From Ralstonia pickettii (lineage in GTDB: Bacteria > Pseudomonadota > Gammaproteobacteria > Burkholderiales > Burkholderiaceae): DNA of 64,000 nt. The number at the start of each line of letters is the position of its first letter. The first letter of the stretch is position 1. Positions 1-64,000 of this stretch are shown one piece after another. The DNA is taken from assembly GCF_000607165.1 (NCBI RefSeq), contig NZ_JFZG01000008.1, forward strand, positions 496,001 through 560,000, in the 5' to 3' direction. A program made the position numbers and the translations under genes. Under the pieces are notes generated by a model. The model saw nothing but the letters and a program-made list of their open reading frames with translations. It was not told the origin of the DNA and made no database searches.

Positions 1-171
1 CATGTGCGAGGCGCCTTCAACGTGGCGGGCCAGCACGTGGTCAATGTTGCCGGCGCGGCGCAGCGCCGAGTACAACGGGTTGATGGCGGCACCAGGCACG
101 CCGAAGGCGGTGGTGATGCCTTCTTTTTCCATCACCGCAACTGCGGCATCAATCGCTCTCATCTTCGGCAT
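1..171 (-). CDS. gcl: Glyoxylate carboligase, N-terminal part (cut by window edge)
   Basis: Only the first 57 codons are present; the gene runs off the left edge. It starts [18 protein letters not shown] and continues with [20 protein letters not shown] and [13 protein letters not shown], which is the N-terminal thiamine-diphosphate-binding region of tartronate-semialdehyde synthase, including the conserved glutamate of the RHVEGA segment. Gcl joins two glyoxylates into tartronate semialdehyde plus CO2. That fits the allantoate-to-glyoxylate genes a few kb away. The ATG at 171 is preceded by a GGAGA-like site. It is divergent from the LysR gene at 518, a likely regulator. Identification rests on the short N-terminus only. 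Confidence 0.85.
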
Positions 172-517
172 GGGGTGTCTCCAGGAAGGGGAAGGTGGGA
201 ATCCGTTGGAGCTGATCCTATTCCCGCATGCCGATATGGATAAACGCAGCTTTCGTCAGTTGATTGCTAACTCTGAATACCGAATGGTTTTGCGTACCGC
301 ACCAATTCCCCGGCAACTAATACGCCGAAGAAGCTTGTATTGAAGCCGTTTCAAGCTGCTTTTGTGCGGCGCAAAAGAATGGCGCAACGCGCTCGTATCG
401 ATCACATCGTTGTCCACCATTTTTGCCATTCGTCACAGGTGATATGCGCCAGAAAGCTGCAATCCAGGTACGGAATGCTCACTAAAATGGTCAGACATTG
501 CGAACTGGAATGATGGA
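172..517. promoter_or_regulatory. Divergent intergenic region between gcl and a LysR gene
   Basis: This 346-base stretch has no credible gene. It is less GC-rich than its surroundings and must hold the promoters of gcl (leftward) and of the LysR gene at 518 (rightward). LysR proteins usually bind in such divergent regions, but I could not single out one operator with confidence. Confidence 0.5.
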
Positions 518-1429
518 ATGGACAAGCTCAAGCAGATCGAAGCGTTCATCGCCGTGGTGGAACACGGCAGCATGGCCGCCGCCGCGCTCACGCAGGATGT
601 GACGCCCGTCATGATCGGCCGCCGCATCAACGCGCTGGAAGCCCGCCTGGGCGTGAAGCTCCTGCACCGGTCGACCCGCCGCATTGCGGTGACGGAGCAG
701 GGCGCGGTGTTCATGGAACAGTGCAAAAAGGCGCTGGGCGAGCTGGACCGCGCAGAGCTGCTGGTTGCCGAGGGCCGCCACAAGGCGACCGGGCACCTGA
801 TCGTCTCGGCGCCGGCTGCCTTCGGCCGCAAGCACGTCGCCCCGCACGCGCCGGACTTCCTGCGCGCCAACCCCGACGTGCGCATCTCCTTCAACCTGAC
901 CGACCGCGTGGTCGACCTCGTGCGCGAAGGCTACGACGTGGGCATCCGTATTGGCGGCGCGATCGATCCGAACTTCGTGGCGATCCGCCTGGCGTCGAAC
1001 AAGCGCGTGGTGTGCGGCACGCCTGCGTACTTCGCCAAGCACGGCGTGCCTCGCACGCTGGATGATCTCGAGCGCCATAACTGCCTCGCCTTCAACCTGC
1101 AGGGTGGGCAGCAGCGCGGCTGGTATTTCCAGCAGAACGGTAAGGCCGTCACCGTGAAGGTGAACGGCAATCTCGACTGCAACGATGGTGAACTGCTGCA
1201 CCGCTGGATGGGCGAAGGCCTAGGCCTGGGGTGGCGCTCAACGTGGGAGATTCAGCCCGAGCTGGAATCCGGCGCGCTGATGACCGTGCTGGACGACTAC
1301 GCGCTGCCCGACTACGACATCCTCGCCGTGTACCCGCAGCAGCGGCCGGTGCCGGCAAAGATCCGGTTCTTTATCGAACACCTGAAGACGGTGTATGGCC
1401 AAGCGGGGTATTGGTCGCGAACGAGTTGA
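518..1429 (+). CDS. LysR-family transcriptional regulator, divergent from gcl
   Basis: 303 residues, the usual LysR length. The N-terminal winged helix-turn-helix covers about residues 1-60 (MDKLKQIEAFIAVVEHGSMA, then RINALEARLGVKLLHRSTRR). The remainder is the periplasmic-binding-like effector domain (residues about 90-300). Its divergent placement suggests control of gcl and glyoxylate use, but the effector is unknown. The ATG at 518 was chosen because the conserved HTH begins at once after it; no strong ribosome-binding site is visible. Confidence 0.88.
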   Translation: MDKLKQIEAFIAVVEHGSMAAAALTQDVTPVMIGRRINALEARLGVKLLHRSTRRIAVTEQGAVFMEQCKKALGELDRAELLVAEGRHKATGHLIVSAPAAFGRKHVAPHAPDFLRANPDVRISFNLTDRVVDLVREGYDVGIRIGGAIDPNFVAIRLASNKRVVCGTPAYFAKHGVPRTLDDLERHNCLAFNLQGGQQRGWYFQQNGKAVTVKVNGNLDCNDGELLHRWMGEGLGLGWRSTWEIQPELESGALMTVLDDYALPDYDILAVYPQQRPVPAKIRFFIEHLKTVYGQAGYWSRTS

Positions 1430-1508
1430 GCGTGCGGAAATGGATGACGGTTCCTAAACTTGTCATCAGATGCTTCGCGGGTGGCGCGCTCAATGCCGGA
1501 GACTGAAG

Positions 1509-1967
1509 ATGCTACACAGAACTGCAGTTGTCGGCGCTCTCATGCTCAGCACTTCCGCCCTGGCGTGCGATCTGACCGGGCTTGAGCACCCGCTGGTGTT
1601 CTCGCCCGGCGAGTCTGCGCTGCCGACCGCCGAAATCCTGAAACTGGCGGAATGGGATTCGCAGCTCAAAGAAGATTTCCGCAGCGGCGGCAAGTACCGG
1701 GTGCGCTTGCGGGAGGCGTCCGAGCCTGCTCCCGACCCAGAGCTGGCAGTGCTGCGGCTCAGAAGCATCCAGGCCGTGCTGGACGCTGTCGGAATCGAGG
1801 GCGACAAAGTCGAGTCGTCCGAAGCCGATACGCATCTACGTGCCGTGGAACGCGAGGGTGTCGCTCCCAAAATGCCGACAGCCGCCTACGTAGTTTTCCA
1901 ACCGGACTGCCAGAACCCGTGTTGCCCGGGCTCCGCGCCCGCCTCTCCGCTCGCTCCCGAGCGATAA
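1509..1967 (+). CDS. Secreted protein of unknown function with an OmpA-C-like stretch
   Basis: 152 residues from the ATG at 1509. An upstream in-frame ATG at 1470 would add 13 residues that spoil the signal peptide. Residues 1-20 (MLHRTAVVGALMLSTSALAC) look like a secretion signal ending at a cysteine, so a lipoprotein is possible. The middle (LVFSPGESALPTAEILKLAEW, then a segment rich in R/L before IQAVLDAVGIEGDKVESS) resembles the beta-alpha pattern of OmpA-like peptidoglycan-binding domains, though the key residues are not clear. The C-terminal tail has a CQNPCC cysteine cluster. Function unknown. Confidence 0.6.
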   Translation: MLHRTAVVGALMLSTSALACDLTGLEHPLVFSPGESALPTAEILKLAEWDSQLKEDFRSGGKYRVRLREASEPAPDPELAVLRLRSIQAVLDAVGIEGDKVESSEADTHLRAVEREGVAPKMPTAAYVVFQPDCQNPCCPGSAPASPLAPER

Positions 1968-1970
1968 GCG

Positions 1971-2555
1971 CTAGGTAATCGCCACGCGCCCCTGCGTCAA
2001 ATCCCGCAACGCGACGCGTGCTGCAGCCTCATCCGTCACCGGCAACCGTACGGTAAGCGTGACGCCCACATCGTAGGCAGCATCGAGTAGCGCATACCCG
2101 CCATCATCGATCCAGCGGCGGATGCGCGCCTCATCGGCGTAATCGGTGGCGAGGGTGAGCGTGGTGCTGGCGATGCGCTCCACGCGTTCGGCGTGCATGA
2201 GCGCGGTGGCAATGGCATCCGTGTAGGCGCGCACAAGACCGCCGGCGCCGAGCTTGACCCCGCCAAAGTAACGCACCACGGCGCCCAGCGTGCCGTCCAG
2301 ATCGTGATGGCGCAGCACTTCAAGAATGGGGCGGCCTGCCGTGCCGGAGGGCTCGCCGTCATCGGACATGCCTGACTGGCCGCCCGCCAGGAGCGCCCAG
2401 CAGACGTGCGTGGCAGCGGGGTGTTCGGCGCGCAGGCGTGCAATGACGTCCATGGCGGCGGCCCGGTCTTCAACCGGCACGGCCAACCCGATAAAGCGGC
2501 TCTTCTTGATTTCCAGCTCGGCAGAAACCGGCGCGCGCAGCGTGTACGTCGGCAC
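1971..2555 (-). CDS. yigZ: YigZ/IMPACT family protein
   Basis: 194 residues. The N-terminal UPF0029/IMPACT domain shows the signature ELEIKKSRFIGLAVPV, HVCWALLAGG, SDDGEPSGTAGRPIL and VVRYFGGVKLGAGGLVRAY. A C-terminal ferredoxin-like domain follows. YigZ-type proteins are linked to translation and stress in the IMPACT family; the molecular role in bacteria is unsettled. It starts 6 bases after the gntR stop, so it is probably the last gene of a dctA-gntR-yigZ transcript. Confidence 0.92.
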   Translation of the reverse strand: MPTYTLRAPVSAELEIKKSRFIGLAVPVEDRAAAMDVIARLRAEHPAATHVCWALLAGGQSGMSDDGEPSGTAGRPILEVLRHHDLDGTLGAVVRYFGGVKLGAGGLVRAYTDAIATALMHAERVERIASTTLTLATDYADEARIRRWIDDGGYALLDAAYDVGVTLTVRLPVTDEAAARVALRDLTQGRVAIT

Positions 2556-2561
2556 GCGCGG

Positions 2562-3257
2562 TCAGGCGAGGAGGGCGGCTACGAGATCCGTCGCCCGGCC
2601 GCCCGGCGATTCGAACTTGAGCGACGCCTCGGTGTGCGCCATGTGCTCTTCCATCAGTGCGATGGCGCCTTCCACGTCACCGCGCTTGGCGGCGTCCAGG
2701 AAAGCAGTGTGTTCGTCGGACGAACGCACGGCGTCGTACGTCGACTGGTACATCATCGTGATCACCGAGCTGCGGGCGGAAAGCTCATACAGCATCTCCT
2801 TGAGCACGCTGTTCCCGACCACGTCGGCCATCAAAAGATGAAAGTCGGCCATCAGGCGATTGCGGCGCGGGACGTCAGACAAGTCGCCGCTTGCCGCCAC
2901 CTTGTGTTCTTCGGCCAGGTGCTTCTCCAGCCGCTTGTAATCGGCGGGGGTCGCTTTGGCGATGAACTCGCGCACCAGCGCCACTTCCAGCACGCGGCGC
3001 ACGGCAAACACTTCGCGCGCCTCGGTCTCATCCGGCTTGGCGACGAATGCACCGCGATCCGGCTCCATGCGGATCAGCTTGTCCTTGGCCAGCATCAGCA
3101 GCGCTGCGCGAATCTTCGTGCGGCTGACGTGGTAGACCCGCGCCAGCGCCTCTTCGCGCAGCTTGGTGCCCGGCGGCAGCCGATGCGCGACGATCGCCTG
3201 GGCGATGTCATCGGCAATGCCTTCGGAGGAGATGTCGGCGGCGGTGGTTTCGGTCAT
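2562..3257 (-). CDS. GntR-family (FCD) transcriptional regulator
   Basis: 231 residues from the ATG at 3257. The N-terminal winged HTH (residues about 10-75: IAQAIVAHRLPPGTKLREEA, then VSRTKIRAALLMLAKDKLI) is followed by an all-helical FCD ligand-binding domain with the metal-binding pattern of the subfamily (REVFAVRRVLE near the start, DFHLLMADVVGN, and a late DEHTAFLDAAKRGD). It lies 37 bases downstream of dctA on the same strand, opposite alc-allA. FCD regulators often sense organic acids, so control of the ureide genes and/or dctA is likely but inferred. An earlier in-frame ATG exists but would overlap dctA. Confidence 0.88.
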   Translation of the reverse strand: MTETTAADISSEGIADDIAQAIVAHRLPPGTKLREEALARVYHVSRTKIRAALLMLAKDKLIRMEPDRGAFVAKPDETEAREVFAVRRVLEVALVREFIAKATPADYKRLEKHLAEEHKVAASGDLSDVPRRNRLMADFHLLMADVVGNSVLKEMLYELSARSSVITMMYQSTYDAVRSSDEHTAFLDAAKRGDVEGAIALMEEHMAHTEASLKFESPGGRATDLVAALLA

Positions 3258-3294
3258 GGCGCCGATTTTACCGCCGTCCGACAGTAGCGCCGCT

Positions 3295-4632
3295 TCAGGC
3301 ATGCGGCAGCGTGTGGGCGGCCGCGGCCACACCGTGGCTGTGCGCAATCGCTTCGCCTTCTTCGGTGATGTCGATCTTGCCGTCGAGCACCGCATTGGCG
3401 CGCACGCGGTCGATGTCCTTTTCCCACGCTGCGATGACGACGGTGGCGACGCAGTTGCCGATCAGGTTGCCCAGCGCACGGGCAATGCCGATGAACCAGT
3501 CGACGGAGAGCACCAGCACCAGGCCGATCGCCGGAATGGCCGGAATGACCGACAGTGTGGCCGCCAGAATCACGATCGCCGAACCCGGAATACCGTGCGC
3601 GCCCTTGGAAGTGACGAGCGCCACGCCCAGGATCAGCAGCAGATCCTGCAGCGCCAGCGGCGTGTTGGTTGCCTGTGCGATGAACACGGCCGCCAGCGTC
3701 AGGTAGATCGAAAACGCATCGAGGTTGAATGAGTAGCCGGTCGGGATGACCAGGCCGACCACCGAGCGCTTGATGCCCATCTTCTCCAGCTTGTTCATGA
3801 TGGACGGCAGCACCGCGTCGGACGAAGCCGTGCCCAGCACCACCAGCAGTTCAGCGCGCAGGAAGCGGATCAGCTTGAAGATGTTGAAGCCCGCCAGGCG
3901 CAGGATGGTGCCGAGCACGACGAACACGAACAGCGCCACTGCGACATAGAACAGCAGCACCAGGAAGCCAAGCTGCTTGAGCGAGCCCGCGCCGTACTTG
4001 CCGACGGTAAAGGCCACCGCGCCCAGCACGCCCAGCGGTGCCAGACGGATGATCACGGCCATCATGCGGAACAGCACATGCGAGAGCTGATCGATCAGGT
4101 TGACCAGCGGCTTGGTCCGCTCACCCAGCAACGACAGCGAGCAGCCGAACAGGATCGATACCAGCAGCACCTGCAGGATGTCGCCCTTCACAAAACCGCT
4201 GACGAACGTATCGGGAATCAGTTTGAGGAAGAACGCTGCAACGCCGGTCGATTCCACCTGCTTGGCGGTCGTCATGTACGACGCCATGGCTGCCGGATCG
4301 AGCGTCTTCGGATCCACATTCATGCCGTGGCCCGGCCCGAACAGATAGGCCAGCGCAATGCCCAGTGCCAGCGCAATCGTCGTGACGATTTCAAAGTAGA
4401 TGACGGCCTTGCCGCCTACGCGCCCAACCTTCTTCAGCTCGCCGGCGCCGCAGATGCCCACCACCACCACCGAGAACACGATCGGCGCGATCAGCATCTT
4501 GATCAGCTTCAGAAAACCATCGCCAAGCGGCTGCAGTTTCTGCGCAAACTCCGGCGCCCAGATGCCCAGCGCGATGCCCACCGCCAGGGCAATCAAAACC
4601 TGCCCGAACAACGGGCGCGTAAAGCGTTGCAT
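3295..4632 (-). CDS. dctA: C4-dicarboxylate/cation symporter (DctA family)
   Basis: 445 residues, typical of the DAACS family. It begins MQRFTRPLFGQVLIALAVGI, has about eight membrane helices and two re-entrant loops, and carries the family motifs LKLIKMLIAPIVFSVVV, TASSDAVLP (serine-rich hairpin), IPTGYSFNLDA and SKGAHGIPGSA. It imports C4-dicarboxylates with protons or sodium at the inner membrane. It is first in the operon dctA-gntR-yigZ and divergent from alc. The position suggests uptake of a ureide or organic acid linked to this pathway, though succinate/malate transport is the family default. Confidence 0.93.
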   Translation of the reverse strand: MQRFTRPLFGQVLIALAVGIALGIWAPEFAQKLQPLGDGFLKLIKMLIAPIVFSVVVVGICGAGELKKVGRVGGKAVIYFEIVTTIALALGIALAYLFGPGHGMNVDPKTLDPAAMASYMTTAKQVESTGVAAFFLKLIPDTFVSGFVKGDILQVLLVSILFGCSLSLLGERTKPLVNLIDQLSHVLFRMMAVIIRLAPLGVLGAVAFTVGKYGAGSLKQLGFLVLLFYVAVALFVFVVLGTILRLAGFNIFKLIRFLRAELLVVLGTASSDAVLPSIMNKLEKMGIKRSVVGLVIPTGYSFNLDAFSIYLTLAAVFIAQATNTPLALQDLLLILGVALVTSKGAHGIPGSAIVILAATLSVIPAIPAIGLVLVLSVDWFIGIARALGNLIGNCVATVVIAAWEKDIDRVRANAVLDGKIDITEEGEAIAHSHGVAAAAHTLPHA

Positions 4633-4975
4633 GGTGAATCCTCCTTTGGATTACTGGTGTCTCAAGCCGTGCCCAATCGTCTAATTCAGTTGGTTGCGAT
4701 TGTCGTCACGGCCTTGTTTCGCTCGCTGCGTCGCAACAAATTGTCGCGATGAATTGTTGAGCGTTGACGGCATCATAGGCGATCCAATTTTTGTATGCAA
4801 TTTTTGAATTCACATGCTAGGATCGACTCATGCAGTCCCGCGAAGCCTTGTGCTTCCGCCATCTACGCTGCACTTCCGGCGTTCCCATCGCTACAGTTTC
4901 GAGTGTTCTTACTCGCTGTTTTTGTTCGATGGGGCGGCCGTATAACATCCAGAGACAAATACCAAGGAGTTCCAC
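4633..4975. promoter_or_regulatory. Divergent promoter region between dctA and alc
   Basis: 343 bases without a gene, noticeably AT-rich around 4770-4815. The near-palindrome TTGTATGCAA at 4791-4800 resembles operators of FCD-type GntR proteins and lies between the two divergent operons. It is a candidate site for the regulator at 2562-3257. The start of alc has a good site (AAGGAG) at about 4963-4968. Promoter hexamers were not assigned. Confidence 0.5.
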
Positions 4976-5986
4976 ATGGCGATGCCCACGCTCGATCCGA
5001 ACGCGCCGGATTTCACGCGCCGATATCCGAACCTGGCGGACCCCCGCCTTGGCGCAGAGGCCACGTTCGCGACCGACGAATTCTTCGCGCCGAAAGACCG
5101 CATGCTCAACCCCGAGCCGGCGGTCTTCATTCCGGGCAAGTACGACGACCACGGCAAGTGGATGGATGGCTGGGAAACGCGCCGTCGCCGCAACGGTGGC
5201 TATGACCACTGCATCGTCCGCCTGGCCCGCCCGGGCGTCGTGAAAGGTGTGGATATCGACACCAGCCACTTCACCGGCAACTTCCCTCCGGCCGCTTCCA
5301 TTGAAGCCGCTTATCTGCCGGATGGCGAGCCGACCGAAGCCACGCAGTGGACCGAAATCGTTCCGTCGACGACGCTGCAAGGCAACAGCCACGCCTACGT
5401 GGCCGTGACGAGCACGCAAGCCTTCACGCACCTGCGCGTGAACATCTTCCCGGACGGCGGCATCGCGCGCCTGCGCGTGTACGGCCAGCCGCAAGTCGAC
5501 TGGAAGGGTGCTGATCGCACCAAGCTGTTCGACCTGGCCGCCATGGAAAACGGCGCCTATGTGGTCGAAGCCAACAACGAACACTTCGGGCCGGCCTCGC
5601 GCATGCTGATGCCAGGCCGTGGCGTGAACATGGGCGACGGCTGGGAAACGCGCCGGCGCCGCGAACCGGGCAACGACTGGTGCGTGATCGCCCTGGCCAA
5701 CCCGGGCCGCATCCGCAAGATCGAAGTCGACACCGCGCACTTCAAGGGCAACTTTGCTGATCGCGTTTCCATCCAGGCCGCGCGCGTGGTGGGCGGCACT
5801 GACAGCTCGCTGAAGACGCAAGCGATGTTCTGGCAGACGCTGCTGCCCGAGCAAAAGCTGCAAATGGATCTGCAGCACTACTACGAAGCGGAAATCGCCG
5901 ACCTCGGCATCGTGACGCACGTGCGTTTCAACATGTTCCCGGATGGCGGTGTGTCGCGTCTGCGCCTGTGGGGGGTGCTCGAATGA
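4976..5986 (+). CDS. alc: Allantoicase
   Basis: 336 residues, the usual size of bacterial allantoicase, which converts allantoate to ureidoglycolate and urea. The protein is an internal duplication. Copies of GWETRRRR appear at about residues 64 and 222, each followed by VD(T)S/AHFxGNF, and each half ends with a VRFN/IFPDGGxxRLRxxG motif. This two-repeat jelly-roll layout is characteristic of the family. A clear AAGGAG site precedes the ATG. The stop overlaps the start of allA (ATGA), indicating translational coupling. Confidence 0.96.
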
Positions 5987-6510
5987 GCCAAGAGACCGCC
6001 GCACGCGTTGCGCTGACCATCGAGCCGCTCACGCGCGAAGCTTTTGCGCCGTTCGGCGATGTGATCGAGCTGGAAGGGGCCAAGCAATTTCCCATCAACC
6101 AGGGCACGACCACCCGCTTTCATGACCTCGCCAACGTGGATGTGGGCGAGGGCGGCCGCGCGCTGATCAGCCTGTTCCGTGGCCAGCCGCGCACGCTGCC
6201 GTTCGAGGTCAAGATGCTGGAGCGCCATCCGCGTGGAAGCCAGGCGTTCATCCCGCAGAACGACAAGCCGTATCTGGTGGTTGTGGCGCCGGCAGGCGAG
6301 CTGGACCCGTCCAAGTTGCGCGCGTTCGTCTCGCGTGGCTGGCAAGGCGTGAACTACGCGCGCGGCGTGTGGCATCACCCGCTGCTGGCCCTGGGCGAGG
6401 TGAGCGATTTCCTCGTCGTCGACCGTGGTGGCGAAGGCCACAACTGCGACGAGCAAGACCTGGCCGAATCGGTGTGGTTGACCGCCGACGCCATGCAGGC
6501 CGCGCAGTAA
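5983..6510 (+). CDS. allA: Ureidoglycolate lyase
   Basis: 175 residues starting at the ATG at 5983, which overlaps the alc stop codon. Family hallmarks are [60 protein letters not shown] and DFLVVDRGG. AllA splits ureidoglycolate into glyoxylate and urea. Its product is the substrate of Gcl at the left edge, so alc, allA and gcl form consecutive steps. An upstream ATG at 5968 exists but lies inside alc; the overlap start is preferred. Confidence 0.95.
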
Positions 6511-6534
6511 GCATCGCGTCATCCGCGCCAATCC

Positions 6535-6559
6535 TGAGCCCCCGCACAACGGGGGCTCA
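6535..6559 (+). terminator. Strong hairpin after allA
   Basis: A perfect 10-bp stem (TGAGCCCCCG at 6535-6544 with CGGGGGCTCA at 6550-6559) closes a 5-base loop 25 bases after the allA stop. There is no long T-run, only a mixed CACTTTC tail, so it may be a partial terminator or a processing/stabilising hairpin between allA and the M20 gene. Confidence 0.6.
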
Positions 6560-6603
6560 GTCACTTTCAATCTCCGTCCCACTACAAGCAGGGAGACATC
6601 GAC

Positions 6604-7878
6604 ATGACCCAGGCTCAACTCGCCACCCCCGGCATCGATGCGGACATCCGCGCGTTTGTCGAGGCCGCGCACGCGCAGCAGATTGATTTCCTGCGTGAGC
6701 TGGTGAAGGTGCCGTCGGACAACCCGTCCGGCGATTGCGCACCGCATGCCGCGCGCGCCAAGGCGTTGCTGGAGGCGCTGGGCCTGACGGTCGAGGCGCA
6801 TGCCGTGCCGCAGGCGCAGGTACGCGCCGCCGGCATGGTCAGCGCCACCAACCTGATCGTGCGCCACACGTTCGGCAGCGGCGGCCCCACGGTCGCCATG
6901 AACGCACACGGCGATGTCGTTCCGCCCGGCCTGGGCTGGACGCACGACCCGTACGGTGGCGAGATCGTCGAGACCGAACACGGCCCGACCATGTTCGGCC
7001 GCGGCGTGGCGGTGTCCAAGTCGGACTTTGCAACCTACACGTGGGCGCTGCTCGCGCTGATCGAGGCTGAGAAGCGTGGCGCGAAGCTCAACGGCACGGT
7101 CGAACTGCACTTCACATACGACGAAGAAACCGGCGGCGACATCGGCCCGAAGTGGCTGCTGGATCAAGGCCTGAGCAAGCCCGATTACGCGATCTCGGCG
7201 GGTTTTGCGTATGGCATCACCTCGGCGCACAACGGCTGCCTGCACGTGCAGGTGACGGTGCGCGGCAAGCAGGCGCACGCCGCCATGCCGCATACGGGCA
7301 TCGACGCCATCGAGGCGGCCACACATATCCTGCAGGCCGTATATGCATATCGCGCGGAACTCGCGACGCGCAAATCCGCCGTGCCGGGCATCGACCACGC
7401 AACGCTCAACGTCGGGTTGATCCAGGGTGGCATCAACACCAACGTGGTGCCCGATCTGGTGACGTTCCGCATTGACCGCCGGATGATTCCTGAAGAAGCC
7501 GGGCGCGATGCAGAAGGCGAACTGCGCGCAGTGATCGAGCGCGCGGCGGCAGAACGACCGGGGATCGAGGTTTCGATCGAACGCATTCTGCTGGCAGAGC
7601 CGCTTGCTGAGCTGCCGGGCGTGGAAGCGCTGATTGGCGCGCTACGGCGGCATGCGTTGGCCGTGTTTGGCGGGGATGTGCCGGTGCACGGCGTGCCGCT
7701 GTATACCGATGCCCGGCATTACACGGCGCATGGCGTGCCGACGGTACTGTATGGCGCGGGACCGCGGACATTGATGGAAGCGCGTGGGCACAACACGGAT
7801 GAAAACCTCCGGTTGAATGATCTGCGGGGCGCGACTGTGGTGGTGGGGTGCGCTGTGGGGGAGTTGTTGGGTGGGTGA
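6604..7878 (+). CDS. M20-family amidohydrolase (ArgE/DapE type)
   Basis: 424 residues. The M20 metal-binding motifs are visible: MNAHGDVVPPG (His and Asp ligands) near residue 100, TYDEETGGDIGPKW (Glu pair) near 175, and the dimerisation domain insert beginning near ITSAHNGCLHVQVTVRGKQA. The C-terminal part ends with HNTDENLRL, the usual last ligand region. M20 enzymes hydrolyse N-acyl amino acids or related amides. Placement 93 bases after allA suggests a ureide, carbamoyl or acylated amino-acid substrate. A SD-like GGGAGA precedes the ATG. The substrate is not determined from sequence. Confidence 0.85.
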   Translation: MTQAQLATPGIDADIRAFVEAAHAQQIDFLRELVKVPSDNPSGDCAPHAARAKALLEALGLTVEAHAVPQAQVRAAGMVSATNLIVRHTFGSGGPTVAMNAHGDVVPPGLGWTHDPYGGEIVETEHGPTMFGRGVAVSKSDFATYTWALLALIEAEKRGAKLNGTVELHFTYDEETGGDIGPKWLLDQGLSKPDYAISAGFAYGITSAHNGCLHVQVTVRGKQAHAAMPHTGIDAIEAATHILQAVYAYRAELATRKSAVPGIDHATLNVGLIQGGINTNVVPDLVTFRIDRRMIPEEAGRDAEGELRAVIERAAAERPGIEVSIERILLAEPLAELPGVEALIGALRRHALAVFGGDVPVHGVPLYTDARHYTAHGVPTVLYGAGPRTLMEARGHNTDENLRLNDLRGATVVVGCAVGELLGG

Positions 7879-7884
7879 TTGTTG

Positions 7885-8107
7885 TTTTGTTTTTGCCTTG
7901 GTGGTCCATCCCCTTTTCGTTCCCTGCCGGGACCGACTCACTTTTCTTTGTCTTCCAAAGAAAAGTAAGCAAAAGAAAGGCGCGCCCGAGATGGCGACAT
8001 CCCCTTGAATTTGTGTGACCGTGCGGGGAAGGAGGCAAACTCGCTTCGCTCAAACAGGCCTCCTTCCTTTATCCGCCCGCTCACAAAAATTCAAGGCGCC
8101 ATCAAGG
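7885..8107 (+). repeat. Structured intergenic repeat, copy 1 (inverted relative to copy 2)
   Basis: A gene-free block made of two hairpins. The first is ACTTTTCTTTG/CAAAGAAAAGT around 7939-7967. The second is GGAAGGAGGC (8027-8036) with GCCTCCTTCC (8058-8067) around a 21-base loop holding ACTCGCTTCGCTCAAAC, with outer arms TTGAATTTGTG and CACAAAAATTCAA. The block ends GGCGCCATC. A diverged copy lies inverted at 8205-8428. Stem letters differ between copies but pairing is kept, while the loop and the AGTAAGCAAAAGAAA stretch are conserved. No open frame worth calling. Confidence 0.8.
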
Positions 8108-8124
8108 GCTCAACGTCAAAAGAG

Positions 8125-8154
8125 AAAGGCCAACCCATCGCGCGGTTGGCCTTT
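8125..8154. terminator. Central hairpin between the two repeat copies
   Basis: A perfect 11-bp stem, AAAGGCCAACC (8125-8135) with GGTTGGCCTTT (8144-8154), has an 8-base loop. It sits in the 97-base spacer of the inverted repeat pair. An A-rich left flank and a T-containing right flank would allow it to act as a bidirectional terminator after the M20 gene, but the T-run is short. Confidence 0.5.
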
Positions 8155-8204
8155 GTCGTTTGGGCTGGCGCTGAGATGGTTTGGCCTTTGACTTTCCTGC
8201 CTTA

Positions 8205-8428
8205 GATGGCGCCTTGAATTTCTGTTGCAGGGAGGAAAAAGGAAGGGAAACTGTTTGAGCGCAGCGAGTTTTTCCCTTCCCCTCCCTGCGACATAAATTC
8301 AAGGAATCTTTCGCCATCTCAGGCGCGCATTTCTTTTGCTTACTTTCTTTGGGCAAGACCAAAGAAAGTGGGTCAGCCCCGGCAGGGGATGAAACAAGGG
8401 ATGCACCACAAAAACAAAAAGCACGAAT
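8205..8428 (-). repeat. Structured intergenic repeat, copy 2
   Basis: Read on the minus strand this matches copy 1 over its length. It has the AGTAAGCAAAAGAAA stretch, a GAGATGGCGA box, a TTGAATTT arm, the conserved loop with ACTCGCTGCGCTCAAAC, and the end GGCGCCATC. Its main stem is GGAAGGGAAA (8241-8250) with TTTCCCTTCC (8271-8280), extended by GCAGGGAGG (8227-8235) with CCTCCCTGC (8281-8289). Four stem positions differ from copy 1 with compensating changes on the partner strand. Confidence 0.8.
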
Positions 8429-8526
8429 CCCCCCAACACCAACCACGAAACCAGCCACCAAGCGCCAGCCCTTAAGATTGCAGCACGTTCCATCAAGCCA
8501 ACAAGAGGGCCTAGAGCCCAAAACCC

Positions 8527-8877
8527 ATGCAGATCTACCACAACCCCCGCTGCTCCAAATCCCGCGCCGCCCTCGAACAAGCGCAATCCTTTACCGCAAA
8601 AAACGGAGAACAACTCGACGTCATCGAATACCTGACGACGCCACCCACGCTGGCTGACCTCAAGAAGCTCGCAGCGCAACTCGACACACCGCTGCGTAGC
8701 CTGATCCGCGAGAACGAAGACGAGTACGCGCAGCTCAATCTGGCCGATGCCTCGGACGACGCGCTGCTCAAGGCCATCGCAGCACATCCGAAGCTGCTGC
8801 AGCGTCCGGTGCTCGTTCGCAACGGCCGCGCCACCATCGGTCGCACGCCCGAGGCGCTCGACGCGTTTCTGAAGTAA
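8527..8877 (+). CDS. arsC: ArsC-family arsenate reductase-like protein
   Basis: 116 residues, the glutaredoxin-coupled ArsC fold. The catalytic Cys is at residue 9 in YHNPRCSKSRAAL. Downstream landmarks are VIEYLTTPPT, LIRENEDEY (first Arg) and RPVLVRNGRATIGRTPE (further Arg residues), matching the arsenate-binding arginines of the family. No arsR, arsB or arsH is nearby, so it may be a housekeeping paralogue rather than part of an arsenic operon. Confidence 0.85.
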   Translation: MQIYHNPRCSKSRAALEQAQSFTAKNGEQLDVIEYLTTPPTLADLKKLAAQLDTPLRSLIRENEDEYAQLNLADASDDALLKAIAAHPKLLQRPVLVRNGRATIGRTPEALDAFLK

Positions 8878-8897
8878 TTCACCACGGCCCACAAAGT

Positions 8898-8934
8898 TGA
8901 ACGGCCTGCCGATTTCCATCGGACAGGCCGTTCA
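8898..8934. terminator. Bidirectional hairpin between convergent genes
   Basis: Near-perfect long hairpin: TGAACGGCCTG (8898-8908) plus CCGAT pairs with ATCGG plus CAGGCCGTTCA (8924-8934), one unpaired A, four-base loop. It lies between arsC (rightward) and the small gene at 9003-9269 (leftward). It lacks a U-tract on either side, so its efficiency is uncertain. Confidence 0.6.
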
Positions 8935-9002
8935 GGGGTGGCCGTATCTCGCTTTGCGCGAGGGCCGGGGCTGCGTCCGTCAAGACGCGCAAGGGCACCG
9001 GT

Positions 9003-9269
9003 TTATTCCAGGCCCATCCATCGGGCCATTTCTGACCCGAAGCCAACTGCCAGCAGGGCGGCAAGCACCACTGCCAGCGCCGCCGCGGTCGAGACCATGG
9101 CGACTTTCATGACGTCTGCGTCGTGGTGTGCGTTGCTGTGCGTGTGATGCAGATGCTGCGCACGCATGCTCAACGGAACCGCCTTCGCAGATGATTTGCG
9201 ATGCCAATGCAAGCGCTCCGTCATCGCTCGCAAGTGTTGCGTGTCAAACGCGTCACGGGAAAATCGCAT
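9003..9269 (-). CDS. Small membrane protein of unknown function
   Basis: 88 residues from the ATG at 9269, which follows a strong GGGAGGT site. The first 55 residues are soluble and His-rich (MRAQHLHHTHSNAHHDAD). One membrane helix follows near the C-terminus (VAMVSTAAALAVVLAALLAV), and the protein ends GSEMARWMGLE. The His cluster could bind metal, but this is only a suggestion. No family recognised. Confidence 0.6.
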   Translation of the reverse strand: MRFSRDAFDTQHLRAMTERLHWHRKSSAKAVPLSMRAQHLHHTHSNAHHDADVMKVAMVSTAAALAVVLAALLAVGFGSEMARWMGLE

Positions 9270-9543
9270 CGCGGTACCTCCCCGTTGTTGGCTGATAGCC
9301 GACGCCGGCACGCACCGGCGTCGGGGGCACGTGCGGCCCGAAAACGATACGGCAAGCAAATGGCGTATGCGAGTGGCTTTGCTTGTCGGCGCCGGGTGGC
9401 GCAGTCGTCTGGTCGCTCGCACAAGCCCAGCGTAGACGGGGGTTTGCGGCGCCGCAAGTTGCGTTGCGGCATGGTGCGCGCATCACGCGGGCAAGAGGCA
9501 AACCGCGTGCGGGTCTTCGCCAACTGCGTGATGTGCGCGGCGC

Positions 9544-10275
9544 TCAATCCTGAGCAGATTGGTGGGGCATTTGTGCGGCGGCGCGCTCGGCTTCGCGCTT
9601 GCGCAGTTCGGCCAGCATGTTGCAGAAGAGCGTGCCTTGCTCCTTTGCGTCATCCAGCGCGATATGCGTATGGGGCAGCGGGTCGTGCCAGTGCTCGGGA
9701 AAAGCCGCTTTGACGTTGCGCCGATACGGCATGCCCGTGAGCGCAAAGGCCAGCGTCTTGATGTCGAGCGCCGCCCAGCCAAACGGCGAGCGCCCGGCAA
9801 AACGCATCATGTACCAGAACATGAACGTGAAATCGAAGCCGGCTGGAAACGCCACGAACACGGGCTTGCCGGGCAGACTCTCGACCCATTCCACGTAACG
9901 CGGCAGGGCCACCTCGGGCGCTTCGAGGTTGGCGCGGCACGCAGTCCACGCCTCGGGCTGCGTTTTCCACCATTGCATCTGGATCGGATGGCCTTCGGCG
10001 CCGGGCAGCGTTTGCAGGTTCGCTTCAAACGTGCCGACGAGCGTCTTGTCGGCCAGGTACGCCGCGCTGGCGAAGCTCAGCATCGAATGCGGGCCGGGGA
10101 TGGGGCCGTCGGCCTCGATGTCGGTGCTGACGTAGATTTCGGGCCGCGTGTCGGGCGGTTGGTTGCCGCGCTTGCGGCGGGGCTTGTCCGCCGGCGCAGC
10201 GGGCGCGCTGTCGGCGAAGGGGTCGTCGCTCTCGTTGGCGCTGTCCTTGGCGCTGTCGTTGGTGGTCCCGCTCAT
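9544..10275 (-). CDS. DnaQ-like 3'-5' exonuclease family protein
   Basis: 243 residues. After a disordered, Asp/Ala/Pro-rich N-terminus of about 45 residues, the DEDD fold begins with [20 protein letters not shown] (first acidic pair). Later landmarks are [20 protein letters not shown] and the last motif [11 protein letters not shown]. It fits the 3'-5' exoribonuclease/exonuclease family. The substrate cannot be read from sequence. Its start overlaps the stop of the MBL gene upstream (ATGA), so the two are translationally coupled. Confidence 0.8.
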
Positions 10276-10928
10276 GCTGAGCCTTCGTTGGCAAACAGGC
10301 GATCGGCGACGTACGGGTTGCTGGCACGCTCCTCACCAAAAGTCGAGACTGGTCCATGGCCCGGCACAAACGTGACGTCGTCGCCGAGCGGCCAGAGCTT
10401 GGTGCGGATCGCGTTGATCAGGTCTGCATGGTTGCCGCGCGGGAAATCCGTGCGGCCGATCGACCCCGCGAACAGCACGTCGCCAACGATGGCAACGCGA
10501 TCTTCCGCGCTGAAGAACACCACGTGACCGGGTGTGTGGCCAGGGCAGTGGAACACCTGCAGCGTGCGGCCGGCGGCTTCCACGGTGTCGCCGTCTTCCA
10601 GCCAGCGGTCGGGCACGAACGCCTTGGCGGGCGGGAACCCAAAGCGCTGGCTCTGCATCGGCAGCTGATCGATCCAGAACGCCTCATCCTTCTGCGGCCC
10701 TTCGATGGGCACGCCAAGCTGCGTGCGCAGGGCATCGGCGGCGGCGCAGTGGTCGACGTGGCCATGCGTGAGCAGGATTTTTTCGATGCGCGCGCCGTGC
10801 TGCTGGGCGGCGGCCAGGATGCGTTCGATATCGCCGCCCGGATCGGTGACGGCGGCAGCACCATCGTCGCCAATCAGCAGCGTGCAGTTCTGTTCAAACG
10901 GCGTAACGGGGACGACAACGACTTTCAT
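10272..10928 (-). CDS. MBL-fold hydrolase, glyoxalase II-like (YcbL type)
   Basis: 218 residues from the ATG at 10928; an upstream ATG at 10952 would add eight residues. Metallo-beta-lactamase motifs are [11 protein letters not shown] (HxHxDH), [26 protein letters not shown] and [14 protein letters not shown]. This is the single-domain glyoxalase-II-like group, which hydrolyses thioesters; the physiological thioester is unknown. It is coupled to the exonuclease gene at 9544-10275. Confidence 0.88.
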
Positions 10929-11129
10929 GTGATCTTGTGTGCGCATTTGCACATGGCAGGGATAACCCGATTGTATCGGCCCGAGCCCGCGCCAGCACTG
11001 GGCTCGCGGGGTGTGCTGTTACATCAGAAAGAAAATATTACAAAATTGATGTGAGATGACAGCATGATGGGATCGTTTTAATAGGAAATGTAAATAATCG
11101 ATCGAAGCATGCATGTTAGACTCGCGGCC

Positions 11130-11861
11130 ATGCTTAAGTTGACCCCCCTCAATTCCAGCCGTTCGGCCGGCCGCACGCTGCGTGCCTGGCTGACGCATGG
11201 CACCGCGCTGCTGGTGCTGGCGGGCTGTGCCGCCATTCCTGGCGAGCCGCCCGTGGGTGGGCAATCCGGTCTCCAGGCCAGCAAGCCTGCAGCGCCCGCG
11301 CTGAAGGTTGCCGACCCGCGCGACAACCCCGATGCCTGGGGCACGCTGTCGTTCCGTGGCGTGCCGGATTCGAGCAGCCTCAAGCTCGACGAGAACACCG
11401 ATACGAGCCCCGGCCTGCGCGCCGACCTCGGCACGTTCGAACAGCGCGGCCTGGCCTCCTGGTACGGCCGCGGCTTCCACGGCCGCCGCACCGCCAGCGG
11501 CGAGCGCTTCAACATGAACGCCTTCACGGTGGCGCATCCGTCGCTGCCGCTACAGAGCTGGGTGCTGGTGCGTAACCTCGCCAACGACCGCGTGGTCGTA
11601 GCCAAGGTGACGGATCGCGGCCCGTACTATGGCAAGCGCATCCTCGACATGTCGTATGCCGCAGCCAAGCGACTCGACTTCGTCAAGCGCGGTTCGACGC
11701 AGGTGGAAATCCGCCGCCTGTCGCGCGCTGAAGTCGAAGCGCTGCGTCCTGAGCTGACGCAAACCGATGTCGCCAGCAACGATGGCGATGCCGATGTGGG
11801 CGGTGACGAGCCCGCACCGGTCAAGAAGAAGGCGATCAAGCGTCGCGCCAAGCGCCGCTGA
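11130..11861 (+). CDS. rlpA: RlpA-family septal lytic transglycosylase-like lipoprotein
   Basis: 243 residues from the ATG at 11130; the ATG at 11109 is also possible. A lipoprotein signal ends in LVLAGC, giving an outer-membrane lipid anchor. The double-psi beta-barrel spans roughly residues 105-195, with GLASWYGRGFHGRRTASGERF, VRNLANDRVVVAKVTDRGPY and LDMSYAAAKRLDF. RlpA acts on denuded glycan strands at the septum. There is no SPOR domain; instead there is a short basic tail (KKKAIKRRAKRR). Confidence 0.88.
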   Translation: MLKLTPLNSSRSAGRTLRAWLTHGTALLVLAGCAAIPGEPPVGGQSGLQASKPAAPALKVADPRDNPDAWGTLSFRGVPDSSSLKLDENTDTSPGLRADLGTFEQRGLASWYGRGFHGRRTASGERFNMNAFTVAHPSLPLQSWVLVRNLANDRVVVAKVTDRGPYYGKRILDMSYAAAKRLDFVKRGSTQVEIRRLSRAEVEALRPELTQTDVASNDGDADVGGDEPAPVKKKAIKRRAKRR

Positions 11862-11887
11862 GCCGCTGAATCAACCGCCTTCCTGCC

Positions 11888-12790
11888 TCAGTCCTTCCCT
11901 TCGTTTTTCAGCGCCAGCGCGCTCTGATACAGCGTGTCGACCGACGCGCCCGTAATCGCGCCCGCCAGCTTGGCAGCGCGCTTGGCGGGCAGCTCGGCCA
12001 ACAGCAGACGCAACACCTGATCCGCCGCCATCGCGGTCGGTGCCGCGTCCTGCGCGCCTGCGCCTTCCACCACCAACACGAATTCGCCCTTGCCGTGCGT
12101 GGCATCGGCGGCAAGCCATGCAGGTGCCTGCGCAGCAGGCAGCACGACGATCTGCTCAAACAGCTTGGTCAACTCGCGCCCGATCAGGATGCGTCGCGCG
12201 GGCAAGTGCTCGGCCAACGCGGCGAGTGTGGCCTCAATGCGATGCGGTGCCTCGTACAGAACCCATGCCGGCCCGTGCGCCGCCCATTGGCGGATGGCCG
12301 CATCGCGTTGCCCGGCCTTGGGCGGCAGGAAGCCGACAAAGGTGAACTGCCCCTCCGACGTGTCCAGCAATTCGCCCGCGGCGGAAAGCGCCGTCACCGC
12401 GGCGCTGGCGCCCGGCAGCGGAATCACGCGCTGGCCCGCCGCGCGCACCGCCTCGACAATGCGCGAGCCCGGGTCCGATACGCCGGGCGTGCCCGCATCG
12501 GACACATAGGCGATGCGCTCGCCCTGCGCCAAGCGCGCGACGATGCGTGCAGCGGCTTCTCGCTCGTTGTGCTGGTGCGCCGCGAGCATCGGTCGCGACA
12601 GCCCCAGCCGATTGAGCAGTTGCCCGGTGTTGCGCGTGTCTTCGCAGGCCACCGCGTCGACGAGGCCCAGCACGTAGCGCGCCCGCAGCGACACATCGGC
12701 AGCGTTCCCGATGGGGGTGGCCACCACATATAATGCGCCGGCGGGATAGTGCTGGTCATGCGCCAGCAGGGTCCAGTCAGGATCACTCAC
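11888..12790 (-). CDS. rsmI: 16S rRNA 2'-O-methyltransferase RsmI (C1402)
   Basis: 300 residues from a GTG at 12790, preceded by GAGAAG. This start places GALYVVATPIGNAADVSLRA about 15 residues in, as in the family. Other landmarks are ACEDTRNTGQLL, YVSDAGTPGVSDPG, IPLPGASAAVTALSAAG and VLYEAPHRI. RsmI methylates the ribose of C1402 in the ribosomal P site with SAM. The frame stays open further upstream but only through the structured element at 12810-13074, so the longer start is rejected. Confidence 0.93.
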   Translation of the reverse strand: MSDPDWTLLAHDQHYPAGALYVVATPIGNAADVSLRARYVLGLVDAVACEDTRNTGQLLNRLGLSRPMLAAHQHNEREAAARIVARLAQGERIAYVSDAGTPGVSDPGSRIVEAVRAAGQRVIPLPGASAAVTALSAAGELLDTSEGQFTFVGFLPPKAGQRDAAIRQWAAHGPAWVLYEAPHRIEATLAALAEHLPARRILIGRELTKLFEQIVVLPAAQAPAWLAADATHGKGEFVLVVEGAGAQDAAPTAMAADQVLRLLLAELPAKRAAKLAGAITGASVDTLYQSALALKNEGKD

Positions 12791-12809
12791 GAGAACTTCT
12801 CTCAGTTTG

Positions 12810-13074
12810 GGCCTGTCTTCATATAAAACGTACGCGCGTTGACCCAAGCCGGGGTCAGATACGCGAAGGGTACCGCCGCAAAGGGTTATTCCCTTTGCAA
12901 GGTGCCCGACAAAGTAGATGGCCCCGGCTTGGGTCAACCCGGAGGGCAAGGGGAATTTGGGTTACACGGCGTTGTTGCAGCCGGCTTGCTTGGAACGACC
13001 AAGCGGCGCCGGCCGCGCCGAGCCCTGCGGCCCAGATTCCCCTTGCGCGCGCACGTTTCATATGAAGACAGGCC
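12810..13074. other. Three-way-junction inverted-repeat element between rsmI and yraN
   Basis: The 265-base block closes on itself. The outer arms 12810-12838 and 13046-13074 pair over 29 positions with two A/C oppositions that become G-U on the minus strand. Inside are two abutting arms of 101 bases each. Arm A (12838-12938) starts with the stem TTGACCCAAGCCGGGG/CCCCGGCTTGGGTCAA and ends in GCAAAGGG/CCCTTTGC around TTATT. Arm B (12946-13046) starts with a 16-position stem, GCAAGGGGAATTTGGG against CCCAGATTCCCCTTGC. There is no gene inside. It is either a structured leader RNA, a MITE-like element or a DNA cruciform; the strand is undecided. Confidence 0.75.
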
Positions 13075-13091
13075 TTAGGTTTAAACCGCAC

Positions 13092-13469
13092 ATGCATGCG
13101 CCGCAGACCATCACAGCCGCCACCGGTGAAGCCGGTGAAGACCGTGCGCTGCGCTACCTGCAGGCGCGCGGGCTGGCGGTGGTCAGCCGCAATTATCGCT
13201 GCAAGGGCGGTGAGATCGATCTGGTGATGCGCGATGCGGCCGGCGCGCTCGTGTTTGTCGAGGTGCGTGCCCGCGTGGCGCGCTCCGCGCAGCGTTTTGG
13301 CGGGGCGGCCGCGAGCGTCACGCCCGCCAAGCAGCGTCGCCTGATTGCTGCGGCCGAAGATTTTCTCGCGCGGCAGGCTGAAGACGTGCCCGCCTGCCGT
13401 TTTGACGTTATCGCCATCGATGGTGCGCGTATCGAATGGATGCGCGATGCCTTCGGTGCCGACGCCTAA
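13092..13469 (+). CDS. yraN: YraN/UPF0102 endonuclease-like protein
   Basis: 125 residues from the ATG at 13092; an in-frame ATG at 13062 lies inside the inverted repeat. YraN hallmarks are [35 protein letters not shown] and [20 protein letters not shown], the E-D-ExK layout of a restriction-endonuclease-like fold. The biological role is not firmly known. It pairs divergently with rsmI, a common arrangement. Confidence 0.92.
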
Positions 13470-13520
13470 ACCTCGCATGAACCTCGCTCTTCTTTCTTCC
13501 GGACTTCATTCAAGGACAGC

Positions 13521-14339
13521 ATGAAACTCTCGTCGCCTACGTTTGCCCGCTTCCGTCACACGGTCAAGCGCACCGCCGTGCTGGCCGCTCTGGCCGGCAT
13601 TACCGCAACGCAGTTGACCGCCTGCTTCCCGCTGTTTGCCGGCGCCGTGGCCGGCGGCGTGGCGCTCGCGACCGACCGCCGCCCGACCGCCACCCAGACC
13701 ATCGACCGCGGCCTGCAGATGGAAGCCGAGAACACGCTGATCTCGCGCTACGACGGCCGTGCCCACGTGAACGTGACGGTCTACAACCGCAAGGTCCTGC
13801 TGACCGGCGAGGCCGGCACCGAGCAGACCAAGCAGGAGATCGGCCAATACGCACAGAAGCTGCAGAACGCGCGTGAGGTCGTCAACGAGATCGTGGTGAC
13901 GCCGGTGTCGAGCACCTTCGGCTCGCGCACCAACGATACGTACATCACCACCAAGGTGAAGAGCGTGCTGGCCGGCACGGAAGGCGTGCCCTGGAACTCC
14001 ATCAAGGTGACGACCGAAGCACAGACCGTCTTCCTGATGGGCGTGGTAACCGAGGCCGAAGGCAACAAGGCCACCGAAGCCGTGCGCACGGTGGGCGGCG
14101 TGAACAAGGTCGTCAAGGTGTTCGACTACGTGAGCGAAGACGAGCGCAAGCGCCTGGACGCCAATGCCACGTCGACCAACGCGTCGACGGCGCCTGATGC
14201 GTCGCAAGGCACCCCGGCGCCGGCGCAAGGTACGCCGACGGCCACGCAGGCCCCGGCACCCGTCACATCGGCCTCGCCTGGCGTGACCGTGTCGCCGACC
14301 AACTCGCCGGCGCTGCCGCCGGGCAAGCAATTGCCGTAA
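13521..14339 (+). CDS. BON-domain lipoprotein/periplasmic protein (YraP/OsmY type)
   Basis: 272 residues. The signal region ends in TQLTACF, a possible lipobox. Two BON domains follow (about residues 60-130 and 135-210), with VNVTVYNRKVLLTGEA and IKVTTEAQTVFLMGVVTEAE each followed by a VGGVNKVV-type turn. The last 60 residues are low-complexity Ala/Pro/Thr/Ser. BON proteins bind phospholipid and maintain the outer membrane. It is 51 bases after yraN; no SIS-domain (DiaA/GmhA-like) gene sits between them. Confidence 0.85.
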   Translation: MKLSSPTFARFRHTVKRTAVLAALAGITATQLTACFPLFAGAVAGGVALATDRRPTATQTIDRGLQMEAENTLISRYDGRAHVNVTVYNRKVLLTGEAGTEQTKQEIGQYAQKLQNAREVVNEIVVTPVSSTFGSRTNDTYITTKVKSVLAGTEGVPWNSIKVTTEAQTVFLMGVVTEAEGNKATEAVRTVGGVNKVVKVFDYVSEDERKRLDANATSTNASTAPDASQGTPAPAQGTPTATQAPAPVTSASPGVTVSPTNSPALPPGKQLP

Positions 14340-14367
14340 GCCACGTCCGCAACATCGCCTCGCAAGG

Positions 14368-14394
14368 AACGCAGCCACCGTGCTGCGTTTTTTG
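14368..14394 (+). terminator. Rho-independent terminator after the BON gene
   Basis: AACGCAGC (14368-14375) pairs with GCTGCGTT (14382-14389) around a six-base loop and is followed by a run of T. It lies 28 bases after the stop. Confidence 0.85.
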
Positions 14395-14472
14395 TTGGCT
14401 GCGCGCATCACAGGGCACATGGCAGGCCGTGCGTGTTAGCGTATGACGCTTCCGCGACTTCGCAGCCCCCCG

Positions 14473-14829
14473 ATGCCCGTCGTCCACCGCCTTGCCACCG
14501 CAGCATTGCTTGCGACGCTGCTTACTGCCCCTGTGCCCGATATGGCCCATGCGGCTGATCGCCCGCCCACCAATCTGCAAGCCCGCACCTGGGCCGCCAC
14601 GTGCGCAAGCTGCCATCACGCCGATACCGCGCCCGGTGCCAAGCTCCCTGCGCAGACGTTGCTACCGCTCGCAGGCCGCTCGCAGGCCGAGCTGATCGAC
14701 GCGATGCAGGCATTCCGCAACGGCACGCGTCCGGCCACGGTGATGGGCCAGATCGCTCGCGGTTACGACGATGCGCAGATCGTTGCCATTGCCGGCTGGC
14801 TGTCGCGCCAATCGCAGGAGGCGCCATGA
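14473..14829 (+). CDS. c-type cytochrome subunit of a flavocytochrome c (FccA/SoxE-like)
   Basis: 118 residues from the ATG at 14473; the ATG at 14443 is an alternative. A cleavable signal ends near DMAHA. A single heme-binding CASCH lies about 40 residues in, with a later Met in TVMGQIARGYDDAQI as the likely distal ligand. It overlaps the flavoprotein gene by ATGA, which is the arrangement of sulfide:cytochrome c oxidoreductase, so it probably passes electrons from the flavoprotein to the respiratory chain in the periplasm. Confidence 0.8.
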   Translation: MPVVHRLATAALLATLLTAPVPDMAHAADRPPTNLQARTWAATCASCHHADTAPGAKLPAQTLLPLAGRSQAELIDAMQAFRNGTRPATVMGQIARGYDDAQIVAIAGWLSRQSQEAP

Positions 14830-16118
14830 GTGAATCGCTGCGCAAGGATCGACGCGCAGTCTTGCGCGCGCTTGGGGTGTCCGCGCTGGCCGGGCCGCTG
14901 GCCGCATGTGCATCGCTGTCGGGTGTGCGCAATGCGCGCGTTGTAGTGGTTGGCGGCGGGTATGGCGGTGCGACGGCAGCCAAGTATGTGCGCGTGTTTT
15001 CCGGTGGCCATGTCGACGTGACGCTGGTTGAGCCGAACGCCGCGTTCGTCTCGTGCCCGCTGTCGAATCTCGTGCTGTCGGGCGACCGCGACATGGCTTC
15101 GATCACCGTGCCGTATGACGCGCTGGTTGAGCGCCACGGCGTGCGGTGGGTGCGCGATCGCGTATCGGCCATCGACCTTGGCGCAAAGCAGGTGCGGCTG
15201 ACCGGCGGCGGCACGCTCGATTACGACCGGCTGATCCTCTCCCCCGGTATCGACTTCGTGCCGGGAGCAATCCCGGGTCTCGCCAATGCGGGCACTGCCG
15301 CGCAGGCGCCGCACGCATGGAAGGCCGGCATGCAGACGCTGGCGTTGCGCCATCGGCTCGAAGCCATGCCCAACGGCGGCACGGTGGCGATCAGCATTCC
15401 GCTGGCGCCGTACCGCTGCCCGCCCGCGCCATACGAGCGCGCGTGCCTGATCGCCCATTGGCTGCAGCGCGCCAAGCCGGATTCGCGCGTGCTCATCCTC
15501 GATGCCAACGACGACGTCACCTCCAAAGGTGCGCTGTTCAAGCGCGTGTGGGCCGAACGTTATCCACAGCACATTGAATATCGCCCGCAATACAACGCCG
15601 TCGACATCGATGCCACGGGCCGCGTGCTCAAGTTCGATGTTCAAGACGACGTGCAGGCCGATGTCGTCAACCTGATCCCGCCGCAGCGTGCCGGCGCGAT
15701 TGCCGTGCAAGCCGGGTTGGCGACGGCCAACGGGCGCTGGTGCGAGGTGGACTTCCTCTCGTTCGAATCGAAGGTGGCGCCGGGCGTGCATGTGATTGGC
15801 GATGCCATCCAGACCGCGCCGCTGATGCCCAAGTCGGGCCACATGGCCAACCAGCACGGCAAGGTGGCCGCCGCCGCCGTGGTCGCGATGCTGGCCGGCC
15901 ACGCGCCCGATGCATCACCGCTGTACACCAACACCTGTTACAGCTTTGCCACCCCGGAAGAGGCGATGCACGTGGCGACCGTGCACCGCTACGACGCGGC
16001 GGAGCACACCATGGTGACCGTGCCCGGCGCCGGCGGGCTTTCCGAGGCGCCTTCCGCAGCGGAGGGCAAGCTGGCGCAGGGCTGGAGCCGCGCCATCTGG
16101 TCGGACGTGCTCGGTTGA
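14826..16118 (+). CDS. Flavocytochrome c sulfide dehydrogenase flavoprotein (FccB/SoxF-like)
   Basis: 430 residues. The N-terminus has a twin-arginine-type signal (RKDRRAVLRALGVSALAGPL). A dinucleotide fold follows (ARVVVVGGGYGGATAAKYVR), then FVSCPLSNLVLSG and YRCPPAPYERACL, whose cysteines match the redox-active pair of the family, and GVHVIGDAIQTAPLMPKSG near the FAD end. The last about 80 residues are the Fcc C-terminal domain. It oxidises sulfide or a related reduced sulfur species in the periplasm and hands electrons to the cytochrome subunit encoded just upstream. Confidence 0.88.
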   Translation: MSESLRKDRRAVLRALGVSALAGPLAACASLSGVRNARVVVVGGGYGGATAAKYVRVFSGGHVDVTLVEPNAAFVSCPLSNLVLSGDRDMASITVPYDALVERHGVRWVRDRVSAIDLGAKQVRLTGGGTLDYDRLILSPGIDFVPGAIPGLANAGTAAQAPHAWKAGMQTLALRHRLEAMPNGGTVAISIPLAPYRCPPAPYERACLIAHWLQRAKPDSRVLILDANDDVTSKGALFKRVWAERYPQHIEYRPQYNAVDIDATGRVLKFDVQDDVQADVVNLIPPQRAGAIAVQAGLATANGRWCEVDFLSFESKVAPGVHVIGDAIQTAPLMPKSGHMANQHGKVAAAAVVAMLAGHAPDASPLYTNTCYSFATPEEAMHVATVHRYDAAEHTMVTVPGAGGLSEAPSAAEGKLAQGWSRAIWSDVLG

Positions 16119-16255
16119 ATGTGAGGCTGAAGGTGACGCAGAAGGTGAGGCCCCGGGCACAAACAATGCGCAAGATTGTGCAAGTCGTGTAAGCGGCCCG
16201 CGCCTACAGTGCGTCATCTGGCCGCACGGGCGGCCGTCCGAACCTTCCGATCATC

Positions 16256-17143
16256 ATGTCTCCCAAGGATCTGCTGCTGGCCCTGACCGTTGTGCTGGTG
16301 TGGGGCGTCAACTTCGTCGTCATCAAGGTGGGCCTGCATGGCGTGCCGCCTATGCTCCTGGGTGCGCTGCGCTTTGCGCTGGTCGCGTTTCCGGCCGTGC
16401 TGTTCGTGCCACGCCCCAAGATCGCGCTCAAGTGGCTGGTCGCCTATGGCGCCACGATCAGCTTCGGGCAGTTCGCGTTCCTGTTCTCCGCCATGTATGT
16501 GGGCATGCCGGCGGGGCTGGCCTCGCTGGTGCTGCAATCGCAGGCGTTCTTTACGCTGACGATTGCCGCCATCGTGCTGCGCGAGCCGATCCGCTGGTTC
16601 CATCTGGCGGGCATGGCGGTGGCGGCGGGCGGGCTGGCGATCATCGGCATGGCGGGTGGCGGCTCGGTCACGGGCATGACCACCGCCGGTTTCCTGCTGA
16701 CGCTGTGCGCGGCGTTTTCGTGGGCCAGCGGCAACATCGTCACCAAGCGGATCGGGCCAGTGAACGTGGTGAGCCTGGTGGTGTGGGGCGCCGCCATCCC
16801 GCCGATTCCGTTCTTCCTGCTGTCGTACTGGCTGGAGGGGCCGGAGCAGATTGCGCATAGCCTGGCGAACATCAGTGGGTCGAGCATCGGCGCGATCGTC
16901 TACCTGTCTTTTGGTGCCACCATCTTCGGCTACAGCCTGTGGAGCCGCCTGCTGGCGCGCTACGCAGCCAGCCAGGTCGCGCCGCTCACGCTGCTGGTGC
17001 CGGTGGTGGGGCTGGTGTCTGCCGCCGTGCTGCTGGGCGAGCGCCTCGTGCCCGCCCAATGGCTGGGCGGTGCGGTGGTGATGGCCGGGCTGCTGCTCAA
17101 CGTATTTGGCGGCCGGCTGGCGGCGCGGCGGGCGATGGCCTGA
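16256..17143 (+). CDS. EamA-type (DMT superfamily) transporter
   Basis: 295 residues with ten predicted membrane helices in two EamA repeats. The first begins ALTVVLVWGVNFVVIKVGL and the second begins GFLLTLCAAFSWASGNIVTK. Family members export amino acids or other metabolites. It sits between the fcc and sox genes on the same strand but with its own 137-base upstream gap and its own terminator, so a link to sulfur metabolism is only positional. Confidence 0.87.
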   Translation: MSPKDLLLALTVVLVWGVNFVVIKVGLHGVPPMLLGALRFALVAFPAVLFVPRPKIALKWLVAYGATISFGQFAFLFSAMYVGMPAGLASLVLQSQAFFTLTIAAIVLREPIRWFHLAGMAVAAGGLAIIGMAGGGSVTGMTTAGFLLTLCAAFSWASGNIVTKRIGPVNVVSLVVWGAAIPPIPFFLLSYWLEGPEQIAHSLANISGSSIGAIVYLSFGATIFGYSLWSRLLARYAASQVAPLTLLVPVVGLVSAAVLLGERLVPAQWLGGAVVMAGLLLNVFGGRLAARRAMA

Positions 17144-17162
17144 CGCCGCACCCCATCAGCAG

Positions 17163-17198
17163 CAAGCGCCCGGGCCGAAAGGTACCGGGCGTTTTGCT
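17163..17198 (+). terminator. Terminator after the EamA gene
   Basis: CGCCCGG (17167-17173) pairs with CCGGGCG (17185-17191), extended by AGCAA and TTGCT ends, followed by TTTT. It separates the EamA gene from the sox operon. Confidence 0.75.
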
Positions 17199-17311
17199 GT
17201 GGGGGCGACATAGGATTTGGCCTACTTCGGGCACAATACCGGGTCCAATCCCTACCCCTGCGACCATTGGCCCGCACACGCATGCGGGCAGCCTCGTCTT
17301 CTGGAGACCAC

Positions 17312-17659
17312 ATGAAGTTCGCCCCCACGCTCGCCGCTGCGGCGGTGCTGGCCGGCCTGGCGCTGTCCGCCACGCCCGCGCTGGCCACCGTTGACGCTGC
17401 CCGCGCGCTGTCCATCGCCAACCAGAACGCCTGCATGGGCTGCCACGCCGTAGACCGCAAGCTCGTTGGCCCGGCCTACCAGGACGTTGCCGCCAAATAC
17501 AAGGGCGATGCCGGCGCGCAAGCCAGGCTCATCAAGAAGGTGCGCGAAGGCGGCATGGGCAACTGGGGCCAGATCCCGATGCCGGCCAATCCGAAGATCG
17601 CCGATGCCGATCTGAAAACCGTGATCGACTGGGTGCTCGCAGGCGCCCCGGCCAAGTGA
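17312..17659 (+). CDS. Class I c-type cytochrome at the head of the sox operon
   Basis: 115 residues from the ATG at 17312. A signal peptide ends at TPALA. The heme motif is CMGCH, and the distal Met is in NWGQIPMPAN, the c8/c551 pattern. It is 10 bases before soxY and is probably the electron acceptor of SoxAX or a carrier to the oxidase. Confidence 0.87.
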   Translation: MKFAPTLAAAAVLAGLALSATPALATVDAARALSIANQNACMGCHAVDRKLVGPAYQDVAAKYKGDAGAQARLIKKVREGGMGNWGQIPMPANPKIADADLKTVIDWVLAGAPAK

Positions 17660-17669
17660 GGAACGGACG

Positions 17670-18140
17670 ATGAATGATGCAATCAACCTGAGCCGCCGCG
17701 ACGTGCTGCGCGCTGGCGCCATGATGGCGCTGCTGGTGTCCGCCGGCATCGCCACGCCGGCCCAGGCAGCCGAATGGAACAAGGCCGCCTTTGCCGTCAA
17801 GGGCGTGAACGAAGTGCTCAAGCAACTGGGCGGCGGCGCGGTTGAAAAGGGCGGCGCCGGCATCCAGCTCACCGCACCGGACATCGCAGAAAACGGCGCC
17901 GTGGTGCCGCTGGTCGTGACGAGCACGCTGCCCGGCACCGACCTCATCGCCATTCTGGTTGAAAAGAACCCGAACACGCTGGCCGCAACGTTCGCCATTC
18001 CGGCCGGCACCGACCCGTTTGTCAGCACGCGCGTGAAGATGGGCGAGACCTCGCAGGTCTACGCCGCCGTGCGCGCCAACGGCAAATGGGTGCTGGCAGC
18101 TAAGGAAGTAAAGGTCACCCTTGGTGGCTGCGGCGGTTAA
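17670..18140 (+). CDS. soxY: Sulfur carrier protein SoxY
   Basis: 156 residues. A Tat signal (LSRRDVLRAGAMMALL) exports the folded SoxYZ pair. The protein ends in GGCGG, the flexible arm whose Cys carries the sulfur substrate through the Sox cycle. The conserved core includes KNPNTLAATFAIPAGTDPFVSTRVKMGETS. soxZ follows after 18 bases. Confidence 0.95.
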   Translation: MNDAINLSRRDVLRAGAMMALLVSAGIATPAQAAEWNKAAFAVKGVNEVLKQLGGGAVEKGGAGIQLTAPDIAENGAVVPLVVTSTLPGTDLIAILVEKNPNTLAATFAIPAGTDPFVSTRVKMGETSQVYAAVRANGKWVLAAKEVKVTLGGCGG

Positions 18141-18158
18141 ACATCAGGAGAACACACC

Positions 18159-18470
18159 ATGGCAGACCCGATGCGCATTCGCGCAATGGAAAACGGCGGC
18201 ACCACCGACGTGAAGATCCTGATGAAGCACGACATGGAAACCGGCCAGCGCAAAGACGCGTCCGGCAAGGTCGTGCCAGCCTGGCACATCACCAACGTGA
18301 CGGTGCTGCACAGCGGCAAGACGGTGCTCGACGCGCAGTTCGGCCCCGCCGTGTCGAAAGATCCGTTCCTCAATTTCAAGTTCAAGGGCGGCGCCAAGGG
18401 CGACAAGGTTACGGTCACGTGGGTCGACAACCACGGCGACAAGCGCACCGACGAGACGTCTATCCAGTAA
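18159..18470 (+). CDS. soxZ: Sulfur carrier partner SoxZ
   Basis: 103 residues without a signal peptide; it is exported with SoxY. The family pattern is clear: KILMKHDMETGQRKD, PAWHITNVTVLHSGKTVLDAQFGPAVSKDPFL and KVTVTWVDNHGDKRTDE. It forms the heterodimer that presents the SoxY arm to the enzymes. Confidence 0.95.
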   Translation: MADPMRIRAMENGGTTDVKILMKHDMETGQRKDASGKVVPAWHITNVTVLHSGKTVLDAQFGPAVSKDPFLNFKFKGGAKGDKVTVTWVDNHGDKRTDETSIQ

Positions 18471-18486
18471 AGGCCCGGAGGCCCAA

Positions 18487-18942
18487 ATGCGACGCAGCTT
18501 CTTCCGTGTGACCGCCGCGCTGGCGGCCTTGGGTGTGGCCGGCAAGGCCGCTGCCCAGAATGCCCCGCGCGCTGGCGGCGCCGGTGCCCGCTACAAGGTG
18601 GTCTACCAGTTGAGCGAAGGCATCGACCAGGCCATGCGCGCCATCGGCAACCTGCGCAACCATCTGAACGGTGCGCCCGGCACGAAGATCGTGGTGGTGG
18701 CCTTCGGCCACGGCATCGAGTTTATGGTTGAAGGCGCCAAGGATGCGCAAGGCCGCCCGTTTGATGCGCCGGTGGCCGCGCTGGCCGCCATGGGCGTGGA
18801 GTTTCGCGTGTGCCATAACTCGCTGATGGCCTTCAAGGTGCCGGAAGACAAGCTGCTGCTCGAAGCCAAGGTGGTGCCCGCCGGTGTGGTGGAAATCACG
18901 CGCTTGCAGCAGGAAGAAGGTTTCGCCTATATCAAACCGTAG
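18487..18942 (+). CDS. Secreted DsrE-family protein in the sox operon
   Basis: 151 residues. An N-terminal signal with adjacent arginines (MRRSFFRVTAALAALGV) is followed by a DsrE/DsrF-like fold, YKVVYQLSEGIDQAMRAIGNLRN to VVVVAFGHGIEFMVEGA. One conserved Cys is in VEFRVCHNSLMAF, the position of sulfur-carrying cysteines in the family. It lies inside the sox operon, 16 bases after soxZ and about 20 before soxA, so a role as a periplasmic sulfur relay is plausible. Confidence 0.82.
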   Translation: MRRSFFRVTAALAALGVAGKAAAQNAPRAGGAGARYKVVYQLSEGIDQAMRAIGNLRNHLNGAPGTKIVVVAFGHGIEFMVEGAKDAQGRPFDAPVAALAAMGVEFRVCHNSLMAFKVPEDKLLLEAKVVPAGVVEITRLQQEEGFAYIKP

Positions 18943-18961
18943 GCGACCCACGGAGGGGACC

Positions 18962-19783
18962 GTGAAACACAAGACATGGACGATGGTGCTGGCTGCGGCG
19001 TTGGCAGCCGGCGGCGCCGTGATGGCATCCGCGCAGGATGCCAAGGACAGCACCGCCGCCGGCATCGCGCAGTACCGCGAAATGCTGGCTGACGGCAATC
19101 CGGCCGAACTCTGGGAAGCCGCTGGCGAAGAACTCTGGAAGAAGCCCGCCGGCCCGAAGCAGGCCTCGCTCGAAGCGTGCGACCTGGGCCTCGGCCCCGG
19201 CGTGGTGAAGGGCGCCTACGCCAAGCTGCCGCGCTTCTTCAAAGACACCGGCCGCGTGATGGACGCCGAACAGCGCCTCATGTATTGCCGCATGACGCTG
19301 CAGGGGCTGACCAAGGAAGAGGCTTCGGCGCGGCCGTTCTCGTCGCCGGGCAAATCGTCGGACATTGAACGGCTGATGGCCTACGTCGCCTCGGAATCGC
19401 GCGGCGCGGCCATCGACATTCCGCTCGCCCACCCCGAAGAAAAGCGCGTGTACGAACTCGGCCGCCGCATGTTCTTCTACCGTGGCGGCGCGTACGACTT
19501 TGCCTGCGCCACGTGCCATGCCCAGCCGGGTTTGCGCATCCGCCTGCAAGACCTGCCCGATCTGCTGACCGCCGACGGTGCGCGCTATGCGTATTCCACA
19601 TGGCCGGGCTATCGCGTCTCGCAGGGCGAGGTACGCACCATGCAGCACCGGCTGTACGACTGCCTGCGCCAGCAGCGCTTTCCGGAACCGCTCTACGGCA
19701 GCGAGGTGATCACCGCGCTGGAGATGTTCCTTGCCCGCAACGCCAACGGCGGCAAGATGGACGCGCCGTCCATCAAACGATGA
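18962..19783 (+). CDS. soxA: L-cysteine S-thiosulfotransferase subunit SoxA
   Basis: 273 residues from a GTG at 18962 that follows GGAGGGG. A signal peptide ends near ASAQD. The active heme is bound by CATCH, and the catalytic Cys ligand lies in YDCLRQQRFPEPLYGSE. In the N-terminal half the second heme site is absent, leaving two cysteines (EACDLG and MYCRMT) that probably form a disulfide, so this is the one-heme form. With SoxX it loads thiosulfate onto SoxY. Confidence 0.93.
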   Translation: MKHKTWTMVLAAALAAGGAVMASAQDAKDSTAAGIAQYREMLADGNPAELWEAAGEELWKKPAGPKQASLEACDLGLGPGVVKGAYAKLPRFFKDTGRVMDAEQRLMYCRMTLQGLTKEEASARPFSSPGKSSDIERLMAYVASESRGAAIDIPLAHPEEKRVYELGRRMFFYRGGAYDFACATCHAQPGLRIRLQDLPDLLTADGARYAYSTWPGYRVSQGEVRTMQHRLYDCLRQQRFPEPLYGSEVITALEMFLARNANGGKMDAPSIKR

Positions 19784-19791
19784 GGCCACGC

Positions 19792-20454
19792 ATGACTCGA
19801 CTGACCCCCATCGTGCTGACGGCGCTGACATTGGCGCTGGCTGCCGGCACCGCGCACGCAGCGGACGCCACCTCCCAGGCCGTCACCGCGCCCAAGCCCG
19901 ACGCAAAGGCCGACGCCGCGCTCGCCAAGGTGATCCACGAGAGCTTTGTCTCCAAGGGTCCGGCCACCGTGGAAGGCGTGACCGAGCGCGACGACGTGCA
20001 GAAGATCTGCAGCCAGTTTGCCGACCGCAACGCCGTGCCCGCCGCCGTGGCCAAGAAGCTGGAAGACGCGCAGCTCAAGACCATCCATTACCCGGCTGAC
20101 GACAAATGGCTGGGCGACTGGAAGGCCGGCGAGAAGACCGCCCAGAACGGCCGCGGCATGCAGTTCTCCGACCCGGCCGGCGGCGCGAACGGCGCCAACT
20201 GCTACGCGTGCCACCGCCTCTCGAAAGACGAAGTGTCTTACGGCACCATCGGCCCGTCGCTGTACCAGTACGGCAAGCTGCGCGGGGATTCGGAAGCGAT
20301 CCTGCGCTACACCTGGGGCAAGATCTACAACTCCAACGCGTATGCGGCGTGCTCCAACATGCCGCGCTTCGGGCACAAGGGCATCCTGACCGAGCAGCAG
20401 ATCCGCGACGTGATGGCGTTGTTGTTCGACCCGGCATCGCCAGTGAATCAGTGA
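19792..20454 (+). CDS. soxX: SoxX cytochrome subunit of SoxAX
   Basis: 220 residues from the ATG at 19792, which has a GAGG site six bases upstream. An ATG at 19780 overlapping the soxA stop is an alternative. A signal peptide ends AGTAHAA. The heme motif is CYACH after FSDPAGGANGAN, and the distal Met is in CSNMPRFGHKGILTEQQI. An N-terminal extension of about 90 residues precedes the cytochrome domain, as in longer SoxX types. Confidence 0.93.
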   Translation: MTRLTPIVLTALTLALAAGTAHAADATSQAVTAPKPDAKADAALAKVIHESFVSKGPATVEGVTERDDVQKICSQFADRNAVPAAVAKKLEDAQLKTIHYPADDKWLGDWKAGEKTAQNGRGMQFSDPAGGANGANCYACHRLSKDEVSYGTIGPSLYQYGKLRGDSEAILRYTWGKIYNSNAYAACSNMPRFGHKGILTEQQIRDVMALLFDPASPVNQ

Positions 20455-20474
20455 ACCAGTGACCCAATAACGCC

Positions 20475-20987
20475 ATGCACACGCTTCGACGGTTCCTGAT
20501 GTGGGCAGCAGCGGCGATGGTGTTTGCCGCCACGCAGTTTGCCAATCATGCACAGGCCGTTGAAGTGGGCGATGTGGTTGCGCTGCCCGACCTGCAGTTG
20601 CTCGATGGCACGCGCGTGCCGGGCGATGCGTGGCGCGGGCACCCCGTCATCATCGCCACGTGGGCATCGTGGTGCCCGTTCTGCGCGCTGCAGAACCCGC
20701 GCCTGCAAAAGCTGGTCGACGCCACGCGCGGTACTGACCTGCGCATTCTCACCATCAGCATCGACGCCAACCCGCAGCTCGCGAAAGACTACGTCGCCAA
20801 GCGCAACTTCACCTTTCCGGTGACGATGGAAACCGACGCGCTGTGCGCCGCCACCGGCCCGCGCAAGGGGCTGCCCGAACTGCTCGTGCTCGATGCCAAA
20901 GGGCGGGTGGTGCGCAAGGAAGTCGGCGAGATGCTTGAAGACGACGTGGCCGACCTGGCTCGCTACGCGCACAGCAACACACCATGA
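20475..20987 (+). CDS. soxW: Thioredoxin-like periplasmic protein (SoxW/TlpA type)
   Basis: 170 residues. A signal peptide covers about residues 1-28. The redox motif WCPFC (Cys67 and Cys70) sits in a TlpA/SoxW thioredoxin fold. It probably keeps SoxY or another Sox cysteine reduced. Its stop overlaps the soxB start by ATGA, so the pair is co-translated. Confidence 0.87.
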   Translation: MHTLRRFLMWAAAAMVFAATQFANHAQAVEVGDVVALPDLQLLDGTRVPGDAWRGHPVIIATWASWCPFCALQNPRLQKLVDATRGTDLRILTISIDANPQLAKDYVAKRNFTFPVTMETDALCAATGPRKGLPELLVLDAKGRVVRKEVGEMLEDDVADLARYAHSNTP

Positions 20988-22705
20988 ACCGCCGCGAATT
21001 CGTTCAAGCCCTGGCGATTGCCGCCGCCGCCGGCCTGCGCCTGACCGACGCCCACGCTGACACGCTCAGCTACGACGTACCGCGTTTTGGCAACGTCCAC
21101 CTGCTGCACTTCACTGACTGCCACGCGCAGCTGCTGCCCATCGAATACCGCGAGCCCAGCGTCAACCTGGGCGTGGCGCAATGGGCCGGGCAGCCGCCGC
21201 ATCTGGTGGGGCACGCGCTGCTCAAGCGGTACGGCATCGCGCCCGGCTCGCGCGCCGCGCACGCGTTCACGTCGCTCAACTTTACCGAGGCCGCGCGCCG
21301 CTATGGCCGCATGGGCGGCTTCGCGCATCTGGCCACGCTCATCAAGCGCCTGCGCGCCACGCGCCCCAATGCGCTGCTGCTCGATGGCGGCGACACATGG
21401 CAGGGCTCCGCCACCGCGTTGTGGACGAACGGCCAGGACATGGTCGACGCGGCCCTCGCGCTGGGCGTGGACGTCATGACCCCGCACTGGGAGATGACCT
21501 ACGGCGCAGACCGCGTGCGCCACGTGGTCGATCACGACTTCAAGAACAAGGTTGCCTTTGTCGCGCAGAACATCCAGACGGCAGACTTTGGTGATCCGGT
21601 ATTCGACCCGTATGTGCTGCGCGAGCTGAACGGCGTGCCGGTCGCCATCATCGGGCAGGCGTTTCCGTACACGCCCATCGCCCACCCGGCCGATTTCACG
21701 CCCGACTGGACCTTCGGCATTCAGGAAGAACGGCTGCAGAAGATGATTGACGAGGCGCGCGGCAAGGGCGCCAAGGTGGTCGTGCTGCTGTCGCACAACG
21801 GCATGGATGTCGACCTGAAGCTCGCCTCGCGCGTGCGTGGGTTGGATGCCATCCTCGGCGGGCATACGCACGATGCCGTGCCCGCGCCCGTCAAGGTCAG
21901 CAACCCGGGCGGCGTGACGCTTGTCACCAACGCGGGCGCCAACGGCAAGTTTGTCGGCGTGCTCGATCTGGATGTGCGCGGCGGCACCGTGCGAGACATC
22001 CGCTATACGCTGCTGCCCGTGTTTGCCGATCTGCTGCCGCCCGATGCGGCCATGACGGCGCTGATCAACCGCGTGCGCGCGCCGTATAAGGACAAGCTGG
22101 GTGAAACGCTGGCCGTCAACCGTGGCCTGCTGTACCGGCGCGGCAACTTTAACGGCACGTTCGACCAGCTCATCGTCGATGGCCTCATGCACGCGCAGGG
22201 CGCCGAGATTGCCTTCTCGCCCGGCTTCCGCTGGGGCACCACGCTGCTGCCCGGCGACGCACTGACCATGGAAGCGCTCATGGCCCAGACCGCCATCACG
22301 TACCCGGCCACCACGCTGACCGAGATGACCGGCGCGACCATCAAGACCGTGCTGGAAGACGTGGCCGACAACCTGTTCAACCCAGACCCGTACTACCAGC
22401 AGGGCGGCGACATGGTGCGCACGGGCGGCCTGCGCTACACGATCGACCCGATGAAGCCCATGGGCCAGCGCATTACCGACATGCGCCTGGGCCCGGGCGA
22501 CGGCAAGCCCATCGACGCCGACCGCCGCTACAAAGTGGCCGGCTGGGCCGCCGTATCGCCCGAAGCCCGCAAGGCAGGCGGCCGCCCCGTGTGGGACGTA
22601 CTGGCCGACTGGCTGCGCGACCAGCGCGAAGTGACCGCCGGGCCGCTCAACACGCCGCGCATTGTCGGCATGGAAGGCAATGCGGGCATGGAAAACGCAG
22701 GTTGA
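20984..22705 (+). CDS. soxB: Thiosulfohydrolase SoxB
   Basis: 573 residues. A Tat signal (MNRREFVQALAIAAAAGLRL) leads into a calcineurin-like phosphoesterase domain with LLHFTDCHAQLLP, LLDGGDTWQGSAT, LLSHNGMDVD and ILGGHTHDAVP, the dimanganese ligands. The 5'-nucleotidase-like C-terminal domain follows. SoxB releases sulfate from SoxY-bound thiosulfonate. It is the last gene of the operon; soxCD is not found next to it. Confidence 0.96.
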   Translation: MNRREFVQALAIAAAAGLRLTDAHADTLSYDVPRFGNVHLLHFTDCHAQLLPIEYREPSVNLGVAQWAGQPPHLVGHALLKRYGIAPGSRAAHAFTSLNFTEAARRYGRMGGFAHLATLIKRLRATRPNALLLDGGDTWQGSATALWTNGQDMVDAALALGVDVMTPHWEMTYGADRVRHVVDHDFKNKVAFVAQNIQTADFGDPVFDPYVLRELNGVPVAIIGQAFPYTPIAHPADFTPDWTFGIQEERLQKMIDEARGKGAKVVVLLSHNGMDVDLKLASRVRGLDAILGGHTHDAVPAPVKVSNPGGVTLVTNAGANGKFVGVLDLDVRGGTVRDIRYTLLPVFADLLPPDAAMTALINRVRAPYKDKLGETLAVNRGLLYRRGNFNGTFDQLIVDGLMHAQGAEIAFSPGFRWGTTLLPGDALTMEALMAQTAITYPATTLTEMTGATIKTVLEDVADNLFNPDPYYQQGGDMVRTGGLRYTIDPMKPMGQRITDMRLGPGDGKPIDADRRYKVAGWAAVSPEARKAGGRPVWDVLADWLRDQREVTAGPLNTPRIVGMEGNAGMENAG

Positions 22706-22752
22706 GCCCCGATTGAAAGCGCCCGGGGAGTTCGGGTAGACTCATTTTCCAC

Positions 22753-22828
<76 letters not shown>

Positions 22829-22865
22829 AGTTATTGGCAGCGTTTGATGAGCGATGCCCCAAAGA

Positions 22866-22899
22866 AAACCCGCGAAGCGTTGAGCGTCGCGGGTTTTTT
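22866..22899 (+). terminator. Terminator after tRNA-Ala
   Basis: AAACCCGCGA (22866-22875) pairs with TCGCGGGTTT (22887-22896), followed by more T. It ends the tRNA transcript 38 bases after CCA. Confidence 0.88.
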
Positions 22900-23050
22900 A
22901 TTGCCAACGTTGCTTAATCGCCGTTGCCCTCCGTGGGGTAGGTGGGGCTAATTCGGGGCCGTGAGCGACATACAATTCGCGCGAGATATCAGCGGTATTG
23001 CCACGCTTCTAAAAGGAAAATAGGCAACTCGAACAAGGAGCGCTGCGGAT

Positions 23051-24517
23051 ATGGATTACCAGGAGTGGGAGTTTTTCGAAACTGAAGTCAAAAGCGACGT
23101 CTATACAGTAGTTGACCATGGCCCATTGCATGGCCCTGTGACTTCATTTGTCGTCAAGCGGGACAACCGTCTCAACTTGGTGCTGGAAAGCACATCGGCA
23201 GCGAATAGCCCGGCGGGCGGGTGTGAGCCAGTGGCAAACGCGGTCCGCAGGCCGGATGGTCAAGTCCATTGCCAGAGCCGGTATACCGATTCCACAGTCA
23301 CTGCGCGGGGCCTCACTCCGCGAGGGTACAGCTTGACATTTCCGGTGGCTGCAACGGCAGATGCAGCGGCGGGCACGAGGGTGCAGACATCACTGATCGA
23401 GTCACTGGACTGGGAAAATAGCCACTCCGGCGAGGCTTCGTGCGTGATGGACTGGATTGAAAACCTGTCAGGCAGCTTTTTGTGGCCCGATTCCGACAAC
23501 GTTGAAGAAACGGACGCAAAAAGCAGAACTCTGCGCTCGGCGAGTGGAGACATTGTCATTCCATTGACGACGACTTCCTCGAAGCACAGCAACTCGTGCG
23601 CTCGGCTCTCTATTGGAGGCTGGGATGTCATCATCGGTGAGTCACGCGCGAAACCCGAACATATAAAGAACCCCGGGTTTATTCTCTACTTGGGTTTGCC
23701 TACCGAGGAGATCCGATCGCGCATCAGGGGATGTCTCTCCTATTGCCTTGGCGACTACTTCGTCTATCTCGGTAGCACTACATTTGATGCCGAATGGAAG
23801 CCGGTTTCATTCCGCGCTGTGGCGGCACATGCGCTTGTCGAGAACGCGCATGACATCAGTGGCCGGCCGCCAGCTCCGCTAGGCCTGAGATACGATCGGG
23901 ATGTGAACGCTGCGTTGCTGGGCCGGATAGCTTCGGGGCTGTTCGCAGCCTATGAGGCCTACAACCTTCGCACTGCCTTCTGGAACTACTGGCATGCCGC
24001 CGCCGCACCTGTACATATGGTCGCCGCGCACTTCGGTGCGGCGATTGAGGCGCTGCAAAGAGCGTACTTCAGCAACACCGCCGTCGAGGCCCACACCCGC
24101 ATTGTGGCCGAGGAGGAGGCGTGGCGGGGACTCTACGCGCAGATAGACCGGTGTATTCAAGACTCAGCTCTGTCGTCCGAGCAGAAGCGAATGCTGGGCA
24201 ACAAGGCGCAGCATCTGAATTCGGCGCCACAGGCGGTCCTCGCTGACAGATTCTTCACAGCGATCGGATTGGAAATCAGTGCACTCGAAAAAGACGTATG
24301 GATGAACAGGAACCGGGCGGCGCACGGCGGCGGCATAACTGAAGAGCGGGGTATCCAGACCGTGCGCGAGAACAAGGTCTTGATGATGCTGATGAACCGC
24401 ATACTGCTATCGATCAGCGGCGCAAGTGACCTCTACTACGACTACTACACGCTTAACCGCCCAACGAGACGGCTGTCTGAGCCGGTACCTGACGACCGCC
24501 CGCCCCGTGCGCGTTAG
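23051..24517 (+). CDS. HEPN-domain protein, ApeA-like (possible antiviral RNase)
   Basis: 488 residues starting after AAGGAG. The N-terminal about 270 residues are beta-rich and of unknown fold, as in ApeA-type proteins. The C-terminal about 200 residues are helical and contain WMNRNRAAHGGG, where R420-x4-H425 is the catalytic RNase motif of HEPN domains, followed by a helix that holds the H-bearing strand. Family knowledge: ApeA-like HEPN proteins act in abortive phage defence. Context supports this: it is the first gene after a tRNA, its base composition is less GC-rich than its neighbours, and it is a single-gene unit with its own terminator. The ApeA assignment is by pattern, not by search. 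Confidence 0.7.
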   Translation: MDYQEWEFFETEVKSDVYTVVDHGPLHGPVTSFVVKRDNRLNLVLESTSAANSPAGGCEPVANAVRRPDGQVHCQSRYTDSTVTARGLTPRGYSLTFPVAATADAAAGTRVQTSLIESLDWENSHSGEASCVMDWIENLSGSFLWPDSDNVEETDAKSRTLRSASGDIVIPLTTTSSKHSNSCARLSIGGWDVIIGESRAKPEHIKNPGFILYLGLPTEEIRSRIRGCLSYCLGDYFVYLGSTTFDAEWKPVSFRAVAAHALVENAHDISGRPPAPLGLRYDRDVNAALLGRIASGLFAAYEAYNLRTAFWNYWHAAAAPVHMVAAHFGAAIEALQRAYFSNTAVEAHTRIVAEEEAWRGLYAQIDRCIQDSALSSEQKRMLGNKAQHLNSAPQAVLADRFFTAIGLEISALEKDVWMNRNRAAHGGGITEERGIQTVRENKVLMMLMNRILLSISGASDLYYDYYTLNRPTRRLSEPVPDDRPPRAR

Positions 24518-24569
24518 GGTGACCTTCGGCCACCAACTCCCCCGCGCAGGTCGACCCGCAACGCCAAAG

Positions 24570-24606
24570 AAAAAGCCCGCGAGCCTTTCAGCATCACGGG
24601 CTTTCT
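24570..24606 (+). terminator. Terminator after the HEPN gene
   Basis: AAAGCCCG (24572-24579) pairs with CGGGCTTT (24597-24604). A-rich and T-containing flanks on either side could let it work in both directions, serving the HEPN gene and the convergent gene at 24647-25120. Confidence 0.7.
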
Positions 24607-24646
24607 CCCATCTAGGCCGCCATCAAACCATCAGCAGCCCCTCACC

Positions 24647-25120
24647 TCACTCCCCGGCCACCTCCTCCACCTTCTTCCGTGGCCCCCGACTAAACCGCGC
24701 CGACAACGTCCGTCGCGCCGATTCCAATCCTTCCCCTTTGCCCGCAACCTTCAGGTACGTGTAACCCTCCAGCGCGGCTGTCATCAGATCACTGCCCATC
24801 GCCAGTTGCGAATCCTGCATCCGTTCCAGCAACTTCTCCACGCGGGCGAGGCGAGGGCGCAGGGTGTCGAAGCCCACCAAGTCACGTCGCATTTCCTGCA
24901 GGTTGAAGTTGGCAGGAAGCACGCCAGGGTTGTTGCTCAGCAGTTCCACTGCCTGGCGGCAGAACGCTTCGGACTTGTCGCCCATCTTCATGAGCGTGCT
25001 GCGCTGCTCGACTGACAGGCCAATCAGGCCGACGAGCTTTTCTTCCAGTGTCTTCAGCGCACCGTCAATGGCGGTCAGGTCGGTGGCGCTGGGTTGAAAC
25101 GAGATCAAGTTCTGAGACAT
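24647..25120 (-). CDS. 157-residue protein of unknown function beside a 21-bp repeat array
   Basis: Starts at the ATG at 25120 after AAGGA. It is all-helical in appearance: a first half with IDGALKTLEEKLVGLIGLSVEQR and MKMGDKSEAFCRQAVELLS, then FDTLRPRLARVEKLLERMQD, a GSDLMTAALEGYTYLKVAGKG segment, and a basic tail (SRGPRKK). I recognise the general look of a small conserved family but know no function for it. It is transcribed leftward, and 148 bases upstream of its start the array at 25269-25541 begins. A functional link to that array is an inference. Confidence 0.72.
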   Translation of the reverse strand: MSQNLISFQPSATDLTAIDGALKTLEEKLVGLIGLSVEQRSTLMKMGDKSEAFCRQAVELLSNNPGVLPANFNLQEMRRDLVGFDTLRPRLARVEKLLERMQDSQLAMGSDLMTAALEGYTYLKVAGKGEGLESARRTLSARFSRGPRKKVEEVAGE

Positions 25121-25268
25121 TGCGTTCCTTCTAAAGCGGATATCAACGTCATGCCGATTGGCACAACCCGGTGAGGTTGGCTACCGCTGCGGCGTATCGC
25201 AATGCTGTACACAACTTTTGACGGGAAACCGCTCGCACATGGGGCGAGCAAGCCCGCTCACGCCGTTC

Positions 25269-25541
25269 GAGTGTTGGAGCGTGAAGCGCGAGCCTCGGAC
25301 TGTCGAATTCGACTCTCTGAGACTGACGCTCGACCCTCAGACAGTGGAACGTGACCCTCAGACAGTGAAGTTCGAGTGTTTGAGGCTCACACGCGACCCT
25401 CAGAGGGTGGAATTCGACTCTTTGACACCGACGCTTGACCCTCAAACAGTGAAACGCCAGTGTTTGACCCTCGCGTTCCACTCCCTGAGGGTGAAGCGCC
25501 ACTGTTTGAGGCCGGAGCGTGACCTTCCGACCGTCGCTGCT
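25269..25541. repeat. Array of thirteen degenerate 21-bp units in perfect register
   Basis: Units run every 21 bases without a single insertion or deletion. Good examples are GACCCTCAGACAGTGGAACGT less its last base at 25332, GACCCTCAGACAGTGAAG at 25353 and GACCCTCAAACAGTGAAACG at 25437. The 12-base core CCTCARACAGTG occurs forward (25332, 25353, 25437) and as its reverse complement CACTGTTTGAGG (25500, with partial matches at 25374 and 25458) in the same register. Frames stay open and would give heptads such as DPQTVEF and FECLRLT, but no convincing start or RBS supports a gene. There are no unique spacers, so it is not CRISPR. Confidence 0.85.
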
Positions 25542-25581
25542 GGCGAATCAATAATCCAACTTTCGCCGCTGCCCCCATCGC

Positions 25582-25587
25582 TATAAT
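25582..25587 (+). promoter_or_regulatory. Consensus -10 box in front of the C4-like RNA
   Basis: A perfect TATAAT lies about 8-10 bases before the first hairpin of the RNA at 25595. No strong -35 hexamer was found. Confidence 0.6.
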
Positions 25588-25594
25588 CCATTCC

Positions 25595-25815
25595 GCTGCC
25601 GCACCAACGGCAGCCGGGTTTGGCGACCTGCACTGGTGGCTCTGGAGAGACGATGCTTCGTGCATCGCCTCCGCACACCCACGCACGCACTACGGCGGGC
25701 CGGGTGGGGAGACCGCAAGGTCTGCCGGTGCTCCAGAGAGCCGGTTCGCCAGCCCCGCCGTCAGGCCCGCCACCTCGTCTGGCGATGAGTTGCCGGGCCT
25801 CCAACCACCTCTGGA
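25595..25815 (+). ncRNA. C4-type antisense RNA leader (phage/plasmid immunity family)
   Basis: It opens with the hairpin GCTGCCG/CGGCAGC, then CGGGTTTGGCGACC, and later TTCGCCAGCCCCG with partial long-range complementarity to it, as in C4 RNAs of P1/P7/P4-like elements. The antisense core CTCCAGAG (25731-25738) is complementary to CTCTGGAG at the ribosome-binding site of the gene at 25822 (25809-25816) and to a decoy copy at 25640-25647. That is the C4 mode of action: a processed leader RNA blocks translation of the gene downstream. Family assignment is from remembered motifs; a covariance-model search would settle it. Confidence 0.62.
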
Positions 25816-25821
25816 GGCTCT

Positions 25822-26190
25822 ATGCCAAATGGTCCAAGCGGGCACCGCCCCGCGTCGTACCCATCTCCACCCGCATCACCCAGCCCACCGCCCACGTCAT
25901 CCGACACAGGCAGGCTCACCAAGAACCGCACCTACCTGAACGGCGCCATTGCAGCGCAGGCATATCTGAAGCGCACACGCACCGCCATGCGCTCACACGG
26001 CCAGTGCCGGCCGGGCATGCTGCGCGAGCAGCTTCAACATTTGTCCGCGCACGCATTTCCGCCGGCCTTCATCAAAGGCTTTGTCGATGCGATTGATGCC
26101 TACGTGTCGATGTCGCTCGGGGGCCGCGATGTTGATCCGCAAACGTGGGATGTACTTGCCGCCGTAGAGCGGCGTGGCTACGGCCAATAA
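25822..26190 (+). CDS. Small protein of unknown function downstream of the C4-like RNA
   Basis: 122 residues, start after TCTGGAGG. The first about 45 residues are Pro/Ser-rich and low-complexity; the rest is helical (YLNGAIAAQAYLKRTRTAMR, then MLREQLQHLSAHAFPPAF and FVDAIDAYVSMSLGG). It occupies the position of the ash/icd/ant genes that C4 RNAs silence, but I see no similarity to a known toxin or anti-repressor. Confidence 0.55.
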   Translation: MPNGPSGHRPASYPSPPASPSPPPTSSDTGRLTKNRTYLNGAIAAQAYLKRTRTAMRSHGQCRPGMLREQLQHLSAHAFPPAFIKGFVDAIDAYVSMSLGGRDVDPQTWDVLAAVERRGYGQ

Positions 26191-26603
26191 AAACAGATTG
26201 ATGCATTCCCGTGACGGGCGGGAATGCCGCGCAGATGGGGCGTGGTAAGGGTGATAGTTCTGCGGATGAACGACTTGCATTGCTGACTTGGCAACCCGCA
26301 GCATCACAGCGCGCAATGCGACGCCCAGCGCTTCAAGAAATACCCGGGCCCACGATCCCGATATCGGAGTAGAGTGGGGTACGGATATCAGCGGGGCGCA
26401 TCGTCGGCCCCGGCACAAGAGAAATTTGCCTCGCCTCTGATCGACGCGTCGCGGACGTTCTACCTCGATCCAGCCTCCCAAGCTGCCTCTCCGAGTCGTT
26501 TTTCAGCACGGCTCGCATTCACCGCCCCCGGGCATTCTCGCCTTGCCATCAGAGCACCAAGGGCGTACCCCGGCCTGCTTGCTTTTCCTATGGGAGATCC
26601 ACC
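26191..26603. other. 413-base gene-poor stretch
   Basis: It contains the hairpin GCATTCCCG/CGGGAATGC shortly after the preceding stop, without a T-run, so a weak end-of-transcript structure. Open frames here lack ribosome-binding sites and recognisable content. The RBS (GGGAG) of the next gene lies at its right end. Confidence 0.4.
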
Positions 26604-26888
26604 ATGGATACCTACCCGACATCCTTCTACAAAGGGTTCGCGATTTACCCCCTGATTTACCCATTCAACCCGCCGCGCGAGTGGCACGAGAAACGCCCCG
26701 ACCGCGCGTACAGCGTCTCGGTCGTCATCTGTCTTGAAGGCGAGACGATGGACGATGAGCGCTCCCGCGTCTTTCGTCTAAGAGGCGAGCCATGGGACAA
26801 CGTAGGCGCTGCGAAGCGCGCGGCCACGCAGGGCGCAGAGGACATCATCAATGGGCTTGTGCCTGGCCAATCTATGGCCGGCGAGTAG
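26604..26888 (+). CDS. Small protein of unknown function
   Basis: 94 residues beginning MDTYPTSFYKGFAIYPLIYP after GGGAGATCC. It contains RAYSVSVVICLEGETMDDER, a likely beta-hairpin, and an acidic/amphipathic C-terminus. It has no membrane segment and no known motif. The transglutaminase-like gene follows about 100 bases later on the same strand. Confidence 0.55.
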   Translation: MDTYPTSFYKGFAIYPLIYPFNPPREWHEKRPDRAYSVSVVICLEGETMDDERSRVFRLRGEPWDNVGAAKRAATQGAEDIINGLVPGQSMAGE

Positions 26889-26987
26889 ACCGTTCCATGA
26901 GGTCAAATCGGAAGGTCTGTCCGGTGGCGCTCTCAAGGGCCACCGTCTACGCAAGCGACCCAGCCATGCCGGGCGTCAGGAGGTCGA

Positions 26988-27848
26988 ATGGTTCGAATGC
27001 AGTACTCAATCTGCCTGGCTTATGAGATTCGCGATCAGGCCGCAGACTTCATCTTCAATTTTCACGCGGCGCAGACCGCGCGGCAGACAATCGTTGCCGA
27101 ATCACTGCAACTGACCCCCGCCATTCCGACCACGCTTCAGACGGAACCGACCTTACTGAATCGTCATCTACGGGTGCGAGCACCGCGTGGCTATCTCGCC
27201 ATCAACTATGTGGCCACCGTTGAGATGCGCCACTTGCTCAAACCGCCGCAGTCACTGTTTGAAGTTCGCATTGCGGATTTGCCGCTGGATGTTATTCCCT
27301 TCCTGGCGCCCAGCCGCTATTGCGAATCCGACCGCCTCATGGCATTTGCGCGCCGGGAGTTTGGCGGGTATCAGCGCGGGTATGCGCTTGTCCTTGCGAT
27401 TCGGGATTGGGTCTGCCGGTATGTGCAGTTCATCCCGCTATCCACGAGCGAGCAAACCTCTGCGGTGGGCACATTGGTGGATCGGCATGGCGTATGCCGG
27501 GACTACGCCCATCTGATGATCGCGTTGTGTCGCGCGCTAAGCATACCGGCCCGTTTCGCGACGAGCGTCAACTACGGAGCCGACCCTGCTCTCGGCCCCA
27601 ATGACTTCCATGCATTTGTAGAGGTGTACCTGGGCAACCAGTGGAATCTGCTCGATCCATCAAACGGATCGATGCCCATGGGGCTCCTGCGGATTGGTAC
27701 CGGGCGCGATGCCACTGAAGTGCCCATCGCAATGATCTTTGGCGATGTCGAGCCGACTCGCCCTCGCGTCGAGGTTCAAGCGCTCACAAGCGCTGAGCCG
27801 AAGGCCGATATGCCAATGGCGACCGACCAAGCAATCTGCACTTGGTAA
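26988..27848 (+). CDS. Transglutaminase-like protein
   Basis: 286 residues with an excellent AGGAGG site 5 bases before the ATG. The N-terminal about 90 residues form the bacterial transglutaminase-like N domain (YLAINYVATVEM). The core has the catalytic triad Cys170 (RHGVCRDYAHLM), His208 (DFHAFVEVYL) and Asp223 (LLDPSNGS). Such proteins are cysteine proteases or amide-cleaving/forming enzymes, many in protein-turnover or cyanophycin-like contexts. The substrate is unknown. An Ala/Glu/Pro tail ends the protein. Confidence 0.85.
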   Translation: MVRMQYSICLAYEIRDQAADFIFNFHAAQTARQTIVAESLQLTPAIPTTLQTEPTLLNRHLRVRAPRGYLAINYVATVEMRHLLKPPQSLFEVRIADLPLDVIPFLAPSRYCESDRLMAFARREFGGYQRGYALVLAIRDWVCRYVQFIPLSTSEQTSAVGTLVDRHGVCRDYAHLMIALCRALSIPARFATSVNYGADPALGPNDFHAFVEVYLGNQWNLLDPSNGSMPMGLLRIGTGRDATEVPIAMIFGDVEPTRPRVEVQALTSAEPKADMPMATDQAICTW

Positions 27849-27862
27849 GCCACCAGCGCTGC

Positions 27863-28123
27863 CTACCATTCCTGCGTGGCCGGAGGAACATCCTCGGGGC
27901 CAAGAATGACGTCCACCGCGGCGCGCCCCGCCACCTCTCCTACCAAGTGCGCCCAACGCTTGGAAAAGGGTCCCCCATGAATCTTGATCCGCTTGCCCAG
28001 CGCTATCACGCCAGCGGTCTCAAGGGGGCCTTCGATCCGGAACCACAGATCAAACATGTCTTCAGACGTCTCAACGAGATCCACATGAATCTGAAAGCCG
28101 CGATACTCGGTGGTGCGTGTCAT
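27863..28123 (-). CDS. Small protein of unknown function
   Basis: 86 residues, start at 28123 after GGAGG. Mixed alpha/beta: TTEYRGFQIHVDLVETSEDM, LWFRIEGPLET, and GKRIKIHGGPFSKRWAHLVGEV. Soluble, no signal peptide. Convergent with the transglutaminase-like gene. Confidence 0.58.
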   Translation of the reverse strand: MTRTTEYRGFQIHVDLVETSEDMFDLWFRIEGPLETAGVIALGKRIKIHGGPFSKRWAHLVGEVAGRAAVDVILGPEDVPPATQEW

Positions 28124-28433
28124 ATTGCCTCCGGGGTGCGCTATTTCCTTGCGCCAGGATCTCAGCCCTAGCTTCAGAACACGTCCCGCCGTAAAGGGGT
28201 GAACCGCCTTAGGCTCTTATCGTTCCCGCAGCGAACGCCGCGAAGACCCACAAGATCGGCATCGAAGGCTCTGCACGGACTGCCGAGTGCGCTGACAGGG
28301 TCAGCGCCTGATGCCCAATCTACGCGCATTGCGGTCGGGCTTGGGACTTATTTAGTCGGCACGCTGCGCTCCCCTGCCGAAACTAGCCTAGACCAGTTGC
28401 CCGAAGGCATACGACGATGGAAATCGTAGTGAC
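28124..28433. other. 310-base stretch without a gene
   Basis: No credible open frame, hairpin terminator or repeat was recognised. It lies at the right end of the accessory patch, between two leftward genes; the first 60 bases may hold the promoter of the 86-residue gene. Confidence 0.4.
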
Positions 28434-29417
28434 TTATTTCCCAGCCGAGTAGTTGAGGGGAATCCAACGGAAGCCATCCTTATCCGTCTGCAAGTGCCCT
28501 AGTCCCGGAAAAGGAACGTGGGCGGCGGCGAAAAGTATCTTGTCCTTGGCGATGCTGGTGAATTCCTTGATGCGTTCCTGTTCGGCCAATGGGCTGTTGC
28601 TATCGAACGAAACGGTGACCGTCGGATCCTCAAACTGAATGGCCGCGACATGCACGATGTCGCCCACGACCATCAAGCGACTTCCTTGGCTCTCGATCAT
28701 GTAACCCACGTGCCCGGGTGTATGTCCAGCGCTCTGGTACGCATGGATGCCGGGGCTCAGCTCTTGGTTGCCGTCAAACGGCCGCACGCGGCCTGCCCTG
28801 ATGTAGGGCTCCATGATCGCCATGGCGCGGCGATAGCTGCCTTTTTGGTCGCCGCGATTGCCCTCTGGCGCCTTGGCCATGTTCGCCTCGCTCAGCCAGT
28901 AATCCAGCTCACCACGATTGACGCGGACGATCGCATTGGAAAAGCGCATGTCTCCATCCGTCGTCAGCCCACCAATATGGTCTGCGTGCATGTGCGTGAT
29001 GTAGATTTCATCCACCTGGGACGGCGCGTAACCGGATGCCTTCATGTTGGCTGCCAGCCTCCCCAGGCGCGGGCCGAAGAGGTTGCCTGCGCCGGTATCG
29101 ATCAGAATCAGTTTCGGACCCGTATTGATCAGGAAGGCGTTGTAGGACGTTTCGAGCGGACTTTGCAGGTAATCCTCTGCCAGCACGTCGTCGACCTTCT
29201 GCGGTGTGGTGTTCGTCAGAAACTGGTCAACCGGCAATTCCAGTGTGCCGTCATTGAGTGCGGTGATCTCATAACCGCCCAGCATGAAACGGTAAAAGCC
29301 TGGCGCTGAGCTACGTGCAAGGGGAGCGGCCGCGTGGGCTGCAGACTGCAGCAGCACGGACATTGCCAGAAGGCTGCAGAGGGCAAACAGCTTGGTCATT
29401 GGATGTCGGTATTTCAT
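28434..29417 (-). CDS. Secreted MBL-fold metallo-hydrolase
   Basis: 327 residues from the ATG at 29417. A signal peptide (MTKLFALCSLLAMSVLL to AHAA) indicates the periplasm. Zinc-site motifs are THMHADHIGGLTTD (HxHxDH), AGHTPGHVGYMI and VVGDIVHV. The FKxxxGxxEIT-type opening (FYRFMLGGYEITALNDGTLEL) matches the lactonase/MBL subgroup that includes AHL-lactonase-like enzymes. It is followed on the same strand by nothing close; the dehydrogenase gene upstream (29507) is probably co-transcribed. Confidence 0.83.
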   Translation of the reverse strand: MKYRHPMTKLFALCSLLAMSVLLQSAAHAAAPLARSSAPGFYRFMLGGYEITALNDGTLELPVDQFLTNTTPQKVDDVLAEDYLQSPLETSYNAFLINTGPKLILIDTGAGNLFGPRLGRLAANMKASGYAPSQVDEIYITHMHADHIGGLTTDGDMRFSNAIVRVNRGELDYWLSEANMAKAPEGNRGDQKGSYRRAMAIMEPYIRAGRVRPFDGNQELSPGIHAYQSAGHTPGHVGYMIESQGSRLMVVGDIVHVAAIQFEDPTVTVSFDSNSPLAEQERIKEFTSIAKDKILFAAAHVPFPGLGHLQTDKDGFRWIPLNYSAGK

Positions 29418-29506
29418 GATTGCCTTTTCTATATCGGTGTCCGCATCGGCGTCTAAGCGGCGCAGCGGGAGTGCGGTTTGGGTTGACAGCAATATGGCCG
29501 CCTACT

Positions 29507-30355
29507 TCATTTCCCACCCAAGGTGGCTCTGACCATGGCTGACCAGTCCTGGTCGCCGTAGCCGGCATCCACAGCGTCCTGCATACGTGCATAAACGATG
29601 TCGAGCATAGGTAGCTCGCCGTTGGCGTCTCGTGCGGCTTCTTTCGCCAGCCGCAGATCCTTCAGGCCTAGCGTGGCCTTGAAGCCTGGCGGGTATTCGT
29701 TCTTGATGATGTTGCCGGAGTAGGTCTGGTAGGGGCGCGTGCCAAACAGGGTGCCGAGGATCAGTTCCAGAAAGCGTTCCCGCGGCACTCCATGCGCTTC
29801 GGTCAGCACCACCGCTTCGGCCATCGCTTCGATCGCGAAGCTGATCATCATGTTGCACGCCAATTTGGCGGCATAGGCCATGCGCGGATCGTCGCCCATG
29901 CGCCAGATGCGCCTACCGATCACCTCCAGCGCTGGCTTGACCTTATCGATCGCGGCCGGGTCACCGGCGGCAAGAATGTTGAGTTCGGCCCGCGCAGCGA
30001 CATCAGGCCGTCCCAGTACCGGCGCTGCGACAAGGGCGATGCCGCGGGCGCGATGATGATCCGCCAGCTCTTGTGAAAACGCAGCCGAGATCGTGGACGC
30101 CACTACGTGCACCAAGCCAGGCCTTGCCTGCGCCAGCAGATCGCCTTCCATCAGCACGCTGCGAATGGCAGAGTCGTCGGACAACATGGTCAATGCCATG
30201 TCGGCTTGCAATGCCTGCATTGGCGTATCCACCATTCGCACGCCTGCGACGCTCCCGCCTGAGCGATTCCATGCGACAACCTTGTGGCCGGCCGCAGCCA
30301 GGTTGCGTGCGATTTCCCGGCCCATCGCACCAAGGCCGATGATTCCGATTTCCAT
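29507..30355 (-). CDS. NAD(P)-dependent beta-hydroxyacid dehydrogenase-like oxidoreductase
   Basis: 282 residues. The N-terminal Rossmann motif MEIGIIGLGAMGREIARNLA is followed by the VVAWNRS cofactor-selecting end of beta-2, and by the C-terminal helical domain with the catalytic Lys region KLACNMMISFAIEAMAEA. It resembles 3-hydroxyisobutyrate or tartronate semialdehyde reductases, but the conserved substrate box is altered (VVASTISAAFSQEL rather than the standard DxSTxSP), so the substrate is open. It is divergent from the LysR gene at 30523, its likely regulator. Confidence 0.82.
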   Translation of the reverse strand: MEIGIIGLGAMGREIARNLAAAGHKVVAWNRSGGSVAGVRMVDTPMQALQADMALTMLSDDSAIRSVLMEGDLLAQARPGLVHVVASTISAAFSQELADHHRARGIALVAAPVLGRPDVAARAELNILAAGDPAAIDKVKPALEVIGRRIWRMGDDPRMAYAAKLACNMMISFAIEAMAEAVVLTEAHGVPRERFLELILGTLFGTRPYQTYSGNIIKNEYPPGFKATLGLKDLRLAKEAARDANGELPMLDIVYARMQDAVDAGYGDQDWSAMVRATLGGK

Positions 30356-30522
30356 TTGCGTTGTTTTCTCCAGAAGTCAGGCCCCCAGCTCGAACCGAGC
30401 CAACCGGGCCGTTGACTGCAGCCGATCGTTCGGCATGCGATGGAGCGTAGTCTCGCAACGTTCGATACTGTTCATCAACTGAATATAATGAACACCGTCC
30501 GTTCAGTTTTGTAAGGGGTGGC

Positions 30523-31404
30523 ATGGAGTGGAGTGATGTGAGGATCTTTCTTGCTGTCGCCCGCACGGGCACGCTCGGTGCCGCTGCACGGGCTCTGCGC
30601 GTGAGCCACCCGACCGTGGGCAGGCGATTGCGCGCTTTGGAAGAGGCCACAGGGCAGGTGCTGTTCCAACGGACGGCCGACGGTTTCGTTCTGACAGAAG
30701 AAGGGCTGGGCGTGCTTCCTCTTGCCGAGCAGATCGAAGAGGGCGCACTGGCGATGGAGCGGAGACTGGCCGGGAAGCAACAAGCGCTCGACGGCACGCT
30801 ACGTGTGACCTCCGCCGACTGGTTCGGCGCCTACGTGTTGCCTCCGGTGCTGGCGGCGTATGCGACCAAATATCCCCAAGTCCAGATCGAGGTGCTCACC
30901 GGAACGCGCAAGTTCAATCTGGCGCAACGGGAGGCTGATGTAGCGTTTCGCATTGTCCCGTTCGAGGAGCAGGACATCGTCCAGCGGCGGTTGCTCCAGA
31001 TGCGCTATGGCGTCTATGTGTCTGCCACCGGGCCCGCCCCGATCGCCGGCGACGGCAGCGGATATCGGCTGATCACGCCGGATGTATTAAGTGGGTCGTT
31101 TCCGGACACGGCATGGCTGAGAGAAATGTTCCCGAACGCAGGCGTGGCGCTGCATTCGAACAACCGGAACGTCAAAGCGCAGATGTGCGCGATGGGAATG
31201 GGCATTGCGGTGCTGCCGCGCCCGCTGGGTGACCAGACCCTCGGTATCCGCCGGCTGGAGCTGGACGTGGAACCGCCGCATCGCGAGATCTGGATGGGCT
31301 ACCATCGCGACTTGAGGCGGCTTAACCGCTTGTCTGCATTCGTTGATTTGACGGTCAGACATCTCGCCAACTCTGCGTTTGATGCCTCTGCCAGATCGCC
31401 GTGA
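30523..31404 (+). CDS. LysR-family transcriptional regulator
   Basis: 293 residues with a good AAGGGG site. It begins MEWSDVRIFLAVARTGTLGA and continues VSHPTVGRRLRALEEATGQ, the winged HTH, then an effector domain with NRNVKAQMCAMGMGIAVLPR near the end. It is divergent from the dehydrogenase/MBL genes and probably regulates them. Confidence 0.87.
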   Translation: MEWSDVRIFLAVARTGTLGAAARALRVSHPTVGRRLRALEEATGQVLFQRTADGFVLTEEGLGVLPLAEQIEEGALAMERRLAGKQQALDGTLRVTSADWFGAYVLPPVLAAYATKYPQVQIEVLTGTRKFNLAQREADVAFRIVPFEEQDIVQRRLLQMRYGVYVSATGPAPIAGDGSGYRLITPDVLSGSFPDTAWLREMFPNAGVALHSNNRNVKAQMCAMGMGIAVLPRPLGDQTLGIRRLELDVEPPHREIWMGYHRDLRRLNRLSAFVDLTVRHLANSAFDASARSP

Positions 31405-31745
31405 ATCCCCAACTTTGCGCGCGAGGAGCATCCATGGGCCGGATGATGTCTTTCGGCCAATAGCGGCCAGCCTCATTGGCCCGCACCGCCGCCGCCAACC
31501 CGGCCGGCGATGCGAGACCCAGCGCAACGCCTACACCCCCGCCTCAATCAAATCCGAAATCTGCACCGACGCCCCGCGCAAAGTCAGTCAGCGCGCGGGC
31601 GCGCCGTCGATGCGCTGTTGTGCCGTGAACTGGCCGGTCTTGGGGATGGCCGGCCAGAAACGCACGTTCCCGGTACGCTCAAAAAAAAGCAAACCACTGC
31701 AGAGGATGGAAGGATGCTGACGAACTGCGGGGACTACGTTCAGAC
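31405..31745 (-). pseudogene. Possible decayed coding remnant (gene-free stretch)
   Basis: 341 bases without an intact gene. On the minus strand, three short, in-sense segments in different frames look like coding: ERTGNVRFWPAIPKTGQFTA to a stop, TLRGASVQISDLIEAGV to a stop, and ASPAGLAAAVRANEAGRYW. Together they suggest a frameshifted fragment of a lost gene. I could not identify the parent. Eight consecutive A lie at 31681-31689. Confidence 0.3.
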
Positions 31746-32048
31746 ATGACGATCGACGAGCTTCATACATTCCTGAGCAGCACGTTCGATTTGGTCACTG
31801 ACCCAGTGGAGCGGGGCAGCGCTCTCACGTACTTCCTCGGCAACGTGGTGTGGCACCCATCGGCGACCACGCGCATCCTTCATGTTGGGTGCGGGGTGAA
31901 CCACCACGTCAGCCACATCAAGCTGTGCGTCTCGTCGGACAACAATAACGGTGTGTTTGTACGGTTGCCCGTGACTTGGCTGGAGCTTGAGCAGATCGTG
32001 GCCAACGAGATTTCGTTGCAGGTGCGGAACCGGCTGCTGAGTACCTAG
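31746..32048 (+). CDS. Small protein of unknown function
   Basis: 100 residues. It begins MTIDELHTFLSSTFDLVTDP and contains TTRILHVGCGVNHHVSHIKL and VFVRLPVTWLELEQIVANEI. Soluble, no signal, no known motif. The ribosome-binding site is weak. Convergent with the cytochrome c4 gene. Confidence 0.45.
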   Translation: MTIDELHTFLSSTFDLVTDPVERGSALTYFLGNVVWHPSATTRILHVGCGVNHHVSHIKLCVSSDNNNGVFVRLPVTWLELEQIVANEISLQVRNRLLST

Positions 32049-32071
32049 GCCCGATGGCGTTCTGCACCCCG

Positions 32072-32692
32072 CTACTGAGCCTGCAAAAACGCAGCAACCG
32101 CTTTCGCTTGGTCGTCCGACAGCGTGTGTGCAACGGCGCTCATCACGGGAGCGTTGGCGCGCGTGCCGTTCTTGAACACCGCAATCTGCCGTAAGAGATA
32201 GGCGTCATGCTGGCCCGCCAGCCTCGGGAACGTTGCGTTGCCCTGCGCTTGCGCCCCATGGCACGACGCGCATGCTGGTACGCCTTCCGCAGGCAGGCCG
32301 TGCTCGAAAATCTCTTTGCCGCGCGCCATCAGTGCCGGGTCACCCGCAGGGCCGGCAGGTGCAGTCTGCCGCGCATAGTATTCGGCCAGGGACGCAATGG
32401 TTGCGTCGTCCAGCTGCGATGCAATACCCCACATGAAGGCCTGTGCATCGGTCTCACCGCGGCCACGGGTGCGGAAGCCTTTCAACTGCGCTTCCAGGTA
32501 CTGCGGTACCTGTGCGTCCAGGCGCGGAAACATCGGCGCTTCGCTCTTGCCGTGCACCCCATGGCACGAAGAACACAACTGCGCGGCAAGCTTCTCGCCA
32601 TCTTGCGCGCCCGCCATGTTCGACCAGCCGATCATCGCCAACGCTGCCAGCGCGGTCAGCCAGACTCGCCTGGGCTGATGGAATCCTTTCAT
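32072..32692 (-). CDS. Diheme cytochrome c4
   Basis: 206 residues from the ATG at 32692. A signal peptide ends near NMAGA. Two cytochrome domains follow, with heme sites CSSCH (about residue 41) and CASCH (about residue 138), and matching Met ligand regions (QAFMWGIASQLDD, NAPVMSAVAHTLSDD). Cytochrome c4 carries electrons in the periplasm. It is 40 bases downstream of the Cyc2-like gene on the same strand, so it is the natural acceptor of that protein's electrons. Confidence 0.88.
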   Translation of the reverse strand: MKGFHQPRRVWLTALAALAMIGWSNMAGAQDGEKLAAQLCSSCHGVHGKSEAPMFPRLDAQVPQYLEAQLKGFRTRGRGETDAQAFMWGIASQLDDATIASLAEYYARQTAPAGPAGDPALMARGKEIFEHGLPAEGVPACASCHGAQAQGNATFPRLAGQHDAYLLRQIAVFKNGTRANAPVMSAVAHTLSDDQAKAVAAFLQAQ

Positions 32693-32732
32693 GGCGTTCT
32701 CCCCCCCTCGCATCTTCGCGCGTGACCTACGG

Positions 32733-34073
32733 CTAGAACATGAACCAGCCAAGCAGGTAAATCGTGTTGTTGTCGACCGCGTTTCTGCCGTTGCCGTCGT
32801 AATTGGCATGGGCGCCGTTGAACTTCAGGAACCACGTGTACTGCAACGCGAGCCTGATCTGCGGATGCGGTAAATAGTCCAGCTCCAGGATCACGCCTTG
32901 TGTGTCTGGTCGCCCGTTGGCACTGCCCGTCACAGGCGCTTGGGCGTACAGGCCGGGGTCTGCGTTGCCTGTTGTTGAAAAGTACGCGACCGACCCCCCG
33001 TACTTGCGCTGGTAGTAGTACGACGCTTTGGCTTTGAAGGTATCGAGATGATCGGTTGGGTTGGCCGGAGTGGGGCCCGCGCCGATGCCACCGCTCGGGA
33101 AGCTCGCCCGCCAGTTCTGTTGCTCGTGGATCCATGCCATCTGCGCCGTGAACGCATGGGTCATGGTCAAGTACTGGTACTGCGCGTCGAGCGCATAGTC
33201 TTTGAAGCGATCGGTTGGTGTGCCCGGCATGGTGTTGTCGGGGTACCGGTTGGCCAGCAACCCGAACGTGCCAAACATGACCGAATGCGAGCCCCACTCC
33301 TGGTTGTATGCCAGACGCCAGTACGGGTTCGCGCCGCTCAAGCGCGCAACGCCGCCCGGGGTTGCGGTGTCCTGCCCAGCACGGAACACGGAGAACGCCT
33401 GATCGGCAGTCCGATAGGCGCCCAGTTCTGCGTAGATATGGCGTTGCCAGAATGCGTATGCGCTGGCGCCTACCACCTGCTGCGCCAAACCACCGTCGAC
33501 AAGGGTGCCTGCCAGTGGAGGCACGCCGATGCTGGGAGCGGCATAGGGATACCCGAATGCCGGCGTGCTGTTCCACACGTCAGACACCGTCGGGTTGTTG
33601 TTGACCGTGACGCCGTAGATGAACTCGACGTCCTCGCGCGTGAGGTGCCATGCGGCGCGGATATCGGTGTTGTCCAGCGCGCTGTGGTGGGCAATACCGT
33701 CGTACGTCCACTGAGCGAAGGCACCCACGGGCCCCGCAATGCGCCCCGCATAGAACAGGCTTACCTGCTGCGGAACCGTGTCTCCGTTGCGCACGAAGTC
33801 GAAGTTGTCCTGATCGATCGTCCGCGTGTTGGTGCGCGAAATCTGCACCATGCCCGAGAGCGGAATCGTCTTGTTGTTGGCCAGCGTATAGCCGGTCATC
33901 TTGAAGAAGCGGCCGAAGGGGGTCAGTTCAGGAAAGCTGACGTGGCACGCCATGCATGCCATCCCGGTCTGACGCGCGAAAGCCGGTACCGCACTGGCTT
34001 GTCCCGACCACGCCAAAAGCGCACCGATCAGCAGCCCCGCGAGCGCACGGAGCGCAGTAATGAGACGTCGCAT
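32733..34073 (-). CDS. Cyc2-like fused cytochrome-porin
   Basis: 446 residues from the ATG at 34073. After a signal peptide (cleaved near GQASA) comes one heme site, Cys40-Met-Ala-Cys43-His44, in VPAFARQTGMACMACHVSFP, followed by ELTPFGRFFKMTGYTL. The rest alternates polar and aromatic residues (for example MVQISRTNTRTI, VSLFYAGRI, YAFWQRHIYAELGAY, IRLALQYTWFLKF) and ends in the aromatic LLGWFMF, as an outer-membrane barrel does. One heme followed by FGRxFK and a barrel of this length is the layout of Cyc2, which takes electrons from outside the cell. Recognition is from motif and layout. Confidence 0.72.
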   Translation of the reverse strand: MRRLITALRALAGLLIGALLAWSGQASAVPAFARQTGMACMACHVSFPELTPFGRFFKMTGYTLANNKTIPLSGMVQISRTNTRTIDQDNFDFVRNGDTVPQQVSLFYAGRIAGPVGAFAQWTYDGIAHHSALDNTDIRAAWHLTREDVEFIYGVTVNNNPTVSDVWNSTPAFGYPYAAPSIGVPPLAGTLVDGGLAQQVVGASAYAFWQRHIYAELGAYRTADQAFSVFRAGQDTATPGGVARLSGANPYWRLAYNQEWGSHSVMFGTFGLLANRYPDNTMPGTPTDRFKDYALDAQYQYLTMTHAFTAQMAWIHEQQNWRASFPSGGIGAGPTPANPTDHLDTFKAKASYYYQRKYGGSVAYFSTTGNADPGLYAQAPVTGSANGRPDTQGVILELDYLPHPQIRLALQYTWFLKFNGAHANYDGNGRNAVDNNTIYLLGWFMF

Positions 34074-34336
34074 GGTGTCCCTCCCCAATGTTTTTTTCGG
34101 TTTTTTCACCAGCACGTACGACCATGAAAGGCGCTATGGCCGCAGCTGTCAAACCTTCCGGCGGCATTCGCCTGATACGGATCAACTTATTTCGAATGCC
34201 ACAAGGCACGGGCGTGCCTGCAGAGAGAGGCGGCGCAACGGTTGTACGTTTGCGCGCTCAAAGAGGGGGAGCGGCGGACCAGTCGATCAGGTCGAACAGG
34301 TCGAAGAGGATTCAGCCAGAGTCGGTTGCCGCCGAG

Positions 34337-35272
34337 TTACTCGGATGGCGAACCTTGCGGCGAGTAGCTTGCGAGCAGGGCCATACAGCGTTCGCGCAGG
34401 AATGCACTCAGCGCTTTGATGGCGGGTGTGAGTTGCGCACGGTGGGCGCAAATCAAATGCAGCGGCGCGGGCTCGCCATATTCCTGCGGAAAGATCTCGA
34501 CCAATCGGCCGGCCTTCAAATCATCGATGAGGTCCAGTCGCGATTTATAGAGCAGGCCTTCGCCTGCGATGGCCCAGCGGCGCACCGCATCGGCATCGTC
34601 GCTGACGCGATTTCCTGTGACTGCCACGGTGCGCTCGCCGCCGGGTAGCGTGAAGCGCCAGCGTTCGTGGACTTGCTCGCTCCAGATATACCGAAGGCAG
34701 TTGTGTCGTCGCAGGTCATCCACCTTGGTCGGCGCGCCGTGTCGTTCGATGTACGACGGCGCCGCGCATAACGCACGCCGGTTGTTGTCGAGCAGTTTGA
34801 TGGCCAGCAGGGAGGAATCGGGCAGCGCCCCGTAGCGCACGGCAAAGTCCAGCGGCTGGCGGATGAGGTCGGCCGCACGGTCGCTCAACTTCAGGTGCAC
34901 CGATAAGCCGGGGTGCTGGTGCTGAAAATCGTCGAGCCACGGCAGCAGCAGGTTTCTTCCGAAATCGGACGGAGCAGATAGCCGCAGCGGGCCGGAGAGT
35001 GCTTCCCGGCCACCGGCCAGCGCCTGTTCGCCTTGTTCCCGCGCGCCCAGCATGACGCGCGCATGCGGCAGGTAGCGCTCTCCAGCTTCTGACAGTTGCA
35101 TGCTGCGCGTGGAACGTGTGAACAGGCGGGCCTCCAGCGCCTTTTCCAGCCGCTGCACAGATGCGCTTGCCTGCGCAGGTGCGATGTTCAGTTGGCGTGC
35201 CGCCTCCGAGAAGCTGCCGGCGTCAGCCGTGTGCACGAAGATTTGCACGTCATCGAGGCGGATGATTTTCAT
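34337..35272 (-). CDS. LysR-family transcriptional regulator
   Basis: 311 residues from the ATG at 35272. The HTH (MKIIRLDDVQIFVHTADAGS, then IAPAQASASVQRLEKALEARL) is followed by RLSAPSDFGRNLLLPWLDDF and a CrgA-type effector domain. Divergent from the quinone oxidoreductase gene at 35364, 91 bases away, and so probably its regulator. Confidence 0.87.
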   Translation of the reverse strand: MKIIRLDDVQIFVHTADAGSFSEAARQLNIAPAQASASVQRLEKALEARLFTRSTRSMQLSEAGERYLPHARVMLGAREQGEQALAGGREALSGPLRLSAPSDFGRNLLLPWLDDFQHQHPGLSVHLKLSDRAADLIRQPLDFAVRYGALPDSSLLAIKLLDNNRRALCAAPSYIERHGAPTKVDDLRRHNCLRYIWSEQVHERWRFTLPGGERTVAVTGNRVSDDADAVRRWAIAGEGLLYKSRLDLIDDLKAGRLVEIFPQEYGEPAPLHLICAHRAQLTPAIKALSAFLRERCMALLASYSPQGSPSE

Positions 35273-35363
35273 TGAAATGCCGAAAGTGTTTGGGCGTGCC
35301 GCCCGTTTATCCGCATATCGCTGAAAGATAGCATGGCCCTCATTCACTCTCTGGAGAACGTGC

Positions 35364-36377
35364 ATGAAAGCCATCGGTTTCTATCAGAACCACCCCATCA
35401 GCCACCCGCAGGCGCTGCAAGACATCGAGTTGCCGACGCCTGCGCTTCGCGACCACGACCTGCTGGTGGAAGTCAAAGCGGTGTCGGTCAACCCGGTCGA
35501 TACCAAGATCCGGCGGGGCGGAGACATCCCAGAAGGGCAGGCGCGCATTGCCGGCTGGGATGCAGCGGGCATCGTCCGCGCTGCCGGCCCGTTGGCCACG
35601 CGCTTCAAGCCAGGTGACCGTGTCTGGTATGCCGGCGACATCACGCGGCCTGGCACCAACAGCGAACTGCATGCGGTGGACGAACGCATCGTGGGCCCCA
35701 TGCCGGCATCGCTGGATTTCGCGCAAGCCGCATCGCTGCCGCTGACGGCCATCACTGCGTGGGAACTGCTGTTTGATCGTCTGCGCGTCCAGGCTGCCGA
35801 CCCGACCGAGAACAACGTGCTGCTGGTGACCGGAGCTGCGGGCGGCGTCGGTTCCATCCTGACCCAACTGGCGCGCGCGCTGACGGGGATGACCGTGATC
35901 GGCACGGCCTCGCGGCCGGAAACCCGTGAATGGGTGCTGGCGCACGGCGCGCACCACGTCATCGATCACCGTCAACCGTGGGCGGCTCAATTGGCAGCGC
36001 TTGGCATTGAACACGTCACGCATGTGGCCGGGCTGAACCAGAGCGCCGCTCACGTGCCGCAGATCGCCGCTGTGCTTCGCCCCGAGGGGCAATTCGCCCT
36101 CATCGACGACCCGGTGGATCTGGACATCGGCCCGTTCAAGGGGAAATCCATTTCGATTCACTGGGAACTGATGTTCACGCGCGCCATGTTCACCACCGCC
36201 ACCATCGCCCGACAACACGCCTTGCTGCGGCGTGTGGCCGAACTGGTCGATCGCGGCGATATCAAGCACACCCTGACGCAGTGCATCGATGGCATCAACG
36301 CCGCGAGCTTGATCCAGGCGCATGCGCTGGTCGAAGCCGGAAACATGATCGGCAAAGTCGTTGTCGCCAACGCCTGA
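35364..36377 (+). CDS. Zinc-type alcohol dehydrogenase-like protein / NADPH:quinone oxidoreductase
   Basis: 337 residues, GGAG before the ATG. MDR-superfamily features are VEVKAVSVNPVDTKIRRG, IAGWDAAGIVRAAG, FKPGDRVWYAGD, SLPLTAITAWELLFDRL and the cofactor loop LLVTGAAGGVGSILTQLAR. The zinc ligands of true alcohol dehydrogenases are absent, so it is a quinone or enone reductase. The HbpS-like gene follows after 31 bases. Confidence 0.88.
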   Translation: MKAIGFYQNHPISHPQALQDIELPTPALRDHDLLVEVKAVSVNPVDTKIRRGGDIPEGQARIAGWDAAGIVRAAGPLATRFKPGDRVWYAGDITRPGTNSELHAVDERIVGPMPASLDFAQAASLPLTAITAWELLFDRLRVQAADPTENNVLLVTGAAGGVGSILTQLARALTGMTVIGTASRPETREWVLAHGAHHVIDHRQPWAAQLAALGIEHVTHVAGLNQSAAHVPQIAAVLRPEGQFALIDDPVDLDIGPFKGKSISIHWELMFTRAMFTTATIARQHALLRRVAELVDRGDIKHTLTQCIDGINAASLIQAHALVEAGNMIGKVVVANA

Positions 36378-36408
36378 ACCCTGCAGACATCTGAGAAGGA
36401 GCCTCACC

Positions 36409-36834
36409 ATGACATCCCCCATCGTCCCCACGGCAACGATCAGCCTGGAAGCCGCGCAAGCCTTGCTGGCCCAGGCGCGTCGGGCCTGTGCCGCGCGCGG
36501 GTTTGCCGCGACCATCGCCATTACCGATGCAGGAGGGCACCTGCGCGCGTTCGAGCGTGCGGACGCTGCGCCGTTCCTGACCGCTGATGTCGCCATCAAC
36601 AAGGCATGGACGGCAGCATCGTTCGGCATGGCCACGCATCAATGGAACCAGTACATGGCCGAGCCTGCCGTTGCCCCGCTGGCGCACCATCCGCGGCTGA
36701 TGCCGGTGGGCGGTGGCGTGCCGATCTTTTACGAAGGGCGCCTGGTGGGTGGCATCGGTATCTCCGGGGGCAGTTCTGCCCAGGACCACGAGGCCGCCGA
36801 GGAGGCATTGCGTAACGCAGGGTTTCTGTCCTGA
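36409..36834 (+). CDS. GlcG/HbpS-family protein
   Basis: 141 residues from the ATG at 36409 after AAGGAG. The family pattern ISLEAAQALLAQARRACAARG, ATIAITDAGGHLRAFERADA, AINKAWTAASFG, and the Gly-rich end PIFYEGRLVGGIGISGGSSAQDHEAAEEAL is clear. HbpS-type members bind heme or small ligands; many sit beside oxidoreductases, as here. Probably in one transcript with the quinone oxidoreductase. Confidence 0.87.
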   Translation: MTSPIVPTATISLEAAQALLAQARRACAARGFAATIAITDAGGHLRAFERADAAPFLTADVAINKAWTAASFGMATHQWNQYMAEPAVAPLAHHPRLMPVGGGVPIFYEGRLVGGIGISGGSSAQDHEAAEEALRNAGFLS

Positions 36835-37218
36835 GCTGTGAGCCGGCCTACGCGCTGCTCCTCGTCGTTTGCAACAGCGCATGGGCGGTGACAACCCGCC
36901 CAGCCGATGACCTCAACCGCGCCTTCAGTTCTTCGCTGGCTTGATGCAGTGCTGCACGCGTTGCGGGCACGCCGGCAAGCGCATTGAGCAGGCCGGGAGG
37001 GGCGCGTTTCCGCTGAGAATTGTTGAATTGCCTCGGCAGGGCCCCTTCCATAGACTCCGCCCCTGGAAAATTAAGGGGAGGCTCCTCCCTCTCCCTAGTC
37101 GTCCATGCAGTCCTAGCTCGCCTCGGCCACCCGTCCCGGCCGGGGCCTTTTTTTGTCAGACGGCATGCCGATGCGGCAACGACACGTTGCAGTACAGGGC
37201 TGCTTTCCTCGACAGCAA
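36835..37218. other. 384-base region with no confident gene
   Basis: A 67-codon leftward frame (36848-37051) begins after CGGAG but has no recognisable content and is left uncalled. The right part has a GC-rich run and the terminator-like structure at 37123-37154. Confidence 0.4.
37123..37154 (+). terminator. Probable terminator
   Basis: A GC-rich stem, GGCCACCC against GGGGCC with an internal CCCGGCC hairpin, precedes seven T in a row. It would stop rightward transcription from the HbpS-like gene before the convergent LysR gene. The stem is imperfect. Confidence 0.5.
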
Positions 37219-38160
37219 TCAGTCTTTCTGCGCAAGCCGAGACAAGACGTCGGCGAGGGCGCGGATCTTGGACTGGGCGGCTCGTTGGGATGGATAGACG
37301 ACGAAGTACGACAAGCCGTTTTTCGCCACGTCGATAAAAGGCGTGACCAACGTCCCCGCCCGCAGGCGGTCTCTCGCCATCCGCGGGTCACCTATTGCAA
37401 CGCCATGCCTCGCCGCCGCAGCGGTGAGCGTCAACTCGAGGGTATCGAAAACGAGCCCACGGTCTGCGTCGATGTGAGGTGCCCCAACGCTTTCCAGCCA
37501 GCACCGCCACTCCTCACGGCTCTGTCCGGGATGGAGCAAGGTGACATGAGCAAGATCGGCCGGCGATCCAAGCGATGCGGCTATCTCGCTGGTGCACATC
37601 GGTGTGAGTTGCTCGGCAAACAATGGAACCGCATCCATACCCGCCCACTGGCCGGTTCCCCGAACGACGATGGCATCGACGTCAGGCGTAGTGAAATCCG
37701 GCGTGTCGTCGGCCGATGTGGAGATGCGCAGTTCTGTTCCAGGCAAGGCGTCATTGATGTCTGCCAGCCGCGGCAGCAACCAACGAATCGCAAACGTGGA
37801 TGGCACCCGCAGAGTGACGACGGACGCTGTCTTGGCGTGGATGTCTGCGTGTTGAACCAGTTGCGTGAGGATGCTGACGGCTACGGTCAGCAGTTCGCTT
37901 CCTTCCGCCGTCAGTGTGAGTCCTGAAGCGTGGCGCACAAAAACTGCACACCGGTAGTGCGATTCCAGTTGCTGGATCTGACGGCTCACCGCGCCCTGTG
38001 TTCGACACAGATGATCTGCGGCTTTGCTGATGCTCCCGAGTTGCGCCGCGGCGACGAATGACTGGAACGCTGCCAGCGGCGGCAGTGCCCGCGTCAGATC
38101 GGCCAAGGGGTATGCATGGGCTGCATACCCGGGTTGCGGATTTTTCGATTGTTCGGACAT
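37219..38160 (-). CDS. LysR-family transcriptional regulator (GcvA-like)
   Basis: 313 residues from the ATG at 38160. After a 25-residue leader, the HTH is LPPLAAFQSFVAAAQLGSIS, then AADHLCRTQGAVSRQIQQLE. The effector domain has FAIRWLLPRLADIND and DAIVVRGTGQW, typical of the GcvA group. Divergent from the NTF2-like gene at 38242, which it may regulate. Confidence 0.86.
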   Translation of the reverse strand: MSEQSKNPQPGYAAHAYPLADLTRALPPLAAFQSFVAAAQLGSISKAADHLCRTQGAVSRQIQQLESHYRCAVFVRHASGLTLTAEGSELLTVAVSILTQLVQHADIHAKTASVVTLRVPSTFAIRWLLPRLADINDALPGTELRISTSADDTPDFTTPDVDAIVVRGTGQWAGMDAVPLFAEQLTPMCTSEIAASLGSPADLAHVTLLHPGQSREEWRCWLESVGAPHIDADRGLVFDTLELTLTAAAARHGVAIGDPRMARDRLRAGTLVTPFIDVAKNGLSYFVVYPSQRAAQSKIRALADVLSRLAQKD

Positions 38161-38241
38161 CGGTGCATCGATATCGTGCATGCATCTAGCGCGCGACCGC
38201 ACGAGCGCGCGGGGTTGTCAACGAATGACCGGAGAATGAAC

Positions 38242-38640
38242 ATGGCCTCATCGTCGGAAGCACTATACACGCGGCAGGTTCGCAACTATCTCAGGGAATT
38301 GGAGCGCGGCGATGTCGCGGCGATCTGTGCGTTGTTCACGCCCGATGCCCAGATCTTCTCGCCGTTTCTCGGGTGGATGCACCCCGCGCCGTTCTTTGCG
38401 AGGGTCGATGCGGCATCTGGTGAAAGCAAAATCACGCCAATCGACATCTGCGTCAGCACGATGGGCGCCCGACGTGCGACCGGTTACTTCATCTATGACT
38501 GGGGGCTCAAAGATGGGACGGCGGTGCGCTTTGAGTGCGTCGATGTTTTTGAATTTGACGACAATGGGCTCATTGAGCGAATGATCATCGTCTACGACAC
38601 CCATCCGATTCGCAGTACGGTGGGCGACAAATATGCGTAG
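38242..38640 (+). CDS. SnoaL/NTF2-like protein
   Basis: 132 residues from the ATG at 38242; GGAG lies seven bases before it (an ATG at 38236 is too close). The fold pattern is VRNYLRELERGDVAAICALF, TPDAQIFSPFLGW and VFEFDDNGLIERMIIVYDTH. Cone-shaped NTF2-like domains serve as isomerases, hydrolases or binding proteins; no catalytic set is certain here. Confidence 0.75.
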   Translation: MASSSEALYTRQVRNYLRELERGDVAAICALFTPDAQIFSPFLGWMHPAPFFARVDAASGESKITPIDICVSTMGARRATGYFIYDWGLKDGTAVRFECVDVFEFDDNGLIERMIIVYDTHPIRSTVGDKYA

Positions 38641-38776
38641 CCAGTCTAAGTCGTTCGGAACTGGCGGCCCCTGGCGGCCAAAGGCGGCGGGTCGATACCG
38701 TCATCGCGGTCGTTGACAACCCCCGAGCACCCGCTCGCAGCATCCAACTCTGACTAGAATGGGGGCCCGCCTACAG

Positions 38777-39298
38777 ATGACCTCTCGAATGACGACGAAA
38801 CAAAGAGTTGCCACTGCGCTGCTTGGCGCGCTCGCCTGGATCATCATCGACCAGGCGACGAAGGCCATATTCAAGCAAATATTGACGCCCGGCGAAGTCG
38901 TGTCATTACTTTCAGGAAGCCTTCTCGTTCTACCCACCTATAACCACGGCGCGTTCCTAAGCCTCGGGGCGGGAATGTCCGATGCGACTCGCAATGTCGT
39001 TTTCATCTATGGCGTTCTGGCGATTCTGGTCGGCCTGTTCGTGTGGCTGTTGCGTTCACCCAGGCTCGGCCGTACCGAAGTCATTGCGGCAGCTTGCATT
39101 CTGGGGGGAGGGCTCAGCAACCTGTTCGATCGTTGTGTCTACGATGGCCGGGTTTTTGATTTTCTGAACATAGGCATCGGGCAGTTGCGAACGGGTGTAT
39201 TCAACGTCGCAGACATTGGAATCATGCTCGGCGTGGCACTCATTCTCTTCCGTGGTGTAAAGCGCGGGCCTACTCTGCCAGGGGCCTCGACGGCCTGA
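38777..39298 (+). CDS. lspA: Second signal peptidase II-like protein (LspA paralogue)
   Basis: 173 residues from the ATG at 38777 (38759 and 38789 also possible). It has four membrane helices. Both catalytic Asp are in place: GGGLSNLFDRCVYDG and VFNVADIGIM; the N-terminal WIIIDQATKAIFKQ and PTYNHGAFLSLG motifs also match lipoprotein signal peptidase. The housekeeping lspA is normally beside ileS/ribF, which are not here, so this is likely an extra copy with a special substrate or an accessory origin. Confidence 0.8.
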   Translation: MTSRMTTKQRVATALLGALAWIIIDQATKAIFKQILTPGEVVSLLSGSLLVLPTYNHGAFLSLGAGMSDATRNVVFIYGVLAILVGLFVWLLRSPRLGRTEVIAAACILGGGLSNLFDRCVYDGRVFDFLNIGIGQLRTGVFNVADIGIMLGVALILFRGVKRGPTLPGASTA

Positions 39299-39351
39299 AG
39301 AATGCAGGCCCCCAGCGAGCCTGCTGTTCTGCTGCCCGCGAACCTGCCGTG

Positions 39352-39558
39352 CTACTGACGATCAACGGCGTTGATGGCTTGGAGCACCGAACGGCCGGTA
39401 TCAGTCAAACGCGCGCGGCGGCGATGTCCTTCTGCCGAGCGCTCCAACATCACCAATTGCCGCTCCAGTAACGAATCCAATTCAGCGCGATTCATATCCA
39501 CCTGCTCTGGTGACTGACTGACCAGCATCAAGGTGGCAAATTCGTGTGCACTCAGCAT
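39352..39558 (-). CDS. Small winged-helix-like protein after the hsp20 genes
   Basis: 68 residues, start after AGGAGA. MLSAHEFATLMLVSQSPEQV leads into LDSLLERQLVMLERSAEGHR and ARLTDTGRSVLQAINAV, which resembles the last helices and wing of a MarR-like DNA-binding domain. It is about 100 bases after the second hsp20 on the same strand, so it may be co-expressed. Function unknown. Confidence 0.6.
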   Translation of the reverse strand: MLSAHEFATLMLVSQSPEQVDMNRAELDSLLERQLVMLERSAEGHRRRARLTDTGRSVLQAINAVDRQ

Positions 39559-39664
39559 CTTTGTCTCCTAGTGACAAACAACCGTAACCAGGGGGCACGG
39601 TGCCAAATGCAGGCGCGCAAGGCACGCGCCCGCTTGCATGGCAAAACAACGGTCGGTGAGGGGA

Positions 39665-40084
39665 TCAGCCGGCCTGCACTTCGATACGCCGCGGTTTGGC
39701 TTCATCGCGGCGTTGGATCGTCAGCTTGAGCACCCCGTCGCGCAGTTGAGCGTCGATGCGCGAGGCATCGAAGTCAGGGCTCAGCACAAAGGTGCGCGAG
39801 AAATGCGGGTGCCGAACTTCGCCGTGCTGCAGACGCAGTCCGGGTGGCGTGGGCACCATCAATTCGGCATCGACGGTGAGCGTGCCATCCTGCACGCGAA
39901 CATCGAGCTTCTCGCGCGGCACGCCCGGCAGATCCGCATACAGCGTGATGCCCTGGCGGTTCTCGAAGATGTCGACGGGAGGCGCCATGTGGGTCTGTCG
40001 CGCGGCCGCCTGTTCGGCCGTCTGCTTTGCAACCGCCGCCTTACCTGGCTGCGCATGGGTCGCCAATTGGGTGGTGTCATTCAT
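39665..40084 (-). CDS. Hsp20/alpha-crystallin small heat shock protein
   Basis: 139 residues from the ATG at 40084, after AAGGAG. A variable Ala/Gln-rich N-terminus is followed by the alpha-crystallin domain: VDIFENRQGITLYADLPGVP, LDVRVQDGTLTVDAEL and SRTFVLSPDFDASRIDAQLRDGVLKLTIQR. It holds unfolding proteins in soluble form. Second of two tandem hsp20 genes, 32 bases apart. Confidence 0.92.
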   Translation of the reverse strand: MNDTTQLATHAQPGKAAVAKQTAEQAAARQTHMAPPVDIFENRQGITLYADLPGVPREKLDVRVQDGTLTVDAELMVPTPPGLRLQHGEVRHPHFSRTFVLSPDFDASRIDAQLRDGVLKLTIQRRDEAKPRRIEVQAG

Positions 40085-40116
40085 GATGTGCTCCTTCATG
40101 CTTGCGCAGGTGCGGC

Positions 40117-40560
40117 TTAGCCTTGCACCCTGATCTGACGCGGCTTCGATGCCTCCGACTTGCCCACGCTGATGGTCAGGCAGCCGTTGACGTACCGGGC
40201 GCTGACTTTGTCTGGGTCGACGTCCTGTGGCAGCTCAATCACACGACGGAAGGCGCCCGTGAAGCGTTCGTCGGCATACACGCGCGTCTCGTCGGTGAGC
40301 TCGAAATCGGGGCGCTTGCGCTCGCCGCTGATCGTCAGCAGCCCCTTGTCGATCGAGACATCGATCTGCGCGGGGTCGAGCCCCGGGGCGAACGCGACGA
40401 TCTCTACCGAGTCATCGGTGCTGCCAATGTTGACGGGAGGAAAGGTACCGATGCGCGTTGCGCGCAGGCTGGCGGGTGCCCCCGCAAAAAGCGTGGCCAT
40501 CTGCCGTTGCAGGCGATCGAATTCGCCCAGCAGATCGGTGCCAAAAAACAGATCGCTCAT
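40117..40560 (-). CDS. Hsp20/alpha-crystallin small heat shock protein
   Basis: 147 residues from the ATG at 40560 after CAGGAG. It begins MSDLFFGTDLLGEFDRLQRQ; the crystallin domain covers PPVNIGSTDDSVEIVAFAPG, IDVSIDKGLLTISGERKR and FTGAFRRVIELPQDVDPDKVSARYVNGCLTISV. First of the tandem pair; the two probably form mixed oligomers as IbpA/IbpB do. No clear heat-shock promoter was recognised upstream. Confidence 0.92.
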   Translation of the reverse strand: MSDLFFGTDLLGEFDRLQRQMATLFAGAPASLRATRIGTFPPVNIGSTDDSVEIVAFAPGLDPAQIDVSIDKGLLTISGERKRPDFELTDETRVYADERFTGAFRRVIELPQDVDPDKVSARYVNGCLTISVGKSEASKPRQIRVQG

Positions 40561-40877
40561 GGCTGGCTCCTGAAGGGCCCGCACGGAGACTGAACCGAAC
40601 TACGCGCTCCAGTTCATCGATCCGTGGCGGGCCACTGACAAACAAATCGAAACACGCAGCGCGAGAACCGCGACTGCATTGACGAAACCTAAAATAGGGA
40701 AGCAGGCAGAAATTTCAAGAGGCCCATTGGGTGCTGGACGAAGAACACATGCGCAAACGCGTGCCACCTCGCCCGATCGCCGAAGGCTTGCCGGCCCCCG
40801 TCCAAGCGCTGAGCAGGTCCAGAGAGGCCCCTATTGCCCGCACATCCGGCACAGGGTAAAAATCGGTCTATTGCCCA

Positions 40878-42272
40878 ATGTCGACCAGAAATCGCACACC
40901 CATGGACCAACCTGCCAAGCTCAATGCCGATTCCCTGGGCGTCGTTGAATCGGTAATCATGGGCATTGCCGGCACGGCACCGGCCTACAGCATTGAGATT
41001 ACGACTTCCACCATCATCGGGACGGCTGGCACGCAATCGCCGGCGAGCATCCTGGTGTGCGGGCTCATCATGTTTGGCATCGCTTACGCGTTCATCAACA
41101 TGAACCGCGCCCTGGCGAGTGCCGGCACCTCGTATTCGTGGGTGAGCATGGTGTTCGGGCGTGCGCTCGGCTTTCTTGCCGGCTGGGCGCTTCTGGTGTT
41201 GTGCTGCGTGTTCATGGTGTCCGCCATGATTCCGGCGGCAAATGCCACGCTGCTCATCTTTGATCGGCCCATGATGAACAACGTGCATTACGTGACGCTG
41301 ATCGCTGCGGCATGGCTCACGATTGTCAGCGCGGTGGTCGTCAAGGGCATCAAGCTCACCAGCTATGTGCAGGTGCTGATGACGATCGTCGAGGGCATCA
41401 TCCTGCTCGTGATCATCGTCGCGAGTTTCATCGTGTTCCCGCATACGCCAGCGCATCCGTTCTCGTGGGTCTGGTTCTGGCCTTTCGCGTTTACGCCCAA
41501 GATGTTCGCCAACGGCGCGTTGGTTGCGATCTTCTTCTTTTACGGCTGGGACGTGACGATGAACCTCAGCGAAGAGACGCGGGACGCGAACCACACCCCC
41601 GGTCGGGCCGCGTTCTGGTCGATGGTGTTCTTGATGGCGTTCTTCCTCATCTTCATCGTCATTACGCAGCTGGGCCTGTCCGATGCTGAGATCCAGCACT
41701 ACAACACGAACATCATTTTCGCCATTGCGGAGAAGTTGTTTGGGCCGACCTGGGGCTACGTCGCGATCGTTGCGGTATTGCTGAGCACGGTGGGAACGGT
41801 CGAAACCCAGATGTTGCAGTTCACGCGCACGCTGTTTGCCAAAAGCCGCGACGGTGCACTCCACGCGCGCTATGCGCGTCTGCATCCGGTTTGGCGCACG
41901 CCCCACATCGCCATCTTCTTCATCTGGATCACCGGGCTCGTACTGCTGTTCATGTCGTCTTATCTGCCGACGATCAACGTCATCCTGCAGGACTCGATTA
42001 CCGCCATCGGCTTCCAGATTTGCTTCTACCTGGGGCTCACCGGCCTTGCCTGCGGCTGGTATTACCGCAAGGTGCTGATGCAGGGGCCGTGGGTCGCCAT
42101 CACCCATGTCATCTGGCCGGTGGCAAGCGGGCTCTTCCTGTTCTTCATCGCGCTCTACAGCATCCCGACCTTCGACTGGGTTACCAACGTCGTGGGGATG
42201 GGAGGCATTGCCATCGGCGTCATTCCGCTGCTGCTGAACCGCAAAAAGATCTGGTTGGCGCGCTCAGCCTGA
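40878..42272 (+). CDS. APC-family amino acid permease
   Basis: 464 residues with about twelve membrane helices. The N-terminal GVVESVIMGIAGTAPAYSIE and SYSWVSMVFGRALGFLAGWA match the APC superfamily, and FYGWDVTMNLSEETRDANHTPGRA is the conserved cytoplasmic loop. Substrate unknown (amino acid or polyamine). The ATG at 40878 is kept; 40902 is an alternative. Confidence 0.88.
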   Translation: MSTRNRTPMDQPAKLNADSLGVVESVIMGIAGTAPAYSIEITTSTIIGTAGTQSPASILVCGLIMFGIAYAFINMNRALASAGTSYSWVSMVFGRALGFLAGWALLVLCCVFMVSAMIPAANATLLIFDRPMMNNVHYVTLIAAAWLTIVSAVVVKGIKLTSYVQVLMTIVEGIILLVIIVASFIVFPHTPAHPFSWVWFWPFAFTPKMFANGALVAIFFFYGWDVTMNLSEETRDANHTPGRAAFWSMVFLMAFFLIFIVITQLGLSDAEIQHYNTNIIFAIAEKLFGPTWGYVAIVAVLLSTVGTVETQMLQFTRTLFAKSRDGALHARYARLHPVWRTPHIAIFFIWITGLVLLFMSSYLPTINVILQDSITAIGFQICFYLGLTGLACGWYYRKVLMQGPWVAITHVIWPVASGLFLFFIALYSIPTFDWVTNVVGMGGIAIGVIPLLLNRKKIWLARSA

Positions 42273-42479
42273 GCCGGCTCTGCCAGAGCGGCCGCGACGC
42301 GTTCCGCTCGACAATCGGGGCGCCGAATGCTGTCAGCCTGCACTGACAGCGCCTGTGTATTGACCTACAGAAACAAGGGCGCGCCCGGACAAGACAATTG
42401 GCGTCCCCTGATAGCGACGGCCGGGCGCCCCTCCGATACTGAACCTGGTGGCACCCGGCTCTCGATAAAGGACATTGTC

Positions 42480-42623
42480 ATGGACGACTATTGCACGCTG
42501 TGCGGACGGCGCGGGCATTCTGCGTCGCACTGCCCGTGGGGTTCGTATCTTCGAATCCGTCGCTGTTCTCTGGTCCTGTCGAAGGACGGCCGCCCATTTA
42601 CGTTTCGAAAATTCCCCACTTGA
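42480..42623 (+). CDS. 47-residue CCHC zinc-knuckle miniprotein
   Basis: It begins MDDYCTLCGRRGHSASHCPW: CX2CX4HX4C, an exact zinc-knuckle spacing, as in small phage and plasmid proteins. The rest is basic (YLRIRRCSLVLSKDGRPFTF). No strong RBS is seen. It overlaps the convergent DUF2061 gene by 26 bases at the 3' end. Probably a nucleic-acid-binding remnant of a mobile element. Confidence 0.5.
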   Translation: MDDYCTLCGRRGHSASHCPWGSYLRIRRCSLVLSKDGRPFTFRKFPT

Positions 42624-42813
42624 TGCGAGCCCATATGCGTTCGTGGGCAAAGTAGGCGATCGACGTATAGATATTGCTGGCGATCATGAAACCGACTGCC
42701 AGGTGAACCGTGCCAGTCAGCAGATAAAGAGTGCCGAAGTCCAGGCACATGATCACGATTCGGTACGTCGCGGCCTTGATCACAGAACGACGAGCGCTGA
42801 CGGTTCGCACCAT
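42598..42813 (-). CDS. DUF2061 small membrane protein
   Basis: 71 residues from the ATG at 42813 after AGGAGAG. The family pattern RSVIKAATYRIVIMCLDFGT, GTVHLAVGFMIASNIYTSIA and YFAHERIWARIKWG is clear. Two membrane helices. Function not established. Confidence 0.85.
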   Translation of the reverse strand: MVRTVSARRSVIKAATYRIVIMCLDFGTLYLLTGTVHLAVGFMIASNIYTSIAYFAHERIWARIKWGIFET

Positions 42814-43099
42814 GATGTTCTCTCCTGCTTACGTGCATCGATGCCTGGTAGCGCTGATCGATGAATGCCTTCCGGTTCCGATACCGCACGGTCTCGGGGG
42901 GGGGGCGGCGCCGAACATTGCGTCGCCGCTCATGGCTGCCGCGGCAATGCCATGGATGCGCGTCGCCGGCACCAAACCGCGCGAGATGATTCCAGTCATA
43001 GTGCGCGGCAGACGGTAACGCTAGACGGCGTCCGCATTGCGCTCGTGGGGAAGCCGCGCTCGTAACCGGCGGGCTTTCTATTCGGCGGGTGGAAGCACC

Positions 43100-44236
43100 T
43101 TACTGACCAAGTGGTAAATCCAGTTCAACCGCTTTTCGCGGAATCGAAAGCTGGATGCGGTACCCGCCTTGTGAAAGCGGTCCCGCTGCGAAAGTCCCGC
43201 CCAGGCGGCGCACGCGGTCACGAATGCCCGCGATTCCCGATGACGGCGGACGCCCGGCGGCCGGTTCGGCTAAGCGTGTGACGACGGCTCCATCGTTGAG
43301 AATCGTCAGCTCGCAACTCGACCGGTCGCATCGGAGGTCGATCACCACCTCCGTTGCCGACGTCGCATGCCGGGCAACATTGGTCAGACCTTCTTGCACG
43401 ATCCTGAACAGCGCGGTGGAGGCGGTGTCGTTGAACGCCACCCTATGCGTGTTGCAATTCAGCGCGACCCGTAGTCCGGTATGTTGTCCGAAATCGGTGA
43501 CAAGCCAGTCGAGTGCGGGGAGCAGCCCCAGGTCGTCGAGCATGGTCGGCCGCAGGCCGGCGGCAAGACGACGGACCGACGCCAGCGCGTGGTCGATGGC
43601 ATTGCTCATTGTCCGTGTTCTTTCGCGCGCATACGCCTGGGCTTCTGGCGTGCTGCCTTCATCGGCAAGCAGGCCGGTGATGATCATCTTCAGCGCCGTC
43701 AATTGCTGCCCGAGGTCGTCATGAAGCTCGCGCGCAATACGCTTCTTTTCTTCTTCGCGAGTGGCTTCGACGCGGGCTGCCAGCTCGCTCGCGTACTCAA
43801 GTTGCTTGAGCCGCTCTCGCTCGGTCAGGTCCCGGGTGACTTTGGCAAAGCCGATCAGGTCGCCGTCCTCATCTCGCAGAGCCGTGATCACCACGTTGGC
43901 CCAGAATCGCGAGCCGTCTTTGCGTATGCGCCACCCTTCGTCTTCCCAGCGGCCAAGCGCTGCGGCACGCTTGAGTTCTTCGCTCGGATAGTTCTGCGCA
44001 ATTGCCTCGGCTGGATAGAAAACCGAGAAGTGCTGGCCGATGATTTCGTCGGCGCGATAGCCCTTGATGCGTTCAGCACCGGCATTCCAACTGGCAATGT
44101 GACCTGTCGGATCCAACAGGAAGATTGCATAGTCCTGTATCGCGTCCACCAAGGTGCGATAACGCTCCTCCACGGGCACGTGAGCGATCGGTGCATCGCT
44201 TCCCAGTCTTCGCAATCTGCCTGCGTTGGTATCCAT
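43100..44236 (-). CDS. PAS-domain sensor histidine kinase (NarX/HisKA_3 type), orphan
   Basis: 378 residues, soluble. A PAS domain (about residues 25-140, with IASWNAGAERIKGYRADEII and FSVFYP) leads into a HisKA_3 dimerisation helix with the phospho-acceptor His172 (RIARELHDDLGQQLTALKM), then an HATPase domain (ALFRIVQEGLTNVARHA, with N box; GIAGIRDRVRRLGG G box). No response regulator is adjacent; those at 53809 and 61678 are NarL-type and possible partners, but unlinked. Confidence 0.88.
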   Translation of the reverse strand: MDTNAGRLRRLGSDAPIAHVPVEERYRTLVDAIQDYAIFLLDPTGHIASWNAGAERIKGYRADEIIGQHFSVFYPAEAIAQNYPSEELKRAAALGRWEDEGWRIRKDGSRFWANVVITALRDEDGDLIGFAKVTRDLTERERLKQLEYASELAARVEATREEEKKRIARELHDDLGQQLTALKMIITGLLADEGSTPEAQAYARERTRTMSNAIDHALASVRRLAAGLRPTMLDDLGLLPALDWLVTDFGQHTGLRVALNCNTHRVAFNDTASTALFRIVQEGLTNVARHATSATEVVIDLRCDRSSCELTILNDGAVVTRLAEPAAGRPPSSGIAGIRDRVRRLGGTFAAGPLSQGGYRIQLSIPRKAVELDLPLGQ

Positions 44237-44483
44237 ACCAAGCCCTCATCGCAACGGGTTCGAGCGCCCAAGGCAAACCTGTTGGAAGTCGCTTCCCGTG
44301 CATCTGCATAAGAATATGCTGCCCGGCGACAGCAATCAAAGCAGGCACAGCCACTGCGATGAGGCGCCAGAAGTGCCTGGCCAAGGATTGGCTGCCCGCA
44401 CGCATCGCATGCTGTTCAGCATTCGCTTTGCAATTTGTACGCAGGCGGCCTGGAGGTTGGTAGCCGCTTCCGGCTACCGCCGC

Positions 44484-45233
44484 TCAAACCTGAGCCATCC
44501 CGCCATCAACAAACAGCTCGATGCCATTGATAAAGCTTGCCGCATCCGAGGCAAGAAACGCGACGGCCTTGCCCACTTCGGCCGGCTCCCCCAGGCGGCC
44601 CAGCGGCACCTGAGCGGCGAGGAAGTCGAACAGCCCCTGGCGCGTTTCATCCGATGCGAGGCCGCCAAGGCCCGGCGTGCGGATGGGGCCCGGGCTCACG
44701 ACATTCACGCGGATACCGCGATCCTTCAGATCCATCACCCATGAGCGGGCGAAGTTGCGCACCGCCGCCTTGCTGGCGCTGTAGACGCTGAAGTTGGCCG
44801 TGCCCTGAACGGAAACCGTGGACGACGTGAGGATGATCGATGCGCCGTCGGTCAGCAGCGGCAGTGCCTTCTGCACCGTGAACAGCACGCCGCGCACGTT
44901 GGTGCCGAAAATCCGGTCGAAATGCTCTTCGGTGATGGCGCCCAGCGGCATCATGTCGCCGCCGCCGGCATTGGCGAACAGGATGTCGAGCTTGCCGGCC
45001 ACCTTGGCGATCTGGGCATAGACGGCGTCGAGGTCGGACAGCACCGACGCATCGGCCCGCAATGCGGTGGCCCCGGCGCCGATCTCTGCGACGGCGGCGT
45101 CGAGTTCAGCCTGACGGCGGCCGGTAATGAACACGCGCGCGCCTTGGGCCGCGAGTTCCTTGGCGGCGCCAAGGCCGATGCCGCTGCTGCCACCCGTGAC
45201 GAGGGCGATCTTGCCTTCCAGTTGCTTGCTCAT
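44484..45233 (-). CDS. Short-chain dehydrogenase/reductase
   Basis: 249 residues from the ATG at 45233 after GGAG. SDR motifs are [18 protein letters not shown] (cofactor), ILFANAGGG (NNAG type), SSTVSVQG (catalytic Ser), [15 protein letters not shown] (Tyr/Lys) and [12 protein letters not shown]. The substrate is unknown. It is divergent from the LysR gene at 45431, the likely regulator; the intergenic region holds a palindrome at 45377-45394. Confidence 0.88.
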
Positions 45234-45376
45234 GATGTGCTCCATGTCGTGATTTCAGGTTTGGATGAATGACCTTGCGCCGGGTGGTGCCTTGCTCTGC
45301 GTGGCCCCGTCGCGTTGGGCATGGAGGCACTGTAGGGCTCGGAAACTTTTCGAAAAAGCGCTGCAAACAGAATTAC

Positions 45377-45394
45377 TATCCACAACTGTGGATA
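45377..45394. promoter_or_regulatory. Perfect palindrome in the SDR/LysR divergent region
   Basis: TATCCACA-AC-TGTGGATA, an 8+2+8 inverted repeat, 37 bases before the LysR start. It is a candidate operator for that regulator. Each half also resembles a DnaA box (one half extends to the perfect TGTGGATAA), so the alternative is a DnaA-binding pair. Confidence 0.55.
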
Positions 45395-45430
45395 ATTGGC
45401 GGCTGCACGATCAAGCACAAAGGCACTCGA

Positions 45431-46348
45431 ATGGATCAACTATTGGCAATGCGTTCCTTTGCACGCGTGGTGGAGGCTGGCAGCTTTACGCGCGCGGCCG
45501 ATTCGCTCGACATGCCCATTGCCACGGTCAGCAAGCAGGTGCAGGAACTGGAGGCCCACCTGGGTGTGCGCCTGCTGCAGCGGACGACACGGCGCGTGAC
45601 GGTGACGCCGGAAGGGCAGGATTACTACGCCAAGAGCACGCGCATCCTGCGCGACCTGGAAGACATCGACGCCTCGTTCAGCCTCGCACGCGGGCGGCCG
45701 CGCGGGTCCTTGCGCATCGATGTCGGCGGCTCGACGGCGCGCGACGTGCTCATTCCTCTGCTGCCGGAATTCGTGGCGCGCTACCCCGAGATCAGGATCG
45801 ACCTGGGCGTGTCAGACCGCTCGGTAGATCTGATTGCGGACAACGTCGACTGCGTCATTCGTGGTGGCCCCTTGGACAACTCGTCCCTGGTCGCACGCCA
45901 CCTGGGCAACGCGCCGCTGATCACCTGCGCCACCCCGGGATACCTCAAGCAATACGGCACGCCGGCTTATCCCGATGAACTCAAGAATGGCCACCGGCTG
46001 GTGAGCTACGTGTTCAGCCAGACGGGGCGGTCGGTTCCATTCCGCTTTGAGCGCGACGGCGAAAAGACCGAGATCAAGGTCGAGCATCGCATCGGTGTGA
46101 ACGAGAGCAATGCGCATCTGGCCGCCTGCCTTGCGGGCCTGGGCATCGTGCAGACCTTTGGTTATGCGGCTGAAGCGGCGATCAACGACGGCGCTCTGGT
46201 GGAGATCCTCAAGCCGTGGCGGCCGGCGCCTTACCCGTTCCATGTCGTCTATCCGCAGACACGCCACGTCACGCACCGCCTGAGAGTGTTCATTGACTGG
46301 CTGGTGGAATCTTTTCCGGCTCGGGTGGGGCGGGGGCCGACGAAGTAA
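45431..46348 (+). CDS. LysR-family transcriptional regulator (CrgA-like)
   Basis: 305 residues from the ATG at 45431. MDQLLAMRSFARVVEAGSFT, then MPIATVSKQVQELEAHLGVR and LQRTTRRVTVTPEGQDYY mark the HTH. The effector domain shows RGSLRIDVGGSTARDVLIPL and CVIRGGPLDNSSLVARHLG. Divergent from the SDR gene and probably regulating it. Confidence 0.88.
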   Translation: MDQLLAMRSFARVVEAGSFTRAADSLDMPIATVSKQVQELEAHLGVRLLQRTTRRVTVTPEGQDYYAKSTRILRDLEDIDASFSLARGRPRGSLRIDVGGSTARDVLIPLLPEFVARYPEIRIDLGVSDRSVDLIADNVDCVIRGGPLDNSSLVARHLGNAPLITCATPGYLKQYGTPAYPDELKNGHRLVSYVFSQTGRSVPFRFERDGEKTEIKVEHRIGVNESNAHLAACLAGLGIVQTFGYAAEAAINDGALVEILKPWRPAPYPFHVVYPQTRHVTHRLRVFIDWLVESFPARVGRGPTK

Positions 46349-46660
46349 CCGGCAGCATGAGCACGATTGTTTCTGTGGATAAGCACGTGAAGAACTTCAG
46401 GGACAACTGTGTTGGCTCTCCGGGGTCAGGTTGTCCACAGCAGAGGGATAACTTTGGTGTCTGCCGAGAGGGTGGGGCGCACTCTGCACGAGTCATCCAC
46501 GCCACGCCACACGCTGTCCGATGGGTTGTGCATTTCGCAAGCAGTTGACGCAAAAGCGTTTTCTGCAGCTATCCACAGAAACGATCCACCGTTATCTACT
46601 ACTACTATTTTTATATACAGAAGAAATAAAGAAGACAGCAAAGACGGGCTAGCCAAATGC
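46349..46660. other. 312-base gene-free region with DnaA-box-like sites and an AT-rich end
   Basis: It has the perfect box TGTGGATAA at 46374-46382 and near boxes TTGTCCACA at 46431-46439 and CTATCCACA at 46569-46577. An AT-rich track around 46590-46640 is unusual in this genome. No dnaA, repA or par genes are nearby, so an active origin is unlikely; DnaA titration or a remnant is possible. It separates a rightward from a leftward gene, so it may just be a terminator region. Confidence 0.4.
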
Positions 46661-47569
46661 TCATGGGCGCTTGATCTGCAGTGCTTGATCAAGAAACTCG
46701 AACATACGGCGTTCTGAGTCTTCTGTGGCCTGCGGGCTGTAGTGATAGACGACCTGATGGCCGCGCACGTCGGTCTTGCTGAAGTTGTTCAGGTGCTGGC
46801 AGTCCCAGCAGTGCGTGGTGTCGGGATAGACGTGCCACTGCACGGGCGCACCAGCGGCCTTGGCGGCCTGCAACCTGGAGACGCAGTCTGCGGCGGGGCC
46901 TTCAGTGTCGGCTTCACCCATCAGCACGAGCAGGGGGCGGTCGATGTCGGGGTTGAGGATGTCGAGCGGGGTGCCGTTGCGCAGCTTGAGACCTGAGCAC
47001 ACAGGGTAGAACGCGACGGCGGCTGCGAAGCGCGTGCCGTCCCCCAGGGCTTCTGCCCAGTGCTTGCTGCTCAGCCCGAGGCCCATCATCGCGCCCCAGG
47101 AATAGCCGGCGTGGGCAATGCGGGCCTTGTCGACGAAATCGAATTGACCGAGATACGCGGCGGCCTGCAGCGCATCGCGCACGCCACGCATGGGCGTCAC
47201 GCCCCCTTGCGGGCCCATGCACACCGATTCAACACCGCGTGGGCCGAGGCTGTCGATCAGCAATGCCACATAGCCATGGCGTACTGCGCGGCGGGCCCAT
47301 TCGAGCATGGCCTGGTTCTGCCGCTTGCCATGACCCAGGCCGCTGCACTGGTGCTGCAGCACGAGCGCCGGGAAGGGGCCATCGCCAGCGGGTTTGTAGA
47401 GCGCCATGGATGGCGTGGTGAGCATGCCGAGTTCGCTCACCTTGTCAGGAAAGGTCAGATCCGGCGCGCGCGAGGCGCCGGCGCGCAGCGTCTGCGTGTC
47501 GATCTGCGCGTGGGCCAGGAGCGGCAGGGCCAGCGCAATGGCAAGGGTGCAGCGATGGATGAGCGTCAT
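46661..47569 (-). CDS. Secreted alpha/beta hydrolase (dienelactone hydrolase-like)
   Basis: 302 residues. A signal peptide (ALALPLLAHA) targets the periplasm. The fold is indicated by FPALVLQHQCSGLGHGKR, YVALLIDSLGPRG and the nucleophile elbow HAGYSWGAMMGLG, where Trp-Gly replaces the usual G-x-S/C-x-G (G-Y-S-W-G, Ser nucleophile). The catalytic His is in VYPDTTHCWDCQH. Substrate unknown. Confidence 0.8.
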   Translation of the reverse strand: MTLIHRCTLAIALALPLLAHAQIDTQTLRAGASRAPDLTFPDKVSELGMLTTPSMALYKPAGDGPFPALVLQHQCSGLGHGKRQNQAMLEWARRAVRHGYVALLIDSLGPRGVESVCMGPQGGVTPMRGVRDALQAAAYLGQFDFVDKARIAHAGYSWGAMMGLGLSSKHWAEALGDGTRFAAAVAFYPVCSGLKLRNGTPLDILNPDIDRPLLVLMGEADTEGPAADCVSRLQAAKAAGAPVQWHVYPDTTHCWDCQHLNNFSKTDVRGHQVVYHYSPQATEDSERRMFEFLDQALQIKRP

Positions 47570-47593
47570 GGCTGCCCCTTCGTTTGACGTGCG

Positions 47594-48964
47594 TTACGTG
47601 AGCGCGGCCGGCAGTGGCTGTTGTGCACTCATCACCATATTGCGTCCGCCTGCCTTGGCGCGGTACAGCGCGGCATCGGCGGTTTCGACCAGCGTGTCGA
47701 TGGAGAGGGCGCTGTTGTCCGGCGCAGACGTGGCGCAGCCGGCGCTGACGGTCACGTAGCGCGACGGCGCGGTGGCTTCGATGCGCAGACGCAGCACGGC
47801 TTCGCGTGCGCGCTCGGCAAGGGCCTGCGCTTCGGTCGCATCGGTTTCGGGCAGGACGACGACGAATTCCTCGCCGCCATAGCGTGCGATGAAATCTGAC
47901 GGTCGGCGCACCACGCCCGCCAGTGCATGGGCCACGGCTGCAAGGCATGCGTCGCCCTTGAGGTGGCCGAACGCATCGTTGTAGCGCTTGAAGTGGTCGA
48001 CATCGACCATCACCAGCGAAAGCGGCTGTCCGCTGCGCAGGGCGGCGCTGATCAGGCTGTCGACACGTTCGTTGAAGTAGGTGCGGTTGTACAGGCCGGT
48101 CAGCGCATCATGCATGGACGCCTGCCGCAGCGAGACATGCGCCTCGAACAGCCGCCGGTATAGCGCGGTCACCTCCCACACCAGCACGCAGACCAGCACC
48201 CCAGGCGCGAACATGCTGAACAGGCGCGCGACATACCAGCCCACGGTAAAGCGGTCTGTGCTCAGCAGGTTGAGGGTGGTGTCGGTCAGGCAGGCCAACG
48301 CGGCAATGGCCAGCCACACGTCGAGCACCGCACGCAGGCGGCCGCTGGCCACCACGGCGAGCACCGCAATCGCGTTGATGGCCCACAGGACGACCGCCAC
48401 GGGGTTGTCGCCATTGCTGGCGTGCAACGGCGGCGGCAGGTTGGTCAGTACCGCAAAGCTGCACAGCAGCACACCCACCACCACCGGCCCGCCGATCAGC
48501 AGCCAAGCCCACAGGCCGACGCGCCCGTCAGCAACGGCATCGCGCGAGAGCCGATCACGCATGAGCACCGCCAGGACCACGAAGAGCGGAAAGCCACCGT
48601 GCCAAAACACCCACATCCATGCTGCACTGGTGGGGCGGGCGCCAAACAACCCGGTGGGTGAGAACACGCCCGGGAAGGTCAGCAATTGCAGCGCCACGGC
48701 CAGCGCGGTAAAGGCATAGGCACCGCTCAGCGCGCCCAGCATCGGCTGCCGCGTCACGGTGAACTGCGCGCCCAGCAAAAACGCGGCAATGCCGGCCGTG
48801 GTGAACACCGTCAAGGCGCACATCGGCATGAACGGGTTGATCGCCGGCCATTGCAGGCCTGCACGTGGTGCGGCCACGGCCAGCGTCAACAGGATCAGCA
48901 GCGCAATCGCGCCGGCAATCATCGCTTGCTGGCGTGTGGCTCGCTGAATCAGAAAACTCTCCAT
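47594..48964 (-). CDS. Membrane-bound diguanylate cyclase (MASE4-like + GGDEF)
   Basis: 456 residues. About seven N-terminal membrane helices (residues 15-275, MASE4-like) sense an unknown signal. The GGDEF domain has the active GGEEF (363-367) and the product-inhibition RxxD five residues before it (RPSD), so it should make c-di-GMP and be feedback-inhibited. A strong RBS (GGGGGGTGG) precedes the ATG. Its effectors may include exopolysaccharide functions such as the PelA-like protein at 56685, but that is inference. Confidence 0.9.
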   Translation of the reverse strand: MESFLIQRATRQQAMIAGAIALLILLTLAVAAPRAGLQWPAINPFMPMCALTVFTTAGIAAFLLGAQFTVTRQPMLGALSGAYAFTALAVALQLLTFPGVFSPTGLFGARPTSAAWMWVFWHGGFPLFVVLAVLMRDRLSRDAVADGRVGLWAWLLIGGPVVVGVLLCSFAVLTNLPPPLHASNGDNPVAVVLWAINAIAVLAVVASGRLRAVLDVWLAIAALACLTDTTLNLLSTDRFTVGWYVARLFSMFAPGVLVCVLVWEVTALYRRLFEAHVSLRQASMHDALTGLYNRTYFNERVDSLISAALRSGQPLSLVMVDVDHFKRYNDAFGHLKGDACLAAVAHALAGVVRRPSDFIARYGGEEFVVVLPETDATEAQALAERAREAVLRLRIEATAPSRYVTVSAGCATSAPDNSALSIDTLVETADAALYRAKAGGRNMVMSAQQPLPAALT

Positions 48965-49209
48965 CCACCCCCCGGGGTTCGAGATTGTGTGTATCCGACC
49001 TGCTTGCGTGTCGGTGTGCCTACATCATAGGCAGCGGCCGGCGGCGGGAAAAGCCTAGGCAAGGATTGGTGGCATCGCTACGGCCGGCCTAAGTCGGGTG
49101 GCCTAGGCTTATCCACAGGCCCGTTCCAAGGGAATTGAAGGGAACCTTTCGTAGTGTGGGCCGGGTCTCACGCCGTTGTTGAATCACTTGGGCCGTTGGC
49201 CGACGCTGT

Positions 49210-49809
49210 ATGGAATCACTCAATCACACGCTGTTTCTTTGGATCAACGCGCCGGCCGACGCTTCGGCCACCACCGTCTGGCTGGCGATGGCCTTTGCCG
49301 AATACGCGATCTGGCTGGTGCCACTGACGCTCGTGGCCGCTTGGCTCTGGGGCGAGCCGACCACGCGGCGCCAGGCACTGCAGGCCGGCGTGGCTGCTGC
49401 GCTGGCATTGTTGATCAACGTTGGCTTCAGCCTGCTTTGGTATCACCCGAGGCCGTTTGCGATTGACCTGGGCACCAATCTGCTGCCGCATGCGCCGGAT
49501 TCGTCGTTCCCGAGCGACCACCTGACCGCGCTGTGGACCGTAGCGTTCAGCCTGATGTGGCACGCACGCCTGCGGCGCGTGGGCGTATTGCTGGCGCTAT
49601 TGGGCGTGCCGATGGCGTGGGCGCGCATCTACCTGGGTGTGCACTATCCGTTCGACATGCTGGGCGCGGCTGCTGTATCACTCTTGAGCGCATGGCTGTG
49701 CAGCGGGCGCGTGGCGCATAGGCTGTCGGAGCCGCTGCACCGTTTGGGGCTGGCGTTGCATGGTGTGTTGCTGGCTCCGTGCGTGCGGCGCGGCTGGGTG
49801 CGCAAGTAA
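49210..49809 (+). CDS. PAP2-family phosphatase (undecaprenyl-diphosphatase BcrC type)
   Basis: 199 residues, about five membrane helices. The three PAP2 motifs are LLWYHPRPF, SSFPSDHLTALWTV and ARIYLGVHYPFDMLGA. It recycles the undecaprenyl carrier lipid by removing phosphate on the periplasmic side. It stands alone between a diguanylate cyclase and the MFS gene. Confidence 0.88.
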   Translation: MESLNHTLFLWINAPADASATTVWLAMAFAEYAIWLVPLTLVAAWLWGEPTTRRQALQAGVAAALALLINVGFSLLWYHPRPFAIDLGTNLLPHAPDSSFPSDHLTALWTVAFSLMWHARLRRVGVLLALLGVPMAWARIYLGVHYPFDMLGAAAVSLLSAWLCSGRVAHRLSEPLHRLGLALHGVLLAPCVRRGWVRK

Positions 49810-49816
49810 GCGTGGG

Positions 49817-51283
49817 TCAGGCGTGCCGGCGCCAGGCACGCCAGAAGAGCACGAAGGACAGTATCGTCGCGCCCACGTTGTAGAGCGTCGCCAGCGCAAA
49901 CGCGTGGGCGTAGTGCGCGGCGTGCGTGGCGGCGTCCATCGCCACCGCCCCATTTGCCCCGTCCACCTGGCCCAGCAGCGAGAACAGCAGCACGCCCACC
50001 ACCGTTACGCCCACCGCGTTGCCGACGGCCTGCATGGTCGTGACGGTGCCGGCGCCCATGCCGGCCTGGGCCGTCTCCACGCCGCTCAGGATGGTGTTGA
50101 GCGACAGCGGAATCACCATGCCTTGCCCAAAGCCGTTGAGCATCAGGGGCAGGATCAGCCAGGCGGTGCCGGCGCCCAGTTGCGCCATTCCGGCCAGCAC
50201 CACCATGCCCACCGCGAAGATCGCCACGCCCAGCAGCAAGGCGCGCTGCCCGATGCGTTCAGCCAGGCGGGGGGCTGTGAGCGAGCCGGTAAAGAACGCA
50301 ATGGCCGCCGGCGTGAACACCAGCCCCGCTGCCAACGCCGACAAGCCGCGCCCGAACTGCAGCAGGATCGTCAACGCCAGGAAGTACGAGCTGATGGCTG
50401 TGTAGAACAGGAAGATCGCCAGCACGCCCAGCACAAAGCTGCGGTTGCGGAACAGCGCCATCTCAATGATGGGGACGCGGCCCGCCGCCGACAGCGCTTG
50501 CTCTACGCGCACAAAATGGCGGAACACCAGCAGTGAAGCCAGCGGCACCGCCCACGACCACCACGGCCAGCCGGACTCCCGGCCTTGCATGATCGGCACC
50601 AGCAGCATCGCCAATGCCACCGCGCCTGCCACGGCGCCATGCACGTCCAGCCGCGCCGCCACCGGCGCACGCGATTCCGCCACGAAGGCGCGCGCCGCCA
50701 AGATGGCGACAATGCCGATCGGCACGTTCACCAGAAACACCGCGCGCCAGCCTGAGACTTCCGCCGCCAGCGGATGCGCAATCAGCCAGCCGCCGATGAT
50801 CTGCGAGACCGACGCCGCCACGCCCTGCACCGCGCCCATGGTGCCGAACGCGCGCCGCCGTGCGTCGCCGTCAAACAGCACGCGCAGCGAAGCCATGACC
50901 TGCGGCATCAGAATGGCTGCTCCCAGGCCTTGGCCGACACGCATGGCGATCAGCATCCACGGCGTTGTCGCCAGACCGCACAGTGCGGATGCCAGCGTGA
51001 ACAGCGCCATGCCCGCCAGAAACATGCGCTTGCGCCCAAACAGGTCGCCCAGGCGGGCGCCGTTGAGCAGGAACACCGCATACGCGGCGCTGTAACCGAC
51101 CATCACGAGCTGGATTTCGGCAAAACTGGTGTGCAGACCGGCACGGATGTCCGGAATCGCCACATTGACGATGAACAGGTCGAGAATCGTGACGAAGTTG
51201 CCGGTCAGCAGCGCCGCCAGCGCCGGCCAGTGCCGTTTGGCTGGCGAGGCAACGCCAGCGGCAGAAAGGGATTCCGTTGACAT
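49817..51283 (-). CDS. MFS drug transporter, DHA2 (14-TM) family
   Basis: 488 residues. Fourteen membrane segments; motifs are ILDLFIVNVAIPDIRAGL (motif D1), GARLGDLFGRKRMFLAG (motif A) and GVQGVAASVSQIIGGWLIAH-type motif C region. Proton-driven export of toxic compounds is the family role. It is divergent from the TetR gene at 51388 with an operator-like palindrome between them, the classical repressor/pump arrangement. Confidence 0.9.
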   Translation of the reverse strand: MSTESLSAAGVASPAKRHWPALAALLTGNFVTILDLFIVNVAIPDIRAGLHTSFAEIQLVMVGYSAAYAVFLLNGARLGDLFGRKRMFLAGMALFTLASALCGLATTPWMLIAMRVGQGLGAAILMPQVMASLRVLFDGDARRRAFGTMGAVQGVAASVSQIIGGWLIAHPLAAEVSGWRAVFLVNVPIGIVAILAARAFVAESRAPVAARLDVHGAVAGAVALAMLLVPIMQGRESGWPWWSWAVPLASLLVFRHFVRVEQALSAAGRVPIIEMALFRNRSFVLGVLAIFLFYTAISSYFLALTILLQFGRGLSALAAGLVFTPAAIAFFTGSLTAPRLAERIGQRALLLGVAIFAVGMVVLAGMAQLGAGTAWLILPLMLNGFGQGMVIPLSLNTILSGVETAQAGMGAGTVTTMQAVGNAVGVTVVGVLLFSLLGQVDGANGAVAMDAATHAAHYAHAFALATLYNVGATILSFVLFWRAWRRHA

Positions 51284-51303
51284 GGGGGATCTCGGTTTAT
51301 TAA

Positions 51304-51321
51304 TATACGGTCGTACGTATA
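51304..51321. promoter_or_regulatory. Probable TetR operator
   Basis: The inverted repeat TATACG (51304-51309) / CGTATA (51316-51321) lies in the 104-base divergent region between the MFS and TetR genes. It is the only palindrome there, so it is the best operator candidate; it would overlap the pump promoter. Confidence 0.65.
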
Positions 51322-51387
51322 CTAGAGAGCGATTGGCCTACGTCAAGCGCCGATTGCGTTGTCCCCACTCATCGATAGGGCATTGCC

Positions 51388-51996
51388 ATGAACGAAACCG
51401 ACGGCCGCCGCCAGCGTGGCGAACGTGCGCGCGCCCAGGTGCTGGAGCACGCCACCGCCATTGCCTCCACCGACGGACTTGAGGGTCTGACTATCGGTCG
51501 CGTGGCCACGGATGCGGGCGTGGGCAAGGGCAACATCCAGGTGCTTTTCGGCGACAAGGAAACGCTGCAACTGGCCACGCTGGATGCGGGCGTCGTGCAT
51601 TACCGCGAGATGGTGGTCGAGCCGGCGCTAGCGCTGGAAAGCCCGCTCGCCCGCCTGCGTGCGCTAACCGATGGCTGGTTCGACTACGTGGCCGGCGGGG
51701 CGTCGCCGGGCGGTTGCTTCGTCTGCGCGGCCAGCTACGAATACCGGGCGCGGCCGGGAGCCATCCAGGACCGTGTGCGCGGGCATCGCGAGTCGGTGCG
51801 CGCCCGTTTTCGCGAGACGATTACGGCGGCGCAGGCCGCCGGTGAATTGCGCGCCGATGTCGACGTCGATCAGCTCGTCTTCGAAATCGAATCGTTTCGC
51901 TCCAACGCCAACGTGGCGTTTCTGATGGGCGACATGGCGGTATTCGAGCGCGCGCGCCGCAGCACGCAGGTGCGCATCGATGCGGCGCTCGCCTGA
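51388..51996 (+). CDS. TetR/AcrR-family repressor
   Basis: 202 residues. The N-terminal HTH (RQRGERARAQVLEHATAIAS, then TIGRVATDAGVGKGNIQVLF) is followed by a C-terminal ligand domain with GGCFVCAASYEYRARPG. Likely represses the divergent MFS pump and itself. The ligand is unknown; a Cys in GGCFVCA is typical of a TetR_C subgroup. Confidence 0.9.
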   Translation: MNETDGRRQRGERARAQVLEHATAIASTDGLEGLTIGRVATDAGVGKGNIQVLFGDKETLQLATLDAGVVHYREMVVEPALALESPLARLRALTDGWFDYVAGGASPGGCFVCAASYEYRARPGAIQDRVRGHRESVRARFRETITAAQAAGELRADVDVDQLVFEIESFRSNANVAFLMGDMAVFERARRSTQVRIDAALA

Positions 51997-52130
51997 GCGG
52001 ACTTCCCAACACGCGACGCGCGCAAGCAACGCCCGCGCGGCGCCCCGGTCTTCCGGTGGCTCCACCTTTGGTTACACTTGTGCGCAGTCGCACAAACACA
52101 CCAAACACAAGACTCGCGGGGGAACAGGCT

Positions 52131-52718
52131 ATGAGGAGCCAAACGATTGCTGCGGCCATCGGAATCGGGGGCGCGCTGTGGCTGACGGGCTGCGCAGCGC
52201 CTTATGCGGAGCCGCCTGCCGGCGCCAACACGGCCACGGTGGATTTCGTCCGCCCGCTCACCAGCACCAATGCCACCATCCTCGCGTTTGACGACCCAAA
52301 GTATTGCGGCAACCCGCGCACTGCGCTCAAGCCGGCTGATGCGACGCGGCCGATCCGCGTGCTGGCCGGTGTGCCGACCGCGCTGGGCGCCAGCTTCATC
52401 CGTACCTCGGGCACGCTCATCTACCGCTGCGGCGTGTCGGCGACGTTCGTGCCGCAGGCGGGCAAGCAGTACAAGATGACGGCCAGCTACCCCACCAACG
52501 CCCATGTGTGTCGCGCCGGCGTGGTTGAGTCTGACGACGGCCGGTCGTGGCACGCCATCAACGCGCGCTATCGCACCTACCGCATCAACCCGTCGTGGGG
52601 CACCGGAAGCTGCCCCGGTCTGACCGACGCCGACGTCGCCTTCATGCGTGACAAGACGCGCTCCGAAGACGGCTCCACCACGCTGAGCGACCTTTCCGAT
52701 CTGCTGACGCCGCAATGA
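52131..52718 (+). CDS. Lipoprotein of unknown function
   Basis: 195 residues from the ATG at 52131. The lipobox LTGC at about residue 20 predicts a lipid-anchored envelope protein. The body is beta-rich (TATVDFVRPLTSTNATILAF, FIRTSGTLIYRCGVSATFVP, YKMTASYPTNAHVCRAGV) with three cysteines. Its stop overlaps the start of the protease gene (ATGA), so the two act together. Confidence 0.75.
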   Translation: MRSQTIAAAIGIGGALWLTGCAAPYAEPPAGANTATVDFVRPLTSTNATILAFDDPKYCGNPRTALKPADATRPIRVLAGVPTALGASFIRTSGTLIYRCGVSATFVPQAGKQYKMTASYPTNAHVCRAGVVESDDGRSWHAINARYRTYRINPSWGTGSCPGLTDADVAFMRDKTRSEDGSTTLSDLSDLLTPQ

Positions 52719-53665
52719 CCCGCCGCACCGCCTTCATGATCCGCACGTTTGTGGCCACTGCATCGGCACTGGCCGCGTTGCCGGTGGCCGCGCTGGAGCC
52801 GGCCGAAGTGTTCGCCAAGGTCGCGCCCAGCATCTGGGAGGTGCGCGTGTCCAACGCCGCCGGCCAGCCGCTGGCCATCGGCAGCGCGGTGGTGATCGGC
52901 GACGGGCTGGCCGTGACCAACTGCCACGTGCTGCGCGGCGGCAAGCAGGTCAGCCTCAAGCGCGGCAACGCCAGCTTTGGCGCACGCCTGCTGTATCCCG
53001 ACGTGCAGCGCGACCTGTGCCAGCTGCGCGTTGCCGATTTCCACTATCCTGCCGTCACGATCGTGCCGAGCAGCATGCTGGTGACGGGCCAGAAGGTCTA
53101 CGCAATCGGCAATCCGCTCGGGTTTGACCTGACGATCAGCGAGGGGTTGATCTCGTCGCTGCGGCATGACGAAAACGGCGAGCTCAAGGCGATCCAGACG
53201 TCGGCGGCGATCTCGCAGGGCTCCAGCGGCGGCGGCCTGTTCGACAGCAACGCGCGGCTGGTCGGCATCACGTCGCGCATGGTGTCCGCCGTCTACGGGC
53301 AGAACCTGAATTTTGCAGCGCCCGCCGAGTGGATCAACGATGTGCCCGCGCGTGCGCAAAAGGCGTTGGCTGAGCGCGCTGCCGCAGCGTCGCCGGTGGC
53401 GGCGAACACGACGCCCGTAGCGGCAACCGTGGCCGCCGCCGCGCTACAGCCGCGCAAGCCCGGTGAACTCGGGCCGAAGTCGCAAGCCGCCTTTGGCGAG
53501 TATTTGCGCAAGCCGTGGCCCAAGATCTTCGTGGCCGCCGACGGCGATCAGTTCGTCTACGAGTGGGGCCAGAACGCTGAATTCCGTGCGGTGTCGTCGT
53601 GCAAGGAGCGTTATCAGAACTGCTCCATCTATGCCCGTGATGACACGGTTGTCGAGGCCAAATAA
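52715..53665 (+). CDS. Secreted trypsin-like serine protease without PDZ domain
   Basis: 316 residues. A signal peptide covers about residues 8-26. The S1C-type triad is complete: His71 (VTNCHVL), Asp100 (QRDLCQL) and Ser171 (QGSSGGGLF). No PDZ domain follows; instead there is an Ala-rich linker and a Cys-containing C-terminal module (FVYEWGQNAEFRAVSSCKER). Co-translated with the lipoprotein gene upstream, so substrate presentation or anchoring by that lipoprotein is likely. Confidence 0.85.
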   Translation: MTRRTAFMIRTFVATASALAALPVAALEPAEVFAKVAPSIWEVRVSNAAGQPLAIGSAVVIGDGLAVTNCHVLRGGKQVSLKRGNASFGARLLYPDVQRDLCQLRVADFHYPAVTIVPSSMLVTGQKVYAIGNPLGFDLTISEGLISSLRHDENGELKAIQTSAAISQGSSGGGLFDSNARLVGITSRMVSAVYGQNLNFAAPAEWINDVPARAQKALAERAAAASPVAANTTPVAATVAAAALQPRKPGELGPKSQAAFGEYLRKPWPKIFVAADGDQFVYEWGQNAEFRAVSSCKERYQNCSIYARDDTVVEAK

Positions 53666-53808
53666 AGACCCTCGCAACGGTTGGCATCGATTCCGCCCGG
53701 GTCAGGTCAGGGCATGAAGACATTAATATGTGACCCGTTTGGCTGTGCGGTGCCGTTCAAGCGAGCCTGCGCAGTAACTCAAAACAAGTCGACTAGGAAC
53801 CCGCCAAC

Positions 53809-54507
53809 ATGAATTGGACCGCGACCCGACCGATCCGCGTGGTCGTGCTCGACGACCATGCGGTCGTCCGCCATGGTCTGGCTGCGCGCCTGAAGCAGGA
53901 GGCCGATATCGAGGTCTGCGGCCTGTTTGCGTCGGGCCGCGAAATCGTGCGGGCACTCAAGGACAACACCTTCGAGGTGGATGTCCTGCTCATGGACTAT
54001 TCGCTGGGGCCCACTGAAATCGACGGGCTGAACTTGATCCGCCTGATCCGCGTGCGCTATCCGGAGTTGAAGATTCTGGTGGCCTCGGCGCATCACAACA
54101 AGGCGACGGTTGGCATGGTCATGCATGCCGGTGCGCGTGGGTTTGTCGGCAAGGAAGAGGAGCTGACGGAACTGGTGCGCGCCATTCGCACCGTGGCTAC
54201 GGGCGGCAAGCGCCTGAATGCAGCGCTGGCTGCCGAGATGGAGAGCGATGCCCTTTCTACCGATGCGCCCCCGCCCACCGCGAATGGCAGCAAACTCTCT
54301 GCACTGCTCGACCGCTCCGAGCTGAGCCCGCGCGAGCGCGAAGTGCTGCGCTGCTGCCTTGACGGCATGTCGGTCACGGACATTGCCGAAAAATTTGCGC
54401 GCAGCATCAAGACTATCAGCTCGCAGAAGCAATCGGCCTATCGAAAGCTGGGTATTCGCACCGATACCGAGCTGTTCAAGATCAAGCACGAGCTTGAGGG
54501 GCAGTGA
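53809..54507 (+). CDS. NarL-family response regulator (orphan)
   Basis: 232 residues. The receiver domain begins IRVVVLDDHAVVRHGLAARL, with phospho-acceptor Asp63 (LLMDYSLGPTE). The LuxR-type HTH is LSPREREVLRCCLDGMSVTD and SIKTISSQKQSAYRKLGI. No kinase is adjacent; the orphan NarX-type kinase at 43100 is the nearest candidate. Confidence 0.88.
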   Translation: MNWTATRPIRVVVLDDHAVVRHGLAARLKQEADIEVCGLFASGREIVRALKDNTFEVDVLLMDYSLGPTEIDGLNLIRLIRVRYPELKILVASAHHNKATVGMVMHAGARGFVGKEEELTELVRAIRTVATGGKRLNAALAAEMESDALSTDAPPPTANGSKLSALLDRSELSPREREVLRCCLDGMSVTDIAEKFARSIKTISSQKQSAYRKLGIRTDTELFKIKHELEGQ

Positions 54508-54589
54508 GGGCTGAGCGGCGCCCAAGCCATGCCCTGCACGCCGGCAACGCCGTCGGCTCAGATGACCGAACCGCGAACGCCTGAACAGG

Positions 54590-55078
54590 TCAGGCGTTAT
54601 GCAGCACGCGCAGCAACAGGTTCTCCAACTGCTTGACCTCGGTCTGCGAAAACCCGCGCAGCAGGTTGTTCAGCACATCGATGATCAGCGGCCGGATTTC
54701 CGGATACAGCGCGCGGCCTTGCTCGGTGAGCGAGACCACCACCGAGCGGCGATCCGCATCACTGGGCGCGCGCTTGACGATGTTCTTCTTCTCCAGCCGA
54801 TCGATCAGCCGCGTCATCGCACCCGGATCGTAGTGCAGCGCGCGAGAGAGTTCGGCCGGGGTGGTGGCCAGGTCTTCGGCCAGGTAGATGACGACCGTCC
54901 ACTGCGCGGCCGTCAGGTCCAGCGATGCCAGGGCACTGTCGATGTGTGTCACCAACGCGTGTCGGACCCGATGCACGAGCCGACCGATGTTGGTATCGCG
55001 GTCCATGGTGTCAAGCTGGTAGGCGCCTTCACTGGTGCTGGTGTCGGCGGCCTCAGGTGTCTGTACGTCGATGCTCAT
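54590..55078 (-). CDS. MarR-family transcriptional regulator
   Basis: 162 residues. The winged helix is formed by LTAAQWTVVIYLAEDLATTP, LSRALHYDPGAMTRLIDRLE and KNIVKRAPSDADRRSVVVSL (wing). It is divergent from the SDR gene at 55349, its likely target. The C-terminus ends in a dimerisation helix (VKQLENLLLRVLHNA). Confidence 0.9.
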   Translation of the reverse strand: MSIDVQTPEAADTSTSEGAYQLDTMDRDTNIGRLVHRVRHALVTHIDSALASLDLTAAQWTVVIYLAEDLATTPAELSRALHYDPGAMTRLIDRLEKKNIVKRAPSDADRRSVVVSLTEQGRALYPEIRPLIIDVLNNLLRGFSQTEVKQLENLLLRVLHNA

Positions 55079-55348
55079 GGTGGTGCTCCCCGTTCTGCCG
55101 GTGATCCGGCTTGTAAGGCGCGCCGCATTCCCGTAACGCTAGCGTGCTTCATTGCACACTAATCGTCGCTTGCCCAGGCCGTCAAGCCGGGATCGATACC
55201 AACGCGGATCGTCAAATCTCGTTGGATATCGCTGCAAAACGATTGCGGCTGCCAAGGGGCGGGGTGGTTCGTATCATGGTTGAAACGTGGCAGCCGACGC
55301 ATGTGGCGCGGCGTGCTCGTCCTCCTCCATATTCCTTTTTTGAACGCC

Positions 55349-56137
55349 ATGAACCTCCACCTTCAGAACAAGCTCGCGCTCGTGACCGGCTCTACCAAGG
55401 GCATCGGTCATGCCATTGCTGTAGCACTGGCCGCCGAAGGCGCCCGCGTGATCGTCAACGGACGTACCCAAGCGTCCGTTGACGACGCAATTGCACGTCT
55501 GCGAACCGAGGTGCCCGACGCCCAGGCCGAGGGCTTTGCCGGTGACCTGTCCAATCCGGCGCAGGCTGATGCGTTGGTCGCCCGATTTCCCAAGGTCGAC
55601 ATCCTCATCAACAACCTCGGCATTTTCGACCCCAAACCGTTTGAGGAAATCGACGACGCCGAATGGCAGCACTTCTTCAACGTGAACGTGCTGAGCGGCG
55701 CGCGCCTGTCCCGCGCGTACCTGCCCGGCATGCGTGCCCAGAACTGGGGCCGCATCGTGTTCATCAGCAGCGAGAGCGGCGTGCAGATCCCGGTGGAGAT
55801 GATCCACTACGGTGTCACGAAGACTGCGCTGCTGGGCCTCTCGCGCGGGTTGGCCGAATTGACCGCCGGCACGGCCATCACCGTGAATGCCGTGCTGCCG
55901 GGGCCGACGCGTTCCGAAGGCGTGGACGAGTTTGTCGAGAAGCTCTCCGGCGGCCAGAGCTTCGAAGCGTTCGAGAAGACCTTCTTCGAGACGGCGCGGC
56001 CGACCTCGCTCATCAAGCGCTTTGCCAGCACGCAAGAGGTGGCCAACCTGGTTGCCTATGTGGCGAGCCCGCTGTCGTCGGCCACCACGGGCGCTGCGCT
56101 GCGCGTGGATGGCGGCGTGGTGAAGTCGGCGTTCTAG
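55349..56137 (+). CDS. Short-chain dehydrogenase/reductase
   Basis: 262 residues from the ATG at 55349. LVTGSTKGIGHAIAVALAAE, ILINNLGIFDPK, ISSESGVQ (Ser), YGVTKTALLGLSRGLAEL (Tyr/Lys) and VNAVLPGPTRSEG are standard SDR motifs; the C-terminal SSATTGAALRVDGGVVKS matches the FabG-like group. Oxidises or reduces an unknown alcohol/ketone. Confidence 0.9.
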   Translation: MNLHLQNKLALVTGSTKGIGHAIAVALAAEGARVIVNGRTQASVDDAIARLRTEVPDAQAEGFAGDLSNPAQADALVARFPKVDILINNLGIFDPKPFEEIDDAEWQHFFNVNVLSGARLSRAYLPGMRAQNWGRIVFISSESGVQIPVEMIHYGVTKTALLGLSRGLAELTAGTAITVNAVLPGPTRSEGVDEFVEKLSGGQSFEAFEKTFFETARPTSLIKRFASTQEVANLVAYVASPLSSATTGAALRVDGGVVKSAF

Positions 56138-56334
56138 AACGTCAGCCCTGACGAACGCACCATTCCGGCGCGCGGCCCCGGCTTTTACGCTGGCCGTGTC
56201 GCTGGTGCATGCCGGCGGGACAAGCCGGCAGCGCGTCTGTTCGCCTGTATCGTCGAGATCGCAGACCAGCCAGATCGAGCGTGTCCTCGCCCGTGCGCTG
56301 GCGGCATTCCTTCCACATCTTCGGAGTGATTGCC

Positions 56335-56562
56335 ATGTCCAACTGCAAAGTCTACGGAACCAAACCTGACAACGGCCCTGGTCAACTGGCGGCTCAGGCC
56401 GCACGCGATCGCGTCAACCAGGCGCACGCCGCCTGGGCCGTCACGCTCGCATACAACAGCGGCACGACAACCGCTGTCTACACTTCCGCAGTCGCCAGCG
56501 TCGACGACCTGGAAAAGGCGTTCGAAGCTGAATTTCCGCAGTACACGGTGGTCGGTTACTGA
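56335..56562 (+). CDS. Small protein of unknown function
   Basis: 75 residues from the ATG at 56335 after CGGAG. MSNCKVYGTKPDNGPGQLAA, a helical AARDRVNQAHAAWAVTLAYN, then VASVDDLEKAFEAEFPQYTV. No signal peptide. No family recognised. Confidence 0.5.
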   Translation: MSNCKVYGTKPDNGPGQLAAQAARDRVNQAHAAWAVTLAYNSGTTTAVYTSAVASVDDLEKAFEAEFPQYTVVGY

Positions 56563-56684
56563 GCCGCTTGCCCTCCGCCACGTGTCTCCGCCGGGACATC
56601 GTGGCGGGCACGCAGTGTCCACAAACATTGCAATCGGCCCGCAGCCCGTCACAATAAAAGTCGGAACGACTTTCGAGGATCGGG

Positions 56685-59444
56685 ATGCAGGGCAAGCGAG
56701 CTGTGGGCAGCATGGGGTTGTGGTGGCGGACGGCGTGGCTGGGTGTCGTTACGTTGGCGTTCGGCGTTGCGGCCGCTCGCGCACAGCAGCCGGCAACGCC
56801 TGCGCCTGCAGATCCGCAGATCGCCTTCTATTACGGCCGCGATGTGCCCGCCGCTGAACTGCAAGCCTTCGATTGGGTCGTGGTGGACCCGGCAACGGGT
56901 GGCAGTTTCGATCCGAAACAGCCATCGTCCACGCTCTGGTTCGCTCGCGTAGACCTGACACAGCAGACCGATGCGATGCGCTCGAGCGCCTGGCCTGCCA
57001 ATGTGACCGACCAGGTCTTTGCGCCGCTGCTTGCGCAAGGCTATCAAGGCTTCCTGCTCGATGGGCTGGACACGCTCCAACGCGGCGCCCCCGATGCCGC
57101 CAATGCCATTGCGGCGCTGGTTCAGGCGTTGCATGGGCGCGCACCGCAGACGAAGCTGCTGGCCGGCGGCACGGCCTGGCTCGAAACGTTGGCGCCGCAA
57201 TTGTCCGGCGTTGTGACGGCGGGTCTGGTGCGTGAGCGCACAGGCGGCGAAGGTCTGCGCGATGTGCCCGATGCCGACCGCGCCGCACGCATTGCTACGC
57301 TGCGCAACATCGGGGCGCAGTATCACTTGCCGGCGGTCGCGCTCGATTACTGCGCCAGCTACAACCGCACCTGTCTGCGCGAGACCGCCAATGTTGCGCG
57401 CGCCGCGGGCGTCACCAGCTACGCCACCACGCCGGGCGCCGACTTCATCGGCATTGGTCGGCTGGAAGTGATGCCGCGCCGTGTCCTGTTGGTCGAACCC
57501 CAAGAGGCAGGCACCAGCCGCAACACCGCGCCATCGGTGCTCTATCTGGCCATGCCCATCAACTACCTTGGCTATCGCACCGAATTTGCCGACGCCAACA
57601 AGCCGTTGCCGACCGTCACGCCCGACCGCTATGCCGGCGTTGTCACCTGGTTCGACAGCAACGCACCGCGACCTGGCTCGTGGGCGTCGTGGCTCCGGCG
57701 CACGATGGGCGCTGGCGTGCGCGTGGCGATGTTCAACCAGTTCGGGCTGAACATGGATGCCCCTACGGCGCAGATGCTGAATCTGCAAACCGTGCCCGGC
57801 ACGCCGGCGGGGCCGCTTGCCATCGTCTCGCATGATCCGATGATGGGCTTCGAGCTGCAGCCCCATCCCGATCGGCGCATGGCCGTGGGCGTGCAGGTCG
57901 ACTCCCGCGTGGCAGGGGCCCAATCGCTGTTGCGGCTCTCGGCCGGCAGCTACACCTACGATGCGGCGGCCATCATGCCGTGGGGCGGCTACGTGCTGCA
58001 GCCGTTCGGTGTGTTTCGCATGCCCGATGTCGACCAGGCGCGCTGGGTCATCCAGCCGCTGGATTTTCTACGCCGCGCGCTGCAACTGCCCGCCATGCCG
58101 GTGCCTGACACCACGACGGAAAACGGCCGCCGGCTGATGACTGTGCATATCGACGGCGACGGATTCGCCTCCCGGACCGAGTTTCCGCCCGGAGAGTTCT
58201 CCGGCCAGGCCTTGCTGCGCGACATTCTGGATCGCTACAAGGTGCCGACCACCGTGTCGATCATCGAGGGCGAAGTGGCCGCCGACGGTGTGTATCCGAA
58301 GCTCACGCCGCAGCTCGAGCCGATCGCGCGTACCATCTTTGCGCAGCCTTACGTGGAGCTGGCCAGTCACACGTTCTCGCACCCGTTCAACTGGCTGCGC
58401 ACTACCAACCCGCCTGATCCGACTTCTGCCGAAACGCCCGAAGGCACCGACACCGCCTTCTCGTTGAACATTCCCAATTACCGTTTCAGTTTCGACCGCG
58501 AGATCGCGGGCTCCATCCGCTACATCAACACCAAGCTGGCCCCGCCGGGCAAGCGCGTGAAGGTGCTGCTGTGGAGCGGCAACGGCCAGGTGCCACCGAT
58601 TGCCGTGCAGAAGACAGTCGAGGCCGGAGTGCTGAACATGAACGGCGGCGACACCTACATCACGCGCTCCAACCCGAGCTGGACGGCCGTGGCGCCGCTT
58701 GGCGTGGACAAAGGCGATGGCCTCTTCCAGGTGTTTGCGCCCGACCAGAACGAGAACATCTACACCAACCTCTGGCACGGCCCGTATTACGGTTTCTCGC
58801 GGGCCATCGAAACGTTCGAGCTGACCGAAAAGCCTTATCGCTTCAAGCCGATCGGCATTTACTACCACATGTATTCCGGCACCAAGCTGGCGTCGCTCAC
58901 CGCCTTGCGGCAGGTGTACGACTGGGCGGTCGCGCAGCCGGTCATGCCGATCTACGCGTCGGACTACATCCGCAAGGTGCTCGACTTCCGCGCCATGGCT
59001 GTCGCGCGTGACGGCGATGCCTGGGTCGTGCGCGGCAATGGCGATCTGCGGACCGTCCGTTGGACGGGGCCCGGCGTGCCCCGCCTTGCCGATGCGCGCG
59101 ATGTGGCCGGCTACGCTGCGGGCCCTGGCGGCACCTATATCCACCTGACCAGCGGATCGGCACGCTTCGCCCTGAACAACGCCGCACCAACGCAACCCTA
59201 CGTGCGCGATGCCAGCGGCCGGCTGTCGAACTGGCAGCGCAGTGCGGATGGCAGCTCGCTGTCGGTCGATGTTGCCGGCTATACGCGACCGTTCATCCGC
59301 TTTGCCAATGCAGCCCGTTGCCGGGCGACCGTGGACGGCCGCGAAGTGAGTGCCTCCCATGGCGCCGACTGGCGCATCGAACTGGGTGCTGGCAACCCCG
59401 CCAAGCTCGCGCCCCAGCACGTCGAGCTGACTTGCGACAAATGA
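56685..59444 (+). CDS. pelA: PelA-like polysaccharide hydrolase/deacetylase
   Basis: 919 residues, close to PelA length. A signal peptide ends near AAARA. The N-terminal GH114 (endo-alpha-1,4-galactosaminidase-like) domain covers about residues 40-275 (VVVDPATGG, GYQGFLLDGLDTL). A central linking region follows. The carbohydrate-esterase domain (about 480-760) has LMTVHIDGDGFASRTE and the zinc pair VELASHTFSHPFNW. A beta-rich C-terminal module closes the protein. In Pel systems it deacetylates and trims the exopolysaccharide. Here no pelB-G genes are visible either side, so it is an orphan within this window. Confidence 0.82.
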   Translation: MQGKRAVGSMGLWWRTAWLGVVTLAFGVAAARAQQPATPAPADPQIAFYYGRDVPAAELQAFDWVVVDPATGGSFDPKQPSSTLWFARVDLTQQTDAMRSSAWPANVTDQVFAPLLAQGYQGFLLDGLDTLQRGAPDAANAIAALVQALHGRAPQTKLLAGGTAWLETLAPQLSGVVTAGLVRERTGGEGLRDVPDADRAARIATLRNIGAQYHLPAVALDYCASYNRTCLRETANVARAAGVTSYATTPGADFIGIGRLEVMPRRVLLVEPQEAGTSRNTAPSVLYLAMPINYLGYRTEFADANKPLPTVTPDRYAGVVTWFDSNAPRPGSWASWLRRTMGAGVRVAMFNQFGLNMDAPTAQMLNLQTVPGTPAGPLAIVSHDPMMGFELQPHPDRRMAVGVQVDSRVAGAQSLLRLSAGSYTYDAAAIMPWGGYVLQPFGVFRMPDVDQARWVIQPLDFLRRALQLPAMPVPDTTTENGRRLMTVHIDGDGFASRTEFPPGEFSGQALLRDILDRYKVPTTVSIIEGEVAADGVYPKLTPQLEPIARTIFAQPYVELASHTFSHPFNWLRTTNPPDPTSAETPEGTDTAFSLNIPNYRFSFDREIAGSIRYINTKLAPPGKRVKVLLWSGNGQVPPIAVQKTVEAGVLNMNGGDTYITRSNPSWTAVAPLGVDKGDGLFQVFAPDQNENIYTNLWHGPYYGFSRAIETFELTEKPYRFKPIGIYYHMYSGTKLASLTALRQVYDWAVAQPVMPIYASDYIRKVLDFRAMAVARDGDAWVVRGNGDLRTVRWTGPGVPRLADARDVAGYAAGPGGTYIHLTSGSARFALNNAAPTQPYVRDASGRLSNWQRSADGSSLSVDVAGYTRPFIRFANAARCRATVDGREVSASHGADWRIELGAGNPAKLAPQHVELTCDK

Positions 59445-59566
59445 CGTCCGGAAACGCAGACGCGAGTCTGCTTTGTCGGACATAGCCGCCTGTAAAACGT
59501 TTGCGCTCAAGCTTTTCCCGGTTGATCCGTTGTTAACCCGACTGACGACCCCCAGGAAAAAAAAGC

Positions 59567-61564
59567 ATGAGAGCGTCTGCGCCCCTTTCTGAAGTTTCAC
59601 AGCCCCCAACCAGCCTCGGTACCCGGCTGGCCGTGATTGGCCTGATCGCCCTGGTTGCGGTGTTCGGCATGTTTGCGCTGGCAAACTCGCAATCGAGTCT
59701 GCGCATGCTGGAAGCCAATACCCAATCGGCCATGCACAACCAGGAGGCCGCCATGCGCGACATGATCGGCCTGTTCGACGGCACCATGCGCTCCGAGGCC
59801 GACCGCTTCCTGACCGCCTTTGCCGACGCCGCGCCAGGCCCCTACAGCATCGACCCGGCGCAGACCGTGCAAGTGGCGGGCAAGCCGACGCCCACCTTCA
59901 AGAGCGGCCCGAACGGTGAAACGGTTCTGAACCTCAACTTCACCGTGCCGGATAAGTTCTTCGCGCGCACCGGCGGCACCATCGCCACCGTGTTCGCCCG
60001 CACCGGTGACGACTTCGTGCGCGTGACCACCTCGCTCAAGAAGGAAAACGGCGAACGCGCGATCGGCACGCTTCTCGATCGCGCCCACCCGAGCTACAAG
60101 GCGTTGATGGCCGGCGAGCCGTTCCGCGGCCTGGCCTGGCTGTTTGGCGTGCCGTACATGAGCAAGTACGAACCCGTGCGCGATGCGTCGGGCAAGGTGA
60201 TCGGCGCGCTGTATGTGGGTGTGGACGTGCGCTCGGAACTGGCGCTGCTCAAGGACAAGATCCGCTCGCACGGCATCGGCAAGACGGGCGGCTATTTCGT
60301 CATCGACGGCAAGCCCGGCGCCGATCAGGGCAAGGTGCTGATCGACCACACGCAAGACCGCGAAGGCAAGAACCTGCTCGACGCCAAGGACGCCGCCGGC
60401 CAAGCCTGGGTGCGCGAGATGATCGCGCGCAAGGACGGCACGCTGCGTCATACGCTGGCCGACACGGAAGGTGGCACCGCGCGTGAGCGCCTGACCGTCT
60501 TCACGCAGTACCCGGATTGGCAACTGGTGATTGCCGGCACGGCTTACGTAGATGAACTCGACGCCGATCTGGTGGCCGCCCGCAATCGCTTCCTGCTGCT
60601 GGGCCTGGCACTCGGTGCGCTGCTGGCCGGCGGGCTGTACTGGATGCTGCGCCGTACTGTGAGCACGCCGCTGGCCGAGGTGGTGAACGTCGCCCAGCGT
60701 GTGGCTGCGGGCGATCTCACGCACCGCCTGCCCACCACCCGCCGCGACGAAATCGGCCAGGTGATGCGCGCTGTCAATGGCGTGGGCGACGGCCTTTCAG
60801 GCATCGTCGACAAGGTGCGCGCCAGCGCCTCCACCATCGCATCGAGCACTGGCCAGATCGCGGCCGGCAATGCGGATCTTTCTGCCCGAACCGAAGCGCA
60901 GGCCGGCAATCTGGAACGCACCGCATCGAGCATCGAACAACTGGCCGCCACCGTGCGCCAGAACGCCGAGAGCGCCCACCACGCGCATGACATGGTGCAG
61001 TCCGCCAGCGAGGCGGCCAACGCTGGTGGGCAGACGGTCGAACGGCTGGTCGGCACCATGTCTGGCATCCATGCCACGGCGCAGAAGATTGCCGACATCA
61101 CCGGCATCATCGACGGCATCGCGTTCCAGACCAACATCCTGGCGCTGAACGCCGCCGTGGAAGCCGCCCGCGCAGGCGAACAGGGCCGCGGCTTTGCCGT
61201 CGTGGCCGGCGAGGTGCGCAGCCTCGCCCAACGCAGCGCAGCCGCCGCCAAGGAGATCAAGGAATTGATCAATCGCTCGGTGGAAGAAGTGCAGGCCGGC
61301 AACGAGGCCGCACGCGGCGCTGGTGATGCCATGCAGGACATCGTGACGCGCGTGGAACGCATCGCCGGTCTGATGGGCGAGATCAGCCACGCTTCGCGCG
61401 AGCAGTCGCAAGGGATCGAAGAGGTCAACCATGCGGTCACGTCGATGGACGAGGTGACCCAGCAGAACGCTGCGCTGGTCGAAGAAGCGGCCGCTGCCGC
61501 CGAAAGCCTGCGCCAACAGGCCCAGGAACTGCGCGGCGCTGTGGATGTGTTCCGGCTTGCCTGA
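59567..61564 (+). CDS. Methyl-accepting chemotaxis protein with periplasmic Cache domain
   Basis: 665 residues. One membrane helix near residues 18-40, a large periplasmic sensor of the Cache_3/Cache_2 type (residues about 60-335; [20 protein letters not shown] and [20 protein letters not shown]), a second helix at 340-362, HAMP, then the MCP signalling domain with [20 protein letters not shown]. It reports an external small molecule to CheA. It ends VDVFRLA with no CheR-docking pentapeptide. Confidence 0.9.
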
Positions 61565-61677
61565 GCCGGCAAGATGTCATGAATTGAGGACGTGGCGTTG
61601 CAATCGGTACAAGGTTTGACGGGCAATCGTGCAAACCTGTACCGCGCGGAACCTGACCCGCACAGGGGACTCGCAGC

Positions 61678-62292
61678 ATGGAACCCGCTCAGGTACCGCC
61701 GCCCACCATGTCCCCCGCAGATCAAGCCTTTCATTCCGTCGTCGCGATTGACGACCACCCGATCGTTCTCGAATCCATCCAGGCGCTGCTCGCCGGGTCG
61801 CCGCAATTGCAGCTTGTTGCGACGGCAGCCGATGGCGCGCGCGGGCTGCAGTTGATACGTTCGGCGCGCCCGAAGCTGGCCATCGTCGACATCAATCTGC
61901 CCAGCCTGGACGGTCTTGAACTCGTGCGCCGCGTTCGAGCGCAACGCCACGATATCGGCCTGGTGGTCACGTCTGCCCAGACCACCGGCAACGAGGCGCG
62001 GCTCGCCTTCCTGGCCGGCGCCAACGCCTACGTGCCGAAATCGGAAGCAACATCCGCGTTGACAGCGGCGCTGCTGCTGGCGGCACGCGGTTACCTCTCA
62101 TTTCCCGCTTCCGCGATGGGGCCGTCAGATGGCGCCGGCGTCGCCACGCTCACCCAGCGCGAAATGCGCGTGAACCAACTGCTGGCCGAAGGCCATCGCA
62201 ACATCGAGATCGCAAGGCGCCTAGGGATTTCGCCCAAGACGGTGTCCACCTTCAAGCACCGCATCTCCAGGAAGATCGGGCTCCCCGGCTGA
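61678..62292 (+). CDS. NarL-family response regulator (orphan)
   Basis: 204 residues. FHSVVAIDDHPIVLESIQAL and Asp71 (LAIVDINLPSLDGLELV) mark the receiver. The C-terminal LuxR HTH is LTQREMRVNQLLAEGHRNIE and RLGISPKTVSTFKHRI. No kinase is nearby; it is similar in type to the regulator at 53809. Confidence 0.88.
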   Translation: MEPAQVPPPTMSPADQAFHSVVAIDDHPIVLESIQALLAGSPQLQLVATAADGARGLQLIRSARPKLAIVDINLPSLDGLELVRRVRAQRHDIGLVVTSAQTTGNEARLAFLAGANAYVPKSEATSALTAALLLAARGYLSFPASAMGPSDGAGVATLTQREMRVNQLLAEGHRNIEIARRLGISPKTVSTFKHRISRKIGLPG

Positions 62293-62688
62293 CGGATCAG
62301 TGCAGTTCACCGGCAAAAAAAAGAGACCGCTGTTTAAGGCGGCCTCTTAAAGTCGATGTGAAGCTGTGAAACTGTCATTCAAGCTTCGGGCCGAATCATA
62401 ATCGAAAAGCGGTGCGCTCGAATAATTTAATTTTTATCATCGATTGGATGACTTTGTGCGTCCAATGGATTACGTCTCGTAAGGCATTGGCTTATCTTCT
62501 TGTGGACCCCACTTACGGCTATCTACGTGGGATTGCAAGACGTTGATTGATATGAAGAATTTCGCTATTGGCGCTTAGGTTTCATATTTACCACAGGCCG
62601 TTTTTGAAATTGCTGAATATGAGAATTGAGCATACATAATGGCCGCCGATCGCAAATCCCCGCGATGGTGTTTTTCAAGGAAGACGAT
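62293..62688. promoter_or_regulatory. Porin upstream region, 396 bases, no gene
   Basis: It is AT-rich for this genome. ATTGGA (62443-62448) and TCCAAT (62461-62466) form a 6-bp inverted repeat with a 12-base spacer, a candidate regulator or cation/osmotic-response site. The porin RBS (AAGGAAGA) lies just before 62689. A leftward-type terminator is at 62323-62348. Confidence 0.5.
62323..62348 (-). terminator. Terminator-like hairpin oriented leftward
   Basis: AAGAGACCGC (62331-62340) pairs with GCGGCCTCTT (62339-62348, overlapping loop edges) with one mismatch; on the minus strand it is followed by a long T-run (complement of the A-run at 62324-62332). Its direction is opposite to both flanking genes. 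Confidence 0.45.
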
Positions 62689-63768
62689 ATGAAGATCAAG
62701 CTGTTTGCGGCCGCTGCTGCCGCCCTGGTTTCGGCTGGTGCCTTCGCTCAATCGAGCGTGACGATGTACGGTGTGGTCGACGCCGGCGTTGAGTGGGTGA
62801 ACAAGGCGCCGGGTAACGGCGGCTCTCGTGGTGCCGTGCAGTCGGGCGGTATGTCCGGTTCGCGCTGGGGCCTGCGCGGCACGGAAGACCTGGGCGGCGG
62901 CCTGAAAGGTATCTTCAACCTGGAAAGCGGTTTCAATATTGACGACGGGAAGATGGGCCAGGGCGATCGCCTGTTCGGCCGTAACGCCTACGTCGGGCTG
63001 GAAGGCCAGTGGGGCCGACTGACCCTGGGCCGCCAGCAGAACCTGCTGTACGACTTCGCGCTGCAATACGACCCGATGGCGGTTTCGCGCTATTCGCTGG
63101 CTTCGCAGGACGCTGCCATGGCGGGGCGCGCAGACAACGCGGTGAAATACATGGGTACGTTCGGCGGCCTGACCGCTTCGGCGCTGTACTCGACGCGCAA
63201 CGATGGCCAGGAGATTGCCGGCGCGAGCAAGCTGGGCCGCGAGTGGAGCGTTGGACTGAACTACGCGAACGGCCCGTTCTCCGTGGGTGCCGTGTATGAC
63301 CAAATGAATGGGAATACGGACGTGCCCGCGGCCTACGGCATTGCTTCCGACCTCAAGGTACAACGCGCCACCATCGGCGGCACGTACGTTTATGGCCCGG
63401 CCAAGCTCTACGCGGGTTATCGCTGGCTCAATGCGACCCATCCGCTGGCATCCGAATCCTTACTGCGTTCGAACCTGTACTGGCTGGGCGCCGGCTACCA
63501 AGTGACGCCGGCTCTGGCGTTGACCGGTACGGCCTACTACCAGAACTTCAAGACCACCGGTGCCGGCAATCCCTGGCTGTTTGTCCTGAGCGGCGACTAT
63601 GCGCTGTCCAAGCGCACCGACGCCTATCTGAACGTGGCTTACGCCAAGAACAGCAGCAACGCAGCTTTGCCGCTCGGTGTCGCTGGCCTCGGCGACGTGT
63701 TCACCAGCGCGGACGGCAGCAGCAACAACCAAATGGGTGCCATGGTCGGTATCCGCCACAAGTTCTAA
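62689..63768 (+). CDS. Gram-negative trimeric porin (Burkholderiaceae GBP-type)
   Basis: 359 residues from the ATG at 62689. A signal peptide (MKIKLFAAAAAALVSAGAFA) is followed by SSVTMYGVVDAGVEWVNKAP and SGSRWGLRGTEDLGGGLKGIF, the opening strands of the family, and the constriction-loop region with MAVSRYSLASQDAAMAGRAD. It ends with the required Phe (VGIRHKF). Sixteen-stranded trimeric pore for small hydrophilic solutes. Confidence 0.93.
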   Translation: MKIKLFAAAAAALVSAGAFAQSSVTMYGVVDAGVEWVNKAPGNGGSRGAVQSGGMSGSRWGLRGTEDLGGGLKGIFNLESGFNIDDGKMGQGDRLFGRNAYVGLEGQWGRLTLGRQQNLLYDFALQYDPMAVSRYSLASQDAAMAGRADNAVKYMGTFGGLTASALYSTRNDGQEIAGASKLGREWSVGLNYANGPFSVGAVYDQMNGNTDVPAAYGIASDLKVQRATIGGTYVYGPAKLYAGYRWLNATHPLASESLLRSNLYWLGAGYQVTPALALTGTAYYQNFKTTGAGNPWLFVLSGDYALSKRTDAYLNVAYAKNSSNAALPLGVAGLGDVFTSADGSSNNQMGAMVGIRHKF

Positions 63769-63795
63769 TCGGCATTCTGTCGGCTAGATATAGAA

Positions 63796-63821
63796 AACCC
63801 GGGCTTCAACCCGGGTTTTTT
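63796..63821 (+). terminator. Terminator after the porin gene
   Basis: AACCCGGG (63796-63803) pairs with CCCGGGTT (63810-63817) and is followed by T; the A-run on the left makes it work in both directions, serving the convergent gene at 63849 too. Confidence 0.9.
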
Positions 63822-63848
63822 GTTGGCGCCTTTTTCGTGCGCCGCGTT

Positions 63849-64000
63849 CTAGTGCAGGATCACCCGCCGCACCACGGCCACCAGGGGCGGCCGAATCGAG
63901 CGCTCGAACCCCGGGCGCAGGCGCAAGGGCTTGAGCAGCATCTTGGCCGCCATATCGAGCGGTAGATAAGAGCGCACCAGCGCGCTGACGCGCGAGTTCA
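63849..64000 (-). CDS. Unidentified gene, C-terminal end only
   Basis: The frame is open from the right edge to a stop at 63849 and reads LVRSYLPLDMAAKMLLKPLR, then PGFERSIRPPLVAVVRRVIL. It is basic and amphipathic. No family can be named from 49 residues. Confidence 0.55.
   Translation of the reverse strand, partial: NSRVSALVRSYLPLDMAAKMLLKPLRLRPGFERSIRPPLVAVVRRVILH

Follow-up and report, generated by a model that had tools for sequence, protein, structure and literature searches.

The window (the whole 64,000-nucleotide stretch of Ralstonia pickettii DNA that was analysed) carries two adjacent cytochrome genes on its minus strand. The first, cyc2, runs from an ATG at 34073 to a stop at 32733, and the second, for a cytochrome c4, from an ATG at 32692 to a stop at 32072. 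The features that we discuss are:

32733..34073, minus strand: cyc2, a 446-amino-acid monoheme cytochrome with a predicted outer-membrane barrel, cluster 2-like Cyc2 (sequence, homology searches, HMM, tree)
33990..34073, minus strand: signal peptide of Cyc2, residues 1-28, ending ASA|VP (sequence, by eye)
33966..33992, minus strand: Cyc2 signature AVPAFARQT, which fits AXPXFAR[QK][TY] (motif from PMC8406198)
33942..33956, minus strand: heme c motif CMACH, with PEL after three residues (sequence)
32693..32732, minus strand: 40-base intergenic gap between cyc2 and c4 (ORF coordinates)
32072..32692, minus strand: cyc1-like diheme cytochrome c4, 206 amino acids, with a signal sequence (Pfam, PDB match)
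34172..34185, minus strand: predicted FNR/ANR-type box TTGATCCGTATCAG, one mismatch from TTGATNNNNATCAA (motif scan, ortholog conservation)
34147..34152, minus strand: TTGACA, a -35-like hexamer 19 bases past the box (ortholog conservation)
34124..34129, minus strand: TTTCAT, a weak candidate -10 with a 17-base spacer (sequence)

A preliminary description of this locus had reported a protein of 446 residues in which a signal peptide is followed by one heme motif, FGRFFK and an aromatic end, with a diheme c4 gene 40 bases further on the same strand. The coordinates and translations agree with all of this. The other neighbours of the pair include a LysR gene and a dehydrogenase gene.

The Cyc2 protein and its relatives

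Published criteria for Cyc2 proteins are a length of at least 365 residues, a CXXCH motif, AXPXFAR[QK][TY] upstream of it (which is described as unique to Cyc2), and PXL downstream (PMC8406198). The window Cyc2 has 446 residues (with the signal peptide assigned by eye), a single CXXCH (C40-H44, which contains the protein's only two cysteines), the upstream signature, and PEL at +4 after CXXCH, followed by TPFGRFFK. It ends in YLLGWFMF, with a terminal phenylalanine. AVPAFARQT sits three residues before C40; PMC8406198 describes this motif as "located 5 amino acids upstream" of CXXCH. Among 107 full-length relatives, P.[FY]AR[QK][TY] is present in 85, and PXL is found within 10 residues after CXXCH in all 107.

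To place the protein within the family, we compared it to a Cyc2 from a rusticyanin-type operon. A rusticyanin model had one match above its cut-off of 146.7 bits among 369 genomes of the class (G887). The assembly of G887 has no match to the window Cyc2 (P0001), although one of its stretches (L258) resembles part of a rus operon. The second-best genome, G941, has a copper protein at 137 bits, and we call its operon (L261) rusticyanin-type even though this is below the cut-off. The genes in L261 are all on one strand, in the order Cyc2, a 195-amino-acid gene, COX2, COX1, a 189-amino-acid gene, CtaA, UbiA/CtaB, and the rusticyanin-like copper protein; the 195- and 189-amino-acid genes have no Pfam match. 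The other stretches found with the rusticyanin model (L258-L260 and L262-L264) were candidates for rus operons with Cyc2, but no Cyc2 was found in them.

The L261 Cyc2 matches the window Cyc2 with E = 1e-71; over residues 99-445, the two are 42% identical. With Mariprofundus-like proteins as the outgroup, the two fall in one clade (support 100/99, with a program warning of long branches at the split). Also, an HMM of 73 relatives that was built without rows from clades A, B, or C (see below) scores the window Cyc2 at 520 bits, and an HMM of 12 Mariprofundus-like Cyc2 proteins scores it at 67 bits. Because of the L261 match, the shared clade, and the difference between 520 and 67 bits, we assign the window Cyc2 to the rus-operon side of the family, which is probably cluster 2; this likeness is drawn via the L261 Cyc2.

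The preliminary description had identified this protein as a Cyc2-type fused cytochrome, and the signature motifs, the HMM, the tree, and the match to L261 all bear this out. We also looked for a non-Cyc2 family with a different partner that would match better and found none. On the other hand, no Pfam or NCBIfam model matched the window Cyc2 at E = 0.1, and no PDB chain matched it at E = 1. A protein without a curated family or a solved relative might be a heme-bearing porin that is functionally unrelated to Cyc2, such as a redox sensor or a small-molecule uptake channel. We consider this very improbable, as the protein has the exact Cyc2 motifs, it is homologous over nearly its full length to the Cyc2 of L261, and its partner is Cyc1-like.

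Beyond the heme domain, about 304 residues of the protein align with the barrel of Mariprofundus-like Cyc2 (HHalign probabilities of 59% and 92% in the two directions; E = 9e-5 and 6e-7). Controls with CRP, LysR, and CcoN gave probabilities of 0-0.1%. We infer a 16-strand barrel in the window Cyc2 from homology to proteins with published models. General porins were rejected as profile-detectable relatives of this part (0.4-3.1% HHalign probability). Strand counting by alternation was also rejected: it gave 20, 16, or 10 peaks depending on the threshold, and a LysR control scored alike.

Matches to the window Cyc2 were found in 53 of 299 genomes of the family and in 88 of 398 genomes of the phylum. 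Most of the latter (65 of 88) are from family f39, with genomes of about 1.2-3.1 Mb, which we take for Mariprofundaceae by their pattern. There the match covers only the heme domain and part of what lies beyond it: it mostly ends near residues 65-140, and by residue 187 at the latest. Five more phylum genomes match at the N terminus only, and 17 besides the host match at 36-47% identity along most or all of the length. In a 120-row tree, the Burkholderiaceae orthologs (group A, 23 rows, about 70-99% identical) form one clade (support 100), which is joined by clades B and C, mainly from the same family (support 99). Of the 13 Mariprofundus-like rows, 12 are apart from groups A-C, and the remaining one, L085, is on a very long branch.

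To reach distant relatives, we scanned a genome collection with L066 as the query and found at least 589 stretches with Cyc2 relatives. The 80 rows listed are mostly from uncultured Acidobacteria, Bacteroidetes, Gemmatimonadetes, and Proteobacteria, and no record among the matches listed is titled Acidithiobacillus. We used 79 of these 80 loci for counts of boxes and neighbours, and 52 of them, none with a stop-check failure, for alignment A2 and the large tree.

The cytochrome c4 partner and the spread of the pair

The c4 protein has two CXXCH motifs and two Cytochrom_C domains, and its secretion was read by eye. Its top PDB match, of 13, is cytochrome c-552 (1h1o, E = 1.8e-37), which is presumably A. 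ferrooxidans Cyc1; the next c4 has E = 2.5e-30. By these matches, the window c4 is closer to 1h1o, and so presumably to Cyc1, than to other c4 proteins of known structure. The host's own c4 paralogs are at most 52% identical to it, over part of the protein.

The preliminary description had paired this c4 with cyc2, and the pairing holds across the close orthologs. In all 24 group A loci, a c4 gene on the same strand ends 650-680 bases past the stop of cyc2 (in L050, where cyc2 is split, the distance was measured from its second part). A stricter rule based on the start of c4 gives 21 group A loci; it misses L006 and L018, in which the start codon lies inside cyc2, as well as L050. By this start-based rule, c4 is downstream in 10 of 11 group B loci, and in one group B locus (L032), c4 is upstream of cyc2. 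In the scan, 79 loci have a Cyc2 ORF; c4 is directly downstream in 11 of them, and all of these 11 except L155 are titled Proteobacteria. (Short duplicate loci and the near-copy from Caballeronia SBC1 were left out of the neighbour, box, and c4 counts.) Both genes are under purifying selection: dN/dS relative to the window is 0.05-0.13 for cyc2 (eight comparisons) and 0.07-0.20 for c4 (seven comparisons with a value and one that was saturated). L050 (the split gene) and L023 were left out of the trees and of dN/dS. Given orthologs in the family at about 70-99% identity, the low dN/dS, and the constant position of c4, the pair is not a chance association.

Within the genus, the pair is a compact unit. 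We compared seven same-genus ortholog loci to the window with BLASTN, and in four of them (L040, L041, L050, and L006), the sole match is 32071-34155 or less, which covers both genes and a short leader. The flanks that we examined were 1.7 to 10.3 kb in L040, L041, and L050, and short in L006 (0.8 and 1.4 kb). L040 and L041 are two copies within one fragmented genome. In L039, there are two further matches, a collinear one of 1.5 kb (69%) and a short one, and the flanks match more extensively in L037 and L038, which come from the nearest species. Six of 16 genomes from the genus have intact group A copies (one of them has two). Two genomes have broken copies (one split gene, and one 79-residue remnant with a TGA), one has only a 43% type of cyc2, and seven have none. 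So, the unit seems to be useful but dispensable, as its presence in the genus is patchy, and it occurs in different places; it may have moved. We considered and rejected an island with the tRNA-Ala at 22753 as its boundary, as the last 20 bases of this tRNA have no second copy in the window.

A patchy and dispensable unit, in a host without a match to the RuBisCO large subunit, would also be expected if surface oxidation of Fe(II) by the pair serves to protect the cell or to handle iron (by limiting Fenton chemistry or by supplying Fe(III) for siderophores) rather than to gain energy. However, detoxification alone needs no periplasmic c4, yet c4 adjoins cyc2 in 24 of 24 loci. Also, the low-oxygen control that we propose below would be in the wrong direction for countering Fenton chemistry. 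We view a purely protective role as unlikely.

In some loci, a HiPIP gene replaces or joins c4 as the neighbour of cyc2. HiPIP is upstream of cyc2 in Caballeronia; it adjoins the 43% identical cyc2 of L055 and L056, from the host's own genus; and it is also beside cyc2 in L063, L064, and L074. Among the scan loci, it is a neighbour in 4 of 79. The host genome has one HiPIP match, on the same contig and about 79 kb from the pair.

The upstream box and the candidate promoter

The predicted FNR/ANR-type box lies about 100 bases upstream of cyc2. A sigma-70 scanner found no promoter upstream of cyc2. If TTTCAT is the -10 element, with a 17-base spacer, then the box is centred near -61.5, which is a position that activators of the FNR/CRP kind use. 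On its own, a one-mismatch box in the window is not evidence, as two were seen and 0.84 are expected per 64 kb, which is chance level. All eight same-genus orthologs (from seven genomes) have a TTGAT[CT]C[AG][TC][AG]TCAG box and then TTGAC[AG] at 17-19 bases, and the flanks are otherwise little conserved, except in the three closest orthologs.

Beyond the genus, the box is enriched upstream of cyc2, yet it is not universal. TTGATNNNNATCAA with at most one mismatch was found upstream in 18 of 70 loci, versus 0.52 in single-base shuffles, and TTGA-N6-TCAA was found exactly in 15 of 70 (Markov mean 0.35; none in in-gene controls). In the scan loci, there were 3 of 79 with TTGA-N6-TCAA (mean 0.59; the maximum among 100 Markov shuffles was 3), and these three are titled Proteobacteria, Betaproteobacteria, or Pseudomonadota. 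Overall, 18 of 149 windows upstream of cyc2 contain TTGA-N6-TCAA, versus 17 of 1,124 windows upstream of other genes in loci above 8 kb (Fisher p = 5e-9, ignoring relatedness). Among close-ortholog loci, 11 of 24 have the box with at most one mismatch and 13 do not, and the host's genus has two loci with a 43%-identical cyc2, both without it.

The host encodes an FNR (L188) with cysteines at positions 14, 17, 23, and 116, and other regulators (L187, L189, and L190) whose cysteines are spaced similarly. About 4 kb from fnr is ccoN, for the cbb3 oxidase (C6:15319-16716), and just upstream of ccoN is another one-mismatch box, TTGACGCACATCAA.

FNR-type boxes are typical of alternative respiration, so the box upstream of cyc2 could also be explained if electrons flow outward, with c4 and Cyc2 exporting them from respiration to Fe(III), quinones, or other extracellular acceptors at low oxygen. 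Acidiphilium is an Fe(III)-reducing genus, and Cyc2 homologs with 36-37% identity are present on its plasmids. PMC10937671 also mentions redox proteins of A. ferrooxidans in anaerobic ferric iron reduction. However, the Cyc2 proteins characterised so far oxidize Fe(II) (PMC8406198, PMC7029218), a single heme in a narrow barrel suits a soluble donor, and the L261 operon contains terminal oxidase genes. We think that an outward route is quite unlikely.

Our literature search, whose coverage lacks most subscription journals, turned up no account of cyc2 being regulated by FNR. In the passages that we examined from papers with both terms, FNR stands in a reference title, denotes ferredoxin-NADP reductase, or concerns the ccm/nap operon.

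Proposed function and relation to known systems

We propose that the window Cyc2, of the cluster 2 type, and a Cyc1-like c4 dedicated to it provide a route for electrons from the outer membrane to the periplasm. Fe(II) in solution, or a small reductant like it, would enter the barrel and reduce the single heme. The heme would pass the electron to the diheme c4, presumably by docking, and at the inner membrane c4 would most likely deliver it to the cbb3 oxidase. Both genes would share one transcript, and an FNR/ANR-type regulator may activate their promoter at low oxygen, when the chemical oxidation of Fe(II) is slow. The energy would add to organotrophic growth rather than support carbon fixation.

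The gene content of the host makes this entry of electrons from Fe(II) plausible, as it seems to be an organotroph with lithotrophic additions. The RuBisCO large subunit had no match in the host genome, and neither did rusticyanin above its cut-off (the weak match is at 31.5 bits versus 146.7). SoxY, SoxA, SoxX, and SoxB are above their cut-offs within the window, and the nearest of these genes, soxB, ends about 9 kb from c4.

In weighing this proposal, we counted in its favour the motifs, the HMM, the L261 match, the barrel alignment, the match to 1h1o, the box, FNR, ccoN, and the missing RuBisCO; we counted against it that the box is not universal, that c4 is not adjacent to cyc2 in L261 (a c4-like gene is about 15 kb away), that the unit is patchy, and that porins are undetectable by profile. 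The Cyc2 identity and the pairing with c4 are solid. From the genes and their upstream regions, a role in the low-oxygen entry of electrons from Fe(II) is likely, and we give slightly better than even chances to the full proposal, in which this entry is induced by low oxygen and supplements organotrophic growth. A broader version is doubtful: that this is a portable FNR/ANR-controlled cassette that moves among Burkholderiaceae and feeds electrons from Fe(II) through cbb3 under microoxia in sulfur-oxidizing organoheterotrophs, and that low-oxygen control is general for proteobacterial cluster 2 Cyc2.

The preliminary description drew attention to the pair on the ground that the host is no classical iron oxidizer. 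This was overstated: besides the numerous relatives in the genome collection, Cyc2 from Burkholderiales is already published. Cyc2 proteins from Burkholderia, Ralstonia, and Xanthomonas were so many that several were removed from a published set (PMC8406198), published trees include Cyc2 from organisms that are not known as iron oxidizers (PMC8406198, PMC7029218), and AfCyc2 and AfCyc1 have been connected to homologs in Burkholderiales (PMC10654088). So, the protein type is known, and the combination of Cyc2 and Cyc1 in heterotrophic Burkholderiales is in print. The newer part of the finding is the apparent oxygen switch, and we see this regulatory link, together with the compact unit, as what merits further study. 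The function of Cyc2 has been verified for few members of the family and is open in organisms that are not known to oxidize iron (PMC8406198). The role of Cyc2 in such organisms is directly testable here, since the unit has just two genes and a clear promoter signal and the family includes members that can be cultured. If our proposal is correct, then the use of Fe(II) among common heterotrophs would be wider than thought.

Like the Cyc2 of Acidithiobacillus-type rus operons (cluster 2), the window Cyc2 has a signal peptide, one heme, and the series AXPXFAR[QK][TY], CXXCH, PXL, and its partner is of the c4 type, as in the published cyc2-cyc1 order. Unlike those operons, the window pair has no adjacent cup, coxBACD, or rusticyanin. 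In Acidihalobacter the order is cyc2-cyc1-cup-coxBACD-ctaA-ctaB-rus (PMC10654088); L261 is close to this, but without cyc1. The window c4, like A. ferrooxidans Cyc1/c4, is diheme and is encoded by the second gene of the unit, but there are no aa3 oxidase genes with it. Cluster 1 Cyc2 (from Mariprofundus and Gallionellaceae) shares the heme-domain motifs and a remotely homologous barrel part, but its direct match to the window Cyc2 ends by residue 187, and it forms a separate clade. Cluster 2 cyc2 is also found in the Leptothrix-Sphaerotilus group, and several Leptothrix genomes contain cyc1 homologs (PMC11412304); these are also Burkholderiales that use organic carbon, with the same two kinds of genes.

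Carriers beside other cyc2 genes

Two genomes of the host's genus carry a distinct cyc2 (loci L055 and L056), which is about 43% identical to the cyc2 of the window. Directly downstream of cyc2 at both loci is a HiPIP gene, and c4 is absent from that place, so the periplasmic carrier has apparently been swapped there (HiPIP instead of c4). At L055, the two genes are:
7527-8876, cyc2
8994-9281, HiPIP

At two other Cyc2 loci, L091 and L092 (family f38), a pair of short tandem HiPIP-like ORFs lies ahead of cyc2; the one that we tested scored 20.8 bits, narrowly under the Pfam cut-off of 22. Another arrangement is found at L102 in genome G478 (Cyc2 at 7443-6097), where cyc2 is followed by genes for a monoheme cytochrome and a tetraheme cytochrome. 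The latter appears by eye to be NrfH/NapC-like, and these cytochromes might provide an alternative route from Cyc2 to the inner membrane.

Decayed copies within the genus

The host's genus also holds decayed copies of cyc2. At locus L050, cyc2 is broken into two ORFs and the adjoining c4 is intact. The remnant at G121:C1:95447-95683 (genome G121, contig C1) has 79 residues and contains a stop.

Other features of the window

A group of Sox thiosulfate-oxidation genes spans 13500-22705 on the + strand. SoxY, SoxA, SoxX, and SoxB scored above their NCBIfam cut-offs; the match for the SQR-like gene was under the cut-off.
14601-16118, SQR-like gene, in the stretch with the Sox genes
17670-18140, +, SoxY
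18884-19783, +, SoxA
inside 19513-20454, +, SoxX
20984-22705, +, SoxB
22753-22828, tRNA-Ala(CGC)
28434-29492, -, metallo-hydrolase

G+C is about 0.66 ahead of the tRNA, drops to about 0.60 directly past it, and rises again near 47 kb. We searched the window for a second copy of the last 20 bases of the tRNA and found none. The stretch 22753-47000 is possibly a plastic region. The metallo-hydrolase resembles AidB-type N-acyl homoserine lactonases (184 bits, which does not reach the cut-off of 360), and its N terminus looks signal-like by eye.
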